From: Candidatus Krumholzibacteriota bacterium
GTDB taxonomy: Bacteria; Krumholzibacteriota; Krumholzibacteriia; Krumholzibacteriales; Krumholzibacteriaceae
DNA: 64,000 bases
Reading direction: 5' to 3'
NCBI GenBank assembly: GCA_016932415.1
Contig: JAFGCX010000018.1
Span: 86,682-150,681, forward strand
Position numbers and translations under genes: made by a program. The stretch's first letter is position 1. The number at the start of each line of letters is the position of its first letter. Under the pieces are notes generated by a model, which was not told the origin of the DNA, searched no databases, and worked only from the letters and a program-made list of their open reading frames with translations. Below, piece after piece: positions 1 through 64,000 of the stretch.

Positions 1-728
1 AGGAATACCTCGACGCGAGGAAGGCCCTGGCCGAGGCGAAGATAGCGACGCGAAGCGCCGGGCAGAAACTCCGCGCCCTCGGATTCGACAGCGAGTATCT
101 CAGCCGGCTTGAGTCTGAACCGGCCGAGATGTTTACCGTTTTCAAGATAACCGCGCCTTTCAGCGGGACTGTCATCAAAAGACATATAACGCTCGGAGAG
201 GCGTTGAGCGCCGAAGAGGATATTTTTATAATCGCCGACCTTGACACTGTCTGGGCCGATCTTCAAATACAGCAGGGCGACGCGGGAGTGATAGATGCCG
301 GCCAGGAGGTGGACATCAGATCGAGATCGGGAGACGATGTCATCAGAGGAGTGATCAGCTACATCGATCCGGTGATAAACGAAAATACCAGGACAGCGCT
401 GGCAAGGGTGATCCTCGACAACCGTTCGGGAAAGCTCAGGCCCGGCACTTTCATCACGGCGGATATTCTGATAGCGAGCCGATTCGCCGGCGTGCTTGTA
501 GCGAAAAACACCGTGCAGAGCGTTGACGACGTGCCTTGCGTCTTCGTCAGGGAAGATGGCCTCTTCGAACTCAGGCCGGTCAGGACCGGGCGATCGAACG
601 ACCTGCATATCGAGATCCTCTCCGGCCTTCTCGCCGGGGAAGCGGTCGCGACGAAAAACAACTTCCGGCTCAAGGCGGAGATCGAAAAGGGAGAAGGGGA
701 CCCTTCGTGCATTGGTCATGAGCATTAA
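1..728 (+). CDS. RND efflux periplasmic adaptor subunit (CzcB/CusB family), 5' part outside window
   Basis: C-terminal part of a membrane-fusion (adaptor) protein that links an inner-membrane RND pump to an outer-membrane channel. The frame is open from base 3, well before the first ATG at 129, and reads as the end of a helical hairpin (EYLDARKALAEAKIATR), so the gene enters from the left. A lipoyl/barrel region follows (FKITAPFSGTVIKRHITLGE; IADLDTVWADLQI; GVISYIDPVINENTRTALAR; LRPGTFITADI), which is typical of HlyD_D23-type adaptors. The protein ends in a His-rich GHEH tail, common in metal-efflux adaptors. The pump gene starts 21 bases downstream, so the two are probably one operon. Metal specificity cannot be read from this fragment. 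Confidence 0.9.
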   Translation, partial: EYLDARKALAEAKIATRSAGQKLRALGFDSEYLSRLESEPAEMFTVFKITAPFSGTVIKRHITLGEALSAEEDIFIIADLDTVWADLQIQQGDAGVIDAGQEVDIRSRSGDDVIRGVISYIDPVINENTRTALARVILDNRSGKLRPGTFITADILIASRFAGVLVAKNTVQSVDDVPCVFVREDGLFELRPVRTGRSNDLHIEILSGLLAGEAVATKNNFRLKAEIEKGEGDPSCIGHEH

Positions 729-749
729 ACCTGATGGAGAAATAACGGA

Positions 750-3700
750 ATGATCACAAAATCAATACAGATGGCGCTCAGGCACAAGTGGCTCGTCGTG
801 ACGGGGTTTATCGGGGTCTGCCTTGCCGGGGCGATATCCCTGGCAAATATGCCGATCGACGCTTTTCCCGATATAAGCCCGAACCTCGTCCAGGTATTCG
901 CCGAACTTGAGGGTATGGCGCCGGAAGAGGTCGAACAGTTCGTGACAAGGCCGGTCGAAGTGGCGATGAGGGGGATACCGGGGGTGAGGAAGATCCGTTC
1001 GATATCCTCTCTCGGGCTCTCCACCGTCAATATCTATTTCGAAGATGATGTCGACATCTACCTCGCGCGGCAGCTCGTCTCGGAAAGGATCAAGGAGGCG
1101 CAGGAAGGTATCCCAGGTGGGGTCAATATGCCGCACGGGATCGAGATGGGAGCTGTGGCAAGCGGGATGGGGCATATCCTCGCCTATTATCTCGAAGCGG
1201 AAAAGACCGGCCTCACCGAGCAGCGCACCCTGCAGGACTGGGTGATCAAACGCGATCTTCAGACCGTGCCGGGAGTGGCGAAGATCATCAGCCAGGGGGG
1301 ATACGAAAGGCAGTACCAGATCAGGGTCTCGCCGGATCTTCTACTCGAATACGGCCTCACGATCGACGATATCGTAAGCGCGATCAGGGAAAACAATCTC
1401 AATCTCGGCGCCGGGATAATCGAAAAAGGCTCGGAAGAGCTGGTGGTCAGGACGATCGGCATGATCGAGACGGTCGCTGATATAGAGAACACGGTGGTCT
1501 GCGCGCGGGATGGATCGCCGATATATATAAAGAACGTAGCCACCGTCGAATTCGGCGAGGCGTTCAGAAGAGGGGTCGGGATCCTCAACGGCGGGAAGGA
1601 GATCGTCACGGGAAGCGTCTACAAGCTGCACGGAGCGAATTCGTTCGAAGTGATCGACCGCCTGAAAAAGAGGATCGACGAGATAAACTCCACCCTTCCC
1701 GGCGGCGTACGGATGGAGATCTTTTACGATCAGTCGGCCCTTGTCAGCAACAGCATCAATACCGTCAGAAACTCTCTCGCCCTGGGCCTGGTGCTGGTAT
1801 GCCTCGTCTCCTTTCTTTTTCTTGGGGATTTCCGTAACGCACTTATAGTCCTCTGCTCCCTTCCATTTTCCACGCTCTTCGCCTTCATCCTGATGAAACA
1901 GGCGGCTATCCCCGGCGACCTGATCTCATTCGGAGGGATCGCGATCGCGCTGGGGATGATCGTCGACGCGACGATCATCATCGTTGAGAAGATATATTCG
2001 ACTTTCGGAGATACGGCGAAGGGATCGCCGATAGAGAGCAGCATCCTCGCCGCGGCAGGCGAAGTGGGCCGCCCGATATTTTTCGCGATCGTAATAATCA
2101 TAACAGTCTTTCTTCCGATCTTCACGCTGGGCGAAGTCGAGGGAAAGATGTTCAGGCCGCTCGCGTTCGCCGTATCGACCACGATGGTCGGGTCGCTGAT
2201 ATACGCCCTTGTAATCGCTCCGGTCTTTTACCAGATGCTGCACGGGAAGAGGCATGGGGTGAAGAAGGGAAGGGAAGTTCCCGCCGCTCTTATCGATCGT
2301 TACAGATCGATACTGCTCTATTCGCTCGAGCGCAGGAAGCTCGTCGTGACTGTCATAAGCGTCCTCGTCGCGGCCGGTATAATCGTCTTCAGCCTACTGG
2401 GAAGGGAATTCGTGCCGACGCTGCAGGAGGGGTCGGTGCAGGTCCTCGCCTATATGAACCCGAACATCTCCCTTGAGGAGATAGAAGCGGCGACCGGAGA
2501 GATATCGCGCGATATCATGAGTTTTCCGGAGGTAAGGAATGTCATAGCCGATATAGGGTATGGAGAAGTCGGGCCGCATATGCACCATACCAACTACGCC
2601 TGCATGACGGTGACTCTCAGGCCGAAGAACAAGTGGAAAACGAGCCGGAACCAGGAAGAGCTGGTCGAAAGGATAGACCAGAGGCTCAGCGGATATCCGG
2701 GAGTGTCTTTCAGTTTTTCGCAGCCGATCAAGCATGAGGTCGACGGTCTCGTCGGCGGTTCAGGTTCGACGGTGGTAGCGAAACTCTTCGGCCACGACAT
2801 GTCTCTTCTGAGGGAAAAAGCTGCCGAGATCGTCTCGGCACTTGGCGATGTCGAGGGAGTGGCCGACATGAGGATCGAACAGGTCGACGGCCAGACGCAG
2901 CTCCAGATCGAGATGGACAGGGCCCGGATCGCCAGGCATGGCCTGAGCAGCCTGGATGTGCAGCTTGCCGTTCAGAGAGCTCTTGCCGGCGAGGAGGCGG
3001 GAAAGGTATTCGAGGGCGAGAAGATCTTCGCGATCACGGTGAGATACGAAGAGGACTACCGCGGGGATATCGGCGATATCGAGGAGCTTCTTCTCCGGAC
3101 GCCGGCCGGATACAACGTCCCTTTGAAGGAACTCGCCCGGATCGAGGCGGTGACAGGCCTGAGGCAGATATCGAGGGAGGATACGAGGCGTTATATCTCG
3201 ATCCAGTGCAACGTGCGCGGCCGAGACGCGGGAAGTTTCGTTCGCGACGCGCAGAAGGCCGTGGATGCGGGAGTCAGCATCCCGGCCGGGTACATGCTCG
3301 CCTGGGGCGGCCAGTTCGAACTTCAGCAGGCGGCGAACAGAAGGCTCGGCCTTATCATCCCGCTGACCCTGCTTCTTGTCCTGATGATGCTATACGGCCT
3401 TTTCAATTCATTCAGCGACGTCCTTCTGATAATGCTCAATATTCCGCTCGCCCTTGTCGGGGGAGTATTCGCCCTTCTTCTGTTCAGGGAGAATGTAAGC
3501 ATTCCTTCGTCGATAGGATTCATAGCCCTGTTCGGGATCGCGCTCACTGACGGGCTCGTTCTCGTCTCGCGTTTCGACCACCTGAGGAAAAAGGGGATGG
3601 AGCTGAGAGAGGCGGTGATCACCGGGTGCATGTCAAAACTGCGGCCGGTCCTTATGACGACTATAACGACGGCGCTCGGCCTTATGCCTCTTGTGATCGC

Positions 3701-3875
3701 GTCAGGCACCGGTTCGGAGATACAGAGGCCGCTTGCCGTCGTCGTCATCGGAGGACTCGTCTCTTCGACGATCCTCACGCTGATCGTCCTGCCGACTCTT
3801 TATGAGTGGGTCACGCGGAGAAGAGGTGCGGGCGCGAAAGACAGGAGAAATAACAGATCTGGGATGGCAGGATAA
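750..3875 (+). CDS. Heavy-metal efflux RND pump (CzcA/CusA family)
   Basis: Proton-driven inner-membrane transporter that exports metal cations through a tripartite complex. At 1041 residues it has the normal family length. It starts with the usual first transmembrane helix (MALRHKWLVVTGFIGVCL), followed by the PNLVQV and EVEQFVTRPVE porter motifs. The TM4 motif GMIVDATIIIVEK has one Asp followed by Ala, which is the pattern of heavy-metal rather than drug-efflux RND pumps. A second transmembrane block lies near residues 870-1020. In the porter domain around residue 609 a GPHMHHTNYACM segment replaces the usual conserved stretch, so it may contact metal; this is inference. It follows the adaptor gene directly. 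No outer-membrane partner lies downstream. Confidence 0.93.
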   Translation: MITKSIQMALRHKWLVVTGFIGVCLAGAISLANMPIDAFPDISPNLVQVFAELEGMAPEEVEQFVTRPVEVAMRGIPGVRKIRSISSLGLSTVNIYFEDDVDIYLARQLVSERIKEAQEGIPGGVNMPHGIEMGAVASGMGHILAYYLEAEKTGLTEQRTLQDWVIKRDLQTVPGVAKIISQGGYERQYQIRVSPDLLLEYGLTIDDIVSAIRENNLNLGAGIIEKGSEELVVRTIGMIETVADIENTVVCARDGSPIYIKNVATVEFGEAFRRGVGILNGGKEIVTGSVYKLHGANSFEVIDRLKKRIDEINSTLPGGVRMEIFYDQSALVSNSINTVRNSLALGLVLVCLVSFLFLGDFRNALIVLCSLPFSTLFAFILMKQAAIPGDLISFGGIAIALGMIVDATIIIVEKIYSTFGDTAKGSPIESSILAAAGEVGRPIFFAIVIIITVFLPIFTLGEVEGKMFRPLAFAVSTTMVGSLIYALVIAPVFYQMLHGKRHGVKKGREVPAALIDRYRSILLYSLERRKLVVTVISVLVAAGIIVFSLLGREFVPTLQEGSVQVLAYMNPNISLEEIEAATGEISRDIMSFPEVRNVIADIGYGEVGPHMHHTNYACMTVTLRPKNKWKTSRNQEELVERIDQRLSGYPGVSFSFSQPIKHEVDGLVGGSGSTVVAKLFGHDMSLLREKAAEIVSALGDVEGVADMRIEQVDGQTQLQIEMDRARIARHGLSSLDVQLAVQRALAGEEAGKVFEGEKIFAITVRYEEDYRGDIGDIEELLLRTPAGYNVPLKELARIEAVTGLRQISREDTRRYISIQCNVRGRDAGSFVRDAQKAVDAGVSIPAGYMLAWGGQFELQQAANRRLGLIIPLTLLLVLMMLYGLFNSFSDVLLIMLNIPLALVGGVFALLLFRENVSIPSSIGFIALFGIALTDGLVLVSRFDHLRKKGMELREAVITGCMSKLRPVLMTTITTALGLMPLVIASGTGSEIQRPLAVVVIGGLVSSTILTLIVLPTLYEWVTRRRGAGAKDRRNNRSGMAG

Positions 3876-3985
3876 TTGAAGGCGTCATGGGGTGTTATCC
3901 TTATTCGGCTAAGGCCGCACGTGCGTATATTAGCTTAACTTCCCTGTAATTAATCGTTTACCGCCCCGCTGCCCGTACTGTGCCA

Positions 3986-4014
3986 TTGACAAAAACCTCC
4001 ATTTATGGTAAGAT
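3986..4014 (+). promoter_or_regulatory. Sigma-70-type promoter upstream of the secreted-protein pair
   Basis: A perfect -35 TTGACA (3986-3991) is followed after 17 bases by TAAGAT (4009-4014). It lies about 120 bases before the ATG at 4137. The rest of the 260-base gap after the RND pump holds no gene I can support. Confidence 0.55.
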
Positions 4015-4136
4015 TCTGCTTTATCAGGCTTTTTGGATAAATCATCCTGGCTGTATTTCCGGGGGGGAAGTGCGGTCAGAGCAAGACATCCTCTTCATTT
4101 TGAAGCGGGCAACTTTGGCATCGGAGGGTACGCACC

Positions 4137-6356
4137 ATGAAAGCTGTGTCAAAACTCCTGTTTTTTGTTCTCTGTCTCTCCCTGATCCTTCCACTTTCAT
4201 CAGAGGCAGCCACTGTCATAATGAATGACAACGGGTTTCTCTATGTCGTCGGAGATTTTCCATATATGGAACCTGGCGACCTTCTTGGTGGAGTGGGCTT
4301 TATAAGCTCCACAGTGCCGGAGATCAATGTCGATCTGCTGTCCAGCGAGATGACATGGAGCATCAGTTCGATGGTCGTGACGGAACAGTTCGTCGTCGGA
4401 TCAAGGATTTATACCAATTTTACCGGCGGCGCGGTAAAGATCGCCGTCGACCCATCGATGAACGGGTCATACGAGCTCGATCCCGATATCAGCGCAATAC
4501 CCACTACCTTCGAGGATGGAGAGATCTTCCTGTCCGGGACGATAACTTCCGCTTATATGTCGTATGATCTCACCTATCAGAACGGAGCCCTGGTCACCCT
4601 TGTAAATTTCACCAACGGTACGGGGTTGGCCGAACTTGAAGAACCGAATGGAAATATTGTCGAGTTCACTTTCGGCCCGGACGATCCCAATATCCCCGAC
4701 GGTTTCTCTCTCCAGGCGATCGGCCAGATAAGCGCGCCCGCTCTCTGCACGGTGGGGGGTAACGTAAGTTTCATATACAATCCGGCTACCTGCCAGAAGT
4801 GCCTTGGTATAACAAGGCTTGCCCTTGAATACAGTGGCAGTGGAGATCTTTCTTCCGTCGTGTTGACCGGCGGCGTGCAGTATGAAGTGTTCGGCAATCT
4901 GCTGGTGCTTACTCCCTGCGAGTTCGACGAATATCTCCCCGGAAACACGAAGATAAGCATCGGGTGCGAGGATACCGATATCCACACATCTTGTTCGAGG
5001 CCTATCCAGGTCGGTAATGTCATCGATGATTTTACGGTGACGGACGTTCAAAAGGTGATCATCCCCTGCGAGGACGCGAACTGCGATGGTATAGTCAAAC
5101 TCGTCCTTGAATATATAGGCACAGGTGATCCTTCAACGGTAACCGTGTCCGATGGCGCTGTCGCCACTGTCGAGGGAAATATCATCACGATAACGGCGAC
5201 CGAAGCGCAGCTGCACGGGAACACGACGATCGCGGTCGGATGCGATGCGGTCACGATTCACACGTCATGCTCGCAGCCTCTTGAAGAGGGTTTTGTCTTC
5301 GAAGATTTTGTGGTCCTCGATGTCGAAGAATTTTTCTGCCCGGGCGGTGACGATTATTCGGCTACGAGCGGGCCGGTCGTTGGCGTCACGGTTGATATCG
5401 TTGACGGCGAAGGAAACACCCATTCGACTCTGACAGATGAGTCGGGCAACTATCACTTCTTCGACGTCGCGACCGATTCGATAGCTGTCAGCGTCATAGT
5501 GCCTCTCGGGTACTATCCGGAATCGCCGACTGAAGTCGATATCGTCTGCCAGCCAGGCGATCACGCCGTCGTCGATTTTCTGTTCGAACGCCTCGCGACC
5601 CAGGACTGCCCCCGGAGCACCGGATTCTGGAAACACCAGATCACATGCGCTCTGCAGGGCAAGCAGAAGGGCGTCCAGGTCCCGGCCGATTTGCTCCTTG
5701 AATATTTCGTGACGATCCATTCAAGATTCGACCAGTACTTCGAGATATTCATTCCTGTCGTGACCCTTGAGGATTTCAGCAGCATCTTCTCGCTGAAAAA
5801 ACCGACGATGTACGAGAAAGCGCGCAAGGAATTCGCCGGCCTGCTTCTCAACGTCGTCTCGGGAAGGCTGAGTTCATGGCAGTTCATCAGCACGGATCAG
5901 GCAACGGTAAGCCAGGCGATAACTTTCATTTCGCAGCTCCTCGTCGATGATAATCCGTCGAATGACGAGCTGGCGAAGGATATCGCAGAGATGCTCAACC
6001 ATGACGAGATCGTAGCGGCGGGCCTGATCCCTCTCGATATCGACTACATAGCCTATCGCAGAGGGAACGATACGCCGGGCGCCGTCACGAACGTCTCGAA
6101 TTTCCCCAACCCGTTCAACCCGATGACTACTATCAGCTACGAGATCGAGAACCAGGCTCCAGTGACGATAGCGGTATATAACGTCGCCGGACAGAGGATC
6201 AAGACGCTCGTTTCGAACATCGTCCAGAGCGGATTCAACACGGTCCAGTGGGACGGCAGAGACAGCAATGGCGATCATCTCTCGTCGGGGATCTATTTTT
6301 ACAGCATCAAGGCGGGGAATGAAACAGTAACGAGAAGAATGGTACTTCTCAGATAA
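4137..6356 (+). CDS. Secreted multidomain protein with C-terminal sorting (FlgD-Ig-like) tail
   Basis: Exported 739-residue protein. A signal peptide covers residues 1-24 (ends SSEAA). An N-terminal domain of about 175 residues is shared with the next gene. Two homologous Cys-containing repeats follow (about 205-395), each with an LxLEYxGxGD start and an IHTSCSxP end, resembling domains seen in secreted proteins of unknown function. A CnaB/carboxypeptidase-regulatory-like domain follows (GVTVDIVDGEGNTHSTLTDE). The CPRSTGFWKHQ motif then opens a helical segment, and the last 85 residues form an NPFNP...WDGRDSNG...SGIYFY sorting domain ending in VLLR. GGAGG lies nine bases before the ATG. Function is unknown; probably a cell-surface or released structural protein. 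Confidence 0.85.
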   Translation: MKAVSKLLFFVLCLSLILPLSSEAATVIMNDNGFLYVVGDFPYMEPGDLLGGVGFISSTVPEINVDLLSSEMTWSISSMVVTEQFVVGSRIYTNFTGGAVKIAVDPSMNGSYELDPDISAIPTTFEDGEIFLSGTITSAYMSYDLTYQNGALVTLVNFTNGTGLAELEEPNGNIVEFTFGPDDPNIPDGFSLQAIGQISAPALCTVGGNVSFIYNPATCQKCLGITRLALEYSGSGDLSSVVLTGGVQYEVFGNLLVLTPCEFDEYLPGNTKISIGCEDTDIHTSCSRPIQVGNVIDDFTVTDVQKVIIPCEDANCDGIVKLVLEYIGTGDPSTVTVSDGAVATVEGNIITITATEAQLHGNTTIAVGCDAVTIHTSCSQPLEEGFVFEDFVVLDVEEFFCPGGDDYSATSGPVVGVTVDIVDGEGNTHSTLTDESGNYHFFDVATDSIAVSVIVPLGYYPESPTEVDIVCQPGDHAVVDFLFERLATQDCPRSTGFWKHQITCALQGKQKGVQVPADLLLEYFVTIHSRFDQYFEIFIPVVTLEDFSSIFSLKKPTMYEKARKEFAGLLLNVVSGRLSSWQFISTDQATVSQAITFISQLLVDDNPSNDELAKDIAEMLNHDEIVAAGLIPLDIDYIAYRRGNDTPGAVTNVSNFPNPFNPMTTISYEIENQAPVTIAVYNVAGQRIKTLVSNIVQSGFNTVQWDGRDSNGDHLSSGIYFYSIKAGNETVTRRMVLLR

Positions 6357-6372
6357 CCTGAAAGATCAACAA

Positions 6373-6423
6373 GCCGGGCCTGGATGCCAGGCAAGCGCCA
6401 GGCCCGGCGCAGCAAAAGTTTTT
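6373..6423 (+). terminator. GC-rich hairpin with T tract
   Basis: An 11-bp perfect stem GCCGGGCCTGG (6373-6383) pairs with CCAGGCCCGGC (6398-6408). A TTTTT run comes about ten bases later (6419-6423). It sits between the two secreted-protein genes and may only partly uncouple them, because the T run is displaced from the stem. Confidence 0.45.
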
Positions 6424-6448
6424 AAGGGGAGAACGCAAGGAGGACTTG

Positions 6449-7096
6449 ATGGGTAAAATGCTTATGTTTCTGTGCGTGGGCCTGTTGCTCGTTCCGAACG
6501 TCACGCTGGCCCAGGAACAGATCGAGGCTTATGGAGCCGACTATTTTACGGCGCCGGAACAGGTCGGGACGGTCGTGACCTTCGTATCGATGCTCGAACC
6601 GCCTGTCGGTTTCGATTATCCGTTCACCGTCGATTTCGCGAACAATGAATACACGATGTATTGCCAGACTTCGATCACGAATATCGCGTCATCGATGTTC
6701 GCTATCGATATCTCGTACGCCGATGCCGAATTCATCATCTACGAAGACCCGTCCGGAGACGGCGATTACGGAACCAATCCACCCAACGCGGTATCTCCAT
6801 CCTCGTTTCAGAACGGTACGGTTATACTTGTCGGGACGATCTCGAATTTCCTGAGGACCGACGATCCGTTCGGATTTCTGCCACCGGTGCTGGTGGCTGA
6901 CTGCGTCTTCACCGGAGGGACAAAGCTCGCGGAGCTGCCCGCCCCCGACTCCTGGACGATGCATGGGGGATTGTCATCGAGTCCGCCACCGGTCGGATAC
7001 AGGCATACTTCGACGATGAAGATATTTTTTACCGGCGTCGTTGGATCGGATAACACCTCGTGGGGAGAAATAAAGGATCTTTCCGGAGAGAAATAA
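6449..7096 (+). CDS. Secreted protein of unknown function, paralogous to N-terminal domain of preceding gene
   Basis: A 215-residue protein with a signal peptide (MGKMLMFLCVGLLLVPNVTLAQ). It is similar to residues 25-200 of the 4137 gene product: both have an F-x-x-G...L-x-GTI segment followed by an F-x-G-T-x-L-A-E-L segment in the same order. It lacks the repeats and the sorting tail, so it would be periplasmic or released by another route. The start is placed at ATG 6449, five bases after AGGAGG, rather than at the TTG just before it, which is too close to that site. The next gene begins within 20 bases of its stop. No family is recognised. Confidence 0.7.
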   Translation: MGKMLMFLCVGLLLVPNVTLAQEQIEAYGADYFTAPEQVGTVVTFVSMLEPPVGFDYPFTVDFANNEYTMYCQTSITNIASSMFAIDISYADAEFIIYEDPSGDGDYGTNPPNAVSPSSFQNGTVILVGTISNFLRTDDPFGFLPPVLVADCVFTGGTKLAELPAPDSWTMHGGLSSSPPPVGYRHTSTMKIFFTGVVGSDNTSWGEIKDLSGEK

Positions 7097-7105
7097 CAGG
7101 GGTTG

Positions 7106-8743
7106 ATGGAGGAAATGACGGTTCGGAGATTCCTTGCGTCGATCTTCCTGCTTCTTTCGGCAGTGGTATGCTCCGGCAGTGACTGTCTTTCCGGCCGTCC
7201 CTTTATCAATGCCCCGGCGGCGGAGCCGTTTTCATATATCATCCACATCAGTATCGACGGCCTGCGGCCGGACGCTGTGACTTCGCTCGGACCTCTCGGC
7301 GCTCCGAACCTCTTTCGCTTGCGGGTCGAGGGCGCGCTGACCGATAACGCGCGGACAGATTATGACGTCACCGTGACCCTTCCAAATCATATCTGCATGC
7401 TGACAGGCAGGGCGGTCCTTGGGCCTGAGGGGCATGGAGTGGATTTCAACTATGACGATGGCAGTACGGTGGCCGAAACGCACGGCACATATGTCGCCAG
7501 CGTCTTCGATGTGGTAAGCGATCATGGCCTGAAAGCCGCCCTCTACGCCAGCAAGGACAAATTCGCCCTGATCGACAGAAGCTGGAACGGGGTAAATGGA
7601 GCAGAAGATACCGTCGGTGCCGATGACGGCCGCGACAAGATAGACAGGTATATCTACCAGCTCGATATCTCCGCTCTGACCGATTCGGTACTTTCATCTC
7701 TTGAGACGGGGGGCCATCGGTACAACTTCATTCATTACGGAGATCCCGATGCCGCCGGTCATTCGTCCGGCTGGAAAAGCATCGAGTATCTCGATGCCGT
7801 CCAGGCTGTCGACTCGCAGATCGGCAGGATCTTTGACCTGCTCGATGCCGATCCCCTTTTCCAGGGAAATACCGCTGTCATAATCACATCCGATCATGGG
7901 GGGCTTGGGTACGATCACAGCGACCCGGCGATCAGCGACGATTATACCGTACCGGTCTATGTATGGGGCCCGGGGATCCCCGCCGGCGTCGATCTGTACA
8001 CGCTGAATATCTCCAGCCGTGAGGATCCGGGGTCGGCAAGGCCCGATTACGAGGCTGTTCCGCAGCCGCTGAGGAATTCAGGCACAGGCAACCTCGCGCT
8101 TCATCTTCTCGGCCTTCCACCAGTCCCCGGTTCCTCGGTCAACGCGGAACAGGACCTCGCCACCAGTCCGGCCGGAGAAGACCTTCCCGCCGTCATGATC
8201 ACGAGCCCGGTTAACGGGGCTGTATATTCGCCTCTCGATACAGCCGTCTTCGAGGTGGACGCTTCGGCGGTCTCCGGGGGAATCGCGAAAGTCGAATTTT
8301 TCGCGAACTGGGAGAAGCTCGGAGAGGATCTTTCATTCCCCTATCGATTCGAGTGGAATGGAGTCCCTCTCGGCGAGTACCGGATAACAGCCAGGGCGGT
8401 GAAGGAGAATGGTATCGCCTCCAGCAATGGAATCAGGATCGAGGTCTTCGATCCGTATACCGGTGACGACAGCGATCCTCTCCCGAAAGCGCCGGTCGCC
8501 GTTTATCCCAATCCTTTCAGATCTTTGGCAAGGATAGAATACACGATTGAGAGTCCCGCCGTTGTGAGTCTCTCCGTTTACGACCTGGCCGGGCGCCGGG
8601 TAAGGTATCACTCGCTGGGCCCGCGCGGGAAGGGAAGGCACAGCGCCTTTTTCAATGCTTCAACGCTTGGGCCAGGTGTGTATTTTTTCCGGCTGAAGAT
8701 CGGCGCGGGAGTCGAAACCGGCAAATTGATGATCATCAGATAG
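7106..8743 (+). CDS. Secreted alkaline phosphatase-superfamily (type I phosphodiesterase-like) protein with sorting tail
   Basis: Predicted exported hydrolase of phosphate mono- or diesters. A signal peptide is followed at about 45-330 by a phosphodiesterase/nucleotide pyrophosphatase-like domain. Metal-site motifs are visible: HISIDGLRPD, the nucleophile region TVTLPNHICM, DPDAAGHSSG and TSDHGG. A bacterial Ig-like domain follows (ITSPVNGAVYSPLDTAVFEV), then a C-terminal sorting domain (YPNPF...YDLAGRRV...GPGVYFFRLK) ending in MIIR. The start is uncertain: ATG 7106 is chosen, but ATG 7115 has GGAGGA immediately before it. It probably shares a transcript with the 6449 gene. The substrate cannot be inferred. 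Confidence 0.85.
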   Translation: MEEMTVRRFLASIFLLLSAVVCSGSDCLSGRPFINAPAAEPFSYIIHISIDGLRPDAVTSLGPLGAPNLFRLRVEGALTDNARTDYDVTVTLPNHICMLTGRAVLGPEGHGVDFNYDDGSTVAETHGTYVASVFDVVSDHGLKAALYASKDKFALIDRSWNGVNGAEDTVGADDGRDKIDRYIYQLDISALTDSVLSSLETGGHRYNFIHYGDPDAAGHSSGWKSIEYLDAVQAVDSQIGRIFDLLDADPLFQGNTAVIITSDHGGLGYDHSDPAISDDYTVPVYVWGPGIPAGVDLYTLNISSREDPGSARPDYEAVPQPLRNSGTGNLALHLLGLPPVPGSSVNAEQDLATSPAGEDLPAVMITSPVNGAVYSPLDTAVFEVDASAVSGGIAKVEFFANWEKLGEDLSFPYRFEWNGVPLGEYRITARAVKENGIASSNGIRIEVFDPYTGDDSDPLPKAPVAVYPNPFRSLARIEYTIESPAVVSLSVYDLAGRRVRYHSLGPRGKGRHSAFFNASTLGPGVYFFRLKIGAGVETGKLMIIR

Positions 8744-8796
8744 CCTCATGCAGGCCGGGAAAGGGCCTAAAGCCACTGCTGACCGGCACTTGCCAT

Positions 8797-8826
8797 TTGA
8801 TATGGACAAAATATCATTTTTAGAAT
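8797..8826 (+). promoter_or_regulatory. Promoter with overlapping inverted repeat upstream of rubredoxin
   Basis: TTGATA (8797-8802), an 18-base spacer, and TAGAAT (8821-8826) form a good sigma-70 promoter. Between and overlapping the elements lies TGATAT-N7-ATATCA (8798-8816), a perfect 6-bp inverted repeat placed where a repressor would block RNA polymerase. It does not match the Fur or PerR consensus closely. Confidence 0.5.
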
Positions 8827-8848
8827 AAATTAGGATGAAAAGGAGGCA

Positions 8849-9010
8849 ATGATGAAAAAATGGAGATGTACGATCTGCGATTATATTTATGATCCCGAGA
8901 TCGGCGATCCTGATGCCGGCATTGATCCAGGCACATCATTCGAGGATATTCCGGATAGCTGGGTATGTCCGGAATGCGGTGTAGGCAAAGATATGTTCGA
9001 GAAAGTCTGA
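8849..9010 (+). CDS. Rubredoxin
   Basis: Small iron protein for one-electron transfer; 53 residues, the normal length. The two metal knuckles are clear: CTIC (Cys7, Cys10) and CPECG (Cys40, Cys43), which bind a single Fe in an FeS4 site. The conserved [20 protein letters not shown] segment and D-S-W-x-C-P are also present. AGGAGG lies just upstream of two tandem ATGs at 8849 and 8852; the second has the better spacing. The rubrerythrin-like gene starts 40 bases downstream, suggesting that this protein delivers electrons to the diiron protein in peroxide or oxygen detoxification, as in anaerobes. Confidence 0.95.
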
Positions 9011-9050
9011 TCGAGGTTGAATAGCACAATTCAGGTCAAGGAGGATATAA

Positions 9051-9542
9051 ATGGGAATCACTTTCAACGCGGATGAAGTATTCGAGATGGGAATGGATAT
9101 CGAGAAGAACGGCGAAGCCTATTACAAAAAGGCCGCCGAACTGGCCAAGGACCCGAAGGTGAAAAAGGTCTTTGAATACCTTGCTAAAGAGGAAAAATCC
9201 CATTGGGAGATATTCAAGAAACTTCGCGACACGCTGGGCGGCGACTCAGCCACTCCTACGGTCATGGACCCGGAAGGAGTAAACAACCTTTATCTTGAAG
9301 CGCTCGTCAAATCGCGTCTTTTCTCCAACGAGAAAGAGGCCGAACAGGTCGCCGAAAAAGCTGCTGACGCTATCGACGCGCTCAATGCGGCGTTGATCTT
9401 TGAAAAGGATACGATCCTGTTCTTCTCCACTATGAAATCAATGACGAGGGCTGACCTTGGCTCCGAAAAGATCAACCTTCTCATCGCCGAGGAACAGAAA
9501 CATATAATCAGGATATCCGAGGAGATCAAAAAGCTCTCGTAA
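9051..9542 (+). CDS. Ferritin-like diiron protein (rubrerythrin family, no rubredoxin domain)
   Basis: Four-helix-bundle diiron protein of 163 residues, expected to reduce hydrogen peroxide or handle iron. Iron ligands are visible as a Glu in helix 1 (DIEKNGEAYYKK), an ExxH in helix 2 (KEEKSHWEIF), a Glu in helix 3 (FEKDTILFF) and an ExxH in helix 4 (EEQKHIIRI). The C-terminal rubredoxin domain of classical rubrerythrin is missing, but a free rubredoxin is encoded immediately upstream, so the two probably act together. AAGGAGG is six bases before the ATG. A related but distinct protein is encoded at 38464. Confidence 0.9.
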   Translation: MGITFNADEVFEMGMDIEKNGEAYYKKAAELAKDPKVKKVFEYLAKEEKSHWEIFKKLRDTLGGDSATPTVMDPEGVNNLYLEALVKSRLFSNEKEAEQVAEKAADAIDALNAALIFEKDTILFFSTMKSMTRADLGSEKINLLIAEEQKHIIRISEEIKKLS

Positions 9543-9629
9543 GATCGAGAGATCGATCTTACGCGCGGGTCCACGGCCAGAGAGGCCCGGGTGGCCCGCG
9601 GCCAATTCTTGCCGGCAGTATCATGGAAA

Positions 9630-9664
9630 GTCGCCGCCGGATGACCGGCGGCGACGATCTTTTT
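9630..9664 (+). terminator. Intrinsic terminator after the rubredoxin/rubrerythrin pair
   Basis: A perfect 11-bp stem GTCGCCGCCGG / CCGGCGGCGAC (9630-9640, 9645-9655) with an ATGA loop, then CTTTTT. A second perfect 9-bp hairpin, without a T run, overlaps the stop codon at 9540-9561. The terminator ends only about nine bases before the next ATG (9673). Confidence 0.75.
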
Positions 9665-9672
9665 AAGACCAG

Positions 9673-10833
9673 ATGAAGAATAAGCAGAAATCCGGTCTCA
9701 GCAAGGTGGTGACGATATCACTGGCGCATCTTGCCCATGATATCCCGACAGCTTTTCTCGCCCCGATCCTCCCGGTTCTGATAGAAAAATTCTCTATGAG
9801 CGTCTTCATGGCGGGTCTCCTTGATATATTCAGGCGGCTGCCATCGCTCGCCAACCCCTTTCTCGGGCTTCTTGCCGACAGGATCCGCATAAGATACCTG
9901 ATCATAGTGACTCCCGGCCTTACGGCGGTCCTTATGAGCCTTATCGGGATAGCACCGGGATACGTATTTCTTGCCGTGCTGATGCTGCTGTCGGGAGTCA
10001 GTTCCTCGATCTTTCACGTGACGGCCCCGGTGATGATGAAGAATGTCTCGGCGGGAAAGATAGGGCGGGGGATGAGTTATTACATGCTCGGCGGCGAACT
10101 GGCCAGGACACTTGGGCCACTTGTGATACTCGGCGCTGTCTCGCTATGGGGGATGGAGGGGACGTACAGGCTCGTCCCATTCGGCCTGCTCGCTTCGTTG
10201 ATCCTTTACTTCATGCTGAAAGATGTCTCGATCGAGAAAGGCCCGAAGGAAAAAGGAGACGGAGGAGCGCGGAAGGTGCTCGCCGGTCTTGTGCCTTTCT
10301 TTATTTCGGTCACGGGGATATTCCTCTGCCGGGCTGCGATGAAAGCGGCGCTGACTATCTACCTGCCTACCTACCTGACTTCACGGGGAGCTTCGCTCTG
10401 GGTCGCGGGGATATCCCTTTCGATACTCCAGTTTTCCGGCGCCGGAGGGACGTTTCTTGCCGGCATCATATCTGACAGGATCGGCAGGAAAAAGACGCTC
10501 CTTATCATATCGGCGGTCAATCCGTTCCTCATGTGGATGTTCATGACGCTTGACGACAGGTTCGCGATCCCCATCCTGGTCCTGACCGGGCTTTTTCTTT
10601 TTGCCAGCGGACCGGTGCTGCTGGCTCTGGTCCATGACATCGATTCGAAAAGGATGTCGTTTATAAACGGGATATACATGATGCTGAATTTCCTTCTAAG
10701 TTCGCTGATGATCCTCGTCGTCGGAATCGCCGCCGACAGAATCGGCCTTGAACTAACATTCAGGATATCGGCGTTTGTCGCGGCGGGATCGGTTCCCTTC
10801 GTGATCTGGCTGAGACCCCACAGGGCAAGCTGA
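9673..10833 (+). CDS. MFS transporter, fosmidomycin-resistance-like
   Basis: Inner-membrane major facilitator protein of 386 residues with about 12 hydrophobic helices, expected to export a small molecule by proton antiport. The N-terminus (VVTISLAHLAHDIPTAFLAP), the LLADRIRIR loop after helix 2 and GVSSSIFHVTAPVM resemble the Fsr subgroup; a second DRIGRKKTL loop starts the C-terminal half. It lacks a strong Shine-Dalgarno sequence, and the terminator hairpin of the preceding operon ends nine bases before the ATG, so translation may depend on read-through or a start within that hairpin. The substrate is unknown. Confidence 0.85.
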   Translation: MKNKQKSGLSKVVTISLAHLAHDIPTAFLAPILPVLIEKFSMSVFMAGLLDIFRRLPSLANPFLGLLADRIRIRYLIIVTPGLTAVLMSLIGIAPGYVFLAVLMLLSGVSSSIFHVTAPVMMKNVSAGKIGRGMSYYMLGGELARTLGPLVILGAVSLWGMEGTYRLVPFGLLASLILYFMLKDVSIEKGPKEKGDGGARKVLAGLVPFFISVTGIFLCRAAMKAALTIYLPTYLTSRGASLWVAGISLSILQFSGAGGTFLAGIISDRIGRKKTLLIISAVNPFLMWMFMTLDDRFAIPILVLTGLFLFASGPVLLALVHDIDSKRMSFINGIYMMLNFLLSSLMILVVGIAADRIGLELTFRISAFVAAGSVPFVIWLRPHRAS

Positions 10834-10873
10834 AGGGAAGAGGATCTTTTCCGGCTCTCTCAACAGCTGCCGG

Positions 10874-10882
10874 TGTTATAAT
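10874..10882 (+). promoter_or_regulatory. Extended -10 promoter before the FGE-domain gene
   Basis: TG-T-TATAAT (10874-10882) is a perfect extended -10 element. There is no good -35 hexamer at the right distance. Transcription would start near 10889, about 40 bases before the TTG start codon. Confidence 0.5.
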
Positions 10883-10930
10883 AGAAAAAGGTTGTCCGGT
10901 ATTTTCTGGTTTATTTTCAGGAGGATTGTT

Positions 10931-11890
10931 TTGAGACTGTTTATCCCGTTCTTTTGCGTCTTTCTTCTGACTGCTGGATGTTCCAGGCATCAAGAGGGGC
11001 CGGGTGAGCTTGTCTTCATCGAAGGCGGAAGTTTCATCATGGGGAACAGGTTCGAGATGGCCGACCAGGATGAAAAATTCCTCCACGAGGTGAGGCTCGG
11101 ACCGTACTATTTCGGCCGGTGCGAGGTCAGCGTGGGGCAGTTCGCCGAGTTTGTCGAAGAGACGGGATATGTGACGACCGCTGAGAGGCTTCGCAACGCC
11201 TCTGTCTTTATCGGAAAGGCGATCCGAAGACCGGGGAACGCGAGCTGGAAGAGGCCATACTTCAAGCAGCATGACATGCATCCCGTCGTATGCGTCAGCT
11301 GGTGGGACGCCATAGCATATTGCAACTGGAGAAGCGCCAGGGAAGGGCTCGCGCCGTGCTACGTTACAGGGCCTGATTCGACCGTTACGTGGGACAGGGA
11401 AGCTGACGGGTACAGGCTTCCTACCGAAGCTGAATGGGAATATGCCGCGAGGAGCAGGGGCAGGGATATCAAATATTCATGGGGCGACAGCATGCCGGTG
11501 ATCGACGGCCGGCCGGCAGGCAATACGCGCGATGAAGCGGCGCACAGGCAGTGGGGGGTCGGAAGCTACTGGGAAGGATATGATGATGGTTACGCCTGGA
11601 CGGCACCGGTCGACACATTCGCGCCCAATTTCTCCGGCATACACGGGATCAGCGGAAATGTCTACGAATGGTGCTGGGACTGGTATTCGGAAGAGTGGTA
11701 CGAAAAAAGCCCGGTCGAAGATCCCATCGGTCCGACTGAAGGGACGATGCATGCCTGCAGGGACGCTGGTTTCGGATGCCCCATCTACCAGGAGGTCGTA
11801 TCGTCGAGGGGCAAGGGATATCCTTATCTCGCTTTCAGCTGGGGTGGATTCAGGATAGCGAGGTCTTACCATGGAAAGACCGGGTCCTGA
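10931..11890 (+). CDS. Lipoprotein with formylglycine-generating-enzyme-like (SUMF1) domain
   Basis: Exported lipoprotein of 319 residues. The TTG start at 10931 is chosen because AGGAGG lies six bases upstream and because it gives a short signal peptide ending in the lipobox LTAGC. The rest is an FGE-sulfatase fold: FIEGGSFIMGNRFE, YYFGRCEVSVGQFAEFV, HPVVCVSWWDAIAYCNW, GYRLPTEAEWEYAAR, GNVYEWCWDWY and GGFRIARS. The two catalytic cysteines near the C-terminus of true formylglycine-generating enzymes are not present, so this is probably one of the many non-sulfatase relatives used for binding or other modifications. It is convergent with clpB, ten bases away. Confidence 0.88.
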   Translation: MRLFIPFFCVFLLTAGCSRHQEGPGELVFIEGGSFIMGNRFEMADQDEKFLHEVRLGPYYFGRCEVSVGQFAEFVEETGYVTTAERLRNASVFIGKAIRRPGNASWKRPYFKQHDMHPVVCVSWWDAIAYCNWRSAREGLAPCYVTGPDSTVTWDREADGYRLPTEAEWEYAARSRGRDIKYSWGDSMPVIDGRPAGNTRDEAAHRQWGVGSYWEGYDDGYAWTAPVDTFAPNFSGIHGISGNVYEWCWDWYSEEWYEKSPVEDPIGPTEGTMHACRDAGFGCPIYQEVVSSRGKGYPYLAFSWGGFRIARSYHGKTGS

Positions 11891-11900
11891 CGACGGCAGG

Positions 11901-14495
11901 TCATTTCTTCGCCGTGAATGTCGTCTCTCCGTCCTTCCAGCCGGCCAGAAGAACAGTTCCCGGTTCCATGGCGCTTTCCAGCAACATCTTCGAAAGCGGA
12001 TCGAGGATCATCTTCTGGATGAGCCTTTTAAGAGGCCGCGCTCCGAACTGCGGGTCATACCCTTTACGGGAAAGCTCTTCGATAAGTTCCGGTGATATAT
12101 CCACCTCGATCCCGTTTTCTTTCAGCCTGCCGTTGACCCGTTCGATCTGCAGCCTGACGATATCTGCGATATCCTCGACAGAGAGAAAATCAAAGACGAT
12201 TATCTCGTCAATCCTGTTGAGGAACTCGGGCCGGAAGAACTCTTTCAGCGCTGCGGTCATCTTTTCCCTGATCTCTTCCCTTCCCACAGATTCGCTTTCG
12301 GCGAGGTACCTGCTTCCGAGGTTCGAGGTCATTATGACGATCGTGTTTCTGAAATCGACAGTGTGCCCCTGCGAATCGGTAAGCCGTCCCTCGTCGAGAA
12401 GCTGCAACAGGACGTTGAATACGTCGGGATGGGCTTTCTCTATTTCGTCGAAGAGGATCACCGAATAGGGATTTCTGCGCACCGCTTCGGTCAGGTATCC
12501 GCCCTCGTCATATCCGACATATCCGGGAGGGGCTCCGAGAAGCCTCGAGACGGAGTGTTTTTCCATGAATTCAGACATGTCGATCCTGACGATCGCTTTT
12601 TCATCATCGAAGAGCTGCTGGGCGAGCGCCTTTGCCAGTTCGGTCTTGCCGACGCCGGTCGGACCGAGAAATATGAACGATCCAAGCGGCTGGTTCGGGT
12701 CGTGAAGCCCCGCCCTCGAGCGCCTGACGGCGTTGCTGACCGCTTCAATAGCCTTTTCCTGTCCGATCACTCTCAGGGAGAGTCTTTTTTCAAGATTGAT
12801 TATCTTTTCTTTTTCCTCTTCGACCATCCTTGTGACGGGGATGCCGGTCCATTTGCTCACGATCGAGGCTATATCGTTCTCGGTCACTTCCTCGCGAATC
12901 AGCTGACTGCCTGATTCTTCAAGATTTTTGAACCTCTCTCCCGCCTTCTGCAGTTCTTTTTCGAGTCCCACGATCACGCCGTATCGTAGTTCGGCGACTT
13001 TTTCCAGGTCGCCGGCGCGCTCCGCAAGCTGCTCTTCCGTTCTCGCCCTGTCGAGCTTTTCCTGGACCTTGCGGGTCGCGTTGACGATCGATTTCTCATC
13101 TTCCCATCTCAGCTTTATCGCTGATCCCTTCTCCTTCAGGTCGGAGAGACGTTTGTTGATATCATCGAGTCTTTCTTTGACCGCGCTCTTTTTCTTTTCC
13201 TTTTCCAGCGCCTTCTTCTCGATCTCCAGCTGAGTGGCCTTCTCCTGGATCTCGGCAAGTTCGAGCGGGACGCTGTCCATCTCCATCCTCAGCCCCGATG
13301 CCGCTTCGTCGATAAGGTCGATAGCCTTGTCTGGCAGGAACCTCGATGTGATATACCTGTTCGAAAGGGTGGCAGCCGCTATGAGGGCCGAATCTATTAT
13401 CCTCACTCCATGATGTACTTCGTACTTTTCCTTCAGCCCTCTCAGGATCGCTATAGTCTCGTCGACGCTCGGCTCGCTGATAAGGACATTCTGGAAGCGC
13501 CGTTCGAGAGCGGCGTCTTTCTCGATATATTTGCGGTATTCATCAAGAGTCGTGGCGCCGACGCAGCGCAATTCCCCTCGAGCGAGAGCCGGTTTTATCA
13601 TGTTGGAGGCATCGACCGCTCCCTCGGCGGCGCCGGCGCCCACGAGGGTGTGCAGTTCATCAATGAAAAGTATGATGTTGCCGTCCGATTCTATAACTTC
13701 CTTCAGCACAGCCTTGAAACGTTCCTCGAACTCGCCCCTGAACTTCGCGCCCGCTATCAGCGAGCCCATGTCGAGAGCGAGCAGTCTTTTGCCCTTGATA
13801 TTCTCAGGCACTTCGCCGCCGGCTATCCTCGAGGCGAGCCCTTCCACAATCGCCGTCTTTCCCACGCCGGGTTCACCTATAAGAACGGGATTGTTCTTTG
13901 TCCGCCTGGACAGGACCTGGCTGACCCTTCTTATTTCTTCGTCTCTTCCGATCACCGGGTCGAGTTTTCCCTGCCGGGCAAGGCGTACCAGGTCGGTGGT
14001 GAAGCGCTCAAGAGCGCGGTAGGTGTTCTCGGCGTTCTGATCCTTCACGCTCTGAGTCCCCCTGACCGATTCAAGCGCCTTCATGAGGCTATCGCGGTCG
14101 ACTCCGGCAGAAGAGAGGATCCTCCCGGTCGTTCTTTTATCTGAGGTCATCGCGAGAAGAAGATGTTCGCTGCTGACATAGTCATCCTTCATCCTGTCCG
14201 CTTCAGTCATCGCGTCGCTGAAAAGTTCCTGGAGTTCGATCGACGGGCGCGGATCCGTGATCCCCTTCTCGACCTTCGGGCACGATGAGAGGGCGCTTGA
14301 GAGGGATGCCTGGAGCAGGGAGATATCGGCGCCGGTCTTCTTCAGGATCGGAATGACGATTCCGCCCTCCTGAGCCAGAAGGGCATCGAGAAGATGTACC
14401 GGTTCGACTTCGGTATTTCTTCTGTCGATAGCTGATTCGCCGGCCGCGACGAGTGCTTCCTGCGCTTTGACTGTAAATCTGTCCTGAATAGACAT
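11901..14495 (-). CDS. clpB: ATP-dependent disaggregase ClpB
   Basis: Hexameric AAA+ chaperone that threads aggregated proteins through its pore, working with DnaK; cytoplasmic. It has 864 residues, close to the usual 857. Domains in order are Clp N-domain (1-145), AAA1 with Walker [14 protein letters not shown] (near 205) and Walker [15 protein letters not shown], the coiled-coil middle domain (about 400-525), AAA2 with [15 protein letters not shown] (near 605) and [13 protein letters not shown], and the C-terminal domain. AAGGAG stands before the ATG. A sigma-70-like promoter lies upstream. The gene follows the histidine-kinase gene on the same strand after a 248-base gap. Confidence 0.97.
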
Positions 14496-14562
14496 GGCAA
14501 CTCCTTTTTAAAGGCTGAATCGCAGCATCTGTGCCAGTTTATTAAAAGTTACTTTAACACTC

Positions 14563-14592
14563 ATAATATAAACGGTTTAAACAGTGTTTCAA
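14563..14592 (-). promoter_or_regulatory. Candidate promoter of clpB
   Basis: Read on the minus strand: TTGAAA, 18 bases, TATTAT, followed at once by GAGTGTTAA. That last element resembles one half of a CIRCE operator, but no matching left half is found. The 248-base gap also contains a CAGATATATCTG palindrome (14688-14699) and several TGGCA repeats of unknown meaning. Confidence 0.4.
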
Positions 14593-14743
14593 TAGCATTT
14601 CTTCTCGTTTCTGGCATCTGCGTGTGACATGTTGGCAGGCTATCCCTCTGTGATGAATGTCATCGTGGCAGTTGGCGTACAGTCTGGCAGATATATCTGT
14701 CTGTCCTGATCGTGCTCTGGGATGAATAACAGGCCGGTTTATC

Positions 14744-16453
14744 TCATTGACCCTCGTCTCCGAGGATCTCCGATATCTTTGTTGAAAGCTGCGTCATCAG
14801 GAAAGGCTTCTGGATAAATCCGTCTATCCCGCTGTGTAGTATATCGCCCGCTCTTGAATCGAGTATGTACCCGCTCGAAAGAAGGGCCTTCAGTCCAGGG
14901 TCGATCGATTTCAGCTCGGAGAATACCTTTGCTCCGTCTATGATAGGCATCACCATATCAAGTATGACAAGGTCGATCTCCTTGAAGTTCTCCCTGTAAA
15001 ACTCGATCGCTTTGAGGCCGTTTCTGAAGGGGAATATTTCAAAGCCAAGATGATCGAGCATATCTGTCGCTACTTTCAGGACAAGTTCGTCATCGTCGAT
15101 GACGACTATCTTCCCTTTTTTTTCGGTCTTTTTCGGTCTTCCGATGGAGAATGAATCGGCGTGGCTTTTACCGCTGAGCGGAAGGTATACCTTTACCGAT
15201 GTGCCGATATCTTCCTCGCTGTATATCTCTATCGAGCCATTGTGATCCCTGATGATCCCGTAGACTACGGCGAGTCCCATTCCCGAGGCTCCCGTTTTTT
15301 CCTTCGTGGTGAAAAAGGGGTCGAATACTCTTCCGATGATCCCCGCAGGTATCCCCGCCCCGGAATCTTCGAACGAAACCCGCAGATACCGCCCCGGAGA
15401 GAGATCGGAATGAAAAGAGCAGTAGATCTCATCGAGATCGATCGTCTCGGTAATGATGGAAAGCTCTCCGCCTTCGGGGATAGAATCTTTCGCGTTCTGA
15501 AGTATATTGAAAAATGCCTGTTCGAGCTGATCGGGGTCGCCGGTGATGTGAAAAGGTCTCGCGTCAAGCCTCGTGTTTATCCTTATCTTTCTGTCTTTTC
15601 TGCCGATCGCTTTCGTGACTACGCGCCCCAGGATCATGTGTATATCGACCGACTCTACCTGGCGCATGTTTTTTCTCGAGTATGAGAGGAGCTGGTCGGA
15701 GATAGTCGCCGATCTGCTTATCGATTTCCTGATCAGTTCAGCGCAGTCATATACTTCACTGTCGCCGGCGTGGTTTGACATCAGCAATTCAGTATATCCC
15801 AGAATCGTGGAAAGAAGGTTGTTGATATCATGAGCGAACGATCCCGCCAGCGCGCTGATCGCTTCGATCTTTTCCCTTTTTCTTATCTTTTGTTCGAGCA
15901 TTATCCTGTCAGTGATATCAAGCGCGATCGCGTATATGATCTTTTCGCCCCCTGGCGCGCCGGCAAGGATCGCGCTTATTACGATATGCCCCGCATGGTC
16001 CGCGCCCTCGTGGACGATCTCTATATCGAAAGGCGATAATTCCCCCTTCTCGAGGACCTGCTTGAATTTTTCCTTGAAGAGCGACAGGTTGTCCCTGATG
16101 GAAGGAATCTGGAAAAGCTTTTTCCCCGAATATTCCTCGTTTTCGGTCCTGAGGAACTTTTTTGCCACCTTGTTCATCCTGATCACGGTCGCGTCAGTCT
16201 TTATGATAGCCATAGCTGCGGGGGAAGAATCGAAAAGAAGGGAGTTTTGTTCTCTGGTCTCTTGAAGAAGCCTGGCCAGTTCCTCCACCTTGACGGATTC
16301 TGCTGACGCTCTTTCCGATTCAATGGAAAGGGCCTTCCGCGCGCTTCGCAATCTTCTATAGAGGATCGCCGCGAGGACCGCCACAGGAGGAAGAAGGACA
16401 GATAGAGCCAATGCCGCTATTTTCCACGCCAAAGCAGTCTGCCCGGGCTCCAT
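14744..16453 (-). CDS. Hybrid sensor histidine kinase/response regulator
   Basis: A 569-residue membrane-anchored signalling protein. One N-terminal transmembrane helix (about 10-33, ALALSVLLPPVAVLAAILYR) with almost no periplasmic part leads to a short coiled coil, a PAS domain (about 70-195), and a HisKA domain with phospho-acceptor His in GSFAHDINNLL. The ATPase domain shows NILQNAKDSI, DSGAGIP and GMGLAVVYGI. A C-terminal receiver domain has Asp in LVILDMVMP. The sensor probably reads a cytoplasmic signal through PAS. It follows the dCTP-deaminase-like gene by 70 bases and may belong to the same transcript as the sigma-54 activator upstream. No output domain is attached. Confidence 0.93.
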   Translation of the reverse strand: MEPGQTALAWKIAALALSVLLPPVAVLAAILYRRLRSARKALSIESERASAESVKVEELARLLQETREQNSLLFDSSPAAMAIIKTDATVIRMNKVAKKFLRTENEEYSGKKLFQIPSIRDNLSLFKEKFKQVLEKGELSPFDIEIVHEGADHAGHIVISAILAGAPGGEKIIYAIALDITDRIMLEQKIRKREKIEAISALAGSFAHDINNLLSTILGYTELLMSNHAGDSEVYDCAELIRKSISRSATISDQLLSYSRKNMRQVESVDIHMILGRVVTKAIGRKDRKIRINTRLDARPFHITGDPDQLEQAFFNILQNAKDSIPEGGELSIITETIDLDEIYCSFHSDLSPGRYLRVSFEDSGAGIPAGIIGRVFDPFFTTKEKTGASGMGLAVVYGIIRDHNGSIEIYSEEDIGTSVKVYLPLSGKSHADSFSIGRPKKTEKKGKIVVIDDDELVLKVATDMLDHLGFEIFPFRNGLKAIEFYRENFKEIDLVILDMVMPIIDGAKVFSELKSIDPGLKALLSSGYILDSRAGDILHSGIDGFIQKPFLMTQLSTKISEILGDEGQ

Positions 16454-16523
16454 CTTGATATCACCCCCCCGTTAAGATGTCAGTTCAGACAACGGCCGGA
16501 TCCTTGATTTTTCCGATATGCTG

Positions 16524-17084
16524 TTATTTTCTTTTCCGGCGTCCGGCGCTCCCTATCTCCCTGATCTTCTTTTCCGATCTTCTCATATATCTTATCAATT
16601 CGTCATATCCCGTCATGCTGACCCTGTTGGACCTGAGCCCGCGAAGATCGAAAAATTCGATATAGGCGAGTGGCGAACTTCTGTCGTACCGGTTTTCCCT
16701 TCCCCTGAGATTGCTGAGGCCGAACCTGATCTCTTCGCCGCCGACCCCGTAATGGGGATCGAGTTTTCCAGCGGTGATGCTGAACCCCTTCTCAATCAGC
16801 CCCGACATCGGAATGAATCTGCCGACCATCCCGTCGGGAAGGATGATCTTTTCGCGGACGACGACCAGGGCATATTCACGCGGGGCGAAAATATAATCTT
16901 TTCCCGATCTTATCAGGTCGTGTTTTCCGGTCTCGTCGGATCCTTCTTTCCAGAAGATTATCTCCCTGGCTGTCAGGGGGTACTGGGTCAGTTGAAGGAG
17001 ATTTTCATCGAACGGTTCGATGGTGAGGATATTCTCTTTGACCAGATCCCTGATCATAAGATTCGTAAGGAGGTTTCCGTACAC
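16524..17084 (-). CDS. dCTP deaminase/dUTPase-like fold protein, probably catalytically inactive
   Basis: A 186-residue protein resembling dCTP deaminase along much of its length: LVKENILTIEPFDENLLQ near the start, YIFAPREYALVVVREKIILP, the loop PMSGLIEKGFSITAGKLDP, then GLSNLRG and LAYIEFFDL. Residues needed for deamination are altered: the Ser-Ser-x-x-Arg loop is reduced to MSGLIEKG without the Arg, and the position of the catalytic Glu in the EF strand is Gly (RFGLSN). The GTG start at 17084 is preceded by AGGAG at six bases. It lies 24 bases after the sigma-54 activator gene and before the histidine kinase. Its role, perhaps nucleotide sensing, is unknown. Confidence 0.7.
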   Translation of the reverse strand: MYGNLLTNLMIRDLVKENILTIEPFDENLLQLTQYPLTAREIIFWKEGSDETGKHDLIRSGKDYIFAPREYALVVVREKIILPDGMVGRFIPMSGLIEKGFSITAGKLDPHYGVGGEEIRFGLSNLRGRENRYDRSSPLAYIEFFDLRGLRSNRVSMTGYDELIRYMRRSEKKIREIGSAGRRKRK

Positions 17085-17108
17085 TTTATTCTCCTATCCA
17101 GCCGCCTC

Positions 17109-19604
17109 CTAGCGCAGGGTTTCGCCGATCCTGGCAAGGCGATGGATTCCAAGTCTGGTCATTCTTGATTCAAGCGTCGAAGGTTTCATTCCCAGTATGG
17201 CCGCCGCTCCGCTTCTGCCCCTGATCCTCCAGTTCGTCCGGTCGAGCGCGTCGAGGATGTGTCTTCTCTGCGCTTCATCAAGTGTTATGATCTTTTTGGT
17301 GTCTATTTCCGCTTCCTTCGGTATCCTGATCCTCAGGACAGGACCGCGGTTCCTGATTATGGCCCGTTCGATAACATTGCGCAGCTCCCTGACGTTGCCG
17401 GGCCACTGGTAGCCCTGCATTTCTTCCATCGAATGCCTCGGGATGCTTTCTATCGATTTTCCCATGCGGTCGCTGAATTCACTTATAAAGTGCCATACCA
17501 GAAGGGGAATATCCCCTTTTCTTTCACGCAGAGGCGGGAGTACAAGGGGGAAGACATTCAGCCTGAAGAAGAGGTCGGCCCTGAATCTCCCTTCCTTGAC
17601 CGCCTCGCCCAGGTCCCTGTTTGTCGCCGCTATGACCCTTATATCGAGCTTGACAGCCTCAGTCCCGCCGACTCTCGTAAGCTCAGACTCCTGCAGTATC
17701 CTCAGCAGCTTGGCCTGCGAACTCAACGTCAACTCGCCGATCTCGTCGAGGAAGATCGTCGACCGGTCTGCCGATTCGAAATATCCGGTCTTCTTCGAGA
17801 GAGCGCCGGTAAAAGAGCCTTTCTCATGGCCGAAGAGCTCGCTTTCGATAAGATTCGACGGGAGGGCGGCGCAGTTGACTGCTATAAATGGACGGTCTTT
17901 TCTCATGCTCATCTTGTGGATCGCCCGCGCGACGAGCTCTTTTCCAGTGCCGGTCTCGCCCATAAGAAGCACCGTCGAGTCTGTCGCGGCGACCTGGGAG
18001 GCCTGCGACATGATTTTGATGATCCCCGGGCTTTCGCCGATGACGTTGCCGTGGCCGAGGATCCTTACCTCGCGCCTGAGGATGACATTTTCCGCTTCGA
18101 CATTTTCCTTAAGGTGTTTGATCTCAGAAAAGGCGTTCTTAAGCTGTTCCTCGGACAGTTTGCGAACCGTTATATCCCTGGCGAAAACGAAGAGTATCTC
18201 TTTTCCGTCTATCATCGTGTGCTGCATGCTCAATTCCACAGGGTATTTTTTACCATTCCTTGTCGTATGGAGAGATTCAACAAGGATGTTTTTTCTCTCC
18301 CGCAGATCCTCCCAGATCTCTTCGCGGCTGCCTTCGCTGAAGAATGGGTCGATCGCGGATATCTTCATCGTCATCAGTTTTTCTCTAGGATAGCCGAGGG
18401 TCCTGCAGGCGTGCTCATTGACGTATCCGAAACCCAGGTCGGGATTGATCCAGAATATCTCGTCTGTCGCCTGGTCGATCGCCGTCTGTATAAATCTCAT
18501 CCTTGTCTCGGCCTTCTTTTTCTGGGATATATCCCTGCAGAACTTGAATATATATTTTTCTCCCCTGAACTCGACTGTATTTATCCTTACCTCGACCGGG
18601 TACAGCTCGCCCGATTTTTTTCTGTGTATTGTCTCGATACAGACTCCTTCATTTTTTTCAGCCTGCTGGAACAGGCCAGTCACTTCTTCTCTGTTGATAC
18701 CGGGGTTGATATCGGTGATCGACATCTTCAGGAGCTCGTCTCTTGAATACCCCAGAAACCTGCATGCCTGGTCGTTGGCGAATCCAAGGGTCATGTCCGG
18801 CCTTATCCAGTAGATCTCGTCGCCGGCAAGGTCCACGGCGGTCAGCGTCAGACGGATCATCTCTTCAGCCTCTATGCGGGCGGTGATATCCTTTATATTT
18901 CCCGTGATGACTATTCCGTCAGACTCGGTCCTCGTCTGGAAGGAACGAAGGTGGAACCAGTGCCATTTGCCATTGGCATCGTTGATCCTGAATATCTCGT
19001 TGACCGGGTTATCCTCGTCGCTTTCTTTGAGAGCCGACTCTACCGATATTCTGTCTTCGGGATGTATCAGCTCTATAAAGAGGAAGGGGTCCTCAAGCAA
19101 TTCTACCAGGGGATATCCCAGGATAAGTTCGATCTGCCTTGAATATGAGAGAGCGCCACGCGTGCTGGACCATTCCAAAAATATATCGTGCGCGTTTTCG
19201 ACCAGCATCTCGCACTGTTTCCTGCTTTCGCGCGCGGCCTGATCGGCTCCCCTCGACCGGTCGATCAGCTTCTGGAGTTCTGCCGCCTGATCGTCGAGCG
19301 CCATGGCCTTCTCGGATAACCTGTCCTCAAGACCGGCGAATGATTCCTGCAATCTTTTCCGGGAAAGATACAGCGCCGTTATCAGGACAAGAGATGTGAG
19401 CAGTGTTGCCACAAGCATTACAAGGTAGAAGAAATTGGCGGAGGCGGTCTTTTCTATCGGATGATCAGTATCCCCGGGGGCAGCCTGCGTGGCGGCGCGG
19501 CAGCCGGTTTCATTGCCGGAGACTGCATTTTCCGCTACAGCGAAAAGAATGATGAACAGAAAAATCATCAGGAGGAGAAAGACCTGATTCGAAAGTTTTC
19601 GCAT
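17109..19604 (-). CDS. Membrane-anchored multi-PAS sigma-54-dependent transcription activator
   Basis: An 831-residue regulator that activates RNA polymerase carrying RpoN. It begins with two hydrophobic helices (about 7-24 and 58-82) flanking a short external loop, then a coiled coil. Three PAS domains lie between about 130 and 490. The AAA+ domain has Walker [15 protein letters not shown], the sigma-54 contact loop GSFTGA (Ser in place of Ala), Walker [11 protein letters not shown] and an Arg-rich [11 protein letters not shown] motif. A Fis-type helix-turn-helix ends the protein ([20 protein letters not shown]). There is no receiver domain, so activity is probably set by PAS ligands or redox. 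It heads a minus-strand cluster with the dCTP-deaminase-like protein and the hybrid kinase. Confidence 0.92.
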
Positions 19605-19743
19605 TCCCGGCTGCCCTTGAGAAGTAGACGTCTTTCGGATGGTATTTAGGAATACATTTTACTATTATATATTATCAGTATACAATAGTATAATACCTTC
19701 AGCTATGATTATGAGTATTATTATCTGCGGAGTTCTTCTTATG

Positions 19744-20121
19744 TCACCGGGCTGCTCCGGCGAGGCAATCCTGGAGTTTTTCCTGCCGGAACTGTACTCT
19801 CAGCGGTTCTGACCCCAGGTAGAGCAATCTCCTGCACGCACAGACGAGAGTCCATTTTCCGCGGTAGATCTCGACATTATTTCCGCAGGCGGGGCAGTCG
19901 ATCCAGACAGATTTTCCCATCGTATCCTCCTCGAGGGCAAGATCGGAATAGACGAGTGAATTATGAGCCGGGGTATTCTCCCTGTCCAGAAAGACAAGCC
20001 GTTCGGGGGAAGATCCGTTGGAAAGGAGGTGTCCGCAGCCGCAGACCAGGGTCCATTTGCCCTGATAATCCCTGTAGGTTCTTCCGCAGGCGGGACATCT
20101 TTTCAGTTCGGGGTCAACCAT
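19744..20121 (-). CDS. Small protein with two duplicated zinc-ribbon units
   Basis: A 125-residue cytoplasmic protein of unknown function. It is built from two copies of one motif, CPACG-x5/6-Y-x-GKWTLVC-x-C, at about residues 8-33 and 76-101, joined by an acidic linker. Each copy has four Cys in a CxxC...CxC arrangement able to bind zinc. The second copy has CACRRLL where the first has CGCGHLL. The ATG at 20121 is chosen over the GTG before it because GGAAGAG stands upstream. It is divergent from the transglutaminase-like genes across a 550-base gap. The internal duplication makes a real gene likely, but no family is recognised. Confidence 0.75.
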   Translation of the reverse strand: MVDPELKRCPACGRTYRDYQGKWTLVCGCGHLLSNGSSPERLVFLDRENTPAHNSLVYSDLALEEDTMGKSVWIDCPACGNNVEIYRGKWTLVCACRRLLYLGSEPLRVQFRQEKLQDCLAGAAR

Positions 20122-20675
20122 CACTCTTCCATTGCCAAATAAAGTACAGACTGTCGTTATTTCAGTATGACCTTCTGGAAGGGGATCAGGGTGGCCGGAT
20201 GTAAAAGTTTTTATGCTAAAGGCAGTCGATCATCCGTGATCTTTCTCCCTCGTCAGATATTGTTGTCTGCATCTTCCGTACCGGAAAATTTTTGTTTTTA
20301 ACCGGGCATCCAACTCTTCAGCATCAATTGCGTTAGAGATATCATTGGGATATGGTGGAAAGAAAAATTTACGCGTCATCGCCCCCGATATTTCGTGTTT
20401 CCACGATTATTCGGCTCAGATAGAGTCGTACCGGTTCTGTCGATCCCGAGCTGACCAGGTGAAAGGCCCGAGGCACCGTACGGTGTGGGATCGATACCTG
20501 CCCGCGTCGAGCCGCCCTTCTTGACACCTGACGGCAAATCAAATACGATAGGGATCCTGAAGACGTGCACAGGGCCGGGCTGCTCCGTCGATCCAGAGCG
20601 GACAGCACGTCCCGCCTGGCCTGCCGAACGCCATGATCGCGCCGGCAGACCGTGTAAGAATGACAGGAGGTAGTT
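20122..20675. other. Long divergent intergenic region, content unexplained
   Basis: About 550 bases between divergent genes. No reading frame with convincing protein features is seen: an open frame on the minus strand (20376-20570) and one on the plus strand (20485-20673) are both short and lack family motifs. The section 20430-20670 is GC-rich and contains the perfect palindrome CACCGTACGGTG. It could be a degraded gene or a non-coding RNA. Confidence 0.4.
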
Positions 20676-22727
20676 TTGTCAGCTGACGAATGGAAAAGGA
20701 ATCTTCGAGCGGCGGCTGTTGTTGCCGCCATCATCATTGCCGTTCCGTTGGCCGGTCCACTGGCCGTACAGACCGGTCTTCCCCCGGGCGAGAGGCCGCC
20801 CGCGGATGTCTTTTCCCGGGTCGCCGATGCCGGAACAGCGGCTGATCATGGAAACGCGCCATACCTGGTTGTATATGATTCGGCGATCAACCGTATGAAA
20901 CCCTCAGGCGTGACTTACGTGGAAAGCTATACCATAAGAAAGGTCCTGACCCCGGCAGGCCAGAGAAGCCAGTCTGTTCTGCGATGGAACTACGATCCGC
21001 AGAGCAGTTACGTCGAAATAAGGGATGTCAATATAATCCGGGATGGACAGAAGATCCCGGTCGATCTATCGAATGTACACGACCTTCCCGCCCCGCAGTA
21101 CGCGATCTACTGGAAAGACAGGATCAAGACGCTGCAGCTGCCGAGGCTGAATATAAATGACGGGATCGAGATAAGGCTCTTCAGAAAAGGATTCACCTAT
21201 GCCCTGCTGGAAGGGCGGAAGCCGGACGCGGACGCGGTTCCCGGAGATGAGAAATATATTCCCCCGATGCCGGGAGAGTATTTCGATATCGTCCTTTTTT
21301 CTGACGATGCTCCTGTCGTGGAGAAAAGGTATACGCTCGTCCTTCCATCGGACAAACGTCTCCATTCGCAGATATATAACGGCCCGCTCTATTCGAGCAC
21401 ATCGTTTGCCGGCGATACGACAGAGTATACATGGTGGGGGCTCGATCTTCCCGCCACAGCCAGGGAGCCCCGCCAGCCTGACAGGAGCGATTTCGCGGCG
21501 AAGGTGGTCATGGCGACCGCCGAAAGCTGGGAAGCGAAAAGCCGGTGGTTTTTCGACGTCAACCGGGGCCAGTTCGAGGTGACCGAAGATATCAGGATGA
21601 AAGTCGACGAGATCCTCCGCGGCGCCGGGGTGGCGAAAGGCAGCGAGGAAGAAAGAGCGAAAGTGCTGCTCCACTGGGTCGCCCAGAATATCCGATACAG
21701 CGGGCAGACCATGGGCGAGGGGGAAGGATTCACCCTTCATCCGGGTTCGATGATATTCGAGCAGCGCCATGGCGTCTGCAAGGATATCGCCGGGATGCTG
21801 GTGACGATGATGAGAGCGGCGGGGATGAACTCTTTCGCCGCGATGACCATGGCGGGCAGCCGGATAGATGATCTGCCGGCTGATCAGTTCAACCACTGCG
21901 TCTGCGCCCTGAAAAAGGAGGATGGATCTTTCGAGATGTACGATCCGACCTGGGTGCCGAACAATAATAACATATGGTCCCTTCTCGAAGCGGAGCAACA
22001 CTACCTGGTAGGGACTCCGGAAGGGGAAGACCTGTCGAGGATAGATTACAGCCCGCCGGAAGAGTCACCCCTGGTGATAGCCAACGACGCGAAGCTGGCC
22101 GCTGACGGGACTCTCGAGGGAAAGATCAGGCTTTCCGGTTCCGGCGCCCTGGACAGCCGCCTGCGCGGCATTATCGCCGGGAGCCGGAAAGATGAGATCG
22201 GCGGGACGCTTGCCCGGCTGCTGTCCCCCGTCAGTAACAGGGTCGAGATCCTGGGTTTCGAGTATCACCCGACCGATGATTTCAGTTCTGATATGTGGCT
22301 GACGATAAGTTACCGGATCGCGCGTTTCGCTCTTCCGGTCGATGGAGCCCTGGAGTTCAGAAGTCCGATGATGCAGATCGTTCTCAACAACGTCCGGCTC
22401 TTCAGGCCTTCCCTCACCGAGTGGGGAGATTCGAGGCAGACGGATGTCTTCCTCTATTATACCCAGCTGATCGACGGGACAGAAAGTATAAGGCTTCCGA
22501 AAGGTCTTGTCGTAAGAGATCTTCCCGAATCTGATGTCGTGGACGAGGAGTACGCAAGTTTCAAAGGGACGAGCAGGATGGAAAAAGGAAGGCTGGTAAT
22601 AACCCAGCGGGCAGAGATCAAAAGAAGACAGATACCTCCCGGCGGATACGCCGGGTTCAAAAAAGCTGTTGATGAAGCGAGGGAGTGGAGCGAAGTCTCG
22701 TTCCGCGCCGGGAAGGGAGGCAAGTGA
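20676..22727 (+). CDS. Exported DUF3857/transglutaminase-like protein with intact catalytic triad
   Basis: A 683-residue protein. The TTG start has AGGAGG five bases upstream and leads to a signal-anchor helix (about 11-33). A DUF3857-type beta domain follows (VESYTIRKVLTP, VEIRDVNIIRDGQKIPV, INDGIEIRLFRKG). A transglutaminase-core domain covers about 310-430: Cys in RHGVCKDIAGM (near 368), His in FNHCVCAL (near 406) and Asp in EMYDPTWV (near 422). In this family the fold acts as a protease, amidase or transglutaminase; the substrate is unknown. The C-terminal 230 residues are beta-rich. Its stop codon overlaps the start of the next gene (TGATG), so the two are translationally coupled. Confidence 0.88.
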   Translation: MSADEWKRNLRAAAVVAAIIIAVPLAGPLAVQTGLPPGERPPADVFSRVADAGTAADHGNAPYLVVYDSAINRMKPSGVTYVESYTIRKVLTPAGQRSQSVLRWNYDPQSSYVEIRDVNIIRDGQKIPVDLSNVHDLPAPQYAIYWKDRIKTLQLPRLNINDGIEIRLFRKGFTYALLEGRKPDADAVPGDEKYIPPMPGEYFDIVLFSDDAPVVEKRYTLVLPSDKRLHSQIYNGPLYSSTSFAGDTTEYTWWGLDLPATAREPRQPDRSDFAAKVVMATAESWEAKSRWFFDVNRGQFEVTEDIRMKVDEILRGAGVAKGSEEERAKVLLHWVAQNIRYSGQTMGEGEGFTLHPGSMIFEQRHGVCKDIAGMLVTMMRAAGMNSFAAMTMAGSRIDDLPADQFNHCVCALKKEDGSFEMYDPTWVPNNNNIWSLLEAEQHYLVGTPEGEDLSRIDYSPPEESPLVIANDAKLAADGTLEGKIRLSGSGALDSRLRGIIAGSRKDEIGGTLARLLSPVSNRVEILGFEYHPTDDFSSDMWLTISYRIARFALPVDGALEFRSPMMQIVLNNVRLFRPSLTEWGDSRQTDVFLYYTQLIDGTESIRLPKGLVVRDLPESDVVDEEYASFKGTSRMEKGRLVITQRAEIKRRQIPPGGYAGFKKAVDEAREWSEVSFRAGKGGK

Positions 22728-24661
22728 TGAAGAGATCAATGACTGTTTCAGGAATATTAATAATCGTTTCCGCTCTTTTGTCTTTCTCTTCGAGTCTCCG
22801 GGCTGAAAAGATGGGGATCTCCGGTAGGCACGATCTCGATCAACTCTGGTCGAGGGCGCGAGAGATATTCGATCCTGCCGGGTTTGACGCGATAGTCCTC
22901 TTGGAAAGCGAAGGCGTGTCGCTGATGGAAAAGGGCGATCTGAAAAGAAAGATCCACAGAGTTGTGTGGATAAGCACAGGGGTAGCCATACATGAACACG
23001 CCGATCTGAGAATACCATACAATTCGAACGGTTCATCGATGAAAGTCCTTAAGCTGAGGACCTGGCGCGGGGGAAGATGGTGGCCTGACGAAAAAAAGAT
23101 AAGCGATACGGCAGTGGTGGAGACCGTTCCGCACGCCCTCGCCCTGGCTGATGATTATTCGACGGTCCGCGAGACCATGCTTCTGCACGATGGGATAGAG
23201 CTTCCATGTATACTCGAGACGGAATATGAGATAACGGGCGCGGGGGAAGCAAATGATGGATGCGACGGTCTTTTCATATTCGCCCGGCGAGATCCGGTCG
23301 TGATGTCGGCATTCTCCCTCGATCTACCCCCTGGCGCGGGAGTCAGGTTCGCCACGGGCAATGGAACAGGCGATCCGGAGATCGCAGCGCTCGAAGGAGG
23401 CGGAAAAAGGTACCGGTGGATGATGGAGGATCCGGGAAGGCTCTCCGCCTCGCTGGATGAGGATCATACTTCGTACGCGCCATACCTTGCCTGGTCGACC
23501 TGGAAGGACTGGAAAGCTCTCGCTTCAAAAATCATGGATTCGTTCAACGGAGCCGCTGATCCCGGCGCGTCGCTGGCCGATACCGCCGCGGCAAGGGCGA
23601 GATACGAACCGGGGACACTCTCGAAGATGAGAAAGATCGCTTCGCTTGTCGATGAGTTCACCACGAATATCGCCTACGACGCGAAGCTGTGGAGTTTTTC
23701 TCCGAGACCGGCGGTGCGGACCTACGAGACGGCGTACGGACACTCCCTAGATCGGGCCGTGCTTGCCGCTTCGCTGATGAGAAGCATCGGGATCGAGGCA
23801 TGGCCGTTCTACAGGTCGGCAGGGACGGGCGATATCGATATGACGGTGCCTGGACTGTCGCGTTTCGGCGATATCATGCTGATAGCCGGCGAAGGGGAAG
23901 TCACGGCGGTCTATGATCCCTCAACGGGAAGGGTCACCGGCAGGACGGGTATTTTGACGGGCCGGACGGTATTCATGTGTGGAGAGGATGGCGATACTCC
24001 CTCGCGTTTCAAACCGGTCCACGCCGGGAAGACCGGGCTGTTCGAACTTACACTTACCATCGACGCCGGTATGGACAAAGAAGCGAAGGGAAAGGGATAT
24101 CTCAACGCCTCTAATATACTGAGCCCTTACGACGATATGGCGGGGCTCGGCGGCCAGGCGCCCTCTTATCTCGGCAGGCTTGCCGGAGCGGTATTGCCGG
24201 GCGCTGAGACAGAATCATATGACATCGAACTCTTTTCCGAACACGCAGTAAAGATCGGGTTCGATTTCAGCGGCGGAGTTTCCGAGGCGGGTGACGGCGG
24301 CAGGGTGAGCTTGATCGCCGGTGAGCCGGAAGGGGGTATCTTCTCGTTCCTGGGAAGAGACGTACATCTGTACCAGGAGAAAAGAGAATCTCCCGTCTGC
24401 CTTCCCTCAGGAATGGTCCAGAAGATATCGCTCGTGATAGAGACAGTAGGGAGGGAGGTCATCTATATTCCCGAAGAGGTCTCGATGGAGAATGAGGCGG
24501 GGAGTTTCCTGCTGACGGTGAGGAATGAAGAGGGCAGGCTCATCGTCGACCGGACCCTTTCCATTGATATAAAGACAGTCCCGGCCAGCATGTGGCCCAG
24601 GCTTCGGACTCTCCTTCTCGAATGGACAGATCAGGCGAACAGGACGGTGATATTGAAATAG
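22727..24661 (+). CDS. Exported transglutaminase-like protein with altered catalytic residues
   Basis: A 644-residue protein with the same plan as the gene before it: signal peptide (ILIIVSALLSFSSSLRA), DUF3857-like domain, transglutaminase-like core, beta-rich tail. The start is ATG 22727, overlapping the previous stop by one base, with GGGAGG six bases upstream. In the core, GHSLDRAVLAASLMRS aligns with GVCKDIAGMLVTMMRA of the partner, so the catalytic Cys is Ser. The His position falls in RFGDIML and is not His, while the Asp (VYDPSTG) is kept. It is therefore probably inactive as an enzyme and may serve as binding partner or regulator of the active paralogue. Confidence 0.82.
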   Translation: MKRSMTVSGILIIVSALLSFSSSLRAEKMGISGRHDLDQLWSRAREIFDPAGFDAIVLLESEGVSLMEKGDLKRKIHRVVWISTGVAIHEHADLRIPYNSNGSSMKVLKLRTWRGGRWWPDEKKISDTAVVETVPHALALADDYSTVRETMLLHDGIELPCILETEYEITGAGEANDGCDGLFIFARRDPVVMSAFSLDLPPGAGVRFATGNGTGDPEIAALEGGGKRYRWMMEDPGRLSASLDEDHTSYAPYLAWSTWKDWKALASKIMDSFNGAADPGASLADTAAARARYEPGTLSKMRKIASLVDEFTTNIAYDAKLWSFSPRPAVRTYETAYGHSLDRAVLAASLMRSIGIEAWPFYRSAGTGDIDMTVPGLSRFGDIMLIAGEGEVTAVYDPSTGRVTGRTGILTGRTVFMCGEDGDTPSRFKPVHAGKTGLFELTLTIDAGMDKEAKGKGYLNASNILSPYDDMAGLGGQAPSYLGRLAGAVLPGAETESYDIELFSEHAVKIGFDFSGGVSEAGDGGRVSLIAGEPEGGIFSFLGRDVHLYQEKRESPVCLPSGMVQKISLVIETVGREVIYIPEEVSMENEAGSFLLTVRNEEGRLIVDRTLSIDIKTVPASMWPRLRTLLLEWTDQANRTVILK

Positions 24662-24724
24662 AGAAGCGAGGCGGGCGAAGGGACCGGATCCCATCCGGCG
24701 GCGAGAAGTAAAAATGGAATGAAC

Positions 24725-24763
24725 GAAAGGCTGGAAGGGCAGGAAAAGCTCTTTCAGCCTTTC
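24725..24763 (-). terminator. Terminator of the acyl-CoA synthetase operon
   Basis: GAAAGGCTG (24725-24733) pairs perfectly with CAGCCTTTC (24755-24763), which overlaps the last codons and the TGA of the minus-strand beta-subunit gene. On that strand the stem is followed by CATTTTTAC. It lies between convergent genes. Confidence 0.5.
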
Positions 24764-25446
24764 TCTTTCAGGATCATTCTCGCGTCGGCGATGACGCACC
24801 TTGAACCGGAACAGATGACCGGATTGAGATCGACAGAATCGATATAAGATTCGAGTTCCATCACTATATCTGAGAATTCGATCATCAGGGTGGTGAGAGC
24901 GCCGATATCTACCGGGTCGGATCCCCTGAAACCCCTGATCAACTGCTGTCCCTTTATGCCGGCGATCATCGATGAGACATCTTCTTCATTCAACGGCGCC
25001 ATCCTTACCGCGGTATCTTTGTATATCTCTACTCCCACGCCGCCGATCCCCAACAGGATTACCGGGCCGAACTGGCTGTCTACCTTAGCTCCTATTATCA
25101 GTTCTATCCCCCTGGCCATCTCGGCTACGACGGCGCCTGTGAAACCGGGGAGCAGGCTGAGGCGCTTGAATGTTGCGCGCAGCTTCTTTTCGGAGTCTAT
25201 TCCGACGACGACTCCGCCGACATCCGACTTGTGGATTATCTCGGGAGAGACGACTTTGGCGACAACGGGATATCCGTGTTTTTCAGCGAAGGCGACCGCT
25301 TCTTCTTCATTGACCGCCATTGTGGATTCGGTGGTATCGAGTCCGCCGACACGAAGGATCTCCATTGCGTCCGGCTCTGTGATCCATCCGGCCTTTTTCG
25401 AGCGTTCCAATATGGGTTTTATTTTCTGGATCAACATGTCCTGCAC
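24754..25446 (-). CDS. ADP-forming acetate/acyl-CoA synthetase, beta (ATP-grasp) subunit
   Basis: A 230-residue subunit with an ATP-grasp fold. With the alpha subunit it converts acyl-CoA + ADP + phosphate to acid + ATP + CoA, giving substrate-level ATP in fermentation. Family motifs are GYPVVAKVVSPEIIHKSDVGGVVVG, EMARGIELIIGAKVDSQFGPV and DLNPVI. The GTG start at 25446 overlaps the alpha gene by 16 bases; an in-frame ATG at 25437 is also possible, with AAAAGG upstream. The length matches free beta subunits of the two-gene type (as in Pyrococcus) rather than the fused single-chain form. Confidence 0.93.
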   Translation of the reverse strand: MQDMLIQKIKPILERSKKAGWITEPDAMEILRVGGLDTTESTMAVNEEEAVAFAEKHGYPVVAKVVSPEIIHKSDVGGVVVGIDSEKKLRATFKRLSLLPGFTGAVVAEMARGIELIIGAKVDSQFGPVILLGIGGVGVEIYKDTAVRMAPLNEEDVSSMIAGIKGQQLIRGFRGSDPVDIGALTTLMIEFSDIVMELESYIDSVDLNPVICSGSRCVIADARMILKEKG

Positions 25447-26798
25447 CTTTTCATCGCCTCGACCATGAGTACCGCTCCTTCGATCGAGTGCGCCACAGGG
25501 ACCCTGTTAAGCTGGAACCCCTCGATGATCATCTTGTATTTTTCCACGTGAGGGACGTACGCGATGATCGGTTTGTTCTCTTCCTGGGAAAGCTGGCCGA
25601 GCCTGGCGCCAACATCGGACGTGACCTCGGGCAGATAGGGAAGAAGAAGCATCAGGATGCAATCTATATCGTCGTTTTTGGACAGTTCCCTCGCTGCGAC
25701 CACGAAATCGTCGTCGCGGGCGCTACCTGTCAGATCGAGAGGATTACCGAGTGATGCTATCTTCTGAATGCTTCCAGAGAGATTTTTCCTTATCTCTTCC
25801 TGGACATCCTCGGCCAAAGAGGGGATCTCAAGGCCGCCCTGGCTGCAACGATCGACAGCGACTGCTCCATGACCCCCGCTCGCCGTTACGATCCCGGCCC
25901 TTCCCCTGATCGAAACGGGATAACTGCTCAACCCCTCGCAGAATGAGAGCATCTCGTATTCATCGAGAGCTTCGACGATGCCGAACTGTCTCATGACAGA
26001 GGAAAAGACGGTGTAATCGCCGGCGATCGAAGCTGTGTGGCTTGAGACGGCGCGGGTTCCCGCTTCGCTCTTCCCCGCTTTCATTATGATTACCGGTTTG
26101 GGGCAGCGGCTTGCCGCGTGAGCGAATTCCCTTCCCTTGCCGGGGCTGAATCCCTCGACATAGAAGGCTATGACATCGGTCCTGTCGTCGCGGGCGAAGA
26201 ACTTCAGAAGGTCTATCTCGTCGATCACCGCCTTGTTGCCGATACTGACGGCCCTGGAGAGCCCGATCCCCTGCCCGGCGAATTTGACCATCTGGTCGAC
26301 GAGGATCCCCCCGCTCTGGCTGACGATCGCTATATTCCCGCTTTCAGGTCTTACCATCCGTTCGCTCGGCAGGAAAAAAGAATCGACGAAGTCAGGGGAG
26401 TAGATGCCGAGGCAGTTCGGACCGATAATCGGAAAGTCGGCTTCAGAAGCGATCCGGCGCAGTTCTTCGGTGAGATCGGTCCGGCCTGTCTCGTCGAAAC
26501 CTCCGGAGATGACCGCCGCTCCCCCGACCCATTTATTGACGCAATCCTCGAGAACGGGAGGTACATGGTCGGCCCTCACCGCTATGACAGCGAAATCAAT
26601 CTTTTCGGGGATGTCGCTGATCTTCCTGTATATTTTCTCCTTGTAATATTCGCCACCCTTCGGATTGACGGCGAAGACCCTGACGGGATAACGGAAATAA
26701 TTCTTGTTATATATGACGTTGGCCGGATGCCGGTCGTTAGTGAGCGATACTCCGACAACGGCCATCGTCTTCGGTTCAAACAGGGTCCGAAAATCCAA
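25431..26798 (-). CDS. ADP-forming acetate/acyl-CoA synthetase, alpha (CoA-binding) subunit
   Basis: A 455-residue subunit with a CoA-binding Rossmann domain (TMAVVGVSLTNDRHPANVIY near the start, IGPNCLGIYSP) followed by succinyl-CoA-ligase-like domains (IAIVSQSGGI, GNKAVIDEIDLLKF). The phospho-histidine motif SSHTASIAGDY is present, so the phosphate relay is intact. It starts with TTG at 26798, with AAGGAG and GGAAGG upstream. The overlap with the beta gene ensures equal translation. Such enzymes make ATP from acetyl-CoA or from branched-chain or aryl acyl-CoAs in anaerobes; the exact acyl group cannot be read. Confidence 0.93.
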   Translation of the reverse strand: MDFRTLFEPKTMAVVGVSLTNDRHPANVIYNKNYFRYPVRVFAVNPKGGEYYKEKIYRKISDIPEKIDFAVIAVRADHVPPVLEDCVNKWVGGAAVISGGFDETGRTDLTEELRRIASEADFPIIGPNCLGIYSPDFVDSFFLPSERMVRPESGNIAIVSQSGGILVDQMVKFAGQGIGLSRAVSIGNKAVIDEIDLLKFFARDDRTDVIAFYVEGFSPGKGREFAHAASRCPKPVIIMKAGKSEAGTRAVSSHTASIAGDYTVFSSVMRQFGIVEALDEYEMLSFCEGLSSYPVSIRGRAGIVTASGGHGAVAVDRCSQGGLEIPSLAEDVQEEIRKNLSGSIQKIASLGNPLDLTGSARDDDFVVAARELSKNDDIDCILMLLLPYLPEVTSDVGARLGQLSQEENKPIIAYVPHVEKYKMIIEGFQLNRVPVAHSIEGAVLMVEAMKRCRTC

Positions 26799-27142
26799 TT
26801 CCTTCCGCTCCTTATTAAAAGGTCTGTTGTTGAGGTATCCTGCACCAGATAGATCGTGTTGTCAAGGAGGAGAATTTTCCGCGGGAAGCAGCGGAGGCGC
26901 CAGTGAACCGTGCTTGAAGCATGAGATCGATATCCGTGATCCTTCGCTAATGGCCCCTGCAGGGGCGAGTCCCCGAACGAGAAGGTAAATTATTATTGAG
27001 ATAGTATCTTCGCCGGGCAGACGGTTCATTTTTATATCTTTAAACCCAATTCGACACTTGATTCGATTTCAGAATTGGGATAGAGTCCTCGGAGTCGAGC
27101 GGACAATTAATTTATAATAATCATGGCAGTCGGGGGAGTAGC
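26799..27142. other. Divergent intergenic region with structured repeats
   Basis: A 344-base gap between the divergent acyl-CoA synthetase and PEGA genes. It holds a 14-base palindrome GCCCCTGCAGGGGC (26953-26966) whose right arm can alternatively pair as GGGG-CGAGT-CCCC. It also holds an 8-bp inverted repeat CCCAATTC / GAATTGGG (27045-27052, 27072-27079) and a TATAAT box at 27113-27118 shortly before the PEGA gene. No gene is seen. Confidence 0.4.
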
Positions 27143-27883
27143 ATGTTTAGTTTTTTTTCCAGGTCGCGGGATCTGACGAGAGCTTTGTCGATATTTCTTA
27201 CCATGACATTTCTTTTTTCAATCGCTCCGGTCTGCGCCCAGGAACCGGAGGACAGGATATTCGCGATCTGGGAAGAGATAGGACTTCTGAGGGCAAGGGG
27301 CGATTATGGGAAGGCTGAAGAGATCCTCGAACAGGTCCTGATAGATTATGTCGACGACGAGTTTGTGCTGAGAAGAGCGTGGAACCTTCTTGTGCACACA
27401 AGGTTCAAGATGAATGATGATGAAAGTGCCATGGAGACGGCGAGGATGGCGCTTGAGAGATTCCCGGATCTGACAGTGAATACGGCGATCCTGCCGGCCT
27501 CGATGAATGATACTTATGACGAGCTTAGAAGTTCGATGTACGGTTCTCTCGAAGTGACCGGTCCGGAAGGAGCGGTGTTGTTCCTCGACGCCGATTCGCT
27601 CGGAACAGCTCCGGTTAAGTTCGAATATATCCGCACGGGAATGTACCTGCTGACAGCTTCAAAAAAAGGGTACCACTCCAGGGCGGATACGGTCAGGATC
27701 GATCCAAGCGAGACCCTGACCTTCGGCATGACGCTCGACAGGAGAAAAGATACCAGGTGGTGGCTCTACAGGATAGTACCTGCCGCCGCGGCCGTCGCGC
27801 TGATAATATATCTGACGAGGCCTGATAATTCGAGCACGCCGGTCGAGCAGCCGCTTCCCTGGCCCCCTGATCCACCACAATAA
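27143..27883 (+). CDS. PEGA-domain envelope protein with C-terminal membrane helix
   Basis: A 246-residue protein of unknown function. A signal peptide (ends APVCAQ) is followed by a helical TPR-like region (RARGDYGKAEEILEQVLIDY). A single PEGA-type beta domain covers about 133-190 (GSLEVTGPEGAVLFLDADSLGTAPVKFEYI), then comes a membrane helix (about 208-225) and a short Pro-rich tail (PLPWPPDPPQ). PEGA domains usually sit on the cell surface or in the periplasm and mediate contacts. The next gene, 25 bases downstream, carries several PEGA repeats, so the two products may interact. GGGGGAG lies before the ATG. Confidence 0.8.
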   Translation: MFSFFSRSRDLTRALSIFLTMTFLFSIAPVCAQEPEDRIFAIWEEIGLLRARGDYGKAEEILEQVLIDYVDDEFVLRRAWNLLVHTRFKMNDDESAMETARMALERFPDLTVNTAILPASMNDTYDELRSSMYGSLEVTGPEGAVLFLDADSLGTAPVKFEYIRTGMYLLTASKKGYHSRADTVRIDPSETLTFGMTLDRRKDTRWWLYRIVPAAAAVALIIYLTRPDNSSTPVEQPLPWPPDPPQ

Positions 27884-27908
27884 TACAGGCGGGAGATGAA
27901 TAAAGAAG

Positions 27909-30095
27909 ATGGTTTCTGACAGAGGATTCAGAACGATACCAAACCCGTATATTGTCGGCAATCCCATCGAAGACAAAAAAATGTTCTTCGGTCGGCTCGA
28001 TGATTTCGAGTTCATAAGGAAAAAAGTCACCGCCAACCGGCAGGGCGGTATAATCGTACTCTGCGGATCGCGAAGGAGCGGCAAGACCTCTATCCTCTTC
28101 CAGATAAACCAGGGCAGGCTGGGTGATGATTTTCTTCCCGTATTGATAGATATGCAATCGGTCACGGTCCAGAGCGACAGGGAATTCCTCGAAATAATCG
28201 CGAGGGAGATAGACGCCGTCCTGGAAGGTTCCGGTTCGCTGGTAGACGAGGGATTTCAGTCGCGGCTTGAAGCGAATCCTCTTCTAGCCTTCAATGAGTT
28301 CACCGGGAGACTCAACGAGAAGATAGCCGGCAGGAACCTGATCCTGATGTTCGACGAGTATGAGCTTTTCGAGACGCATATCGAGCGCCAGCGATTCAGC
28401 AAGGATGTCCTCAATCTGATGGCGTACTGGATGGAAAACAACGAAGGAGTCTATTTTCTCTTTACCGGCTCGGACAAGCTTGAAAAAAGGAATCCTGAAT
28501 ACTGGGAATCGTTTCTCGGTAAAGCCCTTCATCGAAGGATCAGTTTTCTCAGCCATGCCGACGCTCTGAGGCTGATCAGCGAACCGGTGAAAGATATCGT
28601 CAAATATGACAAGGGAGTCACCGGGAAGATCTTCGAACTTACGGCGGGCCAGCCATTTTACACCCAGGTCATATGCCAGTCCCTGGTCGATCACCTCAAC
28701 GAATCAGGCAAGAATACGGTCTCTGAAGAGGATATTGACGATGTGGTCGAGGAGATCATTGAGAATCCGCTACCCCAGATGATTTTTTCATGGAGTTCGA
28801 TGACGCAGATCGAAAGGATCGTTCTTTCGATCATAGCCGAGCTGAGCAAGGAAGATTCAGAGGTTGTCACTTCCGACGACATGCTCTCTTTTATCGAATC
28901 CGAGAAGATCGGATATAATGTCGATCCAAACAAGCTCAGGGAAGCGGCGGAAAGACTTTTTCACCAGGATCATCTTTTCAAGGACCAGGATACCGAAGGT
29001 TATACTTTCAGGATGGACCTCTGGCGGCGCTGGACGATCCGGATGCATTCGATATGGCAGGTCCTTGATGAGATAACCGCCGATGGAGCTCAGCTCGAAG
29101 AAGGGATATTACCTGTCCGTAAAAGACTCAAAGCGGTAATAGTGACGGCTTTTTTTGCCGCGGCGGTCATTATCGCCGCTTCCGTGCTCTACAGTATCAA
29201 CGTACGCGAACGCGGCAGGGTCGCCGGGCTCGCGGTCAGGCAGGATTCCACGCGGCTGTCCGTCGATACAGAACCTGCCGGAGCCCAGATATTCGTCGAC
29301 AGGACTTTCGTCGGGCTCTCTCCCGTGCGCGAGACGGTTCCGGCGAAGAGGTCGGCGCTGAGAGTGACACTTGCAGGGTACAGGGAGTTTGAGGATTCAG
29401 TCGATCTTGAAAAGGATCTTCCTTATGAAAGAATGATCGATCTGGAAGAAGAGACAGGATCGATCATGATCAGTTCTTTTCCGGAAGGAGCAGAGGTCGT
29501 TCTTGACGGGAACAGGGTGGAGACTCGTACGCCGATAAGATTTGATTCTCTTTCGGTCAACGTCCTTCATAAATGCCGGGTGATGCTGCCCGGATATTAT
29601 GTCCACGAATTCAACGGGATCGAACTGACCGCCGATTCCGTCACTACACTTTTTCACAGGTTCAGCAGGATGCTTCATCCGCTTACGGTCATCTCCGAAC
29701 CGGCGGGGGCGAAAATCCTGATAGACGGAGTCGAGCGCGGACATGCCCCCGTCAGTATTAGCCGTATTGAAGAAGGAGAGCATCTGCTTTCCGCTGTCCT
29801 TGAAGGTTACTATGACAAGAGCAGTCAGATAACAGTGCCGGTGGATGAAAACCAGGTAAGGATAGATCTGGTCCTTCTTCCGCCGGGAGACCTCGTGCTG
29901 GAGATACTTCCTTACGCCGAGCTCTGGATCGACGGGCAGCTGGTCGATAGCGACGCGGTCAATTACCGGGTCTCATTAAGGCCTGGCAGGCACGAGATCG
30001 AATTGCGGCATCCCGTCTTCGGAAATCTGAAGGAAACGGTTATCCTGGTCTCTGGCGAGACGCTGACGAGAACATTCAACCTGGAGCGGAAGTGA
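27909..30095 (+). CDS. Membrane P-loop (STAND/AAA-type) ATPase with extracytoplasmic PEGA repeats
   Basis: A 728-residue protein. The N-terminal cytoplasmic ATPase has an NPY...FFGRLDDFEFI lead-in, Walker A GSRRSGKTS (about 53-61) and Walker B NLILMFDEYE (about 143-151), then a winged-helix-like helical region to about 390. One membrane helix (about 407-430, AVIVTAFFAAAVIIAASVLYS) follows. The outer part has four PEGA-like repeats (LSVDTEPAGAQIFVD, IMISSFPEGAEVVLD, LTVISEPAGAKILID, LVLEILPYAELWID). The lead-in and Walker B resemble those in the kinase-ATPase gene that follows, whose start overlaps this stop. The protein probably couples an external PEGA contact to ATP-dependent switching inside. 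No exact family is recognised. Confidence 0.82.
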   Translation: MVSDRGFRTIPNPYIVGNPIEDKKMFFGRLDDFEFIRKKVTANRQGGIIVLCGSRRSGKTSILFQINQGRLGDDFLPVLIDMQSVTVQSDREFLEIIAREIDAVLEGSGSLVDEGFQSRLEANPLLAFNEFTGRLNEKIAGRNLILMFDEYELFETHIERQRFSKDVLNLMAYWMENNEGVYFLFTGSDKLEKRNPEYWESFLGKALHRRISFLSHADALRLISEPVKDIVKYDKGVTGKIFELTAGQPFYTQVICQSLVDHLNESGKNTVSEEDIDDVVEEIIENPLPQMIFSWSSMTQIERIVLSIIAELSKEDSEVVTSDDMLSFIESEKIGYNVDPNKLREAAERLFHQDHLFKDQDTEGYTFRMDLWRRWTIRMHSIWQVLDEITADGAQLEEGILPVRKRLKAVIVTAFFAAAVIIAASVLYSINVRERGRVAGLAVRQDSTRLSVDTEPAGAQIFVDRTFVGLSPVRETVPAKRSALRVTLAGYREFEDSVDLEKDLPYERMIDLEEETGSIMISSFPEGAEVVLDGNRVETRTPIRFDSLSVNVLHKCRVMLPGYYVHEFNGIELTADSVTTLFHRFSRMLHPLTVISEPAGAKILIDGVERGHAPVSISRIEEGEHLLSAVLEGYYDKSSQITVPVDENQVRIDLVLLPPGDLVLEILPYAELWIDGQLVDSDAVNYRVSLRPGRHEIELRHPVFGNLKETVILVSGETLTRTFNLERK

Positions 30096-32068
30096 TGATA
30101 GCGGGAGAAGTGATCTCCGGAAAATACCGTATCGTGAAAAAGATAGGTCAGGGCGGTTTCGCATCGGTCTATCTCGCATTCGATCTGAAGCTGGAAAGGG
30201 AAGTCGCGATAAAAGTCCTCTCCAGCGTCGAGGACAATAATCTTTTCCGCGAAAGGTTTTACCGCGAGTCGCAGGCCCTGGCCAAACTCAACCACCCGAA
30301 TATTATCACCGTTTTCGATTGCGGTGAACACAATGGGCATGAATTTCTCGTGATGGAGCTCGTCAACGGTCCTTCCCTTGAGACTCTCATATCCAAGATG
30401 ACGCTTAAAATGCCGCAGGTATGCTCGATCGCCCTGCAGATCTGCGAAGCGATGCGATACGCCCATGACCAGGGATTCCTGCACAGGGACCTGACCCTGA
30501 AGAATATCATGCTCGATGAAGAGGAAACGGAAAATGCCAGGGTAAAGATACTCGATTTCGGACTGGTCAAACTCCTTTACTCCGATATAAAGACGACCGG
30601 AAACGCGATGATGGGGACTCCCGCTTTCATGGCGCCTGAACAGGTCGTCGGCAAGCCGGTAGACAACAGGATAGACATATGGGCTTTCGGGGTGGGGCTC
30701 TACAGGATAATCACGGGAGAGTTCCCGTTCAAGGGAGAGCATCCCGCCGCGCTTATGTATTCGATTGTCAATGACGCTGAACTGGAGATCCCTGCCACAG
30801 TTCCCCGGGGCTTGAAAAAATTGATCAGCGACTGCCTCGCCAAAGACCCTGAAAAACGGCCTCTTGATTTCGGGGAGATCGCTTCCGCGCTCGAGGAGAT
30901 CGATGCCGAACTGAGAGACGGAGAGAGCAGACCCGGCACGGAGCTGGTCACGAATGTCGGATCGCTCGCCGAGCGAAACAGCAAGAGGAACCCGTATCTC
31001 AACCGTGTCATGATAAAAAGCCCGAATGATTTTTTCGGCCGCGAAAAAGAGATACGGAAAATATATTCACGCCTCGACGCGCCGCAACCCCAGTCGATAT
31101 CGGTGGTCGGTGACCGCAGGATCGGCAAATCATCCCTGCTCAACCATATCCATAACAGGAAGAACCGCAAAAAATTCATGCAGAATTACGATTCTTCAAT
31201 ATTTGTCTATCTCGACTTTCAGAATACCGTCGACAATGACGTCTCCAAATTCATCGACCTGTTGTTCAACGTGTTCAGTTTTGAGACAGGCGATCAGACG
31301 AGATATACGGCGAGGCCAAAGACTCTCGATCAACTCAAGGACGTCATAGAGGAACTGCATGAAGAGGGCAAGCGGATCATAATAATGATGGATGAATTCG
31401 AATTGATCACGCGTAACGAGAATTTCGAGCAGGATTTTTTTTCATTTCTGCGCTCTCTCGCCAACACGTACAGGGTGGCGTATGTGACCTCATCGCGTGA
31501 AGAACTGCAGTTGATGTGTCACGACAAGGATATTTCGGATTCCCCTTTCTTCAATATCTTTTCGAATCTGCCCCTCAGGCCGTTCAGCCGTGAAGATGCC
31601 GACAAGCTTATCTCGATCCCGTCAAGACGCGAAGGCGTCCCACTCGAGGAATATTCGGAAAGGCTGCTCGACATGGCCGGACTCTTTCCATTTTATCTCC
31701 AGATAGCATGTTCCTCTCTCTTTGAATTCATAGTGGATAATCCTTCCGCCGATCCGGACTGGAAGGAAGTCCTCAGGGTATTCACTGAGGAGGCTCAACC
31801 GCATTACAACTTCATATGGGAGAGGTTCGATGATCCGGAAAGGGGAAATCTCGCCAGGATCGTCCAGGGGAAAATGATCGATAAAAAATTCAATTACGTG
31901 ACTGAGAATCTTCTCAGGCGGGGTTATCTTGTCGAGGATGGCGGCGGGCTGAGATTATGCTCGAGTACCTTTGCCGATTTTGCGGCTGGCCGTTCAGGAG
32001 GGCAGTCGGGACAAGGTTTAAGATTCTCATCTATTCTCAGCCGGTTAAGGAAAAAGAATCCCGGTTGA
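30095..32068 (+). CDS. Serine/threonine protein kinase fused to a P-loop (STAND-type) ATPase
   Basis: A 657-residue cytoplasmic protein. The kinase domain (about 10-270) has a Gly loop IGQGGFASVYLAF, the Lys in EVAIKV, catalytic HRDLTLKNIM (usual Lys after Asp-Leu is Thr), DFGLVK and APEQ, so activity is likely. A P-loop ATPase follows with NPY...FFGREKEIRKIY, Walker A GDRRIGKSS (near 340) and Walker B IIIMMDEFE (near 430). The ATPase half is related to that of the preceding membrane protein. The start is ATG 30095 or GTG 30092; both overlap the preceding stop. The kinase-STAND layout resembles PknK-type regulators. No transmembrane helix is present. Confidence 0.88.
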   Translation: MIAGEVISGKYRIVKKIGQGGFASVYLAFDLKLEREVAIKVLSSVEDNNLFRERFYRESQALAKLNHPNIITVFDCGEHNGHEFLVMELVNGPSLETLISKMTLKMPQVCSIALQICEAMRYAHDQGFLHRDLTLKNIMLDEEETENARVKILDFGLVKLLYSDIKTTGNAMMGTPAFMAPEQVVGKPVDNRIDIWAFGVGLYRIITGEFPFKGEHPAALMYSIVNDAELEIPATVPRGLKKLISDCLAKDPEKRPLDFGEIASALEEIDAELRDGESRPGTELVTNVGSLAERNSKRNPYLNRVMIKSPNDFFGREKEIRKIYSRLDAPQPQSISVVGDRRIGKSSLLNHIHNRKNRKKFMQNYDSSIFVYLDFQNTVDNDVSKFIDLLFNVFSFETGDQTRYTARPKTLDQLKDVIEELHEEGKRIIIMMDEFELITRNENFEQDFFSFLRSLANTYRVAYVTSSREELQLMCHDKDISDSPFFNIFSNLPLRPFSREDADKLISIPSRREGVPLEEYSERLLDMAGLFPFYLQIACSSLFEFIVDNPSADPDWKEVLRVFTEEAQPHYNFIWERFDDPERGNLARIVQGKMIDKKFNYVTENLLRRGYLVEDGGGLRLCSSTFADFAAGRSGGQSGQGLRFSSILSRLRKKNPG

Positions 32069-32238
32069 CCATCTGCCGCGCCGGCTTGAAAGTCCCGGTT
32101 TCCATCCTGGGAGAGAAGTATGAGGGCCTTGGCCTGTCTTTACGCGATATCAGGAACCTTTCCGGCAAATTCCGCTGTTTTCACTTGCCATCTCAGGACG
32201 GGTAATGACAGGATGACGAGGAAAAGGGTGCTTCTGAA

Positions 32239-33738
32239 ATGAGAATCTGTTCGATCTCGCGATCGATGATATTTCTTCCGCTGATCGTCTCTCTCCTGGC
32301 GGGGTGCGGAAAGGGAAGGATGACCGGCAGAGAACCGGCCGATCGCGAAGACTGTCTTGTCATCGAGGCCGTGAAAAAGCGCGCCGATTCTATAAGAGTG
32401 GCTCTCTTTGATAATATCGATCCGGCAGACATCCCTTTTCCCCGCAACGGATCGGAACGCTTCCTCTTCGGTAATCTCTACGAATCCCTGATAAAGATCG
32501 ATTGCCGGGGTCAGGTATCTCCATCCCTCGCCAGCAGGTGGGAAAGTACGGACAGGGGGAGATGCTGGCGATTCGAACTCGATAGAGAAGCTGTTTTCTG
32601 GAATGGAACTGCTGTCACCGCGAATGATGTGATCCGGTGCTGGGACCGCGATGAACTTAAATCGATGTTCGCCCTGGCAGGAATAGATTCCTTTTCAGCC
32701 GAAGGGGCGACGAAGATCAATATATATTTGATGGAACGATCGACGGAGGTGCCGCGCGCTCTCGCTTCAGAGGCATTCTCCGTATACAGGCGTTCTCTTT
32801 TTTCGCGCTGGCCCCTCGGAACCGGAGACTTCAGAGTCGTCGAGAGAGCGCCAAAAACCCGCGAGTCTGATCAGAATCTTGCTATCCAGCCTGCTTTTTC
32901 CCGCCATGGACCTTTTATAGATATTTTAACGATACCTGTCGAAGAGGCGAGAGACATCCTTGAAAGTTCGATAGACCTTCTTGTCACAGGCGATCAGGAA
33001 ACAATCGATTTCGCCGTGAAAAGAGGAAGTTTTATCACGGAAAGACTCCCGTGGAGTTCGACCTATATGCTCCTGTCGACATCGCGGGTGAGGGATATCA
33101 GGCTCGGCAGGAGAACAGAACCGATCTCGCCCGGGCTGCGGGAAAACCTCGCGCATTTCGCCATAAGGTGCGAAGCACGGGCAAGCCGTCCGGGGGGATG
33201 GTGGGATCGTATGGGAGATCGCCGTTCTCTGTCATCAGGAGTCAAATGGCCCCCGGTCTTTCTTGCCGGAGCCGATATTGATTCAGAGAGGCGAAGGATC
33301 GTATATGATATAAACGATGAGACTTCCAGGGATATAGCGGAGCGGCTCGTCGCCCTGGCAGGCGGCGATCCGGATATTTCAAATGATTCCCGCGATCTTT
33401 TATCTGTGATTCCCGATATCGAAGGCAGGTACGCATCTGGTGTCCCGCTCAGAGCGGAAGGGCTGGCGCGTGAAGATCTCGACCGCAGTGTTCTCTCCGG
33501 CGATGATTTCGCTTACATTATAAAAGTGGCGCGCAACAGCTTCGATCCATCTTTTCAGGCGGGGCTTTTCATGGAAAAGATCAACTGGGTTTCCGGCCTT
33601 GAAGGCAATTTTTCAAAAGCCCTGCTCACCCTTGCAGACACGAGGGAGACAGTCATAGCGAGAAAGGATGCCGCATCGATCTCCGTCGACTGGTCCGGCA
33701 GGATAATAATAATGGTGAACAGGGGTGAACGAAGATGA
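32239..33738 (+). CDS. Family 5 solute-binding-protein-like lipoprotein
   Basis: A 499-residue lipoprotein with signal peptide and lipobox LLAGC. The domain resembles OppA/DppA-type binding proteins: LFGNLYESLIKIDCRGQVSPSLASRW, DRGRCWRFELDREAVFWNG, TAVTANDVIRCW. No ABC permease or ATPase gene is nearby; instead a histidine kinase and a sigma-54 response regulator follow within 40 bases. It is therefore more likely the ligand-binding arm of a sensory system than part of an importer; that role is inference. The upstream gap of 170 bases holds nothing recognisable. Confidence 0.8.
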   Translation: MRICSISRSMIFLPLIVSLLAGCGKGRMTGREPADREDCLVIEAVKKRADSIRVALFDNIDPADIPFPRNGSERFLFGNLYESLIKIDCRGQVSPSLASRWESTDRGRCWRFELDREAVFWNGTAVTANDVIRCWDRDELKSMFALAGIDSFSAEGATKINIYLMERSTEVPRALASEAFSVYRRSLFSRWPLGTGDFRVVERAPKTRESDQNLAIQPAFSRHGPFIDILTIPVEEARDILESSIDLLVTGDQETIDFAVKRGSFITERLPWSSTYMLLSTSRVRDIRLGRRTEPISPGLRENLAHFAIRCEARASRPGGWWDRMGDRRSLSSGVKWPPVFLAGADIDSERRRIVYDINDETSRDIAERLVALAGGDPDISNDSRDLLSVIPDIEGRYASGVPLRAEGLAREDLDRSVLSGDDFAYIIKVARNSFDPSFQAGLFMEKINWVSGLEGNFSKALLTLADTRETVIARKDAASISVDWSGRIIIMVNRGERR

Positions 33739-33780
33739 CGGCCGGGATATTTCACGATAGTAATTAAAAGGTGAGTGAAG

Positions 33781-35517
33781 ATGAACTTCCGCCCCAGGTT
33801 GATAATAACATCCCTCCTGGCAGTCCTTCTTCCGATGATCGTCCTGGCTTTTTTCATCCGGGGCGAGATGACCAGGCGCATATCAGCGCAGTACCGGCGG
33901 CGCGTCGAGTCGATGACGGCGGTAATAGAGGAAGACCTCCGGAAGGAAAGCGACGATATAGGAAAAACGGTCGACGCACTTATGGAAAGTCTCGCCGACG
34001 ACAACAGCTTCAGGAATGCCGCGGCGAGCCAGGACGCGCAATCGAGGCGTTATCTGATAGATCTCGCGGGAAATGTTATCGATCTGCCCGGCCTGTCGAT
34101 GCTTCAGATACAGGACCGATCAGGCAGGATAATAAGTTCGGGTCACTTCAGAAATGAATTCGACAGGATAGACAGGGATCTGCCCCTCCTCCTTTCCTCT
34201 GTAAAGGAAGGTCCGGTACTTGCCGAGGCGCGAGCTCCCGACTCTCCTTTTCTCGTTCTCGCCAGGGTCGATTCGTTCGTGATATCCGGCAGATATTTCA
34301 CCGTCTCGGCCGGCAGGCGAGTCGACCAGGAATTTCTCGGAAGGCTTTCAAGAGAGGATATGCTCGATATCGTTCTTCTCTGGCCTGGCGGGGCGATCGG
34401 TTCGGGAGATAAGGAAGAGGAAAAAGAAGGCACCAGCAATGCCGGCCCTGGCCGGGAGGAAGAAGGGCTCGAGGGGGCGACGGGGAGTCTCGATCTGCCG
34501 TTTATAGGCATTGATCGCGCCGGAGTCGGGGAAGCGTCGTTCAAGGTGACTCACCGGGTAGATGAACTCGTAGCCCTGAGAAGAAGCATGGACAGGTGGT
34601 TCACAATCGCCCTTCTCAGCGCGGCAGTCTTCTCGATCATCCTCGTCAGCTGGCTCTCTTCGAGAATAAGCAGGCCCCTGACGGAACTGGCCGAAAAGAC
34701 GGCGCAGATAGACCTCGAAAAGCTCGATGTCGATTTTGATAGTCCCAGGCGAGATGAGATAGGAGCCCTGTCGAGGATGCTCATGGCTATGACAGAGAGG
34801 CTCCGTTCGAGCGCGGCGAGGATCAGGGATGCCGAGCACCGCGCCACGTTGGGCGAACTGGCCAGGCAGGTCAATCACGATATAAAAAACGGCCTCACCC
34901 CGATTAGGAATATCTTCCGGCACCTTTCGGAGATCGAGAAGAGCGATCCGGCAGGCATGCCGGGGATATTCAATGAGCGGCGCGCCGTCCTCGAATCGAG
35001 TATCGAGTATCTCGATGATCTGGCGTCGAACTACGCCAGGCTCTCTCCATCGGCCAGTATCGGGATATGCGACGTCAATTCTGCGGTCATAAAAGTCGCC
35101 AGAGAGCTGCGAGCTTCAAGGCGGGCGGAAGTCCAGGTCGACCTCGCTGATGGCGCTTTCATCATGGGAGATGCTGTCGCTGTGAGACGCGTCGTGGAAA
35201 ATCTCGCCGGGAACGCCGCGGACAGCCTTGAAGATAAGAGGGGAACGGTCTCGATAACAACCTCGATCATCAGCGGAAAGGGCGGCGATGAGAAGGTCCG
35301 CCTGAGTGTCAGCGACACGGGAAGCGGGATGACCGAGAAAGAGATGGCGGCTATTTTCAATGATTTTTATACTACAAAGGAGAGGGGAGTCGGGCTGGGG
35401 CTTTCGATAGTCAGACGACTTGTCATCGATCTTGGCGGGTCGATAAATGTTGAAAGCGCCAGGGGAAAGGGGAGCCGGTTTGTCGTCGATATTCCACGGG
35501 CCGCACGGTCCTGCTGA
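33781..35517 (+). CDS. NtrY-like membrane sensor histidine kinase
   Basis: A 578-residue inner-membrane kinase. Helix 1 (about 6-26, LIITSLLAVLLPMIVLAFFI) and helix 2 (about 270-290, FTIALLSAAVFSIILVSWL) flank a periplasmic sensor of some 240 residues. HAMP, HisKA with phospho-acceptor His in QVNHDIKNGLTP (near 365), and an ATPase domain (NLAGNAADSLEDK, DTGSGMT, GVGLGLSIVRRL) follow. The ATG at 33781 is preferred to the GTG at 33775 because AAGGTGAG lies six bases before it. The cognate regulator starts 12 bases downstream. Kinases with the NHDIKN motif usually partner sigma-54 regulators, which fits here. Confidence 0.93.
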   Translation: MNFRPRLIITSLLAVLLPMIVLAFFIRGEMTRRISAQYRRRVESMTAVIEEDLRKESDDIGKTVDALMESLADDNSFRNAAASQDAQSRRYLIDLAGNVIDLPGLSMLQIQDRSGRIISSGHFRNEFDRIDRDLPLLLSSVKEGPVLAEARAPDSPFLVLARVDSFVISGRYFTVSAGRRVDQEFLGRLSREDMLDIVLLWPGGAIGSGDKEEEKEGTSNAGPGREEEGLEGATGSLDLPFIGIDRAGVGEASFKVTHRVDELVALRRSMDRWFTIALLSAAVFSIILVSWLSSRISRPLTELAEKTAQIDLEKLDVDFDSPRRDEIGALSRMLMAMTERLRSSAARIRDAEHRATLGELARQVNHDIKNGLTPIRNIFRHLSEIEKSDPAGMPGIFNERRAVLESSIEYLDDLASNYARLSPSASIGICDVNSAVIKVARELRASRRAEVQVDLADGAFIMGDAVAVRRVVENLAGNAADSLEDKRGTVSITTSIISGKGGDEKVRLSVSDTGSGMTEKEMAAIFNDFYTTKERGVGLGLSIVRRLVIDLGGSINVESARGKGSRFVVDIPRAARSC

Positions 35518-35529
35518 AAGTGAGGCGCC

Positions 35530-36879
35530 ATGTCACTTATCCTGGTAGTGGATGATCTTCTTAACCTCGCTCAGCAGTACGCCTATGACCTGAAAAGGGT
35601 CGGCGGATTCGACGTGATTATCGCCACCGGCGGGGCGCAGGCTCTTGAGATGATCTCCGGCGAGGCGGTCGACTGCGTGATACTCGACCTCGAGATGCCT
35701 GGAGTGGACGGGTTCGAAGTGCTCCGGACGATGAAAGAACGACGGATAGGTATTCCTGTGATAGTCTACACCGGGACCGGCGATTTTGACAGGTGCGTAA
35801 AAGCGGTCAATCTCGGGGCGTACGGGTTTATCGACAAGTCGGAGTCGATGGAAAGAGTCGCGCTCGAGGTGAAGAATGCTCTCGAGAGGAACCGGCTCGA
35901 GGTCGAAGTAAAGTCGCTCAGGCAGGAAACCGGAAGAGGCACTCCGCTGACAGGCTCGAGCAGGGCGATGGAGGACCTCAGGGAGCAGATAGGGCGGATA
36001 GCCCCGTTCCCCGGCACCGTACTCGTCGTCGGGGAAAGCGGGACGGGAAAGGAACTCGTCGCGAGAGAACTGCACAGGCTCGGACCGGGAGAAAAGACTC
36101 CCTTTGTCGCCGTCAACAGCGCCGCTTTTCCGGAAAATCTCATTGAAAGCGAACTTTTCGGACATGAGCGTGGGGCTTTCACCGGGGCAAGCAGGTTGCA
36201 CAGGGGAGCGTTCGAGCGGGCGACGGGAGGCACCCTATTCCTCGACGAGATAGGAGAACTTCCTCTTCCCGCCCAGGCGAAGCTTCTTCGGGTCCTGGAG
36301 GAAAAGAAGATAACGAGGATCGGAGGCGAAAAGAGTATCGGCGTCGACGCGAGAGTCGTTACCGCGACGAACCGGGATCTTGAATCGCTCCAGGCGGAGG
36401 GGAGATTCAGGCAGGATCTTTACTATCGGCTCAATGTCCATATCCTGCGGATACCGCCGCTGCGGGAGCGCAAGTCGGATATTGCCGAACTGACAGACCA
36501 TTTCCTGAGGAGTATCTGCTCTGGCTACGGTATCAGGGAGAAGAAGCTTGACGATGGGGTCCTCGATCTTCTTTCCCGGTACGACTGGAAACGGAACAAT
36601 GTACGCGAATTGAGGAATATTATCGAGAGGATGATAATAGCCTCCGATGCCGGCCTGATACAGATCGGCCACGTTCCGGCGGAAGTGGCGGGGAGAGGCC
36701 CGGCCGGGAAGGGGCCCCGGACTTTTCAGGAGATGAAATCGGAATCAGAGCGCCGGATAATCATTTCGGCCCTTGAGCGAAACGGCTGGCAGATCACGAC
36801 TACCGCCGCCGAACTCGGCCTGGCAGATCACTCGAGCCTTCTCAAGATCATGAGACGGCATAATATCAAAAGAAAATAA
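35530..36879 (+). CDS. NtrC-type sigma-54 response regulator
   Basis: A 449-residue response regulator. The receiver domain has phospho-acceptor Asp53 in CVILDLEMP and the acidic pair VVDD at the start. The AAA+ domain shows [14 protein letters not shown], the sigma-54 contact loop [19 protein letters not shown] and PPLRERKSDIAEL. A Fis-type helix-turn-helix ends the protein (ITTTAAELGLADHSSLLKIM). GTGAGG is five bases before the ATG. It is phosphorylated presumably by the kinase upstream. Two palindromes that could be its binding sites begin four bases after its stop codon, ahead of a -24/-12 promoter, so the next gene is a likely target. Confidence 0.95.
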   Translation: MSLILVVDDLLNLAQQYAYDLKRVGGFDVIIATGGAQALEMISGEAVDCVILDLEMPGVDGFEVLRTMKERRIGIPVIVYTGTGDFDRCVKAVNLGAYGFIDKSESMERVALEVKNALERNRLEVEVKSLRQETGRGTPLTGSSRAMEDLREQIGRIAPFPGTVLVVGESGTGKELVARELHRLGPGEKTPFVAVNSAAFPENLIESELFGHERGAFTGASRLHRGAFERATGGTLFLDEIGELPLPAQAKLLRVLEEKKITRIGGEKSIGVDARVVTATNRDLESLQAEGRFRQDLYYRLNVHILRIPPLRERKSDIAELTDHFLRSICSGYGIREKKLDDGVLDLLSRYDWKRNNVRELRNIIERMIIASDAGLIQIGHVPAEVAGRGPAGKGPRTFQEMKSESERRIIISALERNGWQITTTAAELGLADHSSLLKIMRRHNIKRK

Positions 36880-36882
36880 TCA

Positions 36883-36900
36883 TGTGTCCATGGGGACACA
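36883..36900. promoter_or_regulatory. Candidate enhancer site 1 (TGTCC-N4-GGACA palindrome)
   Basis: A perfect inverted repeat TGTGTCC-ATGG-GGACACA. Its centre is 34 bases (about three helical turns) from that of site 2, and about 150 bases upstream of the -24/-12 promoter, the usual place for binding by a sigma-54 activator. Confidence 0.65.
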
Positions 36901-36917
36901 TTTCTGTGATCAAATAA

Positions 36918-36933
36918 GTGTCCAAATGGACAC
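36918..36933. promoter_or_regulatory. Candidate enhancer site 2 (TGTCC-N4-GGACA palindrome)
   Basis: A perfect inverted repeat GTGTCC-AAAT-GGACAC with the same half-sites as site 1. The pair is probably bound by the adjacent response regulator; that assignment is inference. Confidence 0.65.
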
Positions 36934-37029
36934 AAAAGGAGACGTCTTTTTCCCCGCCGCGATTTGCTTCGCTTTTCATCCATTTGTAAAATAACAAGAT
37001 ACGACTGGCATCAATTGCTTTCCCTTCGC

Positions 37030-37044
37030 TGGCCTTCCGCTTGC
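37030..37044 (+). promoter_or_regulatory. Sigma-54 (-24/-12) promoter of the TPR lipoprotein gene
   Basis: TGGCCTTCCGCTTGC has GG and GC separated by exactly ten bases, as RpoN requires, and matches TGG-N...TTGC. Transcription would start near 37056, about 60 bases before the ATG at 37115. Confidence 0.65.
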
Positions 37045-37114
37045 CCTGCTAAAGGTACAGGAACGGTCAAGGAGTCAACGCCCGGGAAGGGCAAAACCTG
37101 AAAGGAGGGTCACA

Positions 37115-38218
37115 ATGTTGAATACGTCTGGAAGAACGAGGAGAGCAGTAGCCGGCGTAGCATGCATCGTGATGCTTGTCATATCCATGGCGCTGTCAGG
37201 CTGTGGAAACGAGGAAGGAAAGAGCAGCAGGGGGATCAGGGTCGAAAGGATCACCAGGGATGATCCGGCGAAGAGGGCAACGGCTGAGCAGCCGGAAGTC
37301 GCCGCCATCGCGCCCGCGATTGAAGAAGCAGAGCCGGAGGCGGAGAGAGTCAGCGCCGCTGACCGGGAAGTCTCCTATGAAGAAGCAGAGGAAGCGTATT
37401 TTGAAAAACGGTATGCCGAAGCGACTGAACTGTTCGGTTATTATACCGATCGCAAGAGCGAGAACCCGTGGGGATTTTTCATGCTGGGTCTATCGGCATG
37501 GAAGGCAAAAGATTACGAGACGGCTGAACGGGGTTTTCAGACTGCCATCCGGCTCGATCCGAACCATGTAAAAAGCTGGCTTGGCATGAGCAGGGTCCTT
37601 CTTGATACGGGACGGCCTCTCGAGTCGCTCGAGACCACCGGCAGGGCGCTCGAGATCGACAGCGGATCGAACGACGCTTTCCGGCTTCAGGGAAGAGCCT
37701 GCCACCAGCTCGGCAGAAGCGAAGAGGCGATCGACGCCTACCGCCGGGCGATCGTCATCGATATCAATGACGCGTGGTCGATGAACAATCTTGCCCTGAT
37801 ACTTATCGAGGAAGGCAGGTTCGATGAGGCCCTCGCGCCGCTCGCCCGCGCTACCGAGCTCAGGGACGATATCGCAGTCTTTCAGAACAATCTCGGAATG
37901 GCGCTCGAGCACACCGGTCATTTCAAAGCTGCCGCCGAAGCGTATGCCTCCGCGGTCAAGATCGATGAATCTTATGAAAAGGCTTATGAGAACCAGCTTC
38001 GCGTGGAAGGGGTCGTGGAGGATCCAGGCAGGGAAAGTATCGATCTAGTCTCTCTCGCCGCCTCTTTCGCCGAAAGTATCCCGGGCTGGGAGGTGGCAGG
38101 AGTGGAAGAAAGCGCTCCGGCAGCCGCGCTCACAGTACCGGAATCCGCCGCAACAGCGACGGGAAGCATAGCCTCGATAAACCCGGCCGATTCCATCGCG
38201 GGAGGGAATGACAGATAA
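37115..38218 (+). CDS. TPR-repeat lipoprotein
   Basis: A 367-residue exported lipoprotein: signal peptide with lipobox ALSGC (Cys near 29), an acidic Ala/Glu-rich linker, and about five tetratricopeptide repeats between 85 and 300 (EEAEEAYFEKRYAEATELFGYY, WGFFMLGLSAWKAKDYETAERG, AFRLQGRACHQLGRSEEAIDAY and others). The last 65 residues are low in complexity (Ala, Ser, Pro). TPR arrays bind other proteins, so this may be an envelope scaffold. AGGAGG precedes the ATG. The upstream region carries a -24/-12 promoter and two palindromes, so expression is probably controlled by the neighbouring two-component pair. Confidence 0.85.
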   Translation: MLNTSGRTRRAVAGVACIVMLVISMALSGCGNEEGKSSRGIRVERITRDDPAKRATAEQPEVAAIAPAIEEAEPEAERVSAADREVSYEEAEEAYFEKRYAEATELFGYYTDRKSENPWGFFMLGLSAWKAKDYETAERGFQTAIRLDPNHVKSWLGMSRVLLDTGRPLESLETTGRALEIDSGSNDAFRLQGRACHQLGRSEEAIDAYRRAIVIDINDAWSMNNLALILIEEGRFDEALAPLARATELRDDIAVFQNNLGMALEHTGHFKAAAEAYASAVKIDESYEKAYENQLRVEGVVEDPGRESIDLVSLAASFAESIPGWEVAGVEESAPAAALTVPESAATATGSIASINPADSIAGGNDR

Positions 38219-38256
38219 GAACCAGGATCTCTGGTGTGGTGATGACGCGGGGATGG

Positions 38257-38292
38257 AAGGTCCCGCTCCGGAAAGCCCGGGGCGGGACCTTT
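38257..38292 (+). terminator. Terminator after the TPR lipoprotein gene
   Basis: AAGGTCCCGC (38257-38266) pairs with GCGGGACCTT (38282-38291), with an inner CCGG/CCGG helix. The T run is short (TTT). Confidence 0.55.
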
Positions 38293-38463
38293 GCTGTTGA
38301 AAAGAATAAAGTCTGATAGGCCTGATAATTCAATCAGCCGGGAGGACCCTGCCTTCAACTCTCCTTGATAATGACGCGGTTATATGAGAGAATACTCCCG
38401 TGGCTCCAGGGATGGGGCGATGAGATCGATGAAGATCGAAAATACCTGCCGAAAGGAAAGAGT

Positions 38464-38970
38464 ATGGAAAAGAAAAGAGATCTTACTACCCTGGAAGTGC
38501 TGAGTATCGGAATAAAATCCGAGATCGACGCAGTCAAGCTCTACACGAAGATGAAAGATATGGTCGAGACCGATGATCTGAAGGAAAAGATGGATTTTCT
38601 CATCTCCCAGGAACAGAAGCATGAGCAGATCCTGACAGAGGTATACAGGAAAAAGTCACCCGATGTCGACCTGGCCCTCCCCAAAAACTCGATCGTCCCG
38701 ATGATAGACGAAGTGCTTGGGAGGGAATCGACGCTGAAGGAACTCTTTCAGGTAGCGATGAAAGCGGAACAGCTCGCGCAGAAGTTCTACGCCGACCTCG
38801 CCGCGAAGACATCCGATTCAAACGCGAAATCGATCCTTCTCTACATGGCAAGCATGGAACAGAGCCACTACGCGATCCTCCAGGCCGAATTCGGCCAGAT
38901 GGAGATGTTGAACACTGAAGACGCTACGAATTTCCTCGACAGTGAAGGCCTGATGTTCATGGGGCCATAG
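38464..38970 (+). CDS. Ferritin-like diiron protein (rubrerythrin-related)
   Basis: A 168-residue four-helix protein. Ligand motifs are SEIDAVKLYTKM (helix 1), SQEQKHEQIL (helix 2), AEQLAQKFYADL (helix 3) and MEQSHYAIL (helix 4), the spacing of ferritin-like diiron sites. The ATG at 38464 is chosen because AAAGGAAAGAG precedes it; the frame stays open upstream but the extension is not conserved-looking. It is a distant paralogue of the 9051 product and, like it, lacks a rubredoxin domain. The methyltransferase gene starts 26 bases after the stop. A role in iron handling or peroxide removal is likely. Confidence 0.85.
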   Translation: MEKKRDLTTLEVLSIGIKSEIDAVKLYTKMKDMVETDDLKEKMDFLISQEQKHEQILTEVYRKKSPDVDLALPKNSIVPMIDEVLGRESTLKELFQVAMKAEQLAQKFYADLAAKTSDSNAKSILLYMASMEQSHYAILQAEFGQMEMLNTEDATNFLDSEGLMFMGP

Positions 38971-38996
38971 GCCCCCCGCGTCGAATAGAGAGAGAT

Positions 38997-39752
38997 TTGC
39001 GTAAAAGAGTTTACGATCCAGATATCCCGGCCAATCTCGCTCCCGGTAAACCGGCCGATGAAGGCGATCTTATTATAAGTCGCAGGTACAGGCTTGTGTC
39101 CTCACTGTCCCCCTCCCGGGGCGGGCTCTTCCTTGATTTCGGCTGCGGCAACGGAGCCCAGACATTCCTTTTCGCGGAGGATTTTCCCCTCCTTGCCGGC
39201 GTCGATATAGGGATCAGCCACCTTCGCCAGCTCAGGATCGAAGCGGAGAGGAAAGGTCTCGGGGGAAAAATCATTCCGATCCGCTACGATGGATACTCGA
39301 TACCTCTTTCCGATTCATCTGTCGATTACTGCGTATCATTCGAAGTCCTCGAGCACGTGAAGGATGAAAAGCGCGTTCTCTGCGAACTGGCAAGGGTCCT
39401 TAAGCCGGGGGGCATACTGGCCGTATCGGTTCCGAACAGGTGGTGGATATTCGAGACGCATGGCGCCGATCTGCCCCTTCTGCCGTGGAACAGGATCCCG
39501 TTTTTCAGTTGGCTTCCCCGCGCGATCCACGACCGGTATGCCAGGGCGAGGATATATACGAAAAGGGAGATCATCGGAAAACTCCGGGAGAGCGGTCTTG
39601 AAATCATAAGGGATGTCTATGTGACAGCTCCGATGGATGTCGTGAGATGGAGCTGGCTGAAAAGGACCCTGCGATCGACCATCTTCAGAAAAGACAGTTG
39701 CCGACTGCCCGTGCTATCGACCGCGATTCTCGTCGTAGCGGAAAAAAGATAG
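38997..39752 (+). CDS. Class I SAM-dependent methyltransferase
   Basis: A 251-residue cytoplasmic methyltransferase. SAM-binding motif I is LFLDFGCGNGAQTF, with the acidic residue after strand 2 in LLAGVDIG. Motif IV/post-I is DYCVSFEVLEHVKDEKRVLCELARVLKPGG, typical of the Methyltransf_11/UbiE-like group. The start is TTG with only a weak GAGAGA upstream, so a few residues either way are possible. The C-terminal part is rich in aromatic residues and could bind a lipid or polyprenyl substrate. The target is unknown. Confidence 0.9.
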   Translation: MRKRVYDPDIPANLAPGKPADEGDLIISRRYRLVSSLSPSRGGLFLDFGCGNGAQTFLFAEDFPLLAGVDIGISHLRQLRIEAERKGLGGKIIPIRYDGYSIPLSDSSVDYCVSFEVLEHVKDEKRVLCELARVLKPGGILAVSVPNRWWIFETHGADLPLLPWNRIPFFSWLPRAIHDRYARARIYTKREIIGKLRESGLEIIRDVYVTAPMDVVRWSWLKRTLRSTIFRKDSCRLPVLSTAILVVAEKR

Positions 39753-39759
39753 AAGAAGA

Positions 39760-39793
39760 CCCGGCCGCGATCCTTGCTCTGGTCGCGGCCGGG
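39760..39793. terminator. GC-rich hairpin between convergent genes
   Basis: CCCGGCCGCGA (39760-39770) and TCGCGGCCGGG (39783-39793) form a perfect 11-bp stem. There is no clear T run on either side, so its strength as a terminator is uncertain. Confidence 0.45.
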
Positions 39794-39830
39794 GAGATTC
39801 GTTGCTGTCCGGCATCTGCCGGCAAGCCAG

Positions 39831-42119
39831 TTACCTCAGAAGAATCAGCTTTTTCGCTTCCACCTGTCCCGCGGCGAGGAACTTGCAGAAATATATCCCG
39901 CTTGAAAGCTGTTTCCCCTTGTCGTTTTTTCCATCCCAGTCGACCCTGTGTATTCCTGCCTCGACAGTTTTGGCCGAAAGGAGAGTCCTGACCTTTCGGC
40001 CGGAGACGTCATAGATCACGAGGGTGACCTTCGTCTCCCTTTCGAGCGAATACTCGATCGTCGTAGCGGGGTTGAAAGGATTCGGGTAAGACCCTCTCAG
40101 GTTCGTTTTGAACGGAGGAGAGGGAGAGTCGTCGTCAACGGTATAGGCGGGGATACCGGCGAGCCTCAGATCGCGGCAGGTGATCCCCTGGTCGTCTGTC
40201 GTCACGATCTCCATAAGGTAGAGTCCGCCTGCGAAAGGAGTCGTATCCCAGGTGAGAAAATCGATTATTCCGTTTCCATGGGCGATCCCGGTGTCGACCT
40301 GTATCCATCCCGATCTCAACGAAGCGTTGTCGATCGGAGGTGACGATCCGCCATCTTCGGGAGGAGAGACCTTAATATAGCCGCTTACCCAGCCATCCCC
40401 TCCGGCTCCGTCGAGGTCGTAACCTTCGAGGGTCGTCTGTCCCTCGTCATTCTCTCCCGTCTCGTAATCGTTGTCTTCGGTGCTTCCGCCTCCCCATGGA
40501 TCCATGAAATCGAGGGAGGTATCGGTATTGCCCGTCGCCGGCGGCGGATTGACAGCTTCGTAATAGGTAGTCGTCACCGAACCGAGAGTGACGACATGCC
40601 CGATCGTATCTCCAGCCGCTGTCGTATCCTGGACGAGCATGAGAATGTCCTCTCCGTCCGATTCGAATTCGCGGATCATCTCTCCCAGGCCGGTCGCGTC
40701 GGAGACTTCGCCGTGTTCGACAGACCATCCCGACTGTCCGTGGCCTTCGAGATACGATTCGATCCCCGAGACCATCCCGTCCGGAGTCGTGCCGTTCTCA
40801 TCGGTGCCCATCGCGTCCTGGAGTTCGCGGGCCATTTCCTCGCCGCTCTGCTCAGGTTTTGCTTCGTCGCCGTTTGGATTATCCAGCTCGCCATGGCCAT
40901 TGTCGGCGAAATACTTAAGACACGAAGCTGCCGCGGTCGGCGCGCAGGAGGTCGAATCATAATCGGTTCCGAGTCCGAGCTGGTCGATCTCCGTCAGGTC
41001 CCTGTGATATTCGAAGGAGATCGGGTAGATCAACAGTTCGGCGGTGCCGGGAGAGAAGAATTCGTCATCTATTTTGTAGGTGATATCGAAGAATGAGTCG
41101 ATCGCGAAATTACCGACCGAGTCCTCGTCGAAATTCTCGAATTCAGGGATCGGCGGAGTAGGATCGACAAAGACGATGACGGTGTCCCTGAGATATCCGT
41201 AGGGAGGAACGAACAGGCGCGATTCGAACTCGACTACCTGTCCCTCGAACGGCTCCGATCCCGGATCGAAATATCCGCAGAAACCGTCGCCTGGGCCGAG
41301 AGGATATATCGTCTTGTATCCGGGCCCCCATCCCTCCGGATCGATCCAGAAATCGGTGAACGGCCCTGTATCGCCTTCATGACGGTACGCGAAGACAGCT
41401 TCAAGGATCTCGCAGTTTTTGCAGCCTGACACTGACGTTGAGAGCTTTATCATTCCTTCCATCGGGCCGTCATGCTCGGCGACAGCGACGTCGGACATAT
41501 AGGCGGTCGGAACGTGCAGGTGCGCGCGGGGCGCATAGTACGGGCGTATCTCTTCTGTTATGTAATGAAATTCTCCAACCTGGATCCCGTCTTTTCTGAA
41601 GACCGGCACCGGCGGCATCATCGGATCCGATTCATAATTCTCGAAGTAGGGAGGCCACTGATCGATGATCGATGAGATGTGGATAGGCGCGTATGTCACC
41701 AGCGTATCGCCAGGCATCCCGTCGAGCTCGATCTGAAAGAAGACATCGAAGAAACTTTCGGCGGGAAAATCGATCCCGGGAGTGAGCGGCTTGACCTTGC
41801 CCGGCGATGGGAGCCCGTCATTCAGCCCCACCTTTATGCCGGGACCTTTGAGGTCGAGGGCGATGATCTCTGTCTCGATAATAAGAAATTCCGGATCGAG
41901 CGGATCGGGAAACGGATCGGAGAATAGAATATCGCAATCTCCGAAGACGTGCACCGTATCGGGCGGCCCAAAATCCCAGATATGAAGGACGATCCTCGCT
42001 TCCTGGCCGACCTTGACTTCAGTCGGGCCCGCGGAAGCGCTGACCGCTATCCCGGCGCAGAGAGCGGCGGCAATGATCAGCGCCGCCATGAGCCGGAGAG
42101 GGCGTTGGCAGTATTTCAC
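39831..42119 (-). CDS. Secreted protein with C39-like cysteine-peptidase domain and sorting tail
   Basis: A 762-residue exported protein. The GTG start at 42119 has AGGAGG six bases upstream and gives a clean signal peptide (MAALIIAAALCAGIAVSASA). About 360 residues of beta-rich sequence lead to a C39-like papain-fold segment: Cys in YDSTSCAPTAAASCLKYF (near 390), His in IGHVVTLGSV (near 508) and Asp in FMDPWGGG (near 538). An acidic insert (ENDEGQTTLEGYD) follows. A GLYLMEIVTTD segment comes next, then the sorting domain (YPNPFNPATTIEY...YDVSGRKVRTLL...SGIYF) ending in ILLR. The triad looks intact, so a surface protease or isopeptidase is possible; the target is unknown. Confidence 0.83.
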   Translation of the reverse strand: MKYCQRPLRLMAALIIAAALCAGIAVSASAGPTEVKVGQEARIVLHIWDFGPPDTVHVFGDCDILFSDPFPDPLDPEFLIIETEIIALDLKGPGIKVGLNDGLPSPGKVKPLTPGIDFPAESFFDVFFQIELDGMPGDTLVTYAPIHISSIIDQWPPYFENYESDPMMPPVPVFRKDGIQVGEFHYITEEIRPYYAPRAHLHVPTAYMSDVAVAEHDGPMEGMIKLSTSVSGCKNCEILEAVFAYRHEGDTGPFTDFWIDPEGWGPGYKTIYPLGPGDGFCGYFDPGSEPFEGQVVEFESRLFVPPYGYLRDTVIVFVDPTPPIPEFENFDEDSVGNFAIDSFFDITYKIDDEFFSPGTAELLIYPISFEYHRDLTEIDQLGLGTDYDSTSCAPTAAASCLKYFADNGHGELDNPNGDEAKPEQSGEEMARELQDAMGTDENGTTPDGMVSGIESYLEGHGQSGWSVEHGEVSDATGLGEMIREFESDGEDILMLVQDTTAAGDTIGHVVTLGSVTTTYYEAVNPPPATGNTDTSLDFMDPWGGGSTEDNDYETGENDEGQTTLEGYDLDGAGGDGWVSGYIKVSPPEDGGSSPPIDNASLRSGWIQVDTGIAHGNGIIDFLTWDTTPFAGGLYLMEIVTTDDQGITCRDLRLAGIPAYTVDDDSPSPPFKTNLRGSYPNPFNPATTIEYSLERETKVTLVIYDVSGRKVRTLLSAKTVEAGIHRVDWDGKNDKGKQLSSGIYFCKFLAAGQVEAKKLILLR

Positions 42120-42249
42120 AGGGGACCTCCTTTGGCGATGGCCGAATGTCGCAGGTGGCAAGACCAGGAAATCGCTGTCAGCATATTTTCTTTTGTGTGA
42201 AGTTTCTATTCCCGGACCCGCTTCGAACCGGTAAATTTTAACGGAATAG

Positions 42250-42278
42250 ATGTTATCATATATCTGCTTCTTTTTCAA
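42250..42278 (-). promoter_or_regulatory. Promoter for the C39-like protein gene
   Basis: On the minus strand TTGAAA (42273-42278), a 17-base spacer and TAACAT (42250-42255). It lies about 130 bases before the GTG at 42119, within the 320-base divergent gap; the rest of the gap shows only AT-rich sequence. Confidence 0.5.
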
Positions 42279-42401
42279 GAAAATTGGGTTTGGGCTTTAC
42301 AACCGCCTGTCCGGATATTATTTTTAAGCCGTAAGGGAGAGAAAAATATTCACCTCGACAAAATACCCCACCATAAATTCGATGAATTCTTCTGTTCGAT
42401 G

Positions 42402-42410
42402 TGCTATAAT
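42402..42410 (+). promoter_or_regulatory. Extended -10 promoter for the divergent surface-protein gene
   Basis: TG-C-TATAAT is a perfect extended -10 element. No clear -35 is present. It is about 35 bases before the ATG. Confidence 0.55.
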
Positions 42411-42444
42411 ACCGGCACAGCCAACTGACAAAAGGAGGATCATG

Positions 42445-44694
42445 ATGCGCGTACATACTCGTATTCTCGCCGGATTATTCCTTCTCGCGGCGATTCTTGC
42501 CTTTCACACTCCGATCGATGGGAGGGAATCGCCTGTTCTGAAGCCTGATAAAGGCGGCGGTGGCGCGATAGACAGGGTATTCGTCCTCGACGGAACCGGT
42601 ATCCATAACGCGGGAAACCTTCAGGTACACACTGGAAACTGGGGGATCTTCGGTTCATATCCGGGTTCTTCATTTCCGACAAGCGAATTCCCATCGGCCC
42701 AGTGGCCGGCAAACAGCGGGGTCGAATATCTCTATATAGGAGGGTTGTGGGTCGGCGCCAGGGTAAACGGCATGCCGGCCGTTTCCACATCAGCTTACGA
42801 GATGGAATTCAGGCCGACGGCAGATCCGATAGACAGGATCTACAGCAGCTTTGAAAACGCGCCGGGCGGTAGCAGGCTTCCATCACCCGGGGCTGATGAT
42901 GATATGGATGGAATGATCGACGAGGACTGGCTGGACGGCCATGATAACGACCTTGACGGGATGATCGACGAGGACTACGCCGCCATATCGAGACAGATGT
43001 TCAGCAGCTGGTGCACCGATGACCAGCCGGAAGCAACGGCAAATTACCCAGAACATACTCCACTGCATGTCATGCTTCGGCAGGAAAGCTATCAGTGGGA
43101 GGATGAGGAATTTTACGATTTCGTAGGATTCAAATATACGATAACCAATATCGGGAATGTTCCCCTTGAGGATCTTTATCTCGGATTACTTATAGACGGC
43201 GATGCCGGTCCCCGGAGCTGGAGCAATTTCTGGGCTGATGACGCCAGCGGCAGATGGACGGGTACGCTTTGCTCCGAAATAGGTCCGGCCTTTGTCGACC
43301 TGGCGTATATATATGACGTCGATGGCGACGGGGGGCTGACCACGGGTTATCTTGGCGCGATGATCCTGGGACATACCACCGACCCTCTCGGGATCAAGGC
43401 CCCGGCGAAAGCCGGAATGACCTCGTTTCATATCTTCAGCGGAGATCAGCCGTTTGAAAACGGTGGAGATCCGACCAACGATTTTGAGCGTTACGAGCTG
43501 ATGTCGAAAAACAGTTATGACCCTGACGTCTCAATCCCATCGGACTACCGGATGCTTCTCAGTACGGGTGGATTCGGGATTCTGCTTCCAGGGGAATCAC
43601 TGGTACTTTACGTGGCTCTCGTGGCGGGAGAAGGTCTTGACGGCATGCTGGATAACGCGGCAAAGGCTCAGGCCCTCTTCAACGGACAATGGATCGATCT
43701 TGATCGCGATCCGGTAACCGGGTCTGACAGACGGGAGACTCCCGTGCGTGGCCCGGCGACAGGGGTTGTCATAGATCCCTGCCGGGCTGGACTTAGCGAA
43801 CCGGTGAACGTGCCGTACGGCCAGATCCTCTGGATAAACGCTGATTGCGAACAGGAGGAAGGATTCAAGTCGTTCTGCGCATATAGCGAAGCTGACAGCC
43901 TCATCTTCCGCACAGGCGTGGCCGGCAGGGAGACTCAGATCCACTGGCTCTTATCGATGCCGCAGCCGACGCTGAACCTTCTCGACATCCGTCCCTGTTC
44001 ATGTCCCAATCCGTTTAACGTGAAGCTCTTCGGGGAATCTAAGGGCAGGGGCAAGAGAAAGGGAGGGATGCTTCCCGTGGCGATCCTCGGAAGCGAAGAG
44101 TTCGACGTACACCTGATCGATCCAGCCTCGCTGAAACTTGAAGGGGTCAGCCCCGTGTACAGGAAGAAGTGCAGTTTCGAGGATGTCTCACGGCCGGTCA
44201 TTGGATGGATGCCATGCGAGTGCACGACGGAAGGGGCCGATGGATATCTTGATATGATCCTTCATTTCAGGGATCTTGAGATCGCCGATGCCATTGCCGT
44301 CGATGGTATCCCGAATGCCGGCGAAGAGAAGGTGCTTACGCTGACAGGCATGCTTTTCGACGGGACTCCTTTCGAGGCGTCTGATTGCGTCAAGTTCGTC
44401 GGACGACGCCTGAAACCCGGCGGGTTGATCGACGAAATCATCCTCAGGCCGGCCCTGCCGAACCCGTTCAACCCGGTGACCAGGATCTCGTTCTACCTTC
44501 CCGAAAAACAGAATATCCGCCTTGAGATCTTCGACGTCTCCGGACGCCTGGTGATGACACTGGCCGATGGGCCATATCCGCGGGGAGAATCGGCGATCGA
44601 ATGGAAAGCCTCGGGATTGAGCAGCGGGATATATTTTTACAGGCTGAAGGCCGGTGATTATGTCGAGACGAAAAAAGTAGTGCTTATGAGATAA
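42445..44694 (+). CDS. Secreted protein with Asp-rich calcium-type loops and sorting tail
   Basis: A 749-residue exported protein. Tandem ATGs lie at 42442 and 42445; the second is six bases after AGGAGG. After the signal peptide (ILAGLFLLAAILAFHTPIDG) comes a domain with YLYIGGLWVGARVNG, often seen in large FCB secreted proteins. Near residue 150 are two DxDxDGxIDED loops (DDDMDGMIDEDW, DNDLDGMIDEDY) that look like calcium sites. The middle contains a Cys-rich segment (LDIRPCSCPNPFNV), and the last 85 residues are the sorting domain (LPNPFNPVTRISF...FDVSGRLVMTL...SSGIYFYRLK) ending in VLMR. Function is unknown. Confidence 0.82.
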   Translation: MRVHTRILAGLFLLAAILAFHTPIDGRESPVLKPDKGGGGAIDRVFVLDGTGIHNAGNLQVHTGNWGIFGSYPGSSFPTSEFPSAQWPANSGVEYLYIGGLWVGARVNGMPAVSTSAYEMEFRPTADPIDRIYSSFENAPGGSRLPSPGADDDMDGMIDEDWLDGHDNDLDGMIDEDYAAISRQMFSSWCTDDQPEATANYPEHTPLHVMLRQESYQWEDEEFYDFVGFKYTITNIGNVPLEDLYLGLLIDGDAGPRSWSNFWADDASGRWTGTLCSEIGPAFVDLAYIYDVDGDGGLTTGYLGAMILGHTTDPLGIKAPAKAGMTSFHIFSGDQPFENGGDPTNDFERYELMSKNSYDPDVSIPSDYRMLLSTGGFGILLPGESLVLYVALVAGEGLDGMLDNAAKAQALFNGQWIDLDRDPVTGSDRRETPVRGPATGVVIDPCRAGLSEPVNVPYGQILWINADCEQEEGFKSFCAYSEADSLIFRTGVAGRETQIHWLLSMPQPTLNLLDIRPCSCPNPFNVKLFGESKGRGKRKGGMLPVAILGSEEFDVHLIDPASLKLEGVSPVYRKKCSFEDVSRPVIGWMPCECTTEGADGYLDMILHFRDLEIADAIAVDGIPNAGEEKVLTLTGMLFDGTPFEASDCVKFVGRRLKPGGLIDEIILRPALPNPFNPVTRISFYLPEKQNIRLEIFDVSGRLVMTLADGPYPRGESAIEWKASGLSSGIYFYRLKAGDYVETKKVVLMR

Positions 44695-44745
44695 TCAGAT
44701 TCACCTGTTGATTGCGGTACTGTAAGGCGTGATCAACTCTAAACG

Positions 44746-44780
44746 GAACGGTTCCCGTTCTCAAAAAACGGGGACCGTTC
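44746..44780. terminator. Terminator between convergent surface-protein genes
   Basis: GAACGGTTCCCGT (44746-44758) pairs with ACGGGGACCGTTC (44768-44780), one G-T wobble in 13 bp. The loop contains AAAAAA. It could serve either strand. Confidence 0.55.
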
Positions 44781-44819
44781 TGTTATCATCTCCGCGTTAT
44801 CACAAAATCGGGATCGATA

Positions 44820-46922
44820 TCATCTCAAAAGGAGCATCTTTCTTACGACGGAGTCGCTGCCCTCTTCAAGCCGGTAGAAATATATGCCGCTGGAGACTTT
44901 TTCCCCATCCCCGTTCGTTCCGTTCCAGTCGACCTGGTAAAGGATCCCCGGCTGGTGGACCCTGTCGACCAGGGTGCTTATCAGCCGGCCGGAGGGGGAG
45001 AATATCCGCAGAGTGGCTCTGCCCTCCCTGGCGAGGCTGTATCTTATCGTCGTCGCGGGGTTGAAGGGGTTGGGATAGTTCTGGTAAAGATCGAGAGCGG
45101 CGGGGATCTCCCCGTTCGATCCCGTGACTATATCGACGCTTCCGTTGACGGGAAGTGCGCATGGCTCTCCTTCGTTGAACAGTATATTGCTTATGTCAAG
45201 CGATGAAGAAGTCCCTTCGCTTCCCGGTATCCCGACGAGATTTAATATGAAAAAGGGCAACGTACCCTCGAGAGGAACGCTTCCCGCCGCTACAACGATA
45301 ACTTCCCCCGGAGTCGAGGTATTGATGACGGGGGCGCCCCATCCTTCAGACATCGTTCCAATGCTGGTGACGCTTTCCACTTCGACTCGCATCGGGTTGA
45401 AACTGAGGATCATCTCGTACCCGAATATCCCCATCCCCGTGACGTCACGGTCGGGCGATACGGGTATCGCCGTAGGGAAAACGGTATGAACGGTAAAATC
45501 CTCCACGACGACATAAAGACCGCAGACAGTTATTACCCCGGTCGTATCTGTCGCTCCTATATCGTCAGTCACGAAGACGCGGGTAGTTCCGGCCGACAGG
45601 CCGGTAAAGGTTCCGGAAGGGTCGATCTCAGCGACGGCAGGATCGATCACGCCCCAGTCGAGAGGGGGGGTGACTGTTCCTGTGGTATAGAACTCGAGTA
45701 TATCCCCGGCGACTATATTTCCCCCGTCGGGATATACCGTTATAACGGGAAGTGTGGTGATATAGACGGAGCCGTTTTCATGGACGGGAGGATATATCTC
45801 GTTGAACATCCCGTTCGACAGGGTCAGCGGCGTACTTCCCGAATACGAGACGTACGCCGCCGTGAATTCTATGTATATAAGCACTCCGGGGCCCGCAAGG
45901 CTCGTGACGCCGGCCATCGACAGGGTGATCTTTCCATCGGTGAGGTTATATTCAGGAGCGGCCCAACCTGCTGCCTCGACGAGAGTGCCGGAGAGTTCGA
46001 TCCCCTTCGCCGTGAGGCGCTCGTCGTCATAGCTTATCGATAACTCCGCCGACTTGATATCATAGTCTGAAGGGTCGGTAATATAGACAGGCACAAGTAT
46101 CGTCTCGCCGGCAAGCGCCGCTTCGACACCGGCGCTCAGTTTGACCGCCCTTATGAGTATAGGACTTGTCGTAGTGTCCGATATCCCCGCGTCATCTTCG
46201 GAGTAGGCGTACACCTCTCCCGGAGATATTCCCTTAAGGTAGTTCGTTCCGGCAAAATCGCCGATCAGTCCGTCTGTCGTACCGTACGTATAGGGGGGAG
46301 TGCCTCCCGTAGTGGAGAACGGTATGCTGTCTCCCACCGCGACTTCTCCGGAGTTGGGTGAGATGCTCGTTGAAGGGAGGGCGTTGACGGTAAGAAAACC
46401 GTTCGAGAGGGTCGCCGGGGGTGAGCCCTCGTTAAAGACGAATCTGTCCAGGTAGAGATTCGTATTACTTGTTCCCGGTCCGAGAAGGAATCTTATGACA
46501 ACCAGAGTGCCTTCTCCGGCGAGAGGAAGTGTCCCGGCGGCGGCAATATCGATCCCCCCCGGCTGTATATTGATCGTCGGGCTGCCCCACGACTCTGTCA
46601 GTGTCCCCGTGACGACGACTTCAGTGGCCGACGCGCTCGATGCGTACCATGTGACAGTCGATTCGTATGAATAGACTCCTTCGCCGGTAATATCTTCAGT
46701 CGTTATCGCTATCGTCACGATATCTCCGACGCTCCCTGTTGCTTCGGTGACATCAACCGCGATCGCCGATACCGAAGCGGGCCAGATCCCGAGGAGCAGC
46801 CCCGCGCAGATGGCCACCCGGATAATGGCAGTCATCGGCGGCAGGGCTATCTTCCAGTGCTCCCGGGGCAGCGAGCCGCTCGCCTTTTTCATCTTCTTTC
46901 TTTTCAGATCCGTAGCCAGCAT
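44820..46922 (-). CDS. Secreted protein with three cohesin-like domains and sorting tail
   Basis: A 700-residue exported protein. The ATG at 46922 has AAGGAG six bases upstream. After an N-terminal signal region (VAICAGLLLGIWPASVSA) come three related cohesin-type beta domains. The first starts AVDVTEATGSVGDIVTIAI, the second AVKLSAGVEAALAGETILV and the third near GYEMILSFNPMRVEV; each ends in a phrase like SNGxF or NGSVxI. They are separated by two Big2/Ig-like units (SPNSGEVAVGDSIPFSTTGG; YPDGGNIVAGDILEF). The sorting domain (YPNPFNPATTIRY...SGRLISTLV...SGIYFYRLE) ends in LLLR. Cohesins bind dockerins; a dockerin is encoded by the gene just upstream on the same strand. Confidence 0.85.
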   Translation of the reverse strand: MLATDLKRKKMKKASGSLPREHWKIALPPMTAIIRVAICAGLLLGIWPASVSAIAVDVTEATGSVGDIVTIAITTEDITGEGVYSYESTVTWYASSASATEVVVTGTLTESWGSPTINIQPGGIDIAAAGTLPLAGEGTLVVIRFLLGPGTSNTNLYLDRFVFNEGSPPATLSNGFLTVNALPSTSISPNSGEVAVGDSIPFSTTGGTPPYTYGTTDGLIGDFAGTNYLKGISPGEVYAYSEDDAGISDTTTSPILIRAVKLSAGVEAALAGETILVPVYITDPSDYDIKSAELSISYDDERLTAKGIELSGTLVEAAGWAAPEYNLTDGKITLSMAGVTSLAGPGVLIYIEFTAAYVSYSGSTPLTLSNGMFNEIYPPVHENGSVYITTLPVITVYPDGGNIVAGDILEFYTTGTVTPPLDWGVIDPAVAEIDPSGTFTGLSAGTTRVFVTDDIGATDTTGVITVCGLYVVVEDFTVHTVFPTAIPVSPDRDVTGMGIFGYEMILSFNPMRVEVESVTSIGTMSEGWGAPVINTSTPGEVIVVAAGSVPLEGTLPFFILNLVGIPGSEGTSSSLDISNILFNEGEPCALPVNGSVDIVTGSNGEIPAALDLYQNYPNPFNPATTIRYSLAREGRATLRIFSPSGRLISTLVDRVHQPGILYQVDWNGTNGDGEKVSSGIYFYRLEEGSDSVVRKMLLLR

Positions 46923-46968
46923 GACGTTCTCCTTTCCAGCTGGTTCGATCGTGGAGCCAGCCATCCAG

Positions 46969-49900
46969 CTACCTCATAAGTATCATTTTTTTCGAATCCC
47001 TGAAGCGGCCAGCCTCGATGGAGTAGAAATAGACTCCGCTGACCACTCTCTTTCCGTTATTATCAAGACCATCCCACGTGACGTTTATAATCCCGGGCGC
47101 CTGTTCCTCATCGACCAGCGTCCTGACAAGCCGTCCCGATACGTCGTATACCTTCAGGACGACGCGAGTCAGCGCGCCGCTTCCCGCGGGGATCGAATAC
47201 CTGATCGATGTACTCGGATTGAACGGGTTGGGGAAGTTCTGGTCGAGGCCGTATACCGATGGAAGCGAGCCGTGGTCGTTGTTCCCTGTCACTGAACCTG
47301 CCGTGTCGGTGTAATCGTCCTCGTTCAGCCTTGCAAGGGCGAAATAAACAGGCACTCCCTCTCCGGCGATCAATCGGTCACCGGCGCGAAGGGTTATCTC
47401 TACCGCCGCCTCCACTGGAAGAATGGCGGCTGAGGCGACCGCGATCCTTACTCTTCCCTTTTCTCCGGCATTCCACGCCAGGATGGCGCGGTCAGCCTGA
47501 TCGGTAAGGCGCACCTCGCTGACGCTGACCTGCTCCGGATCGAAACAGAGGATATACTCATGACCGAGCAGTTCTCCGCTCCCTGAGACATTGATCGGAA
47601 ACGTCGCCGTTCCTCCCGGGTCTATCGTGAACGAGGGCAGGCTGACTTCGAAATCTCCCCTCTCAAGGCCGGGGAATTCCTGCTCCGGCCCGGAAGCGAG
47701 AAGCTCAGGACGGGGAGCCGTTTCTATGGAATTGAAGGCGCAGGGGAAGTACGATATCAACCCGGCGACATACCTGAGGATATATGAAGCGTCGAGGGCG
47801 CTGAGGCCCGCTTCGCAGGTGACGTCGCCGATCACCTCCTGCAACGGATCGAGGGTTATCAGGAGAGCCACATGCTGCAGGACGAGGGATGCGTCGAACG
47901 CCCGGATCTCGCCGTTGAGGCTGACGTCGCCAAGAAGGTAGTTCCCCGCTCCGTCGCTGCGCCATCCGGAATAGTCGACCATATCGGTGACGTTGTCACC
48001 GAGACCGCCGGGATTATAGAAGCCGCCCGAGCCGGTATCGTCCGACGGGTCGTAAGGCCCCGTATCATCGCCCCACCAGCAGTCCTGCGCCCGGACGGTA
48101 AAACTCATCCCGGTGTTTTTGATGCCGAAATAGGTGTTGTCAAAGATATCTGAGTTCTCGACTCTTCCCTTTACCGGGTCTCCGGAGGCGCCGTTGTAGT
48201 TGATGCCGACACCGTTTTTCGAAAAGATGCAGTGATCGATCTGCGGGTTCGCGTTCGTCACGTTCAGCGCTCCGTAAGTAGTGCTGTTTGCCGCGTACCG
48301 GAAGACGCAATAATCAAAACGGACGCTGTCGTCGATAGCTTCGTTATCTATCTGGATATGATCCCACCGGCTGCCGGAGCCGTCTGTCAATGTGCTGTCG
48401 TTATTGGTATCTCCACCGTAAAAATCGTCGAGCGTCGAGGTAAAGACGATCAGGCTTTCCGGGTCGGCTTTTCCCTCGGCGACGAGGCCGCGCTGCACCG
48501 TTATCTTCGTGCTGGCGAGAGGTTTTATAACGACACCCGGTTCTATTCTGAGGATCGAGCTCAACCCGGCCGTCAGGTTCGACGTCAGTACGTACGGGAT
48601 ATTCTCCGTCTGGGCGACATTCCTTCTCTTCCAGAGAGCGTCCTGCGCCAGCGTCTCCCCGATGATCCCGAGCGCGCTGAAGCCGTTCGTGTCGTTGAAG
48701 TGATTTCCTGAAAAAGCCGGATCACTCATGAGGGACATGACGATCGGAGTCCTCTGGTTGTAATCGAAGAGGCAGGAGTCGACCGAGGGAGAACTGTCGC
48801 CGCTGATCCTGATGCCGTAATATTCGTTTTTATAGAAGTTGCAGTTCAATATCGACGGAGAGGCGGTAATGATATTTATCGCTCCCAGGTGCCCGCCGCC
48901 CCCGTAGTAGAAGTCGCAGTATTCGATCCTGTTCAGATGGTCAGTACTGACGTCATCGAACTCGATATTGTACCAGTCGGAATTATCGGGCCAGGTAAGC
49001 GATCCGTCGTTGTTCGTATCGAGCGGGTTTCCATGCTCATCGTCGAGGATCGAGGTGAAGACGATCGGCTCGCTCTCGGTTCCTATTGCCTCGAGTCCTC
49101 CCTGGACATTTATTCCCTGCGGGTAGACCGTATAGGGGTAGCGCGCTCCCATCTTGATGACGACCCCAGGTTCGATGGTGAGTTTCGCCCCGAGGTTTAT
49201 ATTCAGCTCTCCGGTGACAAGTATCCGGGTGATATTGGTAAATCCCGCGATATCCCATTTATGCACCGTAAGGTCCTGGGCGATATCCTCTCCGATAAGA
49301 CCGAGGGCGTCATACGAGTTGTTATCGAACATATTTCCCGAGAAGACCGGATTTGCCAGGACAGATTTAAGAAGCGGCAACCTGCTGGTAAGCCTGAACA
49401 GGTTGTTCGAGATCACCGGGTTCGAAGCGTTCTGTATCCTGATCCCCCATCTGTTAATCTCGAATTCATTGTTCTGGATCGTCGGCGACGCGGACTGGCA
49501 GTCTATGACGGGGCTGTACCCTCCGAACCTGAAGAGGCAGTATTCGACGATCGCTTCAGAGGGGATGGTCGTGCTGTTGAACCTTATTCCCGACCAGTCA
49601 TCCGAATCGGGGGATGTGGCTGACCCGTCGACGTTGGAGTCTCCTCCGTATGAATCGTCCATGATCGAGGTATATACGATCTGGCTGTCCGGATCGGCTT
49701 TGCCCTGCAGCCTGAGTCCGCCGTTGACATCGATTGACAGAACAGTGCTGATGTTCTTGACGACGATCCCCGGCTGCACGGTCAGGATCGTCCCCGATCC
49801 GACTGTAAGGGTGCCGAGGTGGATATAGGGGAAATATTCAGAGAACTGCGGCGGCCCGCCGACCTCGATCCTCTCGAGGGTCGCGTTCTGTGAGATGGTC

Positions 49901-51828
49901 TCGGAAAGTATGCCTACCGCGTGATACTTGTTCTGCGTGAAGGTATTGTCGACATAATCCGGGTCGGCAAGGACCGATGTGGCGAGCGGTATGTAGTCGT
50001 GGTTGAAAAAATCGTTCGCTTCGATCAGCGGAGCGGAGTTGCCATCGGTGCGGATCCCCGTCCTGTTGCTGTTGAAATAACAGTTCGTTATCGGCGGTGA
50101 AGCGCTGTTGCACCAGAGAGCTCCCTTGTAATTGTCGCTTCCATCATATCCGCCGTAAGCGATGACGCAGTGATCGAGTTTCGAGTACGCGTCGTCCGAA
50201 GTCATCGTATACCTGATATTGCGCCAGTCTCCGTGATCCGGAGTCGTAGCGGTCCCGTTCCCCTCGGTATCGGCGGGGGTTCCATGATCGTCGTCATACT
50301 GCGAAGTGAATACGATCATACTGTCGGCAGTGCCGTCGGCCTTCAGGCCTCCCTCTATCGTGATCCAGGGCCTCGTGCTTCTGAATTTAAGGACCACCCC
50401 GGGTTCTATCCTCAGTCTCGCCCCTATCGACATCGTGAGGTTGTTCTCGAGCCAGTAAGTTATATTCTCGTATCCCGCGACGGTGCGGACTTTAAGAAGG
50501 GAGTTTACTCCTACCACCTCTCCGGTGATCCCCACGGCGGTGATTGTATTGTTCGTGAATGTATTTCCGGCGAATACCGGGTCGGCCGATACCGACATCA
50601 GGACTGGCGTGAGAGAGCAGTTGTTGATATTGTTGCTCAGCACGTAAGATTGGCACGTGCCTCCAAGCTCTACTCCGAAATAAGTGTCGGATATCTCGTT
50701 GCTTATTATGAACGGATCGGCGTTGTACGCTCTCACGATCCCCTCTGTGTTGTTGCCGCCGAACTTTATCACGGAGTATGTCACGTACCCCATGCTGCCC
50801 TGCTGAAAATCGATCCTTCCCCAGTCTCCCTGCGACGGCGCGGTTATCGACCCGTCGTTGTTCGTGTCGTTGGGAGTCCCGTAATTATCGTCCTTGAAAG
50901 AGGTGAAGACGATGTGGCTGTCCGGATCGGCCGTCCCGTTCATCGTCAATGTCCCCTGGACTATGATATCGGTGCCCGTTTTCGGTTTGACGACGATTCC
51001 GGGTTGGATCGAAAGGTTGCCTCCCGGTGCGACTGTGACATCGTCAAGCAGGATATAGACGAGGTTGTCGATGGGGATTGAGCCGAGAGTCGCCCCGCGC
51101 ATCGAGATGCGGTTCGACCCTGTAAGCGTTCCGCCGAGGATCCCGAGAGCGTCGAATCCGTTATCGGAGACCGATTCGAAAGCAAGGTTGTCGAATACCG
51201 GGTTGGCCGTTATCTCTATCGCCACCGGGCAATCGGTCATCGCGTTGATCGCCGTATTCCTCAGGACGGGAGCCGATACGCCTGTGCATTTGACTCCGTA
51301 ATAGGCGGCGAAGATATCGCAGTCCTCGATAGTGGGGCTGGCGTTTTCGCAGGTTATATTACCGCTCGATCCGTACCCGCCGAAATGTATCTGGCAGTAC
51401 TGCAGGATCGAACTGTCGTCGGCATTGTCAGTAAAGCGTATATACTGCCAGTCGTGATTGTCGGGTACGGTAGAGTTGCCGTCCCCGTTCGTATCGTCTC
51501 CCGGCGGAGGGACGTTATCATCCTTGATAGAGGTGAAATAGATAAGCGAATCAGGCTCGTTCTTGCCGATCGCGACGAGTCTTCCATCGCTTATCGTAAG
51601 GGAACGGCTCGAGTCGAATTTCAAAACGACTCCTGGATTTATCGTCAGGACAGCTCCACCGGTGACGGTGACCGATCCTGTGACGCGGTAGATCCTGCCG
51701 CCGAAGGTGGTCAGAGTCAAGTCGGAGCTTATCGTGCCCGAAAGCGTTTTCTGGGCCAGCGCTCCGACGGGAAGGACGATAAACACGAAAATAATCCCGA
51801 AAAGAAAGATCGATTTACAGCGATTCAT
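46969..51828 (-). CDS. Giant six-repeat beta-helix surface protein with dockerin, cohesin-like domain and sorting tail
   Basis: A 1619-residue exported protein. A signal peptide (ends VGALAQ) is followed by six repeats of about 205-210 residues, starting near 61, 272, 472, 682, 890 and 1100. Each opens with L-x-I-x-PG-V/I-V, then an IVFTSxxDD...DTNNDGS acidic loop, then right-handed parallel beta-helix turns with SPxIxxC/N-like motifs. A type I dockerin pair lies at about 1297-1365 (GDVSLNGEIRAFDASLVLQ; GDVTCEAGLSALDASYILR). A cohesin-like domain is at about 1385-1500, and the sorting domain (FPNPFNPSTSIRY) ends in ILMR. Beta-helices often bind or cut polysaccharide, but no catalytic residues are evident. 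The cohesin gene follows after 46 bases. Confidence 0.88.
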   Translation of the reverse strand: MNRCKSIFLFGIIFVFIVLPVGALAQKTLSGTISSDLTLTTFGGRIYRVTGSVTVTGGAVLTINPGVVLKFDSSRSLTISDGRLVAIGKNEPDSLIYFTSIKDDNVPPPGDDTNGDGNSTVPDNHDWQYIRFTDNADDSSILQYCQIHFGGYGSSGNITCENASPTIEDCDIFAAYYGVKCTGVSAPVLRNTAINAMTDCPVAIEITANPVFDNLAFESVSDNGFDALGILGGTLTGSNRISMRGATLGSIPIDNLVYILLDDVTVAPGGNLSIQPGIVVKPKTGTDIIVQGTLTMNGTADPDSHIVFTSFKDDNYGTPNDTNNDGSITAPSQGDWGRIDFQQGSMGYVTYSVIKFGGNNTEGIVRAYNADPFIISNEISDTYFGVELGGTCQSYVLSNNINNCSLTPVLMSVSADPVFAGNTFTNNTITAVGITGEVVGVNSLLKVRTVAGYENITYWLENNLTMSIGARLRIEPGVVLKFRSTRPWITIEGGLKADGTADSMIVFTSQYDDDHGTPADTEGNGTATTPDHGDWRNIRYTMTSDDAYSKLDHCVIAYGGYDGSDNYKGALWCNSASPPITNCYFNSNRTGIRTDGNSAPLIEANDFFNHDYIPLATSVLADPDYVDNTFTQNKYHAVGILSETISQNATLERIEVGGPPQFSEYFPYIHLGTLTVGSGTILTVQPGIVVKNISTVLSIDVNGGLRLQGKADPDSQIVYTSIMDDSYGGDSNVDGSATSPDSDDWSGIRFNSTTIPSEAIVEYCLFRFGGYSPVIDCQSASPTIQNNEFEINRWGIRIQNASNPVISNNLFRLTSRLPLLKSVLANPVFSGNMFDNNSYDALGLIGEDIAQDLTVHKWDIAGFTNITRILVTGELNINLGAKLTIEPGVVIKMGARYPYTVYPQGINVQGGLEAIGTESEPIVFTSILDDEHGNPLDTNNDGSLTWPDNSDWYNIEFDDVSTDHLNRIEYCDFYYGGGGHLGAINIITASPSILNCNFYKNEYYGIRISGDSSPSVDSCLFDYNQRTPIVMSLMSDPAFSGNHFNDTNGFSALGIIGETLAQDALWKRRNVAQTENIPYVLTSNLTAGLSSILRIEPGVVIKPLASTKITVQRGLVAEGKADPESLIVFTSTLDDFYGGDTNNDSTLTDGSGSRWDHIQIDNEAIDDSVRFDYCVFRYAANSTTYGALNVTNANPQIDHCIFSKNGVGINYNGASGDPVKGRVENSDIFDNTYFGIKNTGMSFTVRAQDCWWGDDTGPYDPSDDTGSGGFYNPGGLGDNVTDMVDYSGWRSDGAGNYLLGDVSLNGEIRAFDASLVLQHVALLITLDPLQEVIGDVTCEAGLSALDASYILRYVAGLISYFPCAFNSIETAPRPELLASGPEQEFPGLERGDFEVSLPSFTIDPGGTATFPINVSGSGELLGHEYILCFDPEQVSVSEVRLTDQADRAILAWNAGEKGRVRIAVASAAILPVEAAVEITLRAGDRLIAGEGVPVYFALARLNEDDYTDTAGSVTGNNDHGSLPSVYGLDQNFPNPFNPSTSIRYSIPAGSGALTRVVLKVYDVSGRLVRTLVDEEQAPGIINVTWDGLDNNGKRVVSGVYFYSIEAGRFRDSKKMILMR

Positions 51829-51957
51829 CTTGTGCCCCCCGTTATGAGTGACTGTAAAAAATGATTTATTGGCGCGTAACGGATGCCTGTCTTGAAGGCC
51901 TCCGTATACCTGTTAGACTGGATCGATCTGATTTCGACACACATCGATCAAAAAAAT

Positions 51958-51987
51958 CTGTCAATTGATACCCCTTGCTGCTAGAAT
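51958..51987 (+). promoter_or_regulatory. Promoter of the OmpA-family lipoprotein gene
   Basis: CTGTCA (51958-51963), an 18-base spacer and TAGAAT (51982-51987), the latter preceded by TG-C to give an extended -10. It is about 105 bases before the ATG at 52093. Confidence 0.5.
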
Positions 51988-52092
51988 CACGATCACCCCC
52001 CGCCAGGGCCGTCGGACAGGAGAAACCTGTTTATGTCAGCCCGGGTGATTAAAGGGGCGGATCGGGAATGTATTGATAAGGAGGGATCATCC

Positions 52093-52767
52093 ATGAGAAG
52101 AATGACCGCGTCGATTCTCGTTGTTTCGCTGGTTTTTGGCCTGTTTGGCGCCACGGGATGCAATTGGACGAGCAGCCAGAAGGGGACGGCGATAGGGACA
52201 GCTGCCGGAGCGGCAATAGGGGCGGCGATAGGAAAGAAAGCCGGTAATACGGCGATGGGGACGATACTCGGAGCAGCCATAGGCGGAGCAGCCGGGATGT
52301 ATATCGGAAATTATATGGACAAGCAGGCGGCGGAGATAGAGAAGGATATAGAGGGAGCGAAGGTGGAGAGAGTGGGAGAGGGGATCAAGATCACATTCGA
52401 TTCAGGGATCCTCTTCGATGTCGACAAGGCGGCGCTTCAACCGGTGGCAAGGACAGAGCTTGAAAAACTCGCCCTGATCCTGAATAAATACAGCGACACG
52501 AATATTCTCATCGAAGGCCATACCGATGCCACCGGATCGGAAGAACACAACATGGAGCTTTCGCGCAAGAGGGCCGAGGCTGTAGCGGCCCAGCTCGCCG
52601 CCGTTCAGGTCGATCCGCTGAGATTCACATTGATAGGGTACGGAGAGATCCAGCCGGTAGCGACGAACGAGACCGAAGCGGGCCGCAGGGCCAACAGGAG
52701 AGTAGAGCTGGCGATCATGGCAAACGATAAACTTAAAAAAGTCGCCGAGGACAAGACCACGGGTTGA
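52093..52767 (+). CDS. OmpA-family lipoprotein with glycine zipper (YiaD-like)
   Basis: A 224-residue outer-membrane lipoprotein that anchors the membrane to peptidoglycan. The ATG at 52093 is eight bases after AAGGAGG and gives a signal peptide with lipobox FGATGC. A glycine-zipper segment follows (GTAIGTAAGAAIGAAIGKKA, then GTILGAAIGGAAGMYIG). The OmpA C-terminal domain is complete: FDSGILFDVDKAALQP, ILIEGHTDATGSEEHNMELSRKRAEAV and GYGEIQPVATNETEAGRRANRRVEL, including the Asp and Arg that grip diaminopimelate. It is divergent from the giant beta-helix gene and ends at a strong terminator, so it is a single-gene unit. Confidence 0.93.
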   Translation: MRRMTASILVVSLVFGLFGATGCNWTSSQKGTAIGTAAGAAIGAAIGKKAGNTAMGTILGAAIGGAAGMYIGNYMDKQAAEIEKDIEGAKVERVGEGIKITFDSGILFDVDKAALQPVARTELEKLALILNKYSDTNILIEGHTDATGSEEHNMELSRKRAEAVAAQLAAVQVDPLRFTLIGYGEIQPVATNETEAGRRANRRVELAIMANDKLKKVAEDKTTG

Positions 52768-52803
52768 TCCGGAACTGAAGCCGGGCCTGTATGATAAGTA
52801 GAG

Positions 52804-52839
52804 ACGGGGCGAAGCCTGGCGGCTTGGGCCCCGTTTTTT
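52804..52839 (+). terminator. Intrinsic terminator after the OmpA-family gene
   Basis: ACGGGGC (52804-52810) pairs with GCCCCGT (52828-52834), with an inner AAGCC-TGGC-GGCTT helix, and is followed directly by TTTTTT. Confidence 0.85.
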
Positions 52840-52872
52840 GTAGATCCGAAAAGAAGCCGGGAGATTCTGCCG

Positions 52873-55197
52873 ATGAAAAAAATAATTCTGATGATCGTCA
52901 TGTTGCTTGCCGTCGAGATCAGCGCCGGAGAAACCGTCATCGAGGTCGATTTTCTCGCCGAAGTCGGGCAGGAGGTCAACGGCGCGGGGCCTGTCCTTCT
53001 TCGGATCGATCACCACCGGCACAGGTTGATCTCGGTCAACACGCTAAGTTCATCGGTGACAGTGATCGATCTCTCATCGGGCAGGATGACCAATATTCCG
53101 ATAGAGGGCCGCGCCTGCCAGCATCTGAAATCGGAGTCGATGACGATCAGCGCTCAATCGGGAAATCTCTATCTCATCGGCATCGACTGTTTTCATATCG
53201 TCGATATCGAGATGAGGTCTTCGAGGATGATCAGGACTCCGGCTCAGTATGAATCTATCGCCGTCGATGAATGGACGGGAAATGTCTTTCTTGCCGGCAG
53301 GGAAAGCAAGGATATCGGGTTCTGCGGCGCCTCTGGAAAAGAGATAAAGATGCTCCCCTGGCTTGAAAAGAGCGAACCTCTCGTAAATCTCAACGCCACT
53401 CCACCTCCTCCGGTGAGAAAGGTCATCGCCGACGGGCCGGCAGGAGAGATAATCGCCGTGGACGGGATCGATCCGGCTGTCTTCCGGTTCGACGGAAGGA
53501 CTGGAGCGAAGATCGGTTCGAGGCCGCTTTCCCTCTCCGGCGGAGGCAGGTGGCATCTGGGTGGGTACGATGAGGATACGAGGTCTCTGTACATAGTCAC
53601 TGAGACGGCGAAGAGGGAAGTGATCGAGGCAGCGAGGATAGGCGTAGACGACCGGGCTGACGTGATCATTCCCCTTCCAGGGTTTACCGAGGGGGTCGGT
53701 ATCGTTTACAACCCGAAGAGGAACGAACTCTATATTCCATACGACAATCATCCTTCGGTCCATGTCGTGTCGTTCGGCGCAGAGGTGCCGCTGGCGGAGA
53801 TCATGATCCCCGCCTATGGGAACGACGCGGCGGTGATCGATCTTGAAAACGATATCCTGTATGTCGCCAGCTGGGCGTTCAGCGAGATAGACGTGATCGA
53901 CCTGGAGAAGAGAAGGCTCACCGGGAGGATCACCGGGACCGGCCTGATACCGCATATGTTCTCCATGGAATTCGACCCCGTCGAAAACATCATCTATTTT
54001 CCAAGGGGAGCCAGCGCGGTGAACGGCACCTTTGGGGCGGCGATCTCCTGGCTCGATCCAGGCGACGGGACGATGGGGAAGATCTATGCCGGATGGGCTC
54101 CGGTAGATCTGATCGAGATGCCAGGGCGTGGATCGTTTATCGTTTTCAACAACGAGGATCAAATGGCCGAGGTCTGGCCGGACGGTTCTTTCGAGCTTCA
54201 ACAACTGCCTTACGATTTCCCTATCGCCGCGGTCCACAGCCCTGAGGGTGATATCTATCTTTCCTACGGACCGCACCAGTCATACTGGCCTACGGTCTAT
54301 ATATGGGACGCTCGAAACGGCATACTGACCATCGACGCAGATGACCTGGGGTATTATGACAGGCGTATCGCCCGCCAGGCGCAGCAGATGGTGACAGGGA
54401 GGAATGGAAAGCTCTATTTCACGCAGAATAATTGGGGCCGGGAGGAGCAGTTTCTCGGAGTCCTGGAAGATCAGATAAGGCTCTTCGAACCGGGGAAGCG
54501 AATAAGGCTCGGCGAGGAGGTCGAAAGGGAGACGACCCAGAGGGTGCTCAGGTACGATAAGGCCGCGGACAGGCTGTATCTTGTCAAAACGGGAGAGACC
54601 GATCAGGAGCTTTCGGTATTGCAGGTGATCGATCCTGAAAACGGAAAGCTCACCGGCAGGGCAGAGGCGGGTCTCGCTTCGACAGACCTTGTATTCGATG
54701 AGAATAATATTTACATCGCCAATTTCGATTCGGGAGATATCACCGTCGTAGCGAAGGAGGACCTTTCGGTCTCAACGATCAAGGCGGGGACGACTCCCCT
54801 TCGTCTCGCTTTCTGCCGGGGAGTCCCCTACGTCATCGATCATCTCGACAACGACCTTCGAGAAGTGAAAAAGAACGGGAAGATATGGAAGATCCCGGGC
54901 AAAGGGTTCGCCGATAATATCTTCGAGTGGAACGGACAGCTGGTCGTCACGACGTACGGTGAAAAAACTCTTTTCGTCAACATCTTCGATCCCGAAAAGG
55001 AAAAATTTACCCTTCTTCATAAGTTCAGTTATCCCTATGGCGATACGCGGTTCGACACGGGGAACGTCTCATTCTTCATGAGAGGACAGTTCGGAGACGC
55101 GGTCTATTCTCTCACTAAAGGCGTTGTTTCCGTCGACGGATCGCTATGGATAAGCGATTTTCTATCGGGGCGGGTCTTCATTATCAAAGGCGGATGA
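52873..55197 (+). CDS. Exported beta-propeller protein
   Basis: A 774-residue protein with a signal peptide (MKKIILMIVMLLAVEISAG). The rest is a long series of blade-like strands resembling YVTN/SMP-30-type propellers: SSSVTVIDLSSGRMTNI, NDAAVIDLENDILYVASWAF, SEIDVIDLEKRRLTGRI, NNIYIANFDSGDITVVAKED. The length suggests two propellers. No catalytic motif, lipobox or sorting tail is seen, so it is probably periplasmic and works by binding. It has its own transcript start after the terminator at 52804-52839 and faces a convergent gene downstream. No specific family is recognised. Confidence 0.75.
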   Translation: MKKIILMIVMLLAVEISAGETVIEVDFLAEVGQEVNGAGPVLLRIDHHRHRLISVNTLSSSVTVIDLSSGRMTNIPIEGRACQHLKSESMTISAQSGNLYLIGIDCFHIVDIEMRSSRMIRTPAQYESIAVDEWTGNVFLAGRESKDIGFCGASGKEIKMLPWLEKSEPLVNLNATPPPPVRKVIADGPAGEIIAVDGIDPAVFRFDGRTGAKIGSRPLSLSGGGRWHLGGYDEDTRSLYIVTETAKREVIEAARIGVDDRADVIIPLPGFTEGVGIVYNPKRNELYIPYDNHPSVHVVSFGAEVPLAEIMIPAYGNDAAVIDLENDILYVASWAFSEIDVIDLEKRRLTGRITGTGLIPHMFSMEFDPVENIIYFPRGASAVNGTFGAAISWLDPGDGTMGKIYAGWAPVDLIEMPGRGSFIVFNNEDQMAEVWPDGSFELQQLPYDFPIAAVHSPEGDIYLSYGPHQSYWPTVYIWDARNGILTIDADDLGYYDRRIARQAQQMVTGRNGKLYFTQNNWGREEQFLGVLEDQIRLFEPGKRIRLGEEVERETTQRVLRYDKAADRLYLVKTGETDQELSVLQVIDPENGKLTGRAEAGLASTDLVFDENNIYIANFDSGDITVVAKEDLSVSTIKAGTTPLRLAFCRGVPYVIDHLDNDLREVKKNGKIWKIPGKGFADNIFEWNGQLVVTTYGEKTLFVNIFDPEKEKFTLLHKFSYPYGDTRFDTGNVSFFMRGQFGDAVYSLTKGVVSVDGSLWISDFLSGRVFIIKGG

Positions 55198-55250
55198 GCG
55201 CCGAGAGGCCGCGCGGCGCCACGGGATCTTTTCCAGAGAGGACGCGAAAA

Positions 55251-55279
55251 GGCGGCGCCGATATATATTCAGCGCCGCC
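55251..55279 (-). terminator. Terminator of the minus-strand polysaccharide operon
   Basis: GGCGGCGC (55251-55258) and GCGCCGCC (55272-55279) form a perfect 8-bp stem. On the minus strand TTTTCGCG follows. Confidence 0.55.
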
Positions 55280-55309
55280 GTATTCCGGAGCATTACGTCG
55301 GGAAAGCTT

Positions 55310-55744
55310 CTATTTCTTCAGGTCCCAGAAACCGTACCATCCGATATATACTACGAATTTCTGGTCGGACCATTCCGAGTCGAGGAACCTGTTTTCCCAG
55401 ATATACTCGCATCCGAAGGTCGTCGCCAGCCCGGCCGGGTTGTACGATTCGATCGAGATGCCGACGCCAGGTTCGATCGAATTGTTCCAGTCGATCTTTT
55501 CCGTGTCGACAGTGTAGCGAAGGGTCGCGTACGTGTTGAGCGTGGTATTCTCTCCCCACCTCTTCCAGTCGATCCCCTGTTTTATCCAGCCTCTGAGCAG
55601 GAGGTTGCTGTCGTATTCCCTGGGCAGATCCCACCTGAGGTCTCCCCACGTGGAACCGCGGTATCCTTCTATCGCCCCGGCCGTCCGGGGGGCGAGGCTG
55701 GAAAGTATAAGGGCCAGGGCCACAAAGCTTAAAAATCTTCTCAT
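55310..55744 (-). CDS. Small exported beta-rich protein of the polysaccharide locus
   Basis: A 144-residue protein with a clear signal peptide (LSFVALALILSSLAPRTAGA). The mature part alternates polar and aromatic residues (TLNTYATLRYTVDTEKIDW, FGCEYIWENRF, QKFVVYIGWYGFWDLKK), as in short outer-membrane beta-barrel segments, and ends with an aromatic-rich strand. It starts three bases after the stop of the GT39-like gene, so it is translated from the same message. No family is recognised; it might form part of an export or envelope structure for the polymer made by its neighbours. Confidence 0.65.
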   Translation of the reverse strand: MRRFLSFVALALILSSLAPRTAGAIEGYRGSTWGDLRWDLPREYDSNLLLRGWIKQGIDWKRWGENTTLNTYATLRYTVDTEKIDWNNSIEPGVGISIESYNPAGLATTFGCEYIWENRFLDSEWSDQKFVVYIGWYGFWDLKK

Positions 55745-55747
55745 GAT

Positions 55748-57151
55748 CTATCTCCTTCCAAAGATCCTCGTGTCAGTACGTCCCCATGAAAGCTCGAAAA
55801 GAAAATGTTCGAGCTGCCTGTAATCGTCTTTTATAAAATCGTGATAATCCGAGCAAGGATTCATCTTTCCGTAATAATTGTCTTCGCAGACAACAAAATC
55901 CACGTCGATCGCCGTCATACTGCCTGAATCATCAGTCCTGAACGCTTCGGTTATATGTATATATTCCGCGTCGGGGTATTTCGATCCGAGGGAATAGATA
56001 TAGATGTCGCTGTCCCATCCGTTCATTACCACCTTCATCCCGTTGAATCCCTCGCGATCGAAAAAATCGATCATCGGGCGGACGTCGGGATACTGTCTTT
56101 CAAGCCACCTGAGGTTGTAGATGCCGTATGTCCAGAAGACTATGATCACGGCGACGGTGAAGAAATGCCTGAGGGCCTTGCTTGTGCTTCTCATCGAAAA
56201 CATGCTCCCGATCCTGTCGACGCCGAGAGCGGCCGATGGAGCGAGGAAGATGAGCGAATAGATGACATTCTTGTTAACGGACTGTTCGGCCCTCGTGACG
56301 AGATGGACAAGTATGATCGGCAGGGAGAGGATAAAAAGTACGATAGCGGTCTTTCCATGTTTTTCATGAAAGAACCCGAAGACAGACAGAAGCCAGGCAA
56401 GCGATATCCACCGGAAGGTCCAGTCGGCCATCCTGATAAAAGATACGTGGGACCCTGTCTGTACGTCCCTGATCTGTCCGATCACCTCAGCGCGGGGAGC
56501 GAAAGGTGCGAAGAAATAAAAGAGAGCGGCAAGGACAAGCATCGGTATCGCAGCCCATAACAGGGTCCTCGCGAAACCCTTCCTGTACCATACATATATA
56601 AGGATCGGCGGGATGAAAACGGGAATAAGGTATTTAGTCACGGCGGCGAGGAAAAGAACGATAGATCCCGACAGAAGGATCAGGCAGCTACTTGTCCCGC
56701 GGCCTGATTCCATCGATAATACTACGAGCATGAAGCCGCATCCGAGAAGGAAAGCCGCTGTCATGTCGTACGTGGCCAGTTTCATCAGGTACGCGGTCTG
56801 TCCCGAGAAGAGGAAGAGAGAGGCCGCTATAAGGCCTGTCTTTACGTTGAACATCCTCGCGCCTGTGACATATATGCAGAAGACCAGGGCCAGCCCGAGA
56901 AGGATGTTCAACCCTCTCGCCCCGCGCAAGCCGCCCATCGAATCGGCGATAGATACTATCACCGGGTGGATCAGTACCGAACCGGTGGCGAAGGGGCATC
57001 CCGGGCAGGGATCTCCCGAGAGAAACTGGTGCCCCATATTGATATGGAAAGCCTCATCGACGAATACGGCGGTAAAGTCGATATTGACGACAGTCACTAC
57101 CAGGCCGTAGAGGAGGATGATCCATATGAGATTCTTCTTGTCTTTCAGCAT
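55748..57151 (-). CDS. GT39/ArnT-like polytopic membrane glycosyltransferase
   Basis: A 467-residue integral membrane protein with roughly ten hydrophobic helices. The first loop after helix 1 contains FVDEAFHINMGHQFLSGD, matching the Asp-Glu site of PMT/ArnT-type transferases that move a sugar from a polyprenyl-phosphate donor. GARMFNVKTGLIAASLFLFS is also typical. The C-terminal 100 residues form a soluble domain (VVMNGWDSDIYIYSLGSKYPDAEYIHIT). It lies 13 bases after the cellulose-synthase-like gene and three bases before the small exported protein gene. Donor and acceptor sugars cannot be inferred. Confidence 0.85.
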   Translation of the reverse strand: MLKDKKNLIWIILLYGLVVTVVNIDFTAVFVDEAFHINMGHQFLSGDPCPGCPFATGSVLIHPVIVSIADSMGGLRGARGLNILLGLALVFCIYVTGARMFNVKTGLIAASLFLFSGQTAYLMKLATYDMTAAFLLGCGFMLVVLSMESGRGTSSCLILLSGSIVLFLAAVTKYLIPVFIPPILIYVWYRKGFARTLLWAAIPMLVLAALFYFFAPFAPRAEVIGQIRDVQTGSHVSFIRMADWTFRWISLAWLLSVFGFFHEKHGKTAIVLFILSLPIILVHLVTRAEQSVNKNVIYSLIFLAPSAALGVDRIGSMFSMRSTSKALRHFFTVAVIIVFWTYGIYNLRWLERQYPDVRPMIDFFDREGFNGMKVVMNGWDSDIYIYSLGSKYPDAEYIHITEAFRTDDSGSMTAIDVDFVVCEDNYYGKMNPCSDYHDFIKDDYRQLEHFLFELSWGRTDTRIFGRR

Positions 57152-57164
57152 ATCTTCAGATCTT

Positions 57165-59414
57165 TCATATCCTGATCAGCTTTTCCGCTTTTTCGGCCAC
57201 GCCGAGAACATCGTCGATATCCCCCGTCGGAGATTCCGAGAGGTCGATGCCGGCGAGGAATAGAGGGTAGTCGTCCGACTCGTTGCTTATGGCCCTTGCG
57301 ACCTTTCCCTTGAGAGAGATCGTATCTGTCCCAAGCACCGTGACGACGGTGATCTCTTCACCGGCGTCGAAAGCGCGCTGGGATGCCAGGAGATAGCCGC
57401 TCGTGGATATATCCTTGATCACCCCGAACGACGATCCTCCGTTTCTCTCGGGGATCAGAACGGGGAGATAAGCCAATGATCTGCCGGCCCGTTTTCTGTA
57501 TTCACGGGGTCTGCTGAAACTCTTTTCAAGGTACGTCTCGTATCTCGTCGAGTATTCCGCCAGGAACTTTACGACGGCCGACTCATAGAGGTACCTGGAG
57601 AGCTCATCCTGTTTTTCGACCGATACATCGGAAAAGATAAAGCCGCTGCGGCAGAGTTCTCTTTCACCGGCGGTCACTTTCTCATTGTGAACAGACCTGC
57701 CATTTACCTTTATCATCTTTCCCGGGAGGATGATCTCCAGTTTGAGGGCGCTTCCCTCCGGTATCTGACCGACCGAAAGGAGCGAAAGACCTTCCTTCGT
57801 GAGGTTGTTGGCAACGGCTAGCCTGAGGTTATCACTGTTTTCCAGCCTGTACAGCACGGGGACCGAATCGGGGATCCTGAAATCGCTGCGCCGCTGGAAC
57901 AGTTTCTGCCTGGCGTACTGGACGATCGCTATTCCGAGGCCGGTGTTATAAAGAGCCCAGAGGGAGTTGACGGCGATTATGAATTCATCGCTCCTGAGCT
58001 GAAATACGAGCTGTACCAGGGCCCAGACGATGGCGATTATGCTGACCACGATGACGGTGACCTGCGGCGCCATCAGCCGGTATGGAGCAAGCGACTTGAC
58101 TCCTTTCGGCGTGACCTTGAACTGCCGCGAACGTTTCGGAAGGAAGAAGACGCCGAGGGTCTTCATATAAGTGACGAACTTGCCCATGCTGAATTCCTCA
58201 AGCATCAGCACTCCGCCGAATCCGCGCCCCATCTCGTTGAACGCGAATAGAGATATTGCGTAGTACGGGACGAAATGAAGGAGATAGTTGATATCCATCG
58301 CTCTCATCGGCAGGATCCCGGTGAAGAGAGTTATCGGGGGGATCACGTAGAAGACAAGTTTCTGAAATCCTTCGAAGGGATATATCAGGCTTGCCAGGTA
58401 GCAGAGCCGCTGGGAGAAGCTGAGTCCTCTGATAAAGAGCGGGTTCTTTTTGAAAAATACCTGCCATCCTCCGAGTCCCCAGCGGACCCTCTGAATATGG
58501 AACGGAAGGATCGTCTCGGCGGCGATGCCGTAGGCGAGGTGTTCGTTATGGTATACAGAAGACCAACCCTTCGCGTGAAGCTTGATCGACGTCAGCATAT
58601 CCTCGGTGACCGACTTGCGGCCGAAACCTCCGATATCATCAAGCGCTTTTCTTCTCATCAGGGCGCAGCTGCCGACGAAATAGGCGGCGTTCCACCGGTC
58701 CCTTCCCGGCTGGATGATGGAATAGAAGAGATTCTGCTCGGCCCAGATATATTTCTTACCCGCGTCGACCCGGTGCTGGAAAGAATCGATATTGTAGAAT
58801 TCCTGCGGCGCCTGCGCGAAGGCGAGTCTTTCATCCTCGAAGTAACCTATCAGCGCGTCGATGAAGTGCGGCAGAGGAACATGATCGGCGTCGAAGACAG
58901 CGATAAACTCCGCTTGCGAATGTTTCAGCCCGTAATTTAGGTTCCCCGCCTTGGCGTCTTCGTGTTCAGGTCTGGCGAGGTAGGTGATATCTAGTTCCGC
59001 ACAGAGCGTTTTTAATTCGGCGCGGCCGCCGTCATCGAGGACGACAGTCCTGTGAGGATATTTTATGTCGTTACAGGCAAGAAGCGTCTTTCTCAGGACA
59101 CTCATCTCTTCATTCAGTGTCGGGATGAAAACATCGACAGTTTTTCCTGCCAGGGGTTCTTTCGAACTCCTGCTGACAGGTTTCCACACCGTGAAATAGA
59201 ACAAAAAGGTCACAAGCGCGGCGAATATTTCTGCCCCGTAGAGCGCCCAGGCGAGGACAAGGGCGTTTGGATTAAGGGTCTCGGTGACCCTCCAGTACAG
59301 ATAGTAGACAGTTACGATCATTGCTATTACGGCAATGATCCTGCGGAATCTCTCCGCATTGGAATCTTCAAATTTCATCGCTCTCATCCATTTTCTTCTA
59401 AGTAAGTGTTTCAC
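57165..59414 (-). CDS. Cellulose-synthase-like GT2 glycosyltransferase with PilZ domains
   Basis: A 749-residue inner-membrane processive glycosyltransferase. The cytoplasmic GT2 domain has VDVFIPTLNEE, Asp in VVLDDGGR, DADH, the TEDM acid and the QRVRWGLGGWQ acceptor-channel motif, as in BcsA. Several membrane helices surround it. Two PilZ-like domains follow. The first (about 520-600) lacks clear ligand motifs; the second has RKRAGR and DISTSG, the RxxxR and D/NxSxxG residues that bind cyclic di-GMP. No bcsB-, bcsC- or bcsZ-like genes lie nearby, so the polymer may not be cellulose. The start (GTG 59414, or ATG 59387/59378) is uncertain. Confidence 0.88.
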   Translation of the reverse strand: MKHLLRRKWMRAMKFEDSNAERFRRIIAVIAMIVTVYYLYWRVTETLNPNALVLAWALYGAEIFAALVTFLFYFTVWKPVSRSSKEPLAGKTVDVFIPTLNEEMSVLRKTLLACNDIKYPHRTVVLDDGGRAELKTLCAELDITYLARPEHEDAKAGNLNYGLKHSQAEFIAVFDADHVPLPHFIDALIGYFEDERLAFAQAPQEFYNIDSFQHRVDAGKKYIWAEQNLFYSIIQPGRDRWNAAYFVGSCALMRRKALDDIGGFGRKSVTEDMLTSIKLHAKGWSSVYHNEHLAYGIAAETILPFHIQRVRWGLGGWQVFFKKNPLFIRGLSFSQRLCYLASLIYPFEGFQKLVFYVIPPITLFTGILPMRAMDINYLLHFVPYYAISLFAFNEMGRGFGGVLMLEEFSMGKFVTYMKTLGVFFLPKRSRQFKVTPKGVKSLAPYRLMAPQVTVIVVSIIAIVWALVQLVFQLRSDEFIIAVNSLWALYNTGLGIAIVQYARQKLFQRRSDFRIPDSVPVLYRLENSDNLRLAVANNLTKEGLSLLSVGQIPEGSALKLEIILPGKMIKVNGRSVHNEKVTAGERELCRSGFIFSDVSVEKQDELSRYLYESAVVKFLAEYSTRYETYLEKSFSRPREYRKRAGRSLAYLPVLIPERNGGSSFGVIKDISTSGYLLASQRAFDAGEEITVVTVLGTDTISLKGKVARAISNESDDYPLFLAGIDLSESPTGDIDDVLGVAEKAEKLIRI

Positions 59415-59500
59415 GCGTGTTTATCAAAGATGTGAATTAATCAGCATGACAGCAAAATCCATGCACATCGGCGCTTACACCCCGAAATTATCCAAAAAAT

Positions 59501-59526
59501 CGGTGATGGAGTCCAGCGCATCACCG
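59501..59526 (-). promoter_or_regulatory. Terminator-like hairpin in the leader of the GT2 gene
   Basis: On the minus strand CGGTGATG - ten-base loop - CATCACCG followed by ATTTTTT. It is about 90 bases before the GT2 start codon, where it could act as an attenuator. No other minus-strand gene directly upstream needs a terminator here. Confidence 0.45.
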
Positions 59527-59622
59527 CTTTCCAGTCAATTTAATTTTACACAAAGCCGATTTTTTGCTAAAGCCCGGCTATATTTGTTGCCGATAAGAGG
59601 TTATCGTAAATGAAAGGATTTT

Positions 59623-60525
59623 ATGAAGACTCTGCACTTCAGAAGGATGCTCAGAGAAGTCCTGCGTACGGCGAAAAACCTGCCGACGATCCCGGAGATA
59701 CTGGCGATAATGCAGAAAGCTCTGCAGGATGAGAACGTCAGCACCGACTCGATCGCCAATCTGATCTCCAATGATCCGAGCATAGCGAGCAATATTCTCA
59801 GGCTTGCCAATTCGGCGTATTATTCATCCTCGGGAACGCAGATATCGACCGTCGCTGATGCCGTCATCAGGATAGGTCTTAAAGATATCGGTCGGCTTGT
59901 CTCCGTGATGGCGGCCATCCAGAGTTTTAACGTAGCAGGACAGCGAAAGGACCATAATTTATTCTGGAAGCACTCGATCTGCGTCGCCAACGCTTCCAAA
60001 TACCTCTCGACGCGCCTTCCCCACGTTTTCGGCGTAAAAGAGGACGAAGCCTATCTGACAGGCCTGCTTCACGATATCGGGATGCTTGTCATCGATCAGT
60101 TTTTCCCCGAGATATCGAAGGAGATCTGGAATGAGGCCTCCTCCGGGCAGGTCCTTCTGGAAGAGATAGAAATGGCGAAACTTAAAATGGATCATGGCGA
60201 GGTGGGGGGCAAGTTCCTTGACAAGTGGAAGCTGCCGGAGAGGATCGTCACCGCCGTTTCGCGCCATCACCAGAGCGGCACTGTCTCCGGACGGGACAGG
60301 GGGCTTGTGCTCTGTATATATATTTCCAACCAGGTCTGCAACAGGAACGGTTTTCATGGATGGTCGGGGAAGATCTCTACGGATATACCGGCAGAGATCA
60401 TGGAGGAGCTCGGGCTCGAGAGCGATACTATCGAAGGGATGATCGCGCATATTCAGAAGGCGGCCGAGCAGAGTGAGGTCGTGATCTCTCTGGCAAACGG
60501 CGCTTCTTCCCCAGCGAGAGGATAA
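59623..60525 (+). CDS. HDOD-domain signalling protein
   Basis: A 300-residue cytoplasmic protein with an HDOD domain (about 10-210): RTAKNLPTIPEILAIMQKAL, LISNDPSIASNILRLANSAYY, AVIRIGLKDIGRLV, LTGLLHDIGMLVIDQFFPEI and RIVTAVSRHHQSG. HDOD proteins look like HD phosphohydrolases but usually lack the full metal site; they act as protein-binding hubs in cyclic di-GMP, chemotaxis and stress pathways. There is no attached GGDEF, EAL or receiver domain. It is divergent from the PilZ-containing GT2 gene, so a link to polymer control is possible but unproven. Confidence 0.92.
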   Translation: MKTLHFRRMLREVLRTAKNLPTIPEILAIMQKALQDENVSTDSIANLISNDPSIASNILRLANSAYYSSSGTQISTVADAVIRIGLKDIGRLVSVMAAIQSFNVAGQRKDHNLFWKHSICVANASKYLSTRLPHVFGVKEDEAYLTGLLHDIGMLVIDQFFPEISKEIWNEASSGQVLLEEIEMAKLKMDHGEVGGKFLDKWKLPERIVTAVSRHHQSGTVSGRDRGLVLCIYISNQVCNRNGFHGWSGKISTDIPAEIMEELGLESDTIEGMIAHIQKAAEQSEVVISLANGASSPARG

Positions 60526-60559
60526 AAAAAGCCGGGGTTTGATACCCCCGGCTTTTTTT
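60524..60559. terminator. Bidirectional intrinsic terminator
   Basis: AAAAAAA-GCCGGGG (60524-60537) pairs with CCCCGGC-TTTTTTT (60546-60559). The A run before and the T run after make it usable from both strands; it lies between the convergent HDOD gene and the small Cys-protein gene. Confidence 0.9.
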
Positions 60560-60580
60560 CAGTACTGAAAGGAAAGGCTA

Positions 60581-60727
60581 CTACTTGAGTTTTTCCGAAA
60601 GGATCCGGATCTCCTCTTTCGTCAGCCTGACCTGTCCGCCATCATCGTCGGTGATAACAACGATCTCTTCCTCGACGACGACCCTGGGACAGCACTTTCC
60701 CTCACTGCAAAGATAGAATTCTTTCAT
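60581..60727 (-). CDS. Small cysteine-containing protein, 48 residues
   Basis: A 48-residue protein starting MKEFYLCSEGKCCPRVVVEE and ending LTKEEIRILSEKLK. The ATG at 60727 is chosen because GGAGG lies six bases before it and a promoter stands upstream; the longer frame back to 60787 has no such support. Three Cys in a CxxxxCC cluster near the N-terminus could bind a metal or form a disulfide. The C-terminal half looks like a short helix preceded by two strands. I recall similar small hypothetical proteins in many bacteria, but no function can be assigned. It is flanked by terminators and is a single-gene unit. Confidence 0.75.
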   Translation of the reverse strand: MKEFYLCSEGKCCPRVVVEEEIVVITDDDGGQVRLTKEEIRILSEKLK

Positions 60728-60758
60728 TTTAAACCTCCATGTTGAAATCCTTGCGAGT

Positions 60759-60787
60759 AGTATGCAAAAATTGTTTATAGGCGTCAA
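60759..60787 (-). promoter_or_regulatory. Promoter of the small Cys-containing protein gene
   Basis: On the minus strand TTGACG (60782-60787), a 17-base spacer and CATACT (60759-60764), about 30 bases before the start codon. Confidence 0.6.
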
Positions 60788-60814
60788 CTATTAATTATGA
60801 AAAAGATTATTATG

Positions 60815-60854
60815 GTCAAGCCCCCTGCCGGCCGGGTGCCGGAGGGGGCTTGAC
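60815..60854 (-). terminator. Terminator after the S9 peptidase gene
   Basis: GTCAAGCCCCCT (60815-60826) pairs perfectly with AGGGGGCTTGAC (60843-60854). On the minus strand a TTTTT run follows about nine bases later. Confidence 0.6.
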
Positions 60855-60901
60855 TGTTTCGCGGTCATGCCGGGAGTCCTGACTGGGTCCCGGTCCTGCA
60901 T

Positions 60902-63640
60902 TTATTCGATGCCGGACAACTCGGTCGTGACCGTACCGCCGCCAGCCATAGCGGGGAGCTGGGTGACCGATCTTACCATCAGTTTCGAAGCGGAGTTCTC
61001 AAAATAATATGTCCCTCCGCCGGGCTCGCCGTCGAGCCTGCGGACCTCTACCTTGAAAGCCTCGAATGAACCGGCTGGAACTGTGACGTTCTCTATGCCG
61101 GTGACTTCAAGTGAGAATGGATTGACCGACTGGCTCAGCAGATCGAAGGTCCTGAAGGTGACCTTGTACCCTGTCTTGAGTGGAAGAGCCGATATCGCCA
61201 TGTTCAAGGCGGCGTCGCTTCCGAAGACGGGAGCATCGAGTTCCATCTTGACAGGCATCTTGCGGCCGCCCATGTTTATGCTGCCGTCGATCGCCGTTTC
61301 TGAATAATTCACTGTCACGGCGACCGGGCCCTGTTTCAGGCCGCGATATACGGGCAGAAGCGATTCGGCATCGACCATCATCGTATCTATAGCCGATCCG
61401 GCGGCGCTCGATTGCTCCGACACCATCCGCCAGACTTTCCGCTCACCGAACTTTGCCTGCGACAGAACCATGGATTCCTCTATTTCGATGTCCTGTCCCT
61501 GCATCTGTGTGACAGCTTTGTAGGCAAGTTTTACCGGTTTGATGATCGAGGGGTCGACCTTGGGAAGAGGAGCTTTTTTCGCTTCCTCAAGCCCGCTTTC
61601 AGGCTTGGTAAGCTCGACAGTCTCCACAGGCACCCACATTCCATCGAGGCTTTCCTGGATGTCATCGGGGACATCTGGCTGGTAGCGTCCGCCTATATGT
61701 CTGGCGAAGAACTTTTCCTGCGCCACCCTGAACGCGGTTCTGTTTTCCCTGCCGAGGAAACCGTGGCCCTCATCGTCAGCCATGAGATACTCGACATCCC
61801 TGCCGAGGTCGCGCATCGCGATGACGATCTGTTCCGCTTCGGGCTTCTTGCAGCGAGGATCGTTTCCGCCCTGGACTACGAGCAGGGGAGCCTTGATCTT
61901 GTCGGCGGAGAAGAGAGGCGACTGCCTCTTTAGGCGTTCTATATCCTCGGGGTTCTCGGGATTTCCCACATGTTCGTCGAAGAACTTCCTCGCCGTCTCC
62001 CAGTACGCCGGGATGGAGCTCAGAAGGGTCAGGATATTCGAGACGCCGACATAATCCACACCGCAGCAATAGATATCGGGAGTGAACGCGAGGCCGGCGA
62101 GGGTGGCGTAACCGCCGTACGATCCTCCGTAGATCGCCACCTTTGAAGGATCGGCTATTCCCTCGTCGATAAGATACTGCACCCCGTCGGTGATGTCGTG
62201 CTGCATCTCATCGCCCCATTTTTTCTTGCCGGCGTTGAAGAAGGCCTTGCCGTACCCGGTCGATGAACGGAAGTTCATCTGGAAGACGGCGTATCCCCTG
62301 TTGGCGAGGAACTGGGCTTCGGGGTTATAACCCCAGCTGTCCCTTGCCCACGGACCGCCGTGCGGGTTGACGATTACGGGAAGGTTCTTCGCCTTGACAC
62401 CCTTGGGAACGGTGAGATATCCGTGAATCGTGAGGCCGTCGCGGGTCTTGTACTTTATCGGCTGCATCTTCGCCAAGTGCTCGCTTGGAAGATCCGGGCG
62501 GGGCCTGTAAAGGAATTCGGTCTTTCCCGTTTCCATATCATAGAGATAAGCGACTCCGGGGTTGATATCGCTCGTAACCGCGACGATGAAATAGCGATCG
62601 TCCGATGTCGATGAACCGAGGAAGAGGTCCCCGTCACCGATCTCTTTTTTAAGGTCTTTTTTAAGCTGCTTGTAAGCTTTTTCGAACTTTTTATCTTTCC
62701 AGTATATGCGGAGCCTGTCTCCTTCATATGTCGTGGCGATCAATTCATCGGTTACGTTAGAGAAGAGGGTCCCGCCGAAATCGACCTCTTTTTCAGGGTC
62801 GGTCTCTATAAGCTCCTCCTTGCCGGTTTCCGGGTCAAAGAGGACAAGGCGGCTGAGATCGTTCTCGTCTCCTCTGTTGGTAGCCATGTAGGCGCGTTTC
62901 CCGTCCTTGTGGAAACGAATGATCCCCGCGGACTCCTCGTTTGTCGTGACATAGACCGAAGTGAGGTCCTTGCCGTCGACGCGGAAGTATTCGTTTCCTC
63001 CATCGTCGGTCTCTTTCGAGGCGAGCCTGAGGTTGCCGTCGAGATCGAATACGAAGCTGTTCAGTCCCTGCGTATTTTCCCAGATCAACTCGCGCTCGCC
63101 TGTGGAGATCGTCAGGCGGTAGAGATCATGATACCTTTCGTCGCGGTCGTTGAGGCCGATGTAGATGATATCGGGAGTCTTCCTGGGAAACGCGTAGAGG
63201 GCGACCCTGATGCCGTCGATAGGTGTCAGGTCCCTCGCGGGAGGGACGCCGAGAGATTCATCTATCCTGTCTGTCGGGTCGATGACATAGGCGTGGAAAT
63301 TCTCATCTCCGCCCTTGTCCTGGATATAGAACAGGTATTTGCCGTCCTCGGTCCATCCGTAACGGATGACGGGGCGGGTCGTGTCGGCGCTCATCGGGCG
63401 GGCCGCGTCGAACGGCTCGTCGAAATTCTTTACCCAGATATTGAGCTGGCCTTTGTAGGTCTTGAGGAAAGATATGAATCTGCCGTCTGGCGATATCTGT
63501 CCCCTGGCGATCTCCGGGTCGCCGAAGAAGACGTCGCGGTCGATTATCGGCGGAAGCTTGTCGAGATAATTGAGCTTCTCCGCCAATAGATTTCCTGAAA
63601 GAAGGCTTATCGCCAACATCAGCATAAGGACTTTCCGCAT
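60902..63640 (-). CDS. Exported S9 prolyl-oligopeptidase-family peptidase with extra C-terminal domain
   Basis: A 912-residue exported serine peptidase; the usual S9 length is about 650-700. AGGAGG is six bases before the ATG and a signal peptide follows (VLMLMLAISLLSGNLLA). A beta-propeller (about 30-390) precedes the alpha/beta-hydrolase domain with VNPHGGPWARDSWGYN, Ser in GGSYGGYATLAG (near 505), Asp in GGNDPRC (near 594) and His in DDEGHGF (near 626), so the triad is intact. From about 700 a second domain begins (IIKPVKLAYKAVTQMQGQDI ... FRTFDLLSQSVNPFSLEVTG ... VPAGSFEAFKVEV), resembling DUF3108-like periplasmic beta domains. The protein probably degrades peptides in the periplasm. Confidence 0.9.
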   Translation of the reverse strand: MRKVLMLMLAISLLSGNLLAEKLNYLDKLPPIIDRDVFFGDPEIARGQISPDGRFISFLKTYKGQLNIWVKNFDEPFDAARPMSADTTRPVIRYGWTEDGKYLFYIQDKGGDENFHAYVIDPTDRIDESLGVPPARDLTPIDGIRVALYAFPRKTPDIIYIGLNDRDERYHDLYRLTISTGERELIWENTQGLNSFVFDLDGNLRLASKETDDGGNEYFRVDGKDLTSVYVTTNEESAGIIRFHKDGKRAYMATNRGDENDLSRLVLFDPETGKEELIETDPEKEVDFGGTLFSNVTDELIATTYEGDRLRIYWKDKKFEKAYKQLKKDLKKEIGDGDLFLGSSTSDDRYFIVAVTSDINPGVAYLYDMETGKTEFLYRPRPDLPSEHLAKMQPIKYKTRDGLTIHGYLTVPKGVKAKNLPVIVNPHGGPWARDSWGYNPEAQFLANRGYAVFQMNFRSSTGYGKAFFNAGKKKWGDEMQHDITDGVQYLIDEGIADPSKVAIYGGSYGGYATLAGLAFTPDIYCCGVDYVGVSNILTLLSSIPAYWETARKFFDEHVGNPENPEDIERLKRQSPLFSADKIKAPLLVVQGGNDPRCKKPEAEQIVIAMRDLGRDVEYLMADDEGHGFLGRENRTAFRVAQEKFFARHIGGRYQPDVPDDIQESLDGMWVPVETVELTKPESGLEEAKKAPLPKVDPSIIKPVKLAYKAVTQMQGQDIEIEESMVLSQAKFGERKVWRMVSEQSSAAGSAIDTMMVDAESLLPVYRGLKQGPVAVTVNYSETAIDGSINMGGRKMPVKMELDAPVFGSDAALNMAISALPLKTGYKVTFRTFDLLSQSVNPFSLEVTGIENVTVPAGSFEAFKVEVRRLDGEPGGGTYYFENSASKLMVRSVTQLPAMAGGGTVTTELSGIE

Positions 63641-63868
63641 CTAGGTTCCTCCTTTGCGGTATGGATTGAGGTGTAGCTGGCAAAAAAAGATCAACGATTT
63701 ATCCTGTACCCATTAATAACGTCGTATCTGCCAGATAGTTTCAAGTAAATTACATCGAAAAGCCTGTTTTATTCAACTGATTACTTTTTCGCGGCTGAAG
63801 CGCCCCTGTTTCCGGATCGGTGAAGGGATCGGATTTTTCCGGAAGCAACGGCCGGACGATACCTTTTC

Positions 63869-63897
63869 TTTACTTTTCAGCGGCGGGAGTCTATATT
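63869..63897 (+). promoter_or_regulatory. Promoter of ssrA
   Basis: TTTACT (63869-63874), a 17-base spacer and TATATT (63892-63897). The mature RNA end at 63916 would be produced by 5' processing. The rest of the 275-base gap after the S9 gene shows only a TATCTG-C-CAGATA palindrome (63725-63737). Confidence 0.55.
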
Positions 63898-63915
63898 TAT
63901 GGTGCTTCAACCGAT

Positions 63916-64000
63916 GGGGGCGAATGGATTCGACGGGGATAGAGGAAGCAGGAGAAGCGTGCCGAGGTGCCATCACCCTCGTAAATCAGGTGGAAAAACA
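63916..64000 (+). ncRNA. ssrA: tmRNA (ssrA), 5' part, cut by window end
   Basis: Transfer-messenger RNA that rescues stalled ribosomes. The conserved 5' end GGGGGCGAATGGATTCGACG is present from 63916, matching the acceptor-arm and D-arm analogue of one-piece tmRNA. GTGCCGAGGTGCC and CCTCGTAAATC, the early helix and pseudoknot region before the tag reading frame, follow. The tag peptide and 3' half lie beyond the window. Confidence 0.95.

Follow-up and report, generated by a model that had tools for sequence, protein, structure and literature searches.

The seven genes at positions 27143-38218 of the window, by which we mean the whole 64,000-nucleotide stretch of Candidatus Krumholzibacteriota bacterium DNA analyzed here (G000:C18:86682-150681, from a 3.1-Mb draft genome), raise the question of whether they encode a single envelope-signalling system or separate systems that happen to be neighbors. 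A first-pass annotation had recognized seven co-directional genes, encoding a PEGA protein, a membrane ATPase with PEGA repeats, a Ser/Thr kinase-ATPase fusion, a binding-protein-like lipoprotein, a histidine kinase, a sigma-54 regulator, and a TPR lipoprotein, and the coordinates and Pfam assignments bear this out: all seven open reading frames lie on the same (+) strand and their catalytic motifs are intact. The same annotation had inferred one circuit from the order and overlaps of the genes. The close co-directional order is as described, whereas the overlaps come down to a single pair, genes 2 and 3, which share 4 bases. A 170-bp spacer separates genes 3 and 4, at the junction of the two halves, genes 4, 5, and 6 are tightly packed, and 235 bp lie between genes 6 and 7. 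Comparison with the sister species G001, the only other genome of the genus, indicates that this seven-gene block has real borders. At the matching site, G001 lacks all seven genes and its CoA-ligase and rubrerythrin flanks adjoin each other, about 200 bp apart (G001:C1:31405-31610, locus L190); in the window, the CoA-ligase side extends up to 26868 and the rubrerythrin side starts at 38451, delimiting a block of 11.6 kb. The joined flanks imply that the two species differ by a single gain or loss of the entire block, or else by its stepwise loss. No obvious target duplication or repeats were present at the G001 junction, no tRNA was found marking the block, no integrase or transposase domain occurs among the annotated genes of the window, and an Rfam search of the block returned a single below-threshold match and nothing more.

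The distribution of the genes among relatives provides an answer. Genes 2, 4, and 5 were used as queries against 98 genomes, with an E value below 1e-45 taken as the cut-off for gene 5 orthologues; matches near E 1e-30 were other kinases. Gene 5 orthologues, and with them genes 4 to 7 (32239-38218; hereafter module B), were present in 44 of the 80 class genomes, while a gene 2 profile search placed genes 1 to 3 (27143-32068; module A) in 8 of the 80. Full-length gene 2 orthologues are encoded in G015, G017, G007, G010, G033, and G036, the gene is split in G047, and in G006 gene 1 and the first part of gene 2 lie at a contig edge; a gene 2 scan of genome contigs gave no confirmed relative. When the fetched loci were mapped for all genes, 1-2-3 were grouped and 4-5-6-7 were grouped, and the two groups never shared a locus outside the window's own genome. 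The halves are apart in 6/6 relatives that have both: G007 has them 234 kb from each other on one contig, G036 has them at 0.24 and 3.12 Mb of a single contig, and G033, G010, G015, and G017 carry them on different contigs. Module B without module A is the usual state. The first-pass annotation had proposed a single seven-gene system and had named independent occurrence of the two halves in most relatives as the observation that would overturn it, and independent occurrence is what the relatives display. It is thus very probable that the region consists of two independent signalling modules that are adjacent by chance in this genome, B being a dedicated sigma-54 circuit and A a set of paired NTPases. 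Gene 2 and gene 5 trees place G015 differently, but with weak support, and are not used here to argue for separate histories. Since G001 lacks both A and B, at least one gain or loss involved the two together, and a local link between them is therefore conceivable; beyond this and their adjacency in the window's genome, we found no evidence that ties one half to the other.

Module A begins with gene 1 (27143-27883), an exported protein with TPR (Pfam TPR_14, 27 bits) and PEGA (27 bits) matches, in which hydropathy predicts an N-terminal signal or transmembrane segment at residues 13-33 and a C-terminal transmembrane segment at 206-225. It adjoins gene 2 in G015, G017, G007, G010, G033, G047, and G006. 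Gene 2 (27909-30095; Pfam AAA/ATPase and PEGA) is predicted to place a P-loop NTPase in the cytoplasm and four PEGA repeats outside, on either side of a single transmembrane segment at 405-433, and retains a Walker A motif (GSRRSGKT53) and a Walker B motif (FDE). Gene 3 (30092-32068) has no transmembrane segment and joins a Ser/Thr kinase (residues 12-257; Pkinase, 200 bits) to an nSTAND2 NTPase (332-587; PF20702, 151 bits against a cut-off of 24), with the VAIK, HRD, DFG, APE, GDRRIGKS, and MMDE motifs all intact and 58-71% identity to the copies in relatives. Pfam does not recognize gene 2 as nSTAND2, and the gene 2 NTPase matches that of gene 3 in a profile comparison with 97% probability, as a distant paralogue. 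In three relatives, giant secreted FG-GAP/VCBS repeat proteins with a FlgD-like C-terminal tail are encoded 3' of module A (L053:3-4073, L054:3553-8541, and L056:2406-7451), and in two, secreted papain-like proteins are encoded 5' of it (L052 and L055); these families were named by inspection. The class relative G030 has three more pairs of NTPase genes that are related to this one (L061 on G030:C515 and L060 on G030:C350); kinase-NTPase fusions occur in two of these pairs, and the set suggests a broader family of paired NTPase systems.

The closest described relatives of this arrangement are the mobile two-gene nSTAND2 operons, in which both genes encode an NTPase, one of them eroded and fused to a GT4 or HEPN effector (Kaur et al. 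2021, PMC8195603). The two NTPases are predicted to build hetero-multimeric rings, and the operons are predicted to be counter-invader systems (PMC8195603). Like them, module A has two adjacent STAND-type NTPase genes, one of which is joined to an effector-like domain. Unlike them, it keeps the Walker A and Walker B motifs in both NTPases, its effector is a Ser/Thr kinase rather than GT4 or HEPN, the partner protein is membrane-bound and carries PEGA repeats, and a third, PEGA/TPR gene comes first. Because both NTPases look active, a kinase has been added, and the partner spans the membrane, module A is better regarded as a variant of the nSTAND2 operons than as a plain member. In the mechanism we propose, the gene 2 NTPase would be tethered through the membrane to the PEGA repeats while the gene 3 NTPase would carry the Ser/Thr kinase, and contact outside the cell would probably shift how the paired NTPases assemble, and thereby kinase activity. 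Module A would, in this way, extend the predicted nSTAND2 systems with a membrane-tethered, kinase-bearing form.

It is possible, if rather doubtful, that module A functions as an nSTAND2-type system for phage defence or conflict instead of as an envelope sensor. This would fit the counter-invader role predicted for nSTAND2 operons (PMC8195603), the sporadic spread of the module (8/80 class genomes), and the matches of the gene 3 kinase domain to PADLOC kinases. Those matches, however, are limited to the generic kinase domain, the gene 2 partner bears extracytoplasmic PEGA repeats, and the genes next to module A in relatives encode secreted FG-GAP and papain-like proteins, not defence functions. 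A PADLOC defence label was considered for both gene 3 and gene 6; as the matches were only to a generic kinase and a generic sigma-54 domain, respectively, none was assigned. We tentatively take module A to be a membrane-tethered sensor, and the comparison across relatives serves to separate a conserved system, module B, from this chance neighbor.

The order 4-5-6-7 of module B is kept in many genomes, and the module occurs in records titled Gemmatimonadota, Eisenbacteria, Rhodothermia, and others. Gene 4 (32239-33738) encodes an OppA/NikA-type (cluster-C) binding lipoprotein with an LLAGC lipobox and a match to PF00496 (SBP_bac_5; 38 bits, cut-off 32.4). The Pfam and PDB sequence matches are limited to the first part of the protein, and an AF2 model (pLDDT 83, pTM 0.82) aligns to PDB structures with a Z score of 22.3 over 387 residues at 3.8 A, the fold running across residues 48-496; as modeled, the binding-protein fold is complete and two-lobed. 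Gene 5 (33775-35517) encodes a membrane histidine kinase, described from Pfam, an alignment of 17 sequences, and a model. Transmembrane segments at 5-33 and 272-298 enclose a periplasmic sensor domain and are followed by HAMP and the phosphoacceptor H368. The sensor domain contains a conserved segment, LQIQD..GRI.SSGHFR, and the order of its elements in the model appears Cache-like by inspection. The H-box, HDIKN, resembles that of NtrY, while Pfam gives HAMP and HATPase_c only and NtrY is absent among the 25 NCBIfam matches listed; a fold search matched mostly the catalytic core, with ZraS among the nearest solved kinase cores. Gene 6 (35530-36879) is an NtrC-family regulator with REC, Sigma54_activat, and Fis HTH domains by Pfam, D53, and GAFTGA at 215. 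Its recognition helix, LGLADHASLLKIMRR, is nearly invariant among 64 homologues, as a pairing of one regulator with one site would predict. Gene 7 (37115-38218; Pfam TPR) encodes a TPR lipoprotein with an LSGC lipobox, predicted to be membrane-anchored and periplasmic and to be the output of the module. Its orthologues carry either a lipobox or an N-terminal transmembrane anchor, and with such anchoring the TPR domain should face the periplasm. RpoN is encoded in the same genome.

The strongest signal in the region, absent from the first-pass annotation, is a palindrome with the consensus GTGTCC-N4-GGACAC upstream of gene 7. Two perfect copies, predicted to be upstream activating sites, precede the gene: GTGTCCATGGGGACAC at 36884-36899 and GTGTCCAAATGGACAC at 36918-36933, 34 bp from the first. 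We collected 54 distinct upstream regions from records titled Krumholzibacteriota, Gemmatimonadota, Eisenbacteria, Rhodothermia, Bacteroidota, and some Acidobacteria, plus further relatives; a few of these records are possibly binning errors. The palindrome was present with at most one mismatch in 47 of the 54, against 0.05 expected from shuffles, and with at most two mismatches in all 54, against 1.25 expected; only base composition was preserved in the shuffles, and related sequences do not count as independent observations, even if, going by record titles, the loci come from several phyla. The last two palindromes are 34 bp apart in 27 upstream regions and 33 bp apart in 5. Between the palindrome and gene 7, GG-N10-GC was found in 52/54, compared with 1 to 9 for other spacings in a free spacing test. 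Even where 3-4 kb separate gene 7 from gene 6, the palindromes remain with gene 7, as in family f5 (e.g., L067:4740-7319), in which a gene for an S49 (SppA-like) protease lies between genes 6 and 7, 5' of the palindromes. One G009 contig ends just past gene 7 with its pair of sites, pointing to an assembly gap as the reason why the kinase is missing there.

In the window itself, the predicted sigma-54 promoter is TGGCCTTCCGCTTGCC (37030-37045, + strand), a GG-N10-GC match whose -12 element lies 71 bp before the start codon. The first-pass annotation had placed the TPR gene behind a -24/-12 promoter, and such a promoter is indeed predicted there, but not at the site that was evidently meant. 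That site, TGGCATCAATTGCT at 37006-37019, has a GG-GC spacer of 8 bases rather than 10 and, being 2 bp short, is not a valid sigma-54 promoter. Searches with a general sigma-54 consensus were uninformative: 6 matches in the genome versus 7 in the control, with no enrichment, and a chance-level result for the window at up to two mismatches. With consensus searches at background, the promoter becomes visible only through comparison of orthologues. On that comparison, there is very strong evidence that a conserved, predicted two-site sigma-54 promoter joins gene 6 to gene 7.

Gene 7 also appears to be the sole output. The perfect palindrome occurs exactly twice in the genome, both times before gene 7, and allowing up to one mismatch in the flanked 14-base form turned up no third copy. 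Perfect copies are likewise confined to the gene 7 pair in G007, G008, and G033 (2/2 each), while 2 of 3 perfect copies in G036 and 1 of 4 in G042 are at gene 7. Genomes with the kinase hold a mean of 1.11 perfect palindromes versus 0.22 for those without it (p = 5e-5). The palindrome was not found near the start of the kinase operon. An apparent single-target circuit is what these counts, read from sequence, point to.

A plausible mechanism for module B begins outside the inner membrane, where the gene 4 lipoprotein and the periplasmic domain of gene 5 would together register a change, with gene 4 perhaps serving as a co-receptor of gene 5. Gene 5 is expected from its family to phosphorylate gene 6, which, on the comparative evidence, would bind the two palindromes 34 bp apart and activate the single sigma-54 promoter, presumably by DNA looping to sigma-54 RNA polymerase as in other members of the family. 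The gene 7 product probably helps to counter the envelope problem that is sensed, and it may also act back on the sensor. The full proposition, that module B is an undescribed envelope-sensing system of Krumholzibacteriota, Gemmatimonadota, Eisenbacteria, and Rhodothermia-type lineages in which a lipoprotein gates a kinase, the whole pathway serves to make one periplasmic TPR protein, and the same two-site sigma-54 promoter is kept over phylum-level distances, is one for which we judge the chances to be evenly balanced. No description of module B was found in the literature searched, which covered few subscription papers. The novelty that the first-pass annotation had suggested for the seven-gene set does not hold for that set; module B alone is, apparently, a conserved, sharply defined, and undescribed sigma-54 module. 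A circuit whose site, spacing, and single target can be read across several mostly uncultured phyla is rare and directly testable. Envelope signalling in such bacteria is almost unexplored, and module B supplies a predicted binding site, promoter, and output gene.

Two described systems offer the nearest parallels. The Prs system consists of the kinase PrsK, the sigma-54 regulator PrsR, and the TPR lipoprotein PrsT (PMC1569441), all three of which have counterparts in module B, and in both systems a regulator site is combined with a -24/-12 element that lies about 71 bp ahead of the start codon (PMC1569441). In module B, unlike Prs, the output is the TPR gene itself, a binding lipoprotein is present, and the binding site differs. 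ZraP-ZraSR, an envelope/zinc response of E. coli, resembles module B in combining a membrane kinase and an NtrC-type regulator with essentially one sigma-54 target and a periplasmic product. ZraR has one main sigma-54 target, adjoining its own genes (PMC8249747), and the predicted palindrome of module B, unique to gene 7 in the genome, fits this trait. The target in module B is a TPR lipoprotein and not ZraP, its genes run in one direction, and it has the additional binding lipoprotein; its best scores against the NCBIfam models were 89.9 bits for ZraS (cut-off 479) and 302.9 bits for ZraR (cut-off 760). By analogy, module B would work like both ZraPSR and PrsKR-PrsT, and by the cut-offs it is a member of neither.

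That module B is nonetheless a divergent PrsK/PrsR/PrsT system governing exosortase (PEP-CTERM) cargo strikes us as unlikely. The part list matches (PMC1569441), and an exosortase of the EpsH family is encoded in the genome far from the window (G000:C7:153232-153996; PF09721, 240 bits). The NCBIfam Prs models TIGR02916, TIGR02915, and TIGR02917 also give matches, yet at 74, 344, and 64 bits, all three proteins fall far below the curated cut-offs of 300, 502.6, and 312 bits. The palindrome GTGTCC-N4-GGACAC is moreover unlike the PrsR site, motif 1, with its 3' end TTTACA (PMC1569441). It stands before the TPR gene only, and the binding lipoprotein belongs to the conserved unit. We hold a similarly low opinion of a role for module B in controlling the uptake of peptides or metals, in which gene 4 would be part of a transporter. 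Gene 4 does share the complete cluster-C fold of OppA and NikA (Z about 22), at 12-18% identity, but it differs from them in being tied to a kinase and in having no transporter genes nearby, as no ABC permease or ATPase partner was found among the annotated window neighbors, and the regulated gene encodes a TPR protein preceded by the single target site in the genome. A dedicated envelope-sensing circuit remains the reading of module B that we prefer.

That all seven genes form one circuit, in which an outside contact would act via the ATPase and Ser/Thr phosphorylation on a sigma-54 output, is highly improbable, for while they share a strand and close spacing and G001 lacks the entire block at one site, the halves are apart in all six relatives with both, B mostly occurs without A, and the palindrome precedes gene 7 only, with none before gene 1. 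As a conserved system, the seven-gene circuit is refuted. What survives from the first-pass proposal, with strong support, is a predicted path from extracytoplasmic sensing to sigma-54 output inside half B, ending in gene 7.

Several other features of the window were also recorded. Proteins ending in FlgD-like/Por-type secretion tails are encoded at 4137-6356, 7103-8743, 39831-42278, 42382-44694, and 46969-51828, pointing to a type IX-like sorting route. A cohesin domain is encoded at 44820-46964, and a cellulose-synthase-like glycosyltransferase with a PilZ domain at 57165-59414. At 63916-64000, a tmRNA gene (Rfam RF00023) starts and is cut by the window end.
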